From positions 1 to 25,930 of IMG/VR virus record IMGVR_UViG_3300020204_000333: a stretch of 25,930 bases of DNA, one strand, 5' to 3'. The first letter of the stretch is position 1. The number at the start of each line of letters is the position of its first letter. Positions 1 to 25,930 of this stretch are shown here, piece after piece. The position numbers and the translations under genes are program-made. This DNA comes from a virus. Under the pieces are notes generated by a model. That model had not been told where the DNA came from and searched no databases. It was given only the letters and a program-made list of their open reading frames with translations.

Positions 1-2
1 CT

Positions 3-602
3 GGTAAGGAACTTGCACGTAAGCAGAAGCGTAAACTGACTTATGTGTCTAATGTCTATGTGGTGAAGGATCCTGCAAACCCTGCCAACGAAGGTAGAGT
101 GTTCCTGTTTAAGTATGGTAAGAAGATTTTTGATAAACTGACTGCCGCAATGCAACCAGAGTTTGAAGATGAAGAAGCGATTGATCCGTTTGACTTCTGG
201 CAGGGTGCCAACTTCAAACTGAAGGCAAAGAACGTCGCTGGTTATCGCAACTATGACTCCAGTGAATTTGCAAAATCTGCTCCTCTTCTGGACGATGATG
301 ATGCAATGGAAGCAGTGTGGAAGAAGCAGTTCTCTCTTGCCGAACTGACTGCTGCTGACCAGTTCAAGACCTATGATGAACTGAAAAAGCGTCTAGACTA
401 TGTTCTGGGTAGTAAAGGCACTCCTCGTTATCAAGACCCTGAAGAGTTTGATGAGGATAACACTCGTGGTTCTGTGAAAGAACTTGATGAAGACCTCCGC
501 ACTGAACTCAACAATCTTCAACCTGCCCGTCGTGCTGCGGCACCTGTGGAGGAGGAGGATGATGATGCACTGTCCTACTTCGCCCGTCTTGCCGAAGACT
601 GA
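3..602 (+). CDS. 32: gp32 single-stranded DNA-binding protein, 3' part
   Basis: This is the C-terminal 199 residues of a T4-type gp32, which coats single-stranded DNA in replication, recombination and repair. The frame is open to the left edge, so the true start and the N-terminal cooperativity and zinc-binding region lie outside the window. An internal GTG at 45 is not the start, because the reading frame continues upstream (GKELARKQKRKL...). Visible family features are the OB-core stretch with VYVVKDPANPANEG, FKYGKKIFDKL and DPFDFWQGANFKLKAKN, and a strongly acidic tail (EEEDDDALSYFARLAED), the region used by gp32 to contact replication partners. Codon choice (many CTG, CGT and GAC codons) differs from the AT-rich structural genes to its right. 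It is followed at once by a hairpin terminator and faces the convergent gp53 operon. Identity is very likely. Confidence 0.93.
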   Translation, partial: GKELARKQKRKLTYVSNVYVVKDPANPANEGRVFLFKYGKKIFDKLTAAMQPEFEDEEAIDPFDFWQGANFKLKAKNVAGYRNYDSSEFAKSAPLLDDDDAMEAVWKKQFSLAELTAADQFKTYDELKKRLDYVLGSKGTPRYQDPEEFDEDNTRGSVKELDEDLRTELNNLQPARRAAAPVEEEDDDALSYFARLAED

Positions 603-608
603 TAAACT

Positions 609-634
609 GGGGGCATCTGCCCCCTTCATCTTTT
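609..634 (+). terminator. Rho-independent-like terminator after gp32
   Basis: A GGGGGC/GCCCCC six-base-pair stem with an ATCT loop (609-624) is followed by a T-rich stretch ending in TTTT (625-634). It starts 7 bases after the gp32 stop and lies between convergent genes. Read leftward, the hairpin lacks a T-run, so it should stop gp32 transcripts rather than those of the opposing operon. Confidence 0.8.
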
Positions 635-1283
635 ATAGAATAGTATTTCTTGTATTTTCTGTTCGTATCAATCTATCATCTACAAATTGAGAAGATTCGC
701 CATATGTCATAATGCTTCTTGTATCATTGATAAAAGTTTGAATATATGTCCTTTGTAGAACAAATATTGATCTTTTCTTATCATTGAGTCTTGTTTCATA
801 TTCATAATTTGTAACCCCAATAACAGGATATAATATTTCCAAGGGACTCTCTGGATTTCGGATTGAAAAATTAGAATCCACTACTTGTCCAGCGGGCATT
901 ATCAAACGATTCTTTGAATCTTCTACTCTTTTTGTTTCATAATGATGAACGCTGTTAAGTCTTAATTCACCATATTTTTCTAGTGAATATTGATATAATT
1001 CTTCACTTGAAAGTGGCCATTGATTTCTTACATTTGTAATATTTGCAATAGTCAATACAATCCAATCATACCCAGGATTGTCATATAATTCAAAAGCAAC
1101 AGTATCAGGTCTTGCTCCTTGAGGAATGTCGTATTTTTGAAAGAGAGTAAACACATTTTGTAGATCATCGCGTAGTTTGACTCTACGAAAAACATTTTTT
1201 ACTCTTACATAATCATCCGAAGATATTCTATTTGATAGTGGTGATTGATACTCAATATCTGGAAGCTCTCTGAAGTAACTCAT
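633..1283 (-). CDS. 53: gp53 baseplate wedge protein
   Basis: The 216-residue product resembles T4 gp53, the protein that joins neighbouring baseplate wedges around the central hub. T4 gp53 is about 196 residues, so the length fits. Recognisable stretches are the N-terminus MSYFRELPDIEYQSPL, GARPDTVAFELYDNPGYDWIVLTIANITN near the middle, and a C-terminal half (about 120-190) that in T4 forms a LysM-like fold. It is the last gene of the leftward operon. Its ATG overlaps the gp48 stop codon by one base (TAATG), indicating translational coupling. Its stop lies at the foot of the gp32 terminator. Confidence 0.85.
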   Translation of the reverse strand: MSYFRELPDIEYQSPLSNRISSDDYVRVKNVFRRVKLRDDLQNVFTLFQKYDIPQGARPDTVAFELYDNPGYDWIVLTIANITNVRNQWPLSSEELYQYSLEKYGELRLNSVHHYETKRVEDSKNRLIMPAGQVVDSNFSIRNPESPLEILYPVIGVTNYEYETRLNDKKRSIFVLQRTYIQTFINDTRSIMTYGESSQFVDDRLIRTENTRNTIL

Positions 1284-2290
1284 TAGTATCCTGTTCCTAG
1301 TTTACCTTCTTCAGTATCATAATCTTCAGCATAAATTGGTGTTAGTTCTTGGAATCCTAGACCTAATTTTAGGTGTACTGGAGTTCCATCAGAATAAGTT
1401 GCATAAGTCCCAGATCCAGTAAAATCAACTGACATCGATGTTAAGGCACATATCTTAAATCTGTTTAGATATGGATGATTTATTTTGCCGCTTTTGTATT
1501 CTAATCTGAAAACGCTTGGAGACTTGATAAAAATTCCTTGACCAGCTCCTTGACCACCTTTTCTCCCAGACATTTGTTTTTTGAATACTCTAATTATATT
1601 TTTAATTTCATCAGACTCTTTTTTGTTTCTTGGAGTCAAATCATATCCAAGGGAAAATGGTTCTCTTAAACTTACACCTTGAAAAAGTAATTCAATATTT
1701 TGATTGAATACTGCACCAGTGGTTCTACCAAGAACTCCAGCACCACCTGATTCGTTGCCAAATAGTCCACTGACTGCTTTTTGTGCTAACACTGCCTGAC
1801 CTGCTTTTTGTGCAAGACTACTACCAGTTAGAGCCGCTGCTGCCTGACCAGCAACTTCTTTCAAACCACTCAAACCTCCCCCTTCAATTATCGTTCCAGC
1901 AGCACCAAGAGCCGCAACTTCAAGTGGACCCATGGTGTCTCCATTCCAAGAAGTTGAATTTGATGATGATACTGATTGTGGGATTGGTAAGAGGATTATA
2001 ACTTTAGTTTTACTGTTTCCATATTGAGTATCTGCAGTTGGCTGTACAAAACCTGATGCAAATCCAGGTGGCTTATAATCCATTATACTAATTTTCAGAT
2101 AGTCATCATTGTCTAACAGTTTCTTGTATGGATATCTATAACTTTCAATCTTATTACTTGGTTTCTTTTTGTTAGGGGCATTGGCGGACTTGGAATCTGA
2201 ACCAACTGGTGATTGTATGACATTGCCCTTTTTGTCTGTGACAACAATATTGGCCTCATCTGGTGGAAGTAGTCCTGGTGGGAAGCTCAT
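1283..2290 (-). CDS. 48: gp48 baseplate tail-tube cap protein
   Basis: The 335-residue protein resembles T4 gp48, which sits on the hub and starts the tail tube together with gp54. The first ~60 residues are polar and probably flexible. Residues about 110-185 are Gly/Ala-rich. The second half carries the tube-like fold: FSLGYDLTPRNKKESDEIKNI, a PSVFRLEYKSG stretch, NHPYLNRFKICALTSM, and a conserved end (PVHLKLGLGFQELTPIYAED). Its length is close to T4 gp48 (364 residues). It lies between a small unrecognised gene and gp53 in the leftward operon, and its stop overlaps the gp53 start. The Shine-Dalgarno is weak (AAAGAT just before the ATG). Confidence 0.85.
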   Translation of the reverse strand: MSFPPGLLPPDEANIVVTDKKGNVIQSPVGSDSKSANAPNKKKPSNKIESYRYPYKKLLDNDDYLKISIMDYKPPGFASGFVQPTADTQYGNSKTKVIILLPIPQSVSSSNSTSWNGDTMGPLEVAALGAAGTIIEGGGLSGLKEVAGQAAAALTGSSLAQKAGQAVLAQKAVSGLFGNESGGAGVLGRTTGAVFNQNIELLFQGVSLREPFSLGYDLTPRNKKESDEIKNIIRVFKKQMSGRKGGQGAGQGIFIKSPSVFRLEYKSGKINHPYLNRFKICALTSMSVDFTGSGTYATYSDGTPVHLKLGLGFQELTPIYAEDYDTEEGKLGTGY

Positions 2291-2299
2291 TTATCTTTT

Positions 2300-2725
2300 T
2301 TAATTATTTATCTTGATTTTTGCATATGGAATAGTTCTCATATCTTTTATTTCTTCTAATCTAATTTTATATAATTCACCGTTGATTTCATCCCATGTAT
2401 ACTGTCTTATCCCTTCCCAATGAAAATTAATTCCTCTAAATCCCCAAGAAAATATATCAGTTATTGCCACTAGGGGATATTCATCATAAAATATCCCTGG
2501 TGTCTTTGGATTATAAAAAAAAGTATAATATTGTCCAATAGAAGATGGTCTAGATTCAGTTTCTGTTAATGCCTCAATTATTTCCTGCATCAAATCATCA
2601 GGATCTTCATTTCCTATCAAGTTCTCTACAATATCACGAATACGATTATTATCAGTATCTGATATTGTTTTTTTACCTTTCTCTTGATTCTCTGATTGCC
2701 TTTGTTTTAGAGTTTTTCTTGGCAT
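2300..2725 (-). CDS. Conserved-looking small protein of the baseplate operon, function unknown
   Basis: I cannot name this 141-residue protein. The first ~55 residues are charged (MPRKTLKQRQSENQEKGKK..., then an acidic helix with NEDPDDLMQEIIEAL). The rest is aromatic and compact: YYTFFYNPKTPGIFYDEYP, VAITDIFSWGFRGINFHW, RQYTWDEINGELYKI and a final RTIPYAKIKINN. The high aromatic content suggests a folded domain, and I have an impression of similar small proteins in T4-like phages of marine cyanobacteria. It sits between gp4 (one-base gap) and gp48 (nine-base gap), so it is co-transcribed with virion genes and may be a structural or assembly factor. No catalytic motif, signal peptide or membrane segment is visible. 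Confidence 0.7.
   Translation of the reverse strand: MPRKTLKQRQSENQEKGKKTISDTDNNRIRDIVENLIGNEDPDDLMQEIIEALTETESRPSSIGQYYTFFYNPKTPGIFYDEYPLVAITDIFSWGFRGINFHWEGIRQYTWDEINGELYKIRLEEIKDMRTIPYAKIKINN
2305..2311 (-). promoter_or_regulatory. Possible late promoter motif ATAAATA before gp48
   Basis: The minus strand reads ATAAATA at the very end of the upstream gene. A start about 6-7 bases after the motif would leave a leader of only about 8 bases before the gp48 ATG. The motif is AT-rich and could be chance or part of the coding sequence, so confidence is low. Confidence 0.3.
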
Positions 2726-2726
2726 T

Positions 2727-3161
2727 TCAGACTCCTAAATCTTCTTCCGTAAGAACCTTGAATGTCCATTGGCGGTCTTCACAATATTCTGTCGCTGCTT
2801 TCCATTTTGCCTGATTTTTTGCATATTCTACGACTTCGTAGACATATCCTTTTGTTTTTTTAGTTTGAACTTTTGGTTCTATTGTTTGTTTCTTAGGTTT
2901 GATCTCAATTAGATATTTTTTAATTTGTCCATTACTCTCCTTAACTTTGATGTAAAAATCGGGGAAGTATCTGTGTATTTTATTATCTAAAGGAGAGCGA
3001 TAGGGCAATACAATTTCCTCACTTCCCCATTCTAGAATATTGGTATTTTTATCACAATATACCATAAATTTTCTTTCCCATAATGAACGATAGATAATAT
3101 TACGGGAATTGCCTTTATATTTTTCAGGATACGAGGGTTGAAATTTTCCTTTATATGACAT
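2727..3161 (-). CDS. 4: gp4 head-completion protein (PD-(D/E)XK nuclease fold)
   Basis: The 144-residue protein matches T4 gp4 (gp50/65), which prepares the filled head for tail attachment. The N-terminus has the family pattern KYKGNSRNIIYRSLWERKFM with an invariant-type Glu29. It is followed by EWGSEEIVLPY, then RYFPDFYI (Asp68), then LIEIKPKKQ (Glu86, Lys88). Together these give the E...PD...ExK pattern of a TnsA-like restriction-endonuclease fold, so the active-site residues appear intact. It is the first gene of the leftward operon, and its ATG is seven bases from the mirrored promoter region, which offers only a weak ribosome site. Length is typical for the family. Confidence 0.88.
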   Translation of the reverse strand: MSYKGKFQPSYPEKYKGNSRNIIYRSLWERKFMVYCDKNTNILEWGSEEIVLPYRSPLDNKIHRYFPDFYIKVKESNGQIKKYLIEIKPKKQTIEPKVQTKKTKGYVYEVVEYAKNQAKWKAATEYCEDRQWTFKVLTEEDLGV

Positions 3162-3168
3162 CTAAATA
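3162..3168 (+). promoter_or_regulatory. Late promoter box CTAAATA for the rightward operon
   Basis: CTAAATA resembles the T4 late box TATAAATA and the CTAAATA version reported for cyanophages. With the usual spacing, transcription would start near 3175, giving a leader of about 28 bases before the GTG at 3203. AAGG at 3191-3194 can serve as the ribosome site. Confidence 0.65.
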
Positions 3169-3194
3169 CTTTATAACATAAGACTCGTATAAGG

Positions 3195-3201
3195 TATTTA
3201 G
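3195..3201 (-). promoter_or_regulatory. Late promoter box CTAAATA for the leftward operon
   Basis: The minus strand reads CTAAATA here, the exact mirror of the box at 3162-3168. The expected start near 3188 would give a leader of about 27 bases for gp4, and the first bases of the two divergent transcripts would overlap. Confidence 0.65.
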
Positions 3202-3202
3202 A

Positions 3203-3949
3203 GTGTCAGTATCAAGACCAAGGAAAATATCTGATATAAAACCACTATTTACAAAACTAGCACAAACTTCCCATTATGAAGTTAAGTTTGGTAGTCTTCC
3301 CCCTCAACTAAGACGTTATTTGGGGAATAAGGGAGTAAACTCAAGGTTTATTGCTGAAGACTCTGGATTATTATGTTCTTCTGCATCGTTACCAACTGCA
3401 TCCTTAGCAAATGCAGATGTAACAGGGGCATATACAGGAATGACAGAACATTTTGCACATACTAAACAGTATCAGCAAATTTCTTTAGAATTTTATGTCG
3501 ATAGTGATTATAAAAATCTGATATTTTTTGAAAGTTGGATGGAATTTATTTCTAGTGGTTCTACCAATCCTCAGAGATTGAAGGGTGAACAGGGTGGAAT
3601 AAATACTCAACTTGATAATTATTTTTCAAGAATGCAATATCCAGATTTTTATAAAGCAAATAGTGTAAAAATTATTAAATTTGAAAGAGATTACAAAAGA
3701 AATATCGAATATAATTTTAGAGGGTTATATCCAATTCTGATGAATAGTCCAAGTGTCAGTTATGGTCCATCAGATCTATTGAAAGTTAATGTAACTTTCT
3801 ATTATGATAGATATATCGCTGGACGGAGTTCAAGCATTAGTTCTATATTGGGGAATGATAATAATAATGTACCTGGATTGACACGATCAGTGGCAGAAGC
3901 ACAAGGTCTGTTAGATATTGCTAGTGTTATTCCTGGATTACTCCCATAA
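3203..3949 (+). CDS. gp54-like baseplate tail-tube initiator (tail-tube fold)
   Basis: The 248-residue protein has the layout of a tail-tube-fold protein and best fits T4 gp54, which starts tube polymerisation on gp48. Visible parts are an N-terminal strand (SHYEVKFGSLP), a long loop ending SGLLCSSASLPTASLAN, then EHFAHTKQYQQISLEFYVDSDYKN, the helix LIFFESWMEFI, and a closing sheet (YNFRGLYPILMNSPSVSYGP, LLKVNVTFYYDRYIAG). These parallel the Met-Pro, FRMDSE and DVTFAYR parts of T4 gp54. A Ser/Asn-rich linker and hydrophobic tail follow. It is shorter than T4 gp54 (about 320). The GTG start at 3203 is chosen because an in-frame stop lies at 3179, no ATG follows nearby, and AAGG sits eight bases upstream. 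A gp19-like paralogue is the alternative. Confidence 0.68.
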   Translation: MSVSRPRKISDIKPLFTKLAQTSHYEVKFGSLPPQLRRYLGNKGVNSRFIAEDSGLLCSSASLPTASLANADVTGAYTGMTEHFAHTKQYQQISLEFYVDSDYKNLIFFESWMEFISSGSTNPQRLKGEQGGINTQLDNYFSRMQYPDFYKANSVKIIKFERDYKRNIEYNFRGLYPILMNSPSVSYGPSDLLKVNVTFYYDRYIAGRSSSISSILGNDNNNVPGLTRSVAEAQGLLDIASVIPGLLP

Positions 3950-3952
3950 ATA
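3946..3952 (+). promoter_or_regulatory. Late promoter box ATAAATA before gp26
   Basis: ATAAATA overlaps the stop codon of the previous gene. A start near 3959 would give a leader of about 25 bases before the gp26 ATG at 3984, with a weak AGG ribosome site at 3977-3979. Confidence 0.5.
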
Positions 3953-3983
3953 ATTTTACTGACTAACTAATTTATAGGTTATT

Positions 3984-4703
3984 ATGCCATTACCAAAGAT
4001 TGCGACTCCCACATTTGAGTTGGAAATACCTTCAATTAAAAAAACAATCAAGTATCGTCCTTTTCTTGTAAAGGAAGAAAAAATCTTAATTCTTGCAATG
4101 GAAAGTGAAGATCCAAAACAGATTGCAGAAGCAGTAAAAACTGTAATTTCAAACTGTATCCTCACAAAGGGAATCAAAGTTGCAGACCTGGCAACCTTTG
4201 ATATTGAATATATGTTCCTTAATATTAGGGGAAAGTCTGTTGGAGAAAATATTGATGTTCTAATTACTTGTCCAGATGATAATCAAACTCGGGTTCCTGT
4301 GAGCATTGATATTGATGATATTAATATAACCTATAATGAGGAGCACACAAGAGATATTAAATTAGATAGTGATTATACTTTGAGAATGAAATATCCATCA
4401 ATGCAAGAGTTTATTAAGAATAATTTTTCACAAACTACGGGCGTAAGTGTTGATGACACTTTTGATATGATTACATCATGTATTGAGCAAGTTTATTCTG
4501 AAGAAGAGTCTTGGGCGGCATCGGATGTAACAAAGAAAGAACTTTTAGAATTCGTTGAACAATTTACTTCTAAACAATTCAAAGATATTGAAAAGTTTTT
4601 TGATACAATGCCTAAACTTTCCCATATCGTTAAACTTAAGAATCCAAATACTCAGGTTGAAAGTGAGGTTGTCTTAGAGGGGTTAACAAGTTTTTTCGCC
4701 TAG
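3984..4703 (+). CDS. 26: gp26 baseplate hub / tail assembly chaperone
   Basis: The 239-residue protein matches the T4_baseplate family (T4 gp26). In T4, gp26 is needed for hub assembly and works with gp28, gp51 and the tape measure. Diagnostic stretches are MPLPKIATPTFELEIPS at the start, KTIKYRPFLVKEEKILILAM, DPKQIAEAVKTVISNC and FDIEYMFLNIRGKSVGENI. The C-terminal half is acidic and helical (MQEFIKNNF, DDTFDMITSCIEQVYSE). It starts 34 bases after the gp54-like gene. Its last codons form a slippery heptamer (4691-4697) just before the TAG, so some ribosomes probably enter the -1 frame and add the gp51-like segment. It lies directly upstream of the tape-measure candidate, the usual position of tail chaperone genes. 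Confidence 0.88.
   Translation: MPLPKIATPTFELEIPSIKKTIKYRPFLVKEEKILILAMESEDPKQIAEAVKTVISNCILTKGIKVADLATFDIEYMFLNIRGKSVGENIDVLITCPDDNQTRVPVSIDIDDINITYNEEHTRDIKLDSDYTLRMKYPSMQEFIKNNFSQTTGVSVDDTFDMITSCIEQVYSEEESWAASDVTKKELLEFVEQFTSKQFKDIEKFFDTMPKLSHIVKLKNPNTQVESEVVLEGLTSFFA
4691..4697 (+). promoter_or_regulatory. Slippery heptamer T TTT TTC for -1 frameshifting
   Basis: In the gp26 frame the bases read AG-T TTT TTC GCC TAG, a canonical X XXY YYZ slip site two codons before the stop. After a -1 slip the frame reads TTT TTT CGC CTA GCG ATG TCG and runs into the gp51-like ORF. Two possible stimulators follow: a short GCG/CGC stem at 4703-4712, and a six-base-pair ATGAGG/CCTCAT hairpin at 4713-4730. 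The second is farther away than typical stimulators. Confidence 0.72.
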
Positions 4704-4705
4704 CG

Positions 4706-4879
4706 ATGTCGCATGAGGATCTTGCCTCATATTATAAGATTAATTTTGCCCTCATGCAGCATCATAAATATAGCTTGACAGAACTAGAAAATATGATGCC
4801 TTGGGAAAGAGAAGTTTATCTCTCTCTTCTTGAACAGTATATCGAAGAAGAAAATCTAAAGAACAGTAAAAATGGCTGA
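4706..4879 (+). CDS. gp51-like small baseplate hub assembly protein (-1 frame partner of gp26)
   Basis: The 57-residue ORF reads MSHEDLASYYKINFALMQHH, then KYSLTELENMMPWEREVYLS, then a charged end (LLEQYIEEENLKNSKNG). The LTELENMMPWEREVY part resembles the short gp51-type hub-assembly segments of T4-like phages. It begins three bases after the gp26 stop in the -1 frame, and its stop overlaps the next gene's start by eight bases. No Shine-Dalgarno precedes the ATG; the nearest purine run, GAGGGG, is about 24 bases away. Independent initiation therefore looks poor, and expression as a gp26 fusion is more plausible. Re-initiation after the TAG remains possible. Only part of T4 gp51 (about 249 residues) is represented. 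Confidence 0.75.
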   Translation: MSHEDLASYYKINFALMQHHKYSLTELENMMPWEREVYLSLLEQYIEEENLKNSKNG

Positions 4880-6512
4880 GGCAGCAAACAATATTGTCCC
4901 TCTAACTGGATCTCCTTTATCAAGAGGGTCCAGAGAAAATATTAGCGCCAATATAACCGCATTCAATTCATTTATCAACGAACAGAAAAATCTTAATGCA
5001 CAAAAGACCCGTGCAGATGATTATCAAAATGTTCTGATTCAAGGCGGTCAAACTTCTGTTACTTCTCTTCAGAATCAACTTGAAGGGATTTCAAGAGAAC
5101 TTTCTTCATTATCACAAAACGTCAATACAATTTCTCAAACTGTTCAGCAACAGTCATCAGCAGAACAACTGAGACTTAATGCAGAACGAGAAAATCAAAA
5201 AAGACTTTCAGAAAGAAGAATTGCCATTGGTAAAGAGGGTGAATTAGAGCAAAGAATCGAAAATTCTTTGTCATCACCTGTTTTAGCGGTTCAGAATAAA
5301 GTTGGTAGCCTTTTTAGCAGAGTTGAGTCTGCATTTACAACTTTATTTTTAGGATGGCTTGGCAACTCAGTTATTAATTATCTTAAGGCACAAGCTGAGG
5401 GAGATGTTCAAAAACTAGGAGAAATTAAGAGAAAAATAGTTGGTGGATTAGTGATAGGGGTAGGTGCATTAGTTGCTGTAAAGACTGGACTTGGAATGGT
5501 TGGCAAAGCAATTAGTGCAGTTACGTCTGGTGTTGCAAGCCTTCTTTCAAAATTAGTTACTGCTCCTTTCAGATTGCTTGGTTCAGGAATAAGAGCATTA
5601 TCACCAGGAGGAGCAAAACCACCTGGAAAACCAGGAGGGCAACCTGGAGGTGGTCCTGGAGTTGGTAAATTTGTAACATTTTTAAGTTCTTTGATGAATT
5701 TTAGAAATGGTGAGATGGCTGATGGAATCTTGAGTGCCATGGCTCTTGCAGCTAAAGCTCCAGGAGCTATAGGTGCAATTGGAAAAATTGCTGGGATGGC
5801 ATTCACTGTAGACGAAATTGCCGAGGCACTTGGATCAAATATCTTTGGCAATGATAAAAGAAATAAACTGGTTCAAGAAATTGCTGAGGGAGCTACTAAA
5901 GATAAGGCAAAACCAGCACCAACATCTGTTGCAAGTCCACCTCCAGCTGCTAAGCAGTCATCCCCCCCTCCAGCAGAGGTAACTCCACAAACACCCATGG
6001 CTTCCCTTCCTGATTTGGTGGATTCTGGTTCAGGAGCTGTAAATGATACTCCAGAGGGGGCAGAACCACAAGCACAGGTGTCTCCATCTACATCGATGAC
6101 ACCACAATCATCTGACTTAATGGTAAATCCAGGTAGCACCACTACTCAACCTGGTGCCAGTGAGACTGGAAGGATCGATACTGATTCATCTCAACCTACT
6201 ATATCACAGGAGCAACGATCCTCAGAACCTGCCCTCACTAATGAATCTGATAAAACTAAACCAACAACTACTCCAGCTGCTCAAATCACTGCACCTCCAA
6301 AGGATACAAATAAAGTCACTGCCCTACCAGAAGTTCAACCAAATGTTGTGATTGCGTCCGATACGACTTCTGGTGCGATGGTTGATCAAGGAAGTCAAAG
6401 TTCTTCACAATCTAGACCAGCACCAAATCCTGATACTCCTTCAATATCATCATCTAATCCCGATAATTTTTATGTTCTATATTCTCAATTGAATTATAAT
6501 ATAGTGATGTAA
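4872..6512 (+). CDS. Tape-measure candidate / hydrophobic tail protein
   Basis: I do not recognise this 546-residue protein by name. Its layout suggests a tail tape measure or another tube-interior protein. Residues about 30-130 are a polar heptad-like helical region (LQNQLEGISRELSSLSQNVN, ENQKRLSERR). Residues about 150-245 are hydrophobic (LFLGWLGNSVINYL; a Gly/Ala/Val segment from about 190). A Gly-Pro linker (KPPGKPGGQPGGGPG) and a further Ala-rich helix region follow. Residues about 343-530 are Pro/Ser/Thr/Gln-rich and probably disordered. It follows gp26/gp51-like, as a tape measure follows its chaperones, and it resembles the next two genes in having an N-terminal polar helix followed by an LxGWL-type hydrophobic stretch. 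The length is near that of T4 gp29 (590). The disordered tail makes a pure ruler role uncertain. Confidence 0.6.
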   Translation: MAEAANNIVPLTGSPLSRGSRENISANITAFNSFINEQKNLNAQKTRADDYQNVLIQGGQTSVTSLQNQLEGISRELSSLSQNVNTISQTVQQQSSAEQLRLNAERENQKRLSERRIAIGKEGELEQRIENSLSSPVLAVQNKVGSLFSRVESAFTTLFLGWLGNSVINYLKAQAEGDVQKLGEIKRKIVGGLVIGVGALVAVKTGLGMVGKAISAVTSGVASLLSKLVTAPFRLLGSGIRALSPGGAKPPGKPGGQPGGGPGVGKFVTFLSSLMNFRNGEMADGILSAMALAAKAPGAIGAIGKIAGMAFTVDEIAEALGSNIFGNDKRNKLVQEIAEGATKDKAKPAPTSVASPPPAAKQSSPPPAEVTPQTPMASLPDLVDSGSGAVNDTPEGAEPQAQVSPSTSMTPQSSDLMVNPGSTTTQPGASETGRIDTDSSQPTISQEQRSSEPALTNESDKTKPTTTPAAQITAPPKDTNKVTALPEVQPNVVIASDTTSGAMVDQGSQSSSQSRPAPNPDTPSISSSNPDNFYVLYSQLNYNIVM

Positions 6513-6513
6513 A

Positions 6514-8400
6514 ATGGCAGTAGCAACTTCTATTCCCGTCCTAAACCTGAATAAAATTTCAACATCAGTTTATAATACAAAAAAGAAAATATCACTTACT
6601 AATCAAAGTATTTTGAGTAGAAACAATTCTATTCAAGAAAATATTACTGCACAAAAAAAATTAATAAATGAGAATAGCACTTATTATCGAAGACGAGAAG
6701 AATTAGATGAAAAAAATAAACAAGAAGCAGCTCTCGAAGCCCCAGATACTGTCAAAAAAATAAATTATATTAATCATTCAAGTTTGAGTTCTGTCAGTGA
6801 TAAAGGATTTATAGGTAGATTGCTATCTTTTGCTGGATATCTTGCCGCAGGATGGATTTTGACCAGACTTCCTACACTCATAAATTTTGGGGAAGGGTTT
6901 CTGGTTCGTTTACGAACGGCTAAAGATATTATAGGTGCTTTTTTCAGTAGCACACTAGAAGTTTTTCAAAGTTTTGGTAAATTACTTGGTAACGTTACTA
7001 CAAGTATTTTAAGAATAGGTATTACCGATAATCGTCTTTCACCTGGACAATATTCGTGGGAATCAGCAAACTCAATAAATCAAAATTTTGATCAACTATT
7101 AAATGGTCTTTCTAAATTATATGGTTCTTTGACCACAGCATTTTCTTTTATTATTGATCCTTTGGGATTCAAAATTGCGGAGAGAGAGGAAGAAGAATCT
7201 CGACAACAACAAGGACAATCACAGGATGCATATGCAGATGACGGATCTTCTGGGGCTATGCCCACGGGGTCCACGGGACCAATAGATTCTGGACCTGTGC
7301 CTAAAAATGATAGTGAAGCATTTGAAAAAGTAAGAGCAGCAGCACAGAAAGCTGGTTCACCTGCTCCAGATATTACCGCTGCAATTGCCATGAATGAAAC
7401 TGGATATCTAAGAAATCCTAATAGTGTCTATTTTGCAAGTAACAAAACAAATCCATTTGGTCAAACTGGTGTAGGTTCGGCAGGATATGTAATTGGTGCT
7501 GACAAGCAAAAGCACGCAGTTTATAAAACTTTTGATGAAGGTGTTGCTGTTCACGTAAGACTTTGGAAAAAGTATTACGCGGGAACCACTGCTGATGAAA
7601 TATTGAGAAGTTTAGTTGCCGCTGGGTATAATACCGCTACTGCTAGTTGGAGACCTACCACTGCCACAATTTACGAAAGATTTACTAAAAAAAGTAGAAA
7701 TGTTCCAGTTTCTTCTCAAGGAACTGCTGGTCCATCACCTTCAGGGATGGTGGATAGATCTCAACCTAATATTCAACCTAGTAAACCAACAGGAAAACTG
7801 AAATCTATCGGTGGCGGACATAGTTTAGATTCTGGTGGTGCAGCTGATGCGTATATAAAGATGAGGGATGAAGCAAAAAAACAAGGAGTTAATCTGACCC
7901 TTTCTTCATCTTTTCGTAGTTATGAACAACAAAATTATCTTTATCAATTGTATCTTAAGGGACAGGGGAATCTTGCTGCTCCGCCTGGTAGGTCTAATCA
8001 TGAAAAGGGTCTCGCCATTGATGTTGCTAATGGTATTCCTTGGGTTCAAAAGTATGGGTCAAAATTTGGATGGATAAACACAGGTATGGGATTTTCTCAA
8101 AAAGAACCATGGCATTTCGACTTCAAGGGTTCTGTTTCTCCATCTGCTACACAAGAACAAACAACACCTACACCTGCAGCGATTCAAAGACCATCAACCT
8201 CGACGGTAAATGTTGCAACTGAAAGACGGGGAGAAAACTATGTAGTAGTTGATCAAAGAAGTCCAAGAGTAAATACTAGTAGACAAAATAATTATGGTTC
8301 TTCAGGAAGTTCAGGAGGCAATATTCGTGAGGAAGATTTGGCAGTCGCATTTATGAATAACATGAAAAAAAGATTGATGAATGATTTAGCATATGTATAG
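6514..8400 (+). CDS. Tail-associated wall hydrolase: glucosaminidase-like plus VanY (M15) domains
   Basis: The 628-residue protein joins a hydrophobic anchor to two peptidoglycan-acting domains. Residues 1-80 are a polar helix (LNLNKISTSV, KKISLTNQSI). Residues about 98-125 are hydrophobic (LLSFAGYLAAGWILTRLPTLI). Residues about 266-395 resemble the GH73 glucosaminidase type: AIAMNETGY with likely catalytic Glu295, NKTNPFGQTG at 310-319, then AVYKTFDEGVAVHV. Residues about 430-545 match D-Ala-D-Ala carboxypeptidase VanY: SSSFRS with Arg468, SNHEKGLAIDV with zinc ligands His496 and Asp503, and EPWHFDF with His534. The end is KKRLMNDLAYV, shared with the next gene product. It would cut glycan and cross-link peptides at the host wall. 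It starts one base after the previous stop. The VanY call is firm; the glucosaminidase call is moderate. Confidence 0.8.
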   Translation: MAVATSIPVLNLNKISTSVYNTKKKISLTNQSILSRNNSIQENITAQKKLINENSTYYRRREELDEKNKQEAALEAPDTVKKINYINHSSLSSVSDKGFIGRLLSFAGYLAAGWILTRLPTLINFGEGFLVRLRTAKDIIGAFFSSTLEVFQSFGKLLGNVTTSILRIGITDNRLSPGQYSWESANSINQNFDQLLNGLSKLYGSLTTAFSFIIDPLGFKIAEREEEESRQQQGQSQDAYADDGSSGAMPTGSTGPIDSGPVPKNDSEAFEKVRAAAQKAGSPAPDITAAIAMNETGYLRNPNSVYFASNKTNPFGQTGVGSAGYVIGADKQKHAVYKTFDEGVAVHVRLWKKYYAGTTADEILRSLVAAGYNTATASWRPTTATIYERFTKKSRNVPVSSQGTAGPSPSGMVDRSQPNIQPSKPTGKLKSIGGGHSLDSGGAADAYIKMRDEAKKQGVNLTLSSSFRSYEQQNYLYQLYLKGQGNLAAPPGRSNHEKGLAIDVANGIPWVQKYGSKFGWINTGMGFSQKEPWHFDFKGSVSPSATQEQTTPTPAAIQRPSTSTVNVATERRGENYVVVDQRSPRVNTSRQNNYGSSGSSGGNIREEDLAVAFMNNMKKRLMNDLAYV

Positions 8401-8412
8401 CAGTAAAAGAAA

Positions 8413-10269
8413 ATGATAATAACTCAAATCAAACCAACTACACTTAATCTTGAAAAAATCTCAGGTTCCGTAGTTACCTCTAACAAAAAAATTGCGCTTA
8501 CAAATAAATCAATCACTCAACTTAATAAAAAAATTGAAAAAAATAATATACAAAGAAATAATTTATTGAACGAAAAAAAACAAGCAATAAAAAGACAATT
8601 GGAGTTTGATCGATTTAAGGAACAAGAGGCATCATTAGAATCTTCAGAAATAGTAAACATAAAACCAAGAGAATCACAAGAACTATTTCGATCAGGTTCT
8701 GGTGGTGGACTTTTTGGTAAACTACTTGGATTTTTTGGTTACATTGCTGCTGGTTGGGCGATTAGAAATTTACCTACTTGGATAGGTATTGGTAATGAAA
8801 TAATCAGGAGACTTGGTAATCTCAGATCAAATATTGCTATCTTTTTATATAACTTATATAATCCAGAAAAACAACCACCAGGAATTCTCCAGAATTTTAC
8901 AACTATAGTAAAAAGTGCTCTGGGATATGCCATGTCATTTGATTTTGAAAAAAGTTCAGAAGAGGTTCAAAACTCTATAAAAGGGCTAGTACAAAATATC
9001 AATAATATGGGAGATTCAATCAAAGACTCTATGAATCTCATTACAAAACCATTTGATATTGGTGGGGCAATTCCATCACCAGGTACCAATGTTGCTGATG
9101 AAGGTGCTTACACAAGTGGGTATACAAGCACAATGTCTGGGAGGGTCTTAGCAACAGACGCTAAGGCAACATACTATGATCCTGCACTTGGAGGAATTAA
9201 TGCAAGTGGCGCTAAAACGGCACAAGGACTTCCAGCAACTGCAACTGGTGAAGGTTATAGGTCAAACGTCTTTTCTGCTGCGGCATTTCCAGAACTTATT
9301 GCAATTTTGCCAGGTGAATATACTCGTCCTTCAAAAGGATTTCCTGGTGGAAAGACATTATCAAAACCAATCAATTTAATTGTCACTGATAGTAAAACAG
9401 GTAAGTCTGCAGTAATCAGAGTCAATGATGTTGGACCTGGCGTTTCTGGACACGCTAAAAATCATATGCTTGACTTTAGCGTTGCGGCAAAAAATTACTT
9501 TGGTGCTGCTAATATTAGTAGTGGATTAGAAATAAAATTAGCACCACCTGATGCTCAACCAGGACCACTTGATGCTAGTTCATCTAGGATGGTTACTTCG
9601 CCAGGTTCTGGAAGTAATATTGGACCTTCTATTCAACTAAAAGGATTTGCTGTAGAAAATCCAAGAGGACAAAAAGTAAAAGGATATTCTGGACTTACTC
9701 CACACCACAGTTATCAGTCAACAAGTGATGGTAGAGAAGTTAGAGACTTCACGATTTTTAAAGGAGATCAATATATAAATGCACCAGTTCCATCACCAGT
9801 TTCTGGAACAATTACTTGGACAGGATTTCTCACTGGTGGCGGTAACTGGATTGAGATTATGTCTAGTGCTGGAAAAGTAGAACTTGGGCATTTTAATAAA
9901 ATTCTAGTGCAAAAAAATCAACAGGTTTCGGTTGGAACTATTTTAGGATTGCAAGGTAGCACTGGTAGGTCTACTGGTCCTCATGTTCACATACAAGCAC
10001 CATCGAATGTTATTAGAAGTTATGTTGACGGATTAGTAAGTGGAACAATCATCGGGAGCTCCCCACCTTCTAAGATTCCAAATGCAATCGGTCCAGAGAG
10101 AACACCAACCAATATCATTATTCCAGAAACTCCAATAATAGAACAATCAGGAGCATCTTATGGCGATAGTGGACAACAGTCACCATCTATGACTTTACCA
10201 ATTCCTGAACTTACTGTGTTAAATAGATTTATCAAGAACAAATTACTTTTAGATTTGGCTTACAACTAA
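8413..10269 (+). CDS. Tail-associated wall hydrolase: RlpA-like plus M23 peptidase domains
   Basis: The 618-residue protein is a paralogue of the preceding one at both ends. Its N-terminus (LNLEKISGSV, KKIALTNKSI, KEQEASLES) and hydrophobic segment at about 104-125 (LLGFFGYIAAGWAIRNLPTWI) align with it, and it ends IKNKLLLDLAYN. The middle differs. Residues about 245-373 look like an RlpA double-psi barrel (ATYYDP, GINASG, RVNDVGPG with Asp339, MLDFSVAAKNYFG), a fold of septal lytic transglycosylases. Residues about 415-535 are an M23/LytM endopeptidase: TPHHSY at 429-434 followed by RDF (possible ligands His432, Asp445), GHF with His493, and STGPHVHIQ with His524 and His526. It likely cleaves cyanobacterial peptidoglycan during entry. 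The RlpA glutamate region is divergent, so transglycosylase activity is uncertain; M23 is firm. Confidence 0.82.
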   Translation: MIITQIKPTTLNLEKISGSVVTSNKKIALTNKSITQLNKKIEKNNIQRNNLLNEKKQAIKRQLEFDRFKEQEASLESSEIVNIKPRESQELFRSGSGGGLFGKLLGFFGYIAAGWAIRNLPTWIGIGNEIIRRLGNLRSNIAIFLYNLYNPEKQPPGILQNFTTIVKSALGYAMSFDFEKSSEEVQNSIKGLVQNINNMGDSIKDSMNLITKPFDIGGAIPSPGTNVADEGAYTSGYTSTMSGRVLATDAKATYYDPALGGINASGAKTAQGLPATATGEGYRSNVFSAAAFPELIAILPGEYTRPSKGFPGGKTLSKPINLIVTDSKTGKSAVIRVNDVGPGVSGHAKNHMLDFSVAAKNYFGAANISSGLEIKLAPPDAQPGPLDASSSRMVTSPGSGSNIGPSIQLKGFAVENPRGQKVKGYSGLTPHHSYQSTSDGREVRDFTIFKGDQYINAPVPSPVSGTITWTGFLTGGGNWIEIMSSAGKVELGHFNKILVQKNQQVSVGTILGLQGSTGRSTGPHVHIQAPSNVIRSYVDGLVSGTIIGSSPPSKIPNAIGPERTPTNIIIPETPIIEQSGASYGDSGQQSPSMTLPIPELTVLNRFIKNKLLLDLAYN

Positions 10270-11597
10270 TGTCAATTAATTCTTCTGTATTTGAAACATT
10301 AATACTAGAATCTAATAATCAGAAAAGAACTGTAGACATAGTTGAAGGTGCGGTCAGCATTGATTACTATGAAGATATTTTTTCACCAACTATTACTGCA
10401 AAAATTAAGGTAATAAACAGTAGCTCATCAATTGCTCCTGAAGGTGCTCCAGCACAAGAGAAACAATCAATTTATAACGGTTTGCCATTGAGAGGTGGTG
10501 AGAGAGTTGTGATGAAAATATCAGGAAATTCAGCAACTAATCCAGGATTAGATTTTTCTAAAAAACCTGCTGATTTTTTTATTGTTTCTAGTATTACTGA
10601 CATCGTATCACAAACAGAGTCAGAAAGTTTTACACTACATTTAATTTCTAGGGAAGCAATTACAAATGAGACTTCAAGAGTTTCCAGAAAGTTTTCAAGT
10701 TCTTCAACAATTGACAACTCCATAAAGGCAATACTAGAAGAGTATTTGAAAACTAAAAAGATAGGAACGATTGATAAGACCTCTAATTCTTATGGATTTA
10801 TTGGTAATCTAAAAAAACCTTTCACTACTTTGATTTGGTTAGCGTCAAAGGCAGTTCCCGCTGAAAGTGGAGCAAATGCAGGATTTTTCTTTTATCAGAC
10901 AAAGGACGGATTTCAATTTAGATCAATTGACTCTCTTATCAATCAAGAAAAGAAAGCGACATACACTAATAATCAGGGTGTAGAGTCATATGATTCTGAT
11001 AATAAAGCAGTAAATAATGATTTTTCAATCTTGAACTACACAACAACCAAGAATGAAAATTTGATTGAAAAATTAAGACTAGGTGCATTTTCAAGTCAAA
11101 GAATGTTTTTTGATCCAAATAAATTTACCTTTACAGGTGAACAACAGGGTTCATTTGGTCAGACACAGTATAAGAAAAAAACAAAAACACTAGGTAGAAA
11201 ACTTGATTTACCAAAAATATCTCCAGGTTCAGATAAGACTTTAGGAGATATTCCATCAAGAATTTTTACACAGATTTTAGATGTTGGAACATTAGAGCCT
11301 AAACCATCTAAAGAGACGAATTCTAATCCAATGGAATATCAAGCTCAGTCTCTAATGAGATATAATACTTTGTTTACTCAAGTATTAGATGTTACTATTC
11401 CATCGAATACAAATTTAAGAGCTGGAGATGTGATTGAGTGTATTTTTCCCAAAAACACACAGGCATCAACCAAGGAATCTGACCCAGAGATAAGCGGTCT
11501 ATATATCATAAAAGAACTATGTCACCATTTTGATAGTGATAATTCATATACATCGCTCAAATTAATTAGAGATACTTTTGGACAAAAAAGCAAATGA
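10269..11597 (+). CDS. gp27-like baseplate hub protein
   Basis: The 442-residue protein has the make-up of a T4 gp27 / VgrG-N-type hub subunit, the trimeric ring that links gp5 to the tail tube. The N-terminus (VFETLILESNNQKRTVDIVEG, then SIDYYEDIFSPTITAKIKV) is a typical beta-barrel start of hub proteins. A second barrel follows (FIVSSITDIVSQTESESFTL, REAITNETSRVSRKF), with a helical insert about 150-200. The C-terminal part (NTLFTQVLDVTIPSNTNLRAG, YIIKELCHHFDSDNSYTSL) matches the closing barrel. T4 gp27 is 391 residues. Its start overlaps the previous stop by one base, and its end overlaps the next gene by four bases (ATGA), the gene 5 partner expected for gp27. No enzyme motif is seen. Confidence 0.72.
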   Translation: MSINSSVFETLILESNNQKRTVDIVEGAVSIDYYEDIFSPTITAKIKVINSSSSIAPEGAPAQEKQSIYNGLPLRGGERVVMKISGNSATNPGLDFSKKPADFFIVSSITDIVSQTESESFTLHLISREAITNETSRVSRKFSSSSTIDNSIKAILEEYLKTKKIGTIDKTSNSYGFIGNLKKPFTTLIWLASKAVPAESGANAGFFFYQTKDGFQFRSIDSLINQEKKATYTNNQGVESYDSDNKAVNNDFSILNYTTTKNENLIEKLRLGAFSSQRMFFDPNKFTFTGEQQGSFGQTQYKKKTKTLGRKLDLPKISPGSDKTLGDIPSRIFTQILDVGTLEPKPSKETNSNPMEYQAQSLMRYNTLFTQVLDVTIPSNTNLRAGDVIECIFPKNTQASTKESDPEISGLYIIKELCHHFDSDNSYTSLKLIRDTFGQKSK

Positions 11598-14011
11598 TAG
11601 ATGAATCTTTACTTAAGAGTAATTTTATAGGAAGAGATGGATTTCGTTGGTGGATTGGACAAGTAGCACCTGGAGAGGCACAAGGAGAACAATCAAATGG
11701 TGGTGGTTGGGGAAATAGAATTAAGGTTAGAATTTTAGGTTATCACCCTTATTCCGAAACAGAATTATCAAACGATGATTTGCCCTGGGCACAAATTTTA
11801 TTGTCTACATCAACTGGTAGTGGTGCTGGAGGTTGTGCCACCAGTCATAAACTAAAACCATCTGATGTTGTTTTTGGTTTCTTTCTAGATGGTGATAATG
11901 CTCAGATTCCCGCAATTATTGCGTGCTTTGGAAAAACATCTGATATTGAGAAGGGTTCAGAATCTTATGAGTCACCATTCACTCCTTTTACTGGGTATAC
12001 TGATAGGGTCAAAAAACCTAGTGGACCGCTAAAGGGTGATCAAAGTAATGAAGGAAACTCTAATTCACAAAAATCACCACGAGATGTTTCACCAGCAATT
12101 GTTAATAAACTAAATCAGGAAAATCCAGATGATTTAGAGGTTCCTTACTATACAGGTGTTGGAAAAACAATTGTACTTGCAAATTCTTGTGGTGACACGG
12201 CACTAGCAGGAATGACTGCAGAAATTGATAATCTTCTTCAAAAAGTTCGTGATGGATTAGATGCAATCAGTAATCTAGATTTAGAAATTAATAGTTCTGT
12301 CGATAAAATTACTGGCATAATGAACATTTATACTGGTCAAATGATGAGAGAATTATATACTCAACTCATTCCAGCTCTCAATGACGGGTTGAAATTACTT
12401 TATGAAACTGTTTATAACGCAGTTTTAGCTGCTACAGGGAGTACAACAATCGCTCATTTAGCTGGAGTCGCTGCTCAAACTGCAATGCTTATTCCTGTTA
12501 AACTTTTAGAAGATGGATTACAAACTGTGGGTGCTTTAGTTGTTGATCTTGCATCTGGTTCAATTAAGGAACTCCTTTCTGGCATGTTGAATAATGTTGA
12601 TAATTTAGTGCCTTGTGCAGCAGAGCAATTCTCTGGGGCATTATTGAATAATACACTAGATAATTTTCTTGGAGCTATGGGTCCTCTTTTGGATGGAGTT
12701 TCAAAACTCTTAAGTTTGGTTGGATTTAATCCAGAGTCATCAATGCGTTCTACAATTGAATCTTTCCAAGCAATAGGGGGATTATTTATGGGAGGTCAGT
12801 CACAAGGTAAGTGTTCTGGAATTGTAAAAGAATGGGTAATTGGTACAGGACCCAAAGATCCTGGTTGTGAAGAATCTGCCTACCAATCAATCCTTAATAA
12901 TATGAATAATGCAGCTGCAATTGGAAAAGGAGTATTAGAGGCAGTTGGAAATGTTCAGAATCTTTTGACAGATGTAGGAAACATTGTAGATGATGTGCAA
13001 CAAGCTTTCCAACAAAAATATGGAACTTTTGATATCTTTAGTGGTGAACCTAAAGATCCAAGTTCCCCTTGCTATACTGGACCTCCAATTTCAAAATCTC
13101 CACCACAAGTACGCATTTTTGGTGGCGGTGGAACTGGCGCAACAGCTATTGCTCTTTTAGGTGATATTGTACCTACAAGATCAACAGACATAGTAGATAT
13201 TACAAATGTTAAGACTGCTAGTGTATTGGGTGTGGAGATTACAAATGGTGGTTTTGGATATGTAACACCACCATTTGTTGAATTTTATGACGAGTCAAAA
13301 CAAGGATATGGCGCCGTGGGTAGAACATTTATTGATACAATTCCAAATTCACCAACTTTTAGTCAAGTTACAGGAGTGGAGATGGTTTCAGTGGGAGAGA
13401 ATTATCCAGTCGGATATGCTCAGTTAGATTATAATATTAATTCAAACATTGCCGTAATTGCGGTTCAAATTATTAATCAGGGCAAAGGGTATTCTCAAAA
13501 AGATACTGCTTCGGATAATCTTGGTAATAATTATAAACTTTCTGTTAAGGATGGAAAAATTATTTTTGCACAAGTTTCAGATACTAAAAGAATTGATGAG
13601 TTACCAATAATTACTGTAACGACAAAAACAGGGAGAGGCGCAGTATTAAAACCAATTCTTGGAAGAGTTAGATTTAATCCTCCAGAGGAAATTGTAAGAG
13701 TTATTGATTGCCCAACACCTTCACTAACATCTGAAGTGGTAAAAACATCTTCCACTGCTATTGATACCGTAACACCTGTTGCATTATCCACTCCTACCCC
13801 CACTCCCACTCCCACTCCCACTCCCACACCCACACCCACCCCCACTCCTACCCCCACACCCACTCCTACCCCCACACCCACACCCACTCCTACCCCCACT
13901 CCCACACCTACGCCTACACCTACCCCCACACCCTCTCCTACCCCCTCACCTTCACCCTCACCATCTCCATCTCCAGGTGGTGGCGGCGGCGGAGGCGGTT
14001 ACGGTTACTAA
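11594..14011 (+). CDS. 5: gp5-type baseplate hub protein without lysozyme domain
   Basis: The first ~115 residues match the OB-fold domain of T4 gp5: FIGRDGFRWWIGQVAP, NRIKVRILGYHPYSE, DLPWAQILLSTSTGSGAGG and VVFGFFLDGDNAQIPAII. The T4-type lysozyme domain is absent. Residues about 190-490 are instead a long Ala/Leu-rich helical region with several Cys. Residues about 505-710 are beta-rich with three copies of a G-x-GY motif (ITNGGFGYVTPP near 548-559). Residues 733-794 are an uninterrupted Thr-Pro then Ser-Pro tract, and the end is eight Gly plus YGY. The T4 gp5 C-terminal beta-helix is also absent and seems to be supplied by the next gene. In T4, gp5 forms the puncturing device under gp27. 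At 805 residues it is much longer than T4 gp5 (575). Confidence 0.78.
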   Translation: MIDESLLKSNFIGRDGFRWWIGQVAPGEAQGEQSNGGGWGNRIKVRILGYHPYSETELSNDDLPWAQILLSTSTGSGAGGCATSHKLKPSDVVFGFFLDGDNAQIPAIIACFGKTSDIEKGSESYESPFTPFTGYTDRVKKPSGPLKGDQSNEGNSNSQKSPRDVSPAIVNKLNQENPDDLEVPYYTGVGKTIVLANSCGDTALAGMTAEIDNLLQKVRDGLDAISNLDLEINSSVDKITGIMNIYTGQMMRELYTQLIPALNDGLKLLYETVYNAVLAATGSTTIAHLAGVAAQTAMLIPVKLLEDGLQTVGALVVDLASGSIKELLSGMLNNVDNLVPCAAEQFSGALLNNTLDNFLGAMGPLLDGVSKLLSLVGFNPESSMRSTIESFQAIGGLFMGGQSQGKCSGIVKEWVIGTGPKDPGCEESAYQSILNNMNNAAAIGKGVLEAVGNVQNLLTDVGNIVDDVQQAFQQKYGTFDIFSGEPKDPSSPCYTGPPISKSPPQVRIFGGGGTGATAIALLGDIVPTRSTDIVDITNVKTASVLGVEITNGGFGYVTPPFVEFYDESKQGYGAVGRTFIDTIPNSPTFSQVTGVEMVSVGENYPVGYAQLDYNINSNIAVIAVQIINQGKGYSQKDTASDNLGNNYKLSVKDGKIIFAQVSDTKRIDELPIITVTTKTGRGAVLKPILGRVRFNPPEEIVRVIDCPTPSLTSEVVKTSSTAIDTVTPVALSTPTPTPTPTPTPTPTPTPTPTPTPTPTPTPTPTPTPTPTPTPTPTPTPSPTPSPSPSPSPSPGGGGGGGGYGY
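13790..13975 (+). repeat. CCCACT-type microsatellite coding a Thr-Pro / Ser-Pro tract
   Basis: About 31 Thr-Pro or Ser-Pro dipeptides are coded by six-base units such as CCCACT, CCCACA and CCTACC. The plus strand is almost G-free. The minus (template) strand has many GGG runs separated by three-base loops, for example GGGAGTGGGAGTGGGAGTGGG, which fits the G-quadruplex consensus. Loss or gain of whole units keeps the reading frame. Confidence 0.9.
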
Positions 14012-14018
14012 CTAAATA
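14012..14018 (+). promoter_or_regulatory. Late promoter box CTAAATA before the spike gene
   Basis: CTAAATA begins right after the gp5 stop in a 41-base gap. A start near 14025 gives a leader of about 28 bases, with an AT-rich sequence and no clear Shine-Dalgarno (only GAAAGAA at 14027-14033) before the ATG at 14053. Confidence 0.55.
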
Positions 14019-14052
14019 GAAAATAGAAAGAATTTATTTTTGATTTATATTC

Positions 14053-14826
14053 ATGTCAAGATCAAATCAAAACTGGGAAGCTAGAGATATTTGGGCAATG
14101 CCTACTTTTAGGATTGATACTTCCACGCCACAAATGGGGGCAAATGGGTCTTTGGCATATGCGATGTATAGTTTCAATTCTAGTAATGATGTAAATCTTA
14201 CTGGTCTTACCGAAGGGGGGTCATACAGAATTTACAACGATAGATTTATCGAAATTGTAGCAGGAAATAAAACATCTGAAAAAGGTGTTGACATTGTTAT
14301 TACTTCGATGGCTGGAGATGTTACAATTACTGCACTACGTAATGGATCTATTAGAATCAAAGGAAAAAATATAACAATTGAAGCTGATGAGGATGTAGAT
14401 ATAAAAGCAGGAAGAAATATCAGCATGAAAGGTGGTGCTGGAAGAATATTGTTAGACTCTAATATTGTTGATGCTAAGGGATTGTCTGGAAATGTTATAT
14501 CAAAAGTGGAGGGTGGAACTTTTGGTACGAAAGTATTTGATGGAACTTATGTTGCTAAAGATGTTCTTGAAAAAGCAATGGCTGCGTTACCAAATATTCC
14601 AGTAACTGGTAATAACGTTGATGCGACTACAACAAGTAAACCTTGTATTCCATCTTCTGGAATTTCGACTACTGGAATTTCGACTAGTCGTTCCACTGCT
14701 AGTGCCACTGCTAGTACCACTGCTAGTACCACTGCAGGTCTTGATGCTGAATTGAGTCGTCCAATTACAAATGAGGAACGAGCTCAAGTAAGGAGTAATA
14801 CTGTTCCTGGTGTCACTATCCTATAG
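14053..14826 (+). CDS. Beta-helical spike protein, gp5 C-terminal-like
   Basis: The 257-residue protein probably forms the membrane-piercing spike. After an N-terminal beta region (WAMPTFRIDTSTPQMGANGS), residues about 75-150 form a run of short alternating strands: GVDIVITSMAGDVTITALRN, GSIRIKGKNITIEADEDVDI, KAGRNISMKGGAGRILLDSN. This is the pattern of the triple-stranded beta-helix of T4 gp5C and VgrG spikes, with Gly at turns and alternating Ile/Val. A 12-base repeat codes a Ser/Thr/Ala-rich stretch near 212-226, and the end (ITNEERAQVRSNTVPGVTIL) is polar. It lies directly after a gp5 that lacks this part, suggesting that gp5 is split across two genes here. No conserved His pair for an iron-bound tip was seen. 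A small structural protein of another kind remains possible. Confidence 0.68.
   Translation: MSRSNQNWEARDIWAMPTFRIDTSTPQMGANGSLAYAMYSFNSSNDVNLTGLTEGGSYRIYNDRFIEIVAGNKTSEKGVDIVITSMAGDVTITALRNGSIRIKGKNITIEADEDVDIKAGRNISMKGGAGRILLDSNIVDAKGLSGNVISKVEGGTFGTKVFDGTYVAKDVLEKAMAALPNIPVTGNNVDATTTSKPCIPSSGISTTGISTSRSTASATASTTASTTAGLDAELSRPITNEERAQVRSNTVPGVTIL
14693..14736 (+). repeat. 12-base tandem repeat in the spike gene
   Basis: CCACTGCTAGT[A/G] occurs 3.7 times in tandem and codes a Thr-Ala-Ser repeat. It is in frame and probably marks a flexible linker subject to slippage. Confidence 0.85.
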
Positions 14827-14836
14827 GTAAAATCAC

Positions 14837-17800
14837 ATGCCAGCACCAGAAAATAGATTTATAGTTGGCGAAGAGGCGTGGTTTTATCAGAATGCTAAGT
14901 TTTTCCAACAAATAGAGGCAGAACTTTTCAAAGGTGACATACAATCACCAGAGAATTCTACATTTAATAATGTAAGAATTAATGGTGGAATTTATGATTC
15001 TGCAAATTTTTCTGGTAATATTGGTGATCTTGTTTTATCTGACGGTAATGGGGGTTGGTTTTGGGGTAATGTTGGATATGGAACAGAACTTCAGGCTGCG
15101 AAGTTTAGAAAAACTTCTCTCACTGAAGATATCAATGTAACTTATGCGAATAGAGTTCCTATTCGATTTGATTCTGAAGTCTATAAAACTGACTTTTTTA
15201 CGCATTCTAATACAACTATACCCCAAAGAATAACTATCAATAATAATGGTATTTACATTATCAATATCAATATTGGTATTGATAACACTGGTGCGGCAGA
15301 GGTAAATCCAATATGCTCTATTTTCCTAAATGGAGTTGAAGTTACACAAACAAGAACCACTACCTACAGTGGTGGAACAGCAGCAGGAAATGGTAAAAAC
15401 TTACAGATTGCAACACAAGCATTAATAAATGCTGGAGACTATATTGAAGTTTATGCCTGGATGGACCAGGCAGATCAAGCAACACCAGTCAACACAATTG
15501 TCAATGCTACTGAGTTTTCAATTCTCAAAGCTGCTACTAGAGGACCTCAGGGTGTTCAAGGATTGCAAGGAGTTCAAGCAACTCAAGGTCTTCAAGGTAA
15601 TCAAGGTCTTCAAGGTGCTCAAGCAACACAAGGTGGTCAGGGTCTTGCTAACCAGGGTATTCAAGGTCTTCAAGGTCTTCAAGGTCTTCAAGGAACTCAG
15701 GGTGTTCAAGGAACTCAAGGTGTCCAGGGACCTCTCAGTAACTTTCAAGGAACACAAGCAACCCAGGGGAATCAAGGTCTTCAGGGTCTTCAGGGGACAT
15801 CAGTTCAGGGTACACAAGGTTTACAAGGTACACAAGGTCTTCAAGGTGGACAAGGAACTCAGGGTCTTGCTAATCAAGGTGTTCAAGGAACGCAAGGTCT
15901 TCAAGGTCTTCAAGGAGATCAGGGTGTTCAAGGAACTCAGGGACTTTCTAATCAAGGTGTTCAGGGAACACAAGCAACTCAAGGAACTCAAGGTCTACAG
16001 GGATCCCAAGGTCTTCAAGGATCTCAAGGTGTTCAAGGTCAACAAGGAACTCAAGGTGATCAAGGTGTTCAAGGCACCATTGGAGATCAAGGAACACAAG
16101 GTCTTCAAGGTAATCAAGGAACTCAAGGTCTTCAAGGTCTTCAAGGCAATCAAGGAACTCAAGGAACCCAAGGAACTCAAGGTCTTCAAGGAGATCAGGG
16201 TATTCAAGGAACACAAGCAACCCAGGGGATGCAGGGCAATCAGGGTGTTCAAAGCCCACAAGGAACACAGGGTCTTGTAGGACCTATTGCTGGTGATCCA
16301 AATCAGGTAATATATAAAAACCCACAAAATATACCATCTGGTTCAGAAAACTTCAAGTTTTATGATTATGAATCATTGGTCACAGTTGGCGAACAAAGTG
16401 GTGCTGGTATTGTTAGTGCCACTACTTTTAAGGGTGAGGGCTCGCAACTAACTGGAATTGTTACAAGTGTTATTCCTGGAATTGGAATTGATATTGAGTC
16501 TACACAAGCAAATGGAAAAGGAATTGTAGAAATTACTTCCTACAAACCAGTAGGAAGAACAATCTATGTTTCATTAAACGGTAATGATGATAATACTGGG
16601 TTGGCAGAAAATCATCCGAAAAGAACAATTAAATCTGCGGCATCGGTAGCTTTATTTGGTGATACAATCAAACCATTTCCAGGAACTTATGTTGAAGAGA
16701 ATCCAATTGTTCTGGCAAAAACAGTTTCTGTTGAAGGGACAGAACTTAGAAACGTGGTGATTACTCCAAAATATCCAGAGAGAGATTTATTTTATGTTAA
16801 TAGCGGTTGTCACGTTACAGATGTTAGTTTTAGAGGACAACCTTCAACAAATGGGGCTGCTATCGTTGCCTTACAACCACTATTAGGACCATCATCAGAT
16901 AGATATTTTGATGCTGCAAGATTGCTTCGTTTCAATCTTGATTATATTGCAAGAGAATCTGTTGGATTCTTAACCAGTGGATTTAGTGGATTTGCAGGAA
17001 GTCATCGTGAACAAGATGCAGCAAGACTTCTTGATTTGAATACTGGATTTATTGCAGCAGAAGCAGTTGGATTCTTGACATCTCCATCAGGATATAATTT
17101 TAATTTGAATAGTAATGATTATACAAACTGTAAAGAAGACGTTGTAAGTATTATAGATGCTGTCGCTAAAGATTTGAAAGCAAACAGTAATAGAAATTCA
17201 ATAGGTGCTGGATTTTCTTACTATAATAATTCTGGTGGATTGATTCACATTACTGGGATTGCAACCCAACAGGCTACAATTGCTGCGTTTGATTATGCTA
17301 TAGGAATTGCAACTCATGTTATTAATAACTTGACCCCACCAATTTCATACCAGTCTGGTGTTGGGAGCATAACTCAATTCAAAGATCTATCAGTTATTCA
17401 AGTTGCGGGTGGTTGTGTTGGTGTTGGAACTACAATCAGACAACTTGTTGGAATTATAACAAGTATGATTGGTATTGGAACAACTGCGGCTCCTGCAATT
17501 CGTTATGGTGTTAATCTAGATTCTATTGATTGTGCCGATGATATCAAAGACATTTATAAAGCAGTTTCTTTTGATATTACAAGAGGTGGTAATGCAAAAT
17601 GTGTTGGGGCTGCAAAGTCATATTTTAATGATGACTTCAATTTCATTCCTAACACACTCAAAAATCCCGAAGAAGTTAAGCAGACAGTTGCTACCCTTGA
17701 CTATTCATTTAATATTGCAAGAGCGGTTGTAAACAACTGCACATGGGGTGGATACCCAGTAGGTCTTGGAACAACGGTTGTTAATGCAGTGTATGATGCA

Positions 17801-20800
17801 AGCACAGGGATAACCACAATTACTGCGAATAATCATGGACTTGTCAAAAATGATGCGGCAAGAATTACTGGGCTGCTCTATGAGTGTGATAATGGTTCCC
17901 CAGGATTTGCAATTACAGTTTCTACCGCAACATATGATAAGACAACTGGTATATCAACAATTACATTGTCTTCTTCTCTAGATATCGTATCTGGAGAAAG
18001 AGTAAGACTAAATGATCTAGTTTTTATATGCGATAGTGGTGGTGGACCATCAACAGCATCTTATCCTAGTGGTAACCTTGGATATGATTTTACAGTTCTT
18101 GATGTAATAGAACCACCACCATCACGTCTAAGAAGGTCATCAACTAAATTTACGGTCAATGTTGGTGTTTCAACTCTTGATCACACCTATGTTTCTGGAG
18201 GAACTGCTAGGAGACTTTATACTCCAGTATTTGGAATTTCTACCGCTTTTTATGATAAACTCACTGGTATCACAACAATTACCACTGTCGGGTTGGGGAC
18301 AACTGTTGGACCACATCTTTTCATTGAACCTAATAAAAAGGTAAAATTAGAAAATCTAGTATTCATTTGTGATAGTGGTGGTGGACCTGCAACAGCATAT
18401 TATCCTAGTGGAAATCTTGGATATGAGTTTAATGTTATCTCAACAAATAATGATCGTTACGTCGATGCCTCTAATCTTATAGAGTCAAATAAAAATGAAA
18501 TCATTGATAAATCTTTAGCCGCAATAGCATTATCTTTCCCAGACTTTTATTATCCAAATGATTTACAAACCACTAGATTTTCTAGATTCAAAGACTCATA
18601 TCGCCTCATTCAATTAAATAAACAAGAAATAGTCGGAACTGCTTGGACTAATACTTATAATGTTTATCCAGGAATATCCACAACAATGGATAAGTGCAAA
18701 CGAGATCTTGCATATTTTGTTGATGCAGTTTCAACGGATGTCTTTAGTGGAGGAAATACTTACACAATTCAATTTACTAAAACATATTTCAATTCATCTG
18801 GCGCTCCTATTTCTAATGGATTAGTTGGAGAAATAACAGAATCTGTTTATGCATTCAATCAGGCAAGAAACCTGATGAAACTTGCAATTACTAATAATCT
18901 AACTATCACTGATCTTACAATTACTGCTGATCCTGGAACTGGCATTAATACCAGCACAGCATCTTGTGCGGATGTTCAACAGGCAATTAATACTTTAGTT
19001 TCTATTGCAACCACTGCATTTACCAATGGTTCATTAACTAATGTCAATAAAATTCGTGTGAATAATGGGGTATTTCCTGCAGGAGAAAATAAGTGTCGTA
19101 GGGATTTAGGATTTATTGTTGATGCACTTATTAAGGATGTAAGATATGGGACTAATAAGCATATTCGTGAAGCCACGAGATCTTACTTCACCGCCGCTGG
19201 TGTCCCAATTTCGGATGGATTGGTTGGAGAAACCGCACAGTCAATTGTCGGGTTCCATTCTGTGAGAGATTATGCAAAACTTGCAATTAATAATCAACTC
19301 AATAATAGAGACTTAACAATTACGGCTGATCCAAATCCAGGAATCGGAACCACTTCAAATACAAATCCATATTCTTGTGCCGATGTTCAGTCAAATATCG
19401 ATAATCTTGTCGGTATCCTTACATCAACTATTGGGATAGGAACTATAGGTCCATCTTTCCCAGATCTTTATGTTTCTAATAAAGTTAAGGTCAATGTTGG
19501 AGTTTCAACTTTAGATCACATTTATGTGACTGGTGGAACCCTCACCGCAAATTATACAACAAAAATCTTCCCAGATGGAACTTTTAATTACATTTTCCCT
19601 GTTAAATCTGTTGTAGGTCCAAACACATTTACTTTTGTTGCAGGTAAAACAGTTCTCCCTCATACTTATGTTTCGGGGGGAACAGTTGAAAAATATAGAA
19701 ACTTCCAACCAACATTCACTCAAGTAAAAGACATGTCAATTCAGATTGACGGTCAAACAGGATATAATGATGCTCTCAATTCATGTAAAAATGTTATTTC
19801 TGCAATTCGTTCTTGTGTTGGAGTTGTAACAAGTATTGTTGGACTTGGATCAACAGCACTAAAATCTGGTTCTGTCGTTGTCCCTGCTTTTGGTGGTAAT
19901 TCTGGATATGGATTCACAGATATTGTTGGTATAACTAGTGCGATTTATGAGGGGGAAACTGGAAAGACAACAATCACAGCACCTGGACTGATTGTTAGGG
20001 AAGGCGATCCAATTGAACTTAGGGATTTGATATTCTCTTGTACTTCTGGAACAGGGATTGGAACGACAACTCAAAAATTCCCATCTGGTAAATTTGGATA
20101 CGAATTTTATGTTGATGAAATTAATTCAGATAATACTTTTGAAATTTATGTTGGTGTATCAACATTAATACATACTTATATCTCTGGTGGAACAATAATC
20201 AATCGTGCAATACCTGTCTCTTTCGCAACGTATGATCACATAACTGGCGTCACAACCATTACAGCACCAGGAGCGTTTGTTGATATTGGTGATGTTGTAT
20301 CTGTTAGAGATCTAGAATTTATTTGCACTAGTGGAGCTGCTACAACAACAATCTATCCTACATCTAATACTGGATATAATTTTGCGGTAGAGGAAGTCAT
20401 AGGATATGGGTCAACTTTTGTTATCAATACAGGAATTAACACCATCCCTCATTATTACTTGACTGGTGGCGTTGTTGTTCCTCCTTACTCAAGAGGAACT
20501 GGGCCAATTGATCAGGGACCATATATCAGAAATGCTACCAATTTTATTGCCAATAGTATTGGGCTAAAAGTTGATGGTTTCAACGCTGAACCTGGAGATA
20601 AAGATGATATTGGCGTGACTGGAACAATGTCTGTAGACTCTTATACACAATTTAATCAAGGTGGTATTGGAGTATCAGTTACAAACGGAGCATATGCTCA
20701 ATTAGTTTCTATTTTTACAATCTGTGACGATATTGGAATCTTTACTAAATCTGGAGGACAATGTGATATTACCAACTCAAACTGCTCATTTGGCAACTTT

Positions 20801-21613
20801 GGTCTTGTCTCTGATGGTGTTGGTGATGCGACTTCAAAATCAATTTATCGTTATACCGCTCAATCCGTAGGAGAAGCGCAAATTGAAACTGATGAAATAG
20901 TTGTTTCTGGTGTTGGCACTTATAGACCTTACGATGGACAGGCAATTTATTTTGGTGATCTTTATAATACAGTATCTCGTATCGAGGTAACAAATGGTGG
21001 AAGTGGATATCTTTTCCCACCAGATGTAATAATCAGCGCCCCAACTGGTCCAAATGGAATTACTGCGGAGGGAAGTGCAAACATTGATGCGACAGGAACA
21101 GTAATATCGGTTGATGTAATTAGTTCTGGATCTCAATATTCAACACCACCAACAGTTACATTTTCTCCAATTGGTGGAGTTGGTAGCGGTGCTGCTGCAA
21201 TATCATTTTTAGAACCAATTTATTTTAATATTCAAAGTGCAACACTTCCTGTTGCAGGAATCTCAACCATCACTCTATTATCAAATCTAAATAGTACGAT
21301 AGGTGCTGGTACAACAATTTATTTCTCAAGATTGAGTTTGCAAATTGCAACTTCAATCTCACTAGAATGGGTTGGATCTGGAACAAATATTAATACAGCA
21401 AAACCATCTCTGGGTGGAGTTACAATTCAACCAAATGAAGTTGATAAAATTAGAGGTGGACAAGTTGTATATACCAGTACAAACCAAGCAGGTAACTTCC
21501 AAATTGGAGATAATGTAGTTATTAACCAACTTACAGGAACAATTTCAGGTAGAGCCTTTAGTCAAAGTCTGTTAAATACAGTAACTCCTCTCATTATTGC
21601 GTTAGGTAAGTAA
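14837..21613 (+). CDS. Giant fibre/adhesin: C1q-like domain, collagen-like stem, beta-helix-like and repeated modules
   Basis: This 2258-residue protein is probably a tail or baseplate fibre. Residues 1-100 resemble a fibre attachment start (MPAPENRFIVGEEAWFYQNA). Residues about 100-232 look like a C1q/TNF jelly roll (VPIRFDSEVY, ITINNNGIYIININIGI, CSIFLNGVEV, YIEVYAWMDQ, TEFSILKA). Residues 236-485 are collagen-like Gly-X-Gln triplets. From about 572 a pectate-lyase-like right-handed helix start appears (YVSLNGNDDNTG, KRTIKSAASVA, PGTYVEENPIVLAKTVSVEG). The remainder alternates Cys-containing helical modules (CKEDVVSIIDAV, CADDIKDIYKAV, CKRDLAYFVDAV, CRRDLGFIVDAL) with beta modules ending HxYxxGGT. 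Near the end come two G-x-GY/PP repeats and a closing domain (GGQVVYTSTNQAGNFQIGDN). A weak AGG site precedes the ATG. The domain calls are inferences from pattern. Confidence 0.75.
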   Translation: MPAPENRFIVGEEAWFYQNAKFFQQIEAELFKGDIQSPENSTFNNVRINGGIYDSANFSGNIGDLVLSDGNGGWFWGNVGYGTELQAAKFRKTSLTEDINVTYANRVPIRFDSEVYKTDFFTHSNTTIPQRITINNNGIYIININIGIDNTGAAEVNPICSIFLNGVEVTQTRTTTYSGGTAAGNGKNLQIATQALINAGDYIEVYAWMDQADQATPVNTIVNATEFSILKAATRGPQGVQGLQGVQATQGLQGNQGLQGAQATQGGQGLANQGIQGLQGLQGLQGTQGVQGTQGVQGPLSNFQGTQATQGNQGLQGLQGTSVQGTQGLQGTQGLQGGQGTQGLANQGVQGTQGLQGLQGDQGVQGTQGLSNQGVQGTQATQGTQGLQGSQGLQGSQGVQGQQGTQGDQGVQGTIGDQGTQGLQGNQGTQGLQGLQGNQGTQGTQGTQGLQGDQGIQGTQATQGMQGNQGVQSPQGTQGLVGPIAGDPNQVIYKNPQNIPSGSENFKFYDYESLVTVGEQSGAGIVSATTFKGEGSQLTGIVTSVIPGIGIDIESTQANGKGIVEITSYKPVGRTIYVSLNGNDDNTGLAENHPKRTIKSAASVALFGDTIKPFPGTYVEENPIVLAKTVSVEGTELRNVVITPKYPERDLFYVNSGCHVTDVSFRGQPSTNGAAIVALQPLLGPSSDRYFDAARLLRFNLDYIARESVGFLTSGFSGFAGSHREQDAARLLDLNTGFIAAEAVGFLTSPSGYNFNLNSNDYTNCKEDVVSIIDAVAKDLKANSNRNSIGAGFSYYNNSGGLIHITGIATQQATIAAFDYAIGIATHVINNLTPPISYQSGVGSITQFKDLSVIQVAGGCVGVGTTIRQLVGIITSMIGIGTTAAPAIRYGVNLDSIDCADDIKDIYKAVSFDITRGGNAKCVGAAKSYFNDDFNFIPNTLKNPEEVKQTVATLDYSFNIARAVVNNCTWGGYPVGLGTTVVNAVYDASTGITTITANNHGLVKNDAARITGLLYECDNGSPGFAITVSTATYDKTTGISTITLSSSLDIVSGERVRLNDLVFICDSGGGPSTASYPSGNLGYDFTVLDVIEPPPSRLRRSSTKFTVNVGVSTLDHTYVSGGTARRLYTPVFGISTAFYDKLTGITTITTVGLGTTVGPHLFIEPNKKVKLENLVFICDSGGGPATAYYPSGNLGYEFNVISTNNDRYVDASNLIESNKNEIIDKSLAAIALSFPDFYYPNDLQTTRFSRFKDSYRLIQLNKQEIVGTAWTNTYNVYPGISTTMDKCKRDLAYFVDAVSTDVFSGGNTYTIQFTKTYFNSSGAPISNGLVGEITESVYAFNQARNLMKLAITNNLTITDLTITADPGTGINTSTASCADVQQAINTLVSIATTAFTNGSLTNVNKIRVNNGVFPAGENKCRRDLGFIVDALIKDVRYGTNKHIREATRSYFTAAGVPISDGLVGETAQSIVGFHSVRDYAKLAINNQLNNRDLTITADPNPGIGTTSNTNPYSCADVQSNIDNLVGILTSTIGIGTIGPSFPDLYVSNKVKVNVGVSTLDHIYVTGGTLTANYTTKIFPDGTFNYIFPVKSVVGPNTFTFVAGKTVLPHTYVSGGTVEKYRNFQPTFTQVKDMSIQIDGQTGYNDALNSCKNVISAIRSCVGVVTSIVGLGSTALKSGSVVVPAFGGNSGYGFTDIVGITSAIYEGETGKTTITAPGLIVREGDPIELRDLIFSCTSGTGIGTTTQKFPSGKFGYEFYVDEINSDNTFEIYVGVSTLIHTYISGGTIINRAIPVSFATYDHITGVTTITAPGAFVDIGDVVSVRDLEFICTSGAATTTIYPTSNTGYNFAVEEVIGYGSTFVINTGINTIPHYYLTGGVVVPPYSRGTGPIDQGPYIRNATNFIANSIGLKVDGFNAEPGDKDDIGVTGTMSVDSYTQFNQGGIGVSVTNGAYAQLVSIFTICDDIGIFTKSGGQCDITNSNCSFGNFGLVSDGVGDATSKSIYRYTAQSVGEAQIETDEIVVSGVGTYRPYDGQAIYFGDLYNTVSRIEVTNGGSGYLFPPDVIISAPTGPNGITAEGSANIDATGTVISVDVISSGSQYSTPPTVTFSPIGGVGSGAAAISFLEPIYFNIQSATLPVAGISTITLLSNLNSTIGAGTTIYFSRLSLQIATSISLEWVGSGTNINTAKPSLGGVTIQPNEVDKIRGGQVVYTSTNQAGNFQIGDNVVINQLTGTISGRAFSQSLLNTVTPLIIALGK
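15542..16291 (+). repeat. Collagen-like Gly-X-Gln repeat, giant fibre gene
   Basis: About 80 triplets of the form GGN-NNN-CAA/CAG lie between a GPQ start and a GLVGPIAGD end. Interruptions include GLANQ, GLSNQ, GTSVQ and GPLSNFQ, and Gly is replaced by Ala in several ATQ triplets. Proline is nearly absent inside the tract. The lack of stop codons makes other frames look open as well. Confidence 0.93.
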
Positions 21614-21615
21614 AA

Positions 21616-21969
21616 ATGGCAGTAATTGCACTTAATAAATTTCGAACGATAAGAGTTGGTATAACGACTAATTTAGTTGGAATTTATACTTGCCCAACTG
21701 GAGTAGCAACAATTGTGATTCTCTCCCAGGTAACTAATGTCGCTGCTGCAGGAAGTGTTTTTTCAGTTACTGCGATTCACTCTAGACCTTCAGAGATTCC
21801 GTCCGATTATAAATTTGCAAATGCAATTCCAATTCCTTCAAATGATAGTTTGAATTTGATTACTGATGGAAGACTCGCTCTTGAAACTAATGATGTTATC
21901 AAAATTCAAGGTAATGCGAATGATGTCTTGCAACTTGTTTTGAGTGTACTTGAAACCGCGAAGCAGTAG
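21616..21969 (+). CDS. Small beta-rich protein between two collagen-like fibre genes
   Basis: I cannot name this 117-residue protein. It has alternating hydrophobic strands (FRTIRVGITTNLVGIYTCP, VATIVILSQVTNVAAAGSVF), then PIPSNDSLNLITDGRLALET, NDVIKIQGNANDV and a helical end. The 'DGRLALETND' pattern suggests a beta-sandwich like those of small virion decoration or fibre-associated proteins, but that is an impression. It begins two bases after the giant fibre stop, with AGGTAAG as ribosome site, and five bases before the next collagen-like gene. It therefore belongs to the fibre operon and could be an adaptor, cap or folding partner. It has no signal peptide or clear membrane segment. Confidence 0.72.
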   Translation: MAVIALNKFRTIRVGITTNLVGIYTCPTGVATIVILSQVTNVAAAGSVFSVTAIHSRPSEIPSDYKFANAIPIPSNDSLNLITDGRLALETNDVIKIQGNANDVLQLVLSVLETAKQ

Positions 21970-21974
21970 CATAA

Positions 21975-24900
21975 ATGGCAAGATATACCTCAGGAAGATA
22001 TAGAAGATTTTCTCAGTCTGGTATTACCTCTGACAGATATGAATTTCTGGGTGTAGAGCAAGCTGAGCCAGATTTGGGGGATCCTCTTGTAGGTGTATCT
22101 TCTATTGGGGTAAAACCAGTTCCTAATGGCACATTTTATGATCAATATGTTCTAATTGCAGTTGGTACTGAGGTTGGTTCTCGTTATTGGATAAAGTCTG
22201 AAAATTTATTCAGTCAGGGTATCCAAGGTATACAGGGTACGCAAGGTAATCAAGGTATTCAAGGCACTCAGGGTCTACAGGGTCAGGCGATACAAGGTGT
22301 ACAAGGAAATCAAAGCACCCAAGGACTACAGGGTATTCAGGGTGAAACTTTTCAGGGAACACAAGGAACTCAGGGAATCCAAGGCACTCAAGGGACCCAA
22401 GGTCTTCAAGGTCTCCAAGGTCTACAGGGTCTGAGTAATCAGGGCGTTCAGGGTACTCAAGGACTTCAAGGAGATGTTGGTATTCAGGGTGCCCAAGGTG
22501 TCCAAGGTCTTAGTAATCAAGGTGTACAAGGAACTCAAGGTCTTCAAGGTGATCAGGGTATACAGGGTACGCAAGGTGTCGGTTCTCAGGGTTCTCAGGG
22601 TGTTCAAGGTCTAAGTAATCAGGGTGTTCAAGGTACTCAGGGAACTCAAGGTATTCAAGGTGAACTTGGATATCAGGGTACACAGGGTAATCAAGGTATT
22701 CAAGGCACTCAAGGATTACAAGGTATTCAAGGTGAACTTGGATATCAGGGTACACAGGGTAATCAAGGTATTCAAGGCACTCAAGGATTACAAGGTATTC
22801 AAGGTGAACTTGGATATCAAGGAACTCAAGGTCTTCAAGGTCTACAGGGATTCCAGGGCACCCAAGGTTTACAAGGTATTCAAGGTTCTGGTGTTCAAGG
22901 TGTTCAAGGAACTCAAGGACTACAGGGATTCCAGGGCACCCAGGGTCTGCAAGGTGTCCAGGGGATGCAGGGGAATCAGGGTCTTCAAGGATTCCAAGGG
23001 ACTCAGGGGTTACAAGGTCTTCAAGGACTTCAAGGATTAAGCAATCAAGGTGTCCAGGGTACTCAAGGATTACAGGGCACTCAAGGATTACAGGGTCTAC
23101 AAGGTCTCTCTAATCAAGGTGTACAAGGTACGCAAGGAACTCAAGGTCTTCAAGGATCTCAAGGAACGGGTGTTCAGGGAACACAAGGAACTCAAGGTCT
23201 ACAGGGATTCCAAGGCACCCAAGGTTTACAAGGCATTCAAGGAGATATTGGTAATCAAGGTGTTCAGGGAACACAAGGAACTCAAGGTCTGCAAGGTATT
23301 CAAGGTGCTGGAATACAAGGCAATCAAGGAACTCAAGGTCTACAAGGTCTACAAGGAACTCAAGGTCTGCAAGGTATTCAAGGTGCTGGAATACAAGGGT
23401 CCCAAGGAACCCAAGGATCCCAAGGAACTCAAGGTCTTCAGGGCATTCAGGGACAACTTGGATTTCAAGGTAGTCAGGGAACACAAGGTCTTCAGGGGTT
23501 CCAAGGCACTCAAGGACTTCAAGGGGATGTTGGTGTTCAGGGTACCCAAGGTTTACAAGGTCTTCAAGGAACTCAAGGTCTTCAAGGTTCTCAGGGTATT
23601 GGTGCCCAAGGATCCCAAGGAACTCAAGGTGTTCAGGGGTCCCAAGGCACTCAAGGATTACAAGGAATTCAAGGAGACCTTGGAATCCAAGGCACTCAAG
23701 GTGTCCAAGGAGATCAAGGTACTCAGGGATTGCAGGGATCTCAAGGAACAGGTGTTCAGGGAACACAAGGAACTCAAGGACTTCAAGGATTACAAGGATT
23801 ACAGGGTGTCCAGGGGGATATTGGTAATCAAGGTGTTCAGGGAACACAAGGAACTCAAGGTCTTCAAGGAGATCAGGGTGTTCAAGGAACTCAGGGCACT
23901 CAAGGTTTAAGTAATCAAGGAGCTCAAGGCACTCAAGGATTACAAGGATTACAGGGTGTCCAGGGGGATATTGGTAATCAAGGTGTTCAAGGTGTTCAAG
24001 GGACTCAAGGTCTTCAAGGTCTACAAGGTCTACAAGGTCTTCAGGGTACAGGTGTTCAAGGATTTCAAGGTACTCAAGGATTACAGGGGACTCAAGGATT
24101 ACAGGGTTTACAAGGTCTCTCTAATCAAGGTGTTCAGGGAACTCAGGGTCTTCAAGGTATTCAAGGCACTCAAGGATTACAAGGATTACAAGGCACCCAA
24201 GGTGACTTTGGTGTTCAAGGATTCCAGGGGACCCAAGGATTACAAGGGTTACAAGGCACTCAAGGTGACTTTGGTGTTCAGGGTGTTCAAGGCGCTCAAG
24301 GATTACAAGGATTACAAGGATTACAAGGCACCCAAGGTGACTTTGGTGTTCAGGGCGTTCAAGGAACTCAGGGTCTTCAAGGTAATCAAGGAACTCAAGG
24401 GTTGCAAGGATTACAAGGCACTCAAGGTGCTGGATTCCAAGGAGCTCAAGGAACTCAAGGGTTACAAGGATTACAGGGCACTCAAGGTGATCTAGGTGTT
24501 CAGGGAACTCAGGGAACTCAGGGAACTCAGGGACTTCAGGGTGTTCAAGGAAATCAGGGATTACAGGGTCTTCAGGGTATTCAAGGTGTTGGTGCTCAAG
24601 GCACTCAAGGCACTCAAGGTCTTCAAGGTCTACAAGGCACTCAAGGTCTTCAAGGTTTACAAGGCACTCAAGCGACTCAGGGTACTCAAGCGACTCAAGG
24701 TACTCAAGCGACTCAGGGTACTCAAGGATTACAGGGTCTTCAAGGTTCTCAAGGGACTCAGGGTCTACAAGGTCTTCAGGGCACTCAAGGTGTTGGTGCT
24801 CAAGGGACTCAAGGGACTCAAGGTCTCCAAGGTTTACAAGGTCTCCAAGGAACACAGGGAATCCAAGGTACGCAAGGGACTCAAGGTCTTCAAGGTCTCC

Positions 24901-25930
24901 AAGGAACTCAAGGACTTCAAGGTCTACAAGGAACTCAAGGAACAGGAGTACAAGGAACTCAAGGCACTCAAGGTTTACAAGGATTACAGGGAACACAAGG
25001 ATTGCAAGGAGATCAAGGTGTTCAAGGATTGCAAGGATTGCAGGGTGTTCAAAGTACTCAGGGTTTACAAGGTCTTCAAGGAACTCAAGGAATAGGAGTA
25101 CAAGGCACTCAAGGTACCCAAGGCACTCAAGGTCTCCAAGGAACTCAAGGACTTCAAGGACTTCAGGGTCTTCAAGGACTTTCTAATCAAGGTGTACAGG
25201 GGACACAAGGAACTCAAGGACTTCAAGGATCTCAAGGATTACAGGGTGTTCAGGGGGATATTGGATCTCAGGGTCTTCAAGGTACACAAGGTCTTCAAGG
25301 TACACAAGGTATTCAGGGCACACAGGGATTAGGAACTCAAGGTAACCAAGGCACTCAAGGTCTTCAGGGTCTTCAAGGTTCTCAAGGTGTTGGTGCTCAG
25401 GGAACTCAGGGAGTTGCTGGTGATCAAGGAACCCAAGGTCTTCAAGGAACTCAAGGTCTTCAAGGTAGACAAGGAACTCAAGGATCAATAGGTAGTCAGG
25501 GAACTCAAGGAACTTTGGGTATTCAAGGTCTTCAAGGTCTTCAAGGTCTTCAAGGAACTCAAGGTGTTGGTGCTCAAGGTCTTCAAGGTAATCAAGGAAC
25601 TCAAGGTCTTCAAGGGATTCAAGGTAACCAAGGTGTTCAAGGTGTAGGTGCTCAAGGTCTACAAGGTCTCCAAGGTCTTCAAGGAGTTCAGGGATCTGGA
25701 AATCAAGGAATTCAAGGGTCTCAAGGAACACAGGGTCTTCAGGGGTCTCAAGGAACTGGAACTCAAGGAAGTCAAGGCACACAAGGAACTCAGGGTGATC
25801 AAGGTGTTCAGGGATCTGGAACTCAAGGATTACAAGGTCTTCAGGGAACACAAGGAACTCAAGGGACTCAAGGCACTCAAGGAACTCAAGGTGCTCAAGG
25901 AACCCAAGGTCCTCAAGCAACTCAAGGTCT
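21975..25930 (+). CDS. Very long collagen-like fibre protein, open at the window edge
   Basis: The frame opens with ATG at 21975 and has no stop through 25930, so at least 1318 residues are visible. Residues 1-80 are a folded-looking head ([56 protein letters not shown]). From residue 81 almost everything is Gly-X-Gln, about 412 triplets, with X mainly Leu, Thr, Val, Ile, Asn, Asp and Ser. Occasional triplets lack Gln ([18 protein letters not shown]). Two kinds of interruption recur: GLSNQ and a short G1G step (GVGAQ, GTGVQ, GAGIQ). One Pro appears in the visible repeat (GPQATQ near the edge). By analogy with collagen it would form a triple-helical rod, probably a fibre or whisker. The translation start has only a poor ribosome site, so coupling to the previous gene is likely. 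Confidence 0.85.
22647..22819 (+). repeat. 72-base perfect tandem repeat (about 2.4 copies)
   Basis: The unit containing TGAACTTGGATATCAGGG begins at 22661, 22733 and 22805. The first two full units are identical and the third diverges at about 22820. Each unit codes 24 residues, or eight Gly-X-Y triplets ([24 protein letters not shown]). The lack of synonymous differences points to recent duplication. Confidence 0.9.
24666..24719 (+). repeat. 18-base tandem repeat with Gly-to-Ala triplets
   Basis: ACTCAAGCGACTCA[G/A]GGT is repeated three times. It codes TQATQG and so places Ala where Gly is expected at every second triplet, a local departure from the collagen rule. Confidence 0.88.

Follow-up and report, generated by a model that had tools for sequence, protein, structure and literature searches.

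In a 25,930-base virus fragment with T4-like tail genes, analyzed here over its full length and hereafter called the window, the junction between genes 26 and 51 is very probably a site of −1 programmed ribosomal frameshifting, as judged from its sequence and from its relatives. Most ribosomes would finish gp26 at the zero-frame TAG stop (4701–4703), and in a minority both tRNA-Phe would re-pair one base back on the slippery heptamer T TTT TTC (4691–4697), a slippage probably helped by a downstream RNA hairpin. After the slip, reading would continue as CGC CTA GCG ATG... to generate a gp26–gp51 fusion of 298 residues. By homology to T4 gp26/gp51 and by analogy with lambda gpG/gpGT, the short and long forms would handle the tape-measure or hub proteins while the tail is being built and would then leave the finished particle. 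The initial annotation had proposed this −1 join, and evidence gathered across relatives strongly supports it: the conserved slip signal, a codon constraint, a covarying hairpin, missing gp51 start codons, and the homology of T4-type gp51 to the whole fusion. We infer both that the frameshift occurs and that the window's own, altered hairpin stimulates it. Joining gp26 and gp51 would correct the annotation of abundant ocean phages and provide a well-defined signal.

The gene 26–gene 51 junction and its slip site

Gene 26 occupies positions 3984–4703 of the plus strand, which also carries the other features of the junction and the next gene, and encodes in the zero frame a 239-amino acid protein, the short form of a putative tail-assembly chaperone. 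The protein matches the Pfam family T4_baseplate (PF12322; 1.1e-73, 248 bits against a curated cut-off of 24.5) and PHROG_150 (4.3e-81), and its nearest cultured relative is in Synechococcus phage S-SRM01, followed by the Prochlorococcus phages P-SSM5 and P-SSM2. The 3′ codons of the gene, read from the window, are AGT TTT TTC GCC TAG. As initially annotated, the heptamer at 4691–4697 is in the correct phase for −1 slippage; its position, described at that time as two codons before the stop, is corrected to a single intervening sense codon (GCC). The −1 frame is open from CGC at 4697 to the TGA at 4877–4879, a 60-codon extension (4697–4879, RLAMSHED...KNG) that would form the C-terminal part of the long form and that is open in every checked relative with the slip site.

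Within this extension lies a 57-codon ORF with an ATG start (4706–4879), called gene 51 in cyanophage relatives and annotated as a separate gene in P-SSM2 and S-PM2. Noted from the outset as coding-like, it matches PHROG_634, ‘baseplate hub assembly catalyst’ (5.9e-27), over only the C-terminal part (about half) of that profile. The ORF was also termed hidden, a description that fits its joining, as gp26 and gp51 are joined in none of the annotated records examined, but not the gene, which cyanophage annotation already lists. The same ORF matches the C-terminal end of PHROG_150, the profile of the gp26 family (positions 238–278; 2.6e-7), suggesting that some members of this family are fused gp26–gp51 proteins, and the ATG at 4706 is probably only an internal methionine codon of the fusion. 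A full-length independent gp51 of the T4 type, with its own start and an N-terminal gp26-like domain in one gene, is not found in the window, since the gp26-like part would come from gene 26 via the frameshift.

The window contains 13 copies of the motif TTTTTTC, versus 13.8 expected. The motif alone is no evidence, and the case is carried by phase, position, and conservation. The lack of a Shine–Dalgarno sequence at the ATG of the ORF is real but proves nothing, as the other genes compared also have weak sites, and we dropped it as evidence for frameshifting. Searches of the window against Rfam and for tRNAs gave no match, and nothing meaningful emerged from sequence searches of NCBIfam and the PDB.

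An alignment of the gp26/gp51 junction in relatives, as the initial annotation had proposed, revealed that the heptamer and the −1 relation are conserved. The exact in-phase heptamer is present in 79 of the 80 closest IMG/VR relatives. Among 274 related gp26 genes with a readable stop, 267 carry an in-phase T TTT TTN at their end (C in 211, A in 30, T in 24, and G in 2), located 0–1 codons from the stop, or nine in one case, and the −1 extension that follows has no early stop in any of the 267. Elsewhere in gp26 genes, an in-phase T TTT TTN is found at 21 of 59,533 codon positions, corresponding to ~0.0035 expected per 10-codon stretch. Codon choice is equally strict at this site: in 64 non-redundant close relatives, the two slip phenylalanines are encoded by TTT (64/64) and TTC (64/64), versus 507 TTT and 172 TTC for phenylalanine elsewhere in gp26 of the close set (75% TTT; TTC 172/679). 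In these 64 relatives, the third base is invariant in the three slip codons and, Met and Trp aside, in no other codon column of the gene. This comparison makes it near-certain that the slip signal is under selection.

The heptamer is found in Kyanoviridae and reaches phages only ~25–30% identical, namely Stenotrophomonas phage YB07, Delftia phage PhiW-14, Aeromonas phages Ahp1 and ZPAH1, Vibrio phage phi-Grn1, Xanthomonas phage X1, Caulobacter phage Cr30, and Sinorhizobium phage phiM9. Vibrio phage 1.081 is a further distant T4-like carrier. The last base varies: it is T in Cr30 and the Methylophilales phage Melnitz, G in phiM9, and A in RHph_I1_18 and Psh_XG4 (T TTT TTT, T TTT TTG, and T TTT TTA, respectively). 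Searches of viral contigs with proteobacterial gp26 queries returned almost no matches. The heptamer is absent from T4-type phages, where the codons are TTC TTT, from Ackermannviridae, and from Vibrio phage D493. A gene pair lacking the slip site had been named at the start as an observation that would speak against frameshifting; such pairs do occur in Ackermannviridae and D493, and T4-type phages have a separate long gp51. In our comparison, these exceptions are side lineages, and the window's own clade is untouched by them.

Some gp26 endings deviate from the common pattern. In four Ackermannviridae sequences (L104, L279, L280, and L281), the heptamer is missing and the −1 extension is conserved right after a fixed GA(A/G) ATT TTC AT(T/C) TAA; in Se_AO1 and FKP10, the extension has no start codon near its N-terminus. 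This ending could be a non-canonical frameshift. In a Stenotrophomonas phage sequence (L103, around 2220) whose gp26 is 100% identical to that of YB07, the slip run is one T shorter than in close relatives, probably a homopolymer sequencing error.

A covarying hairpin downstream of the heptamer

In relatives, a hairpin with an 8-bp stem and a 9-nt loop starts 8 nt past the heptamer (e.g., ATGGCTCA/TGAGTCAT, ATGGCGCA/TGCGTCAT, and ATGGCACA/TGTGTCAT). All eight pairs form in 50 of 66 distinct sequences and seven pairs in 13 of 66. The sixth pair is T-A in 31 of these sequences, G-C in 26, and A-T in 5, a three-way compensatory covariation. Specifically, the base on one side is the third position of a codon that mostly encodes Ala (GCT, GCG, GCA); it tracks a downstream Glu/Ala/Val codon (GAG, GCG, GTG), and its changes are mostly synonymous. 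Mutual information peaks at exactly this pair, with 1.18 bits versus 0.56 for the next, and 96% of pair cells are formed in register versus 18–48% when the register is slid. On a tree built from gp26 without the hairpin region, the two sides of the sixth pair changed at least 11 and at least 12 times, jointly only 13, so most changes coincide. Well-supported branches alone provide three independent pairs, all three concordant, a number too small for significance. Across 129 loci, local folding energy is lowest between +12 and +44 relative to the heptamer (−8.8, compared with a mean of −2.65 and an sd of 1.1); outside the close set, loci also show a minimum in this interval, formed by other stems.

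The hairpin of the window is weakened and atypical. In the conserved register, with arms at 4706–4713 and 4723–4730, it forms six of the eight pairs, and an alternative fold with two stems is more stable. The latter comprises a small stem-loop at 4703–4712, which is not conserved, and a stem-loop at 4713–4730 with a 6-bp stem (ATGAGG/CCTCAT) that overlaps the 3′ arm of the conserved hairpin. These are the two stem-loops initially annotated as possible; they correspond exactly to the minimum-free-energy fold of the window (−10.4 kcal/mol), but this fold taken alone is unremarkable (z −1.3, not significant), and the hairpin of relatives lies in another register. We set the window-only fold aside as evidence for frameshifting.

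Status of gp51 and competing explanations

In Tevenvirinae (T2 and HY01), gp26 is homologous to the short form, and the 249-amino acid gp51 is homologous to the entire fusion: both gp51 proteins align collinearly with the fusion profile from end to end, passing through the junction (hmmsearch 3e-16 and 1e-16; hhalign 98% for T2). These phages differ from the window in having no slip site and in carrying gp51 as an independent gene on the opposite strand. Because gp51 aligns over the full length of the fusion, T4-type phages seem to have hard-wired into it what frameshifting would produce in the window and its relatives. This reading agrees with PMC10885494, according to which a short gene plus a separate long fused gene take the place of frameshifting in some T4-like phages. 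Cyanophage gp51 has been described as only about one-fifth the length of T4 gp51, with no mention of a frameshift (PMC3037559); frameshifting would explain the short protein, the remainder being supplied by gp26. The comparison gives a clean view of T4 relatives replacing a frameshift by a second gene. A natural in-frame gp26–gp51 fusion, with the T-run of the slip site broken, is present at positions 1501–2391 of L039; a second gp26 copy was searched for in this 236-kb record and was not found. Either the L039 lineage lives on the fusion only, or its consensus sequence is in error here.

If gp26 and gp51 were separate proteins, gp51 could be made by termination–reinitiation at the ATG at 4706, two bases past the gp26 stop, and the T-run would reflect a conserved Phe-Phe. 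An ATG is indeed present in the window and in 98 of 150 non-redundant loci, databases annotate gp51 apart from gp26, and T4-type gp26 keeps the Phe-Phe as TTC TTT, indicating that the residues themselves matter. However, 46 of the 150 loci have no ATG, GTG, or TTG among the first seven codons of the extension, whose protein sequence (RIALSHDSLENYY...) is conserved even without a start codon, its upstream residues included. With a start codon missing near the N-terminus in so many loci, gp51 can hardly be a free-standing gene and is probably no separate gene at all. Reinitiation also leaves unexplained the invariant TTT-TTC and the invariant third-base T before it, which the protein sequence does not require, and the homology of T4-type gp51 extends over the fusion rather than being limited to the short ORF. 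Some reinitiation at the window's ATG is possible; as the account of the junction, we regard it as improbable. Evenly balanced, in our judgment, is a broader claim: that the frameshift uses a conserved, covarying hairpin as stimulator, with its coding sequence under dual RNA and protein selection, and that in about one-third of relatives gp51 lacks a start codon and is made solely by frameshifting, so that the annotated 57-amino acid cyanophage gp51 would be no independent gene.

The fusion could also arise by transcriptional slippage on the T-run, with RNA polymerase rather than the ribosome changing frame, and the element common to all carriers is a homopolymer of six to seven T. Yet this run is short, is not lengthened in relatives, and keeps a fixed reading phase relative to the codons, and the conserved hairpin covaries as RNA 8 nt past the heptamer, the usual spacing of ribosomal stimulators. 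On these grounds, slippage during transcription is highly improbable. Least credible of all, and close to negligible, is that the −1 ORF reflects a sequencing artefact or an overlap that is fortuitous or decaying: the heptamer by itself occurs in the window about as often as expected by chance, and occasional indels are seen here (one T fewer in L103, the in-frame join in L039), but the intact extension is conserved in hundreds of separate contigs and in cultured phages.

Proposed chaperone function and the downstream tail genes

With −1 ribosomal frameshifting as the preferred reading, gp26 and the fusion would likely form a two-form tail-assembly chaperone similar to lambda G/GT. The initial annotation had made the same suggestion, which fits the homology and published work on T4 and which we retain as an interpretation. 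The AlphaFold model of the window's gp26 has a pLDDT of 88.5. Compared with the PDB, it has no significant match; the highest-probability matches include the HK97 tail assembly chaperone 2ob9 (probability 0.69, E 1.4) and 3fgx, a protein that is uncharacterised (0.57). Comparison with viral models gives a match to gp51 of phage ZZ1, a ‘baseplate hub assembly catalyst’ (E 1.5e-5). Only gp26 was modeled in this way because a mixed alignment of gp26 and extension rows misplaced the gp26 C-termini. A single-sequence AlphaFold prediction of the fused L039 protein was of no use (pLDDT 34).

Lambda gpG/gpGT are likened to gp26–gp51 by arrangement, and the lambda heptamer differs from the gp26 T-run. 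The arrangement consists of a short chaperone and a minor −1 fusion with a C-terminal extension, and this scheme for tail genes has been described as widely conserved ‘except T4’ (PMC5009743). T4 gp26 and gp51 are listed as hub assembly chaperones, with gp51 needed for assembly and absent from the final particle; other studies place gp26 in the hub (PMC3004832). The tail-assembly chaperones of Vandenendeviridae and Andersonviridae likewise have a conserved −1 frameshift at a poly-T motif ending the short chaperone gene; they differ in belonging to other phage families and in their motif, given as GTTTTT, and the available portion of the source mentions no downstream hairpin (PMC12846349).

The initial annotation knew of no description of such frameshifting in this family, a point on which it is weaker. 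A 2022 study of T4-like chaperones reportedly concerned genes 26 and 51 themselves. According to PMC10885494 and PMC12846349, this study (Vladimirov, Gautam and Davidson, Virology 2022, doi 10.1016/j.virol.2021.11.003) identified the tail-assembly chaperones of T4-like phages, and the latter paper refers to it when describing poly-T −1 slip sites of these phages; the title of the 2022 study stresses a mechanism other than frameshifting. To judge from these citing papers, the central idea, frameshifting in T4-like chaperone genes, has very probably been published already. What may go beyond that study is the covarying hairpin, the start-codon loss, and how broadly relatives were surveyed.

Large coiled-coil genes follow gp26–gp51 in the window, and in Cr30 and RHph_I1_18 a tape measure is annotated two genes after the gp26–gp51 pair. 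The next gene of the window (4872–6512), which overlaps the end of the −1 ORF, encodes 546 amino acids with a coiled-coil N-terminus and is, by position only, a possible candidate for a tape-measure or hub protein. The two neighboring large tail proteins beyond it (6514–8400 and 8413–10269) share a paralogous N-terminal region of ~150 amino acids (37% identity, 1.9e-19) and differ in their peptidoglycan-cutting domains: the former has VanY plus glucosaminidase, the latter an M23-like peptidase. One of these two proteins may be the tape measure. Farther downstream, an 805-amino acid gene (11594–14011) ends in a (Thr-Pro)n run followed by glycine-rich sequence (about 13790–14011). Very long collagen-like GTQGLQG repeats occur in two tail-fibre-like genes at 14837–25930, where the repeat also generates long ORFs in other frames as by-products.
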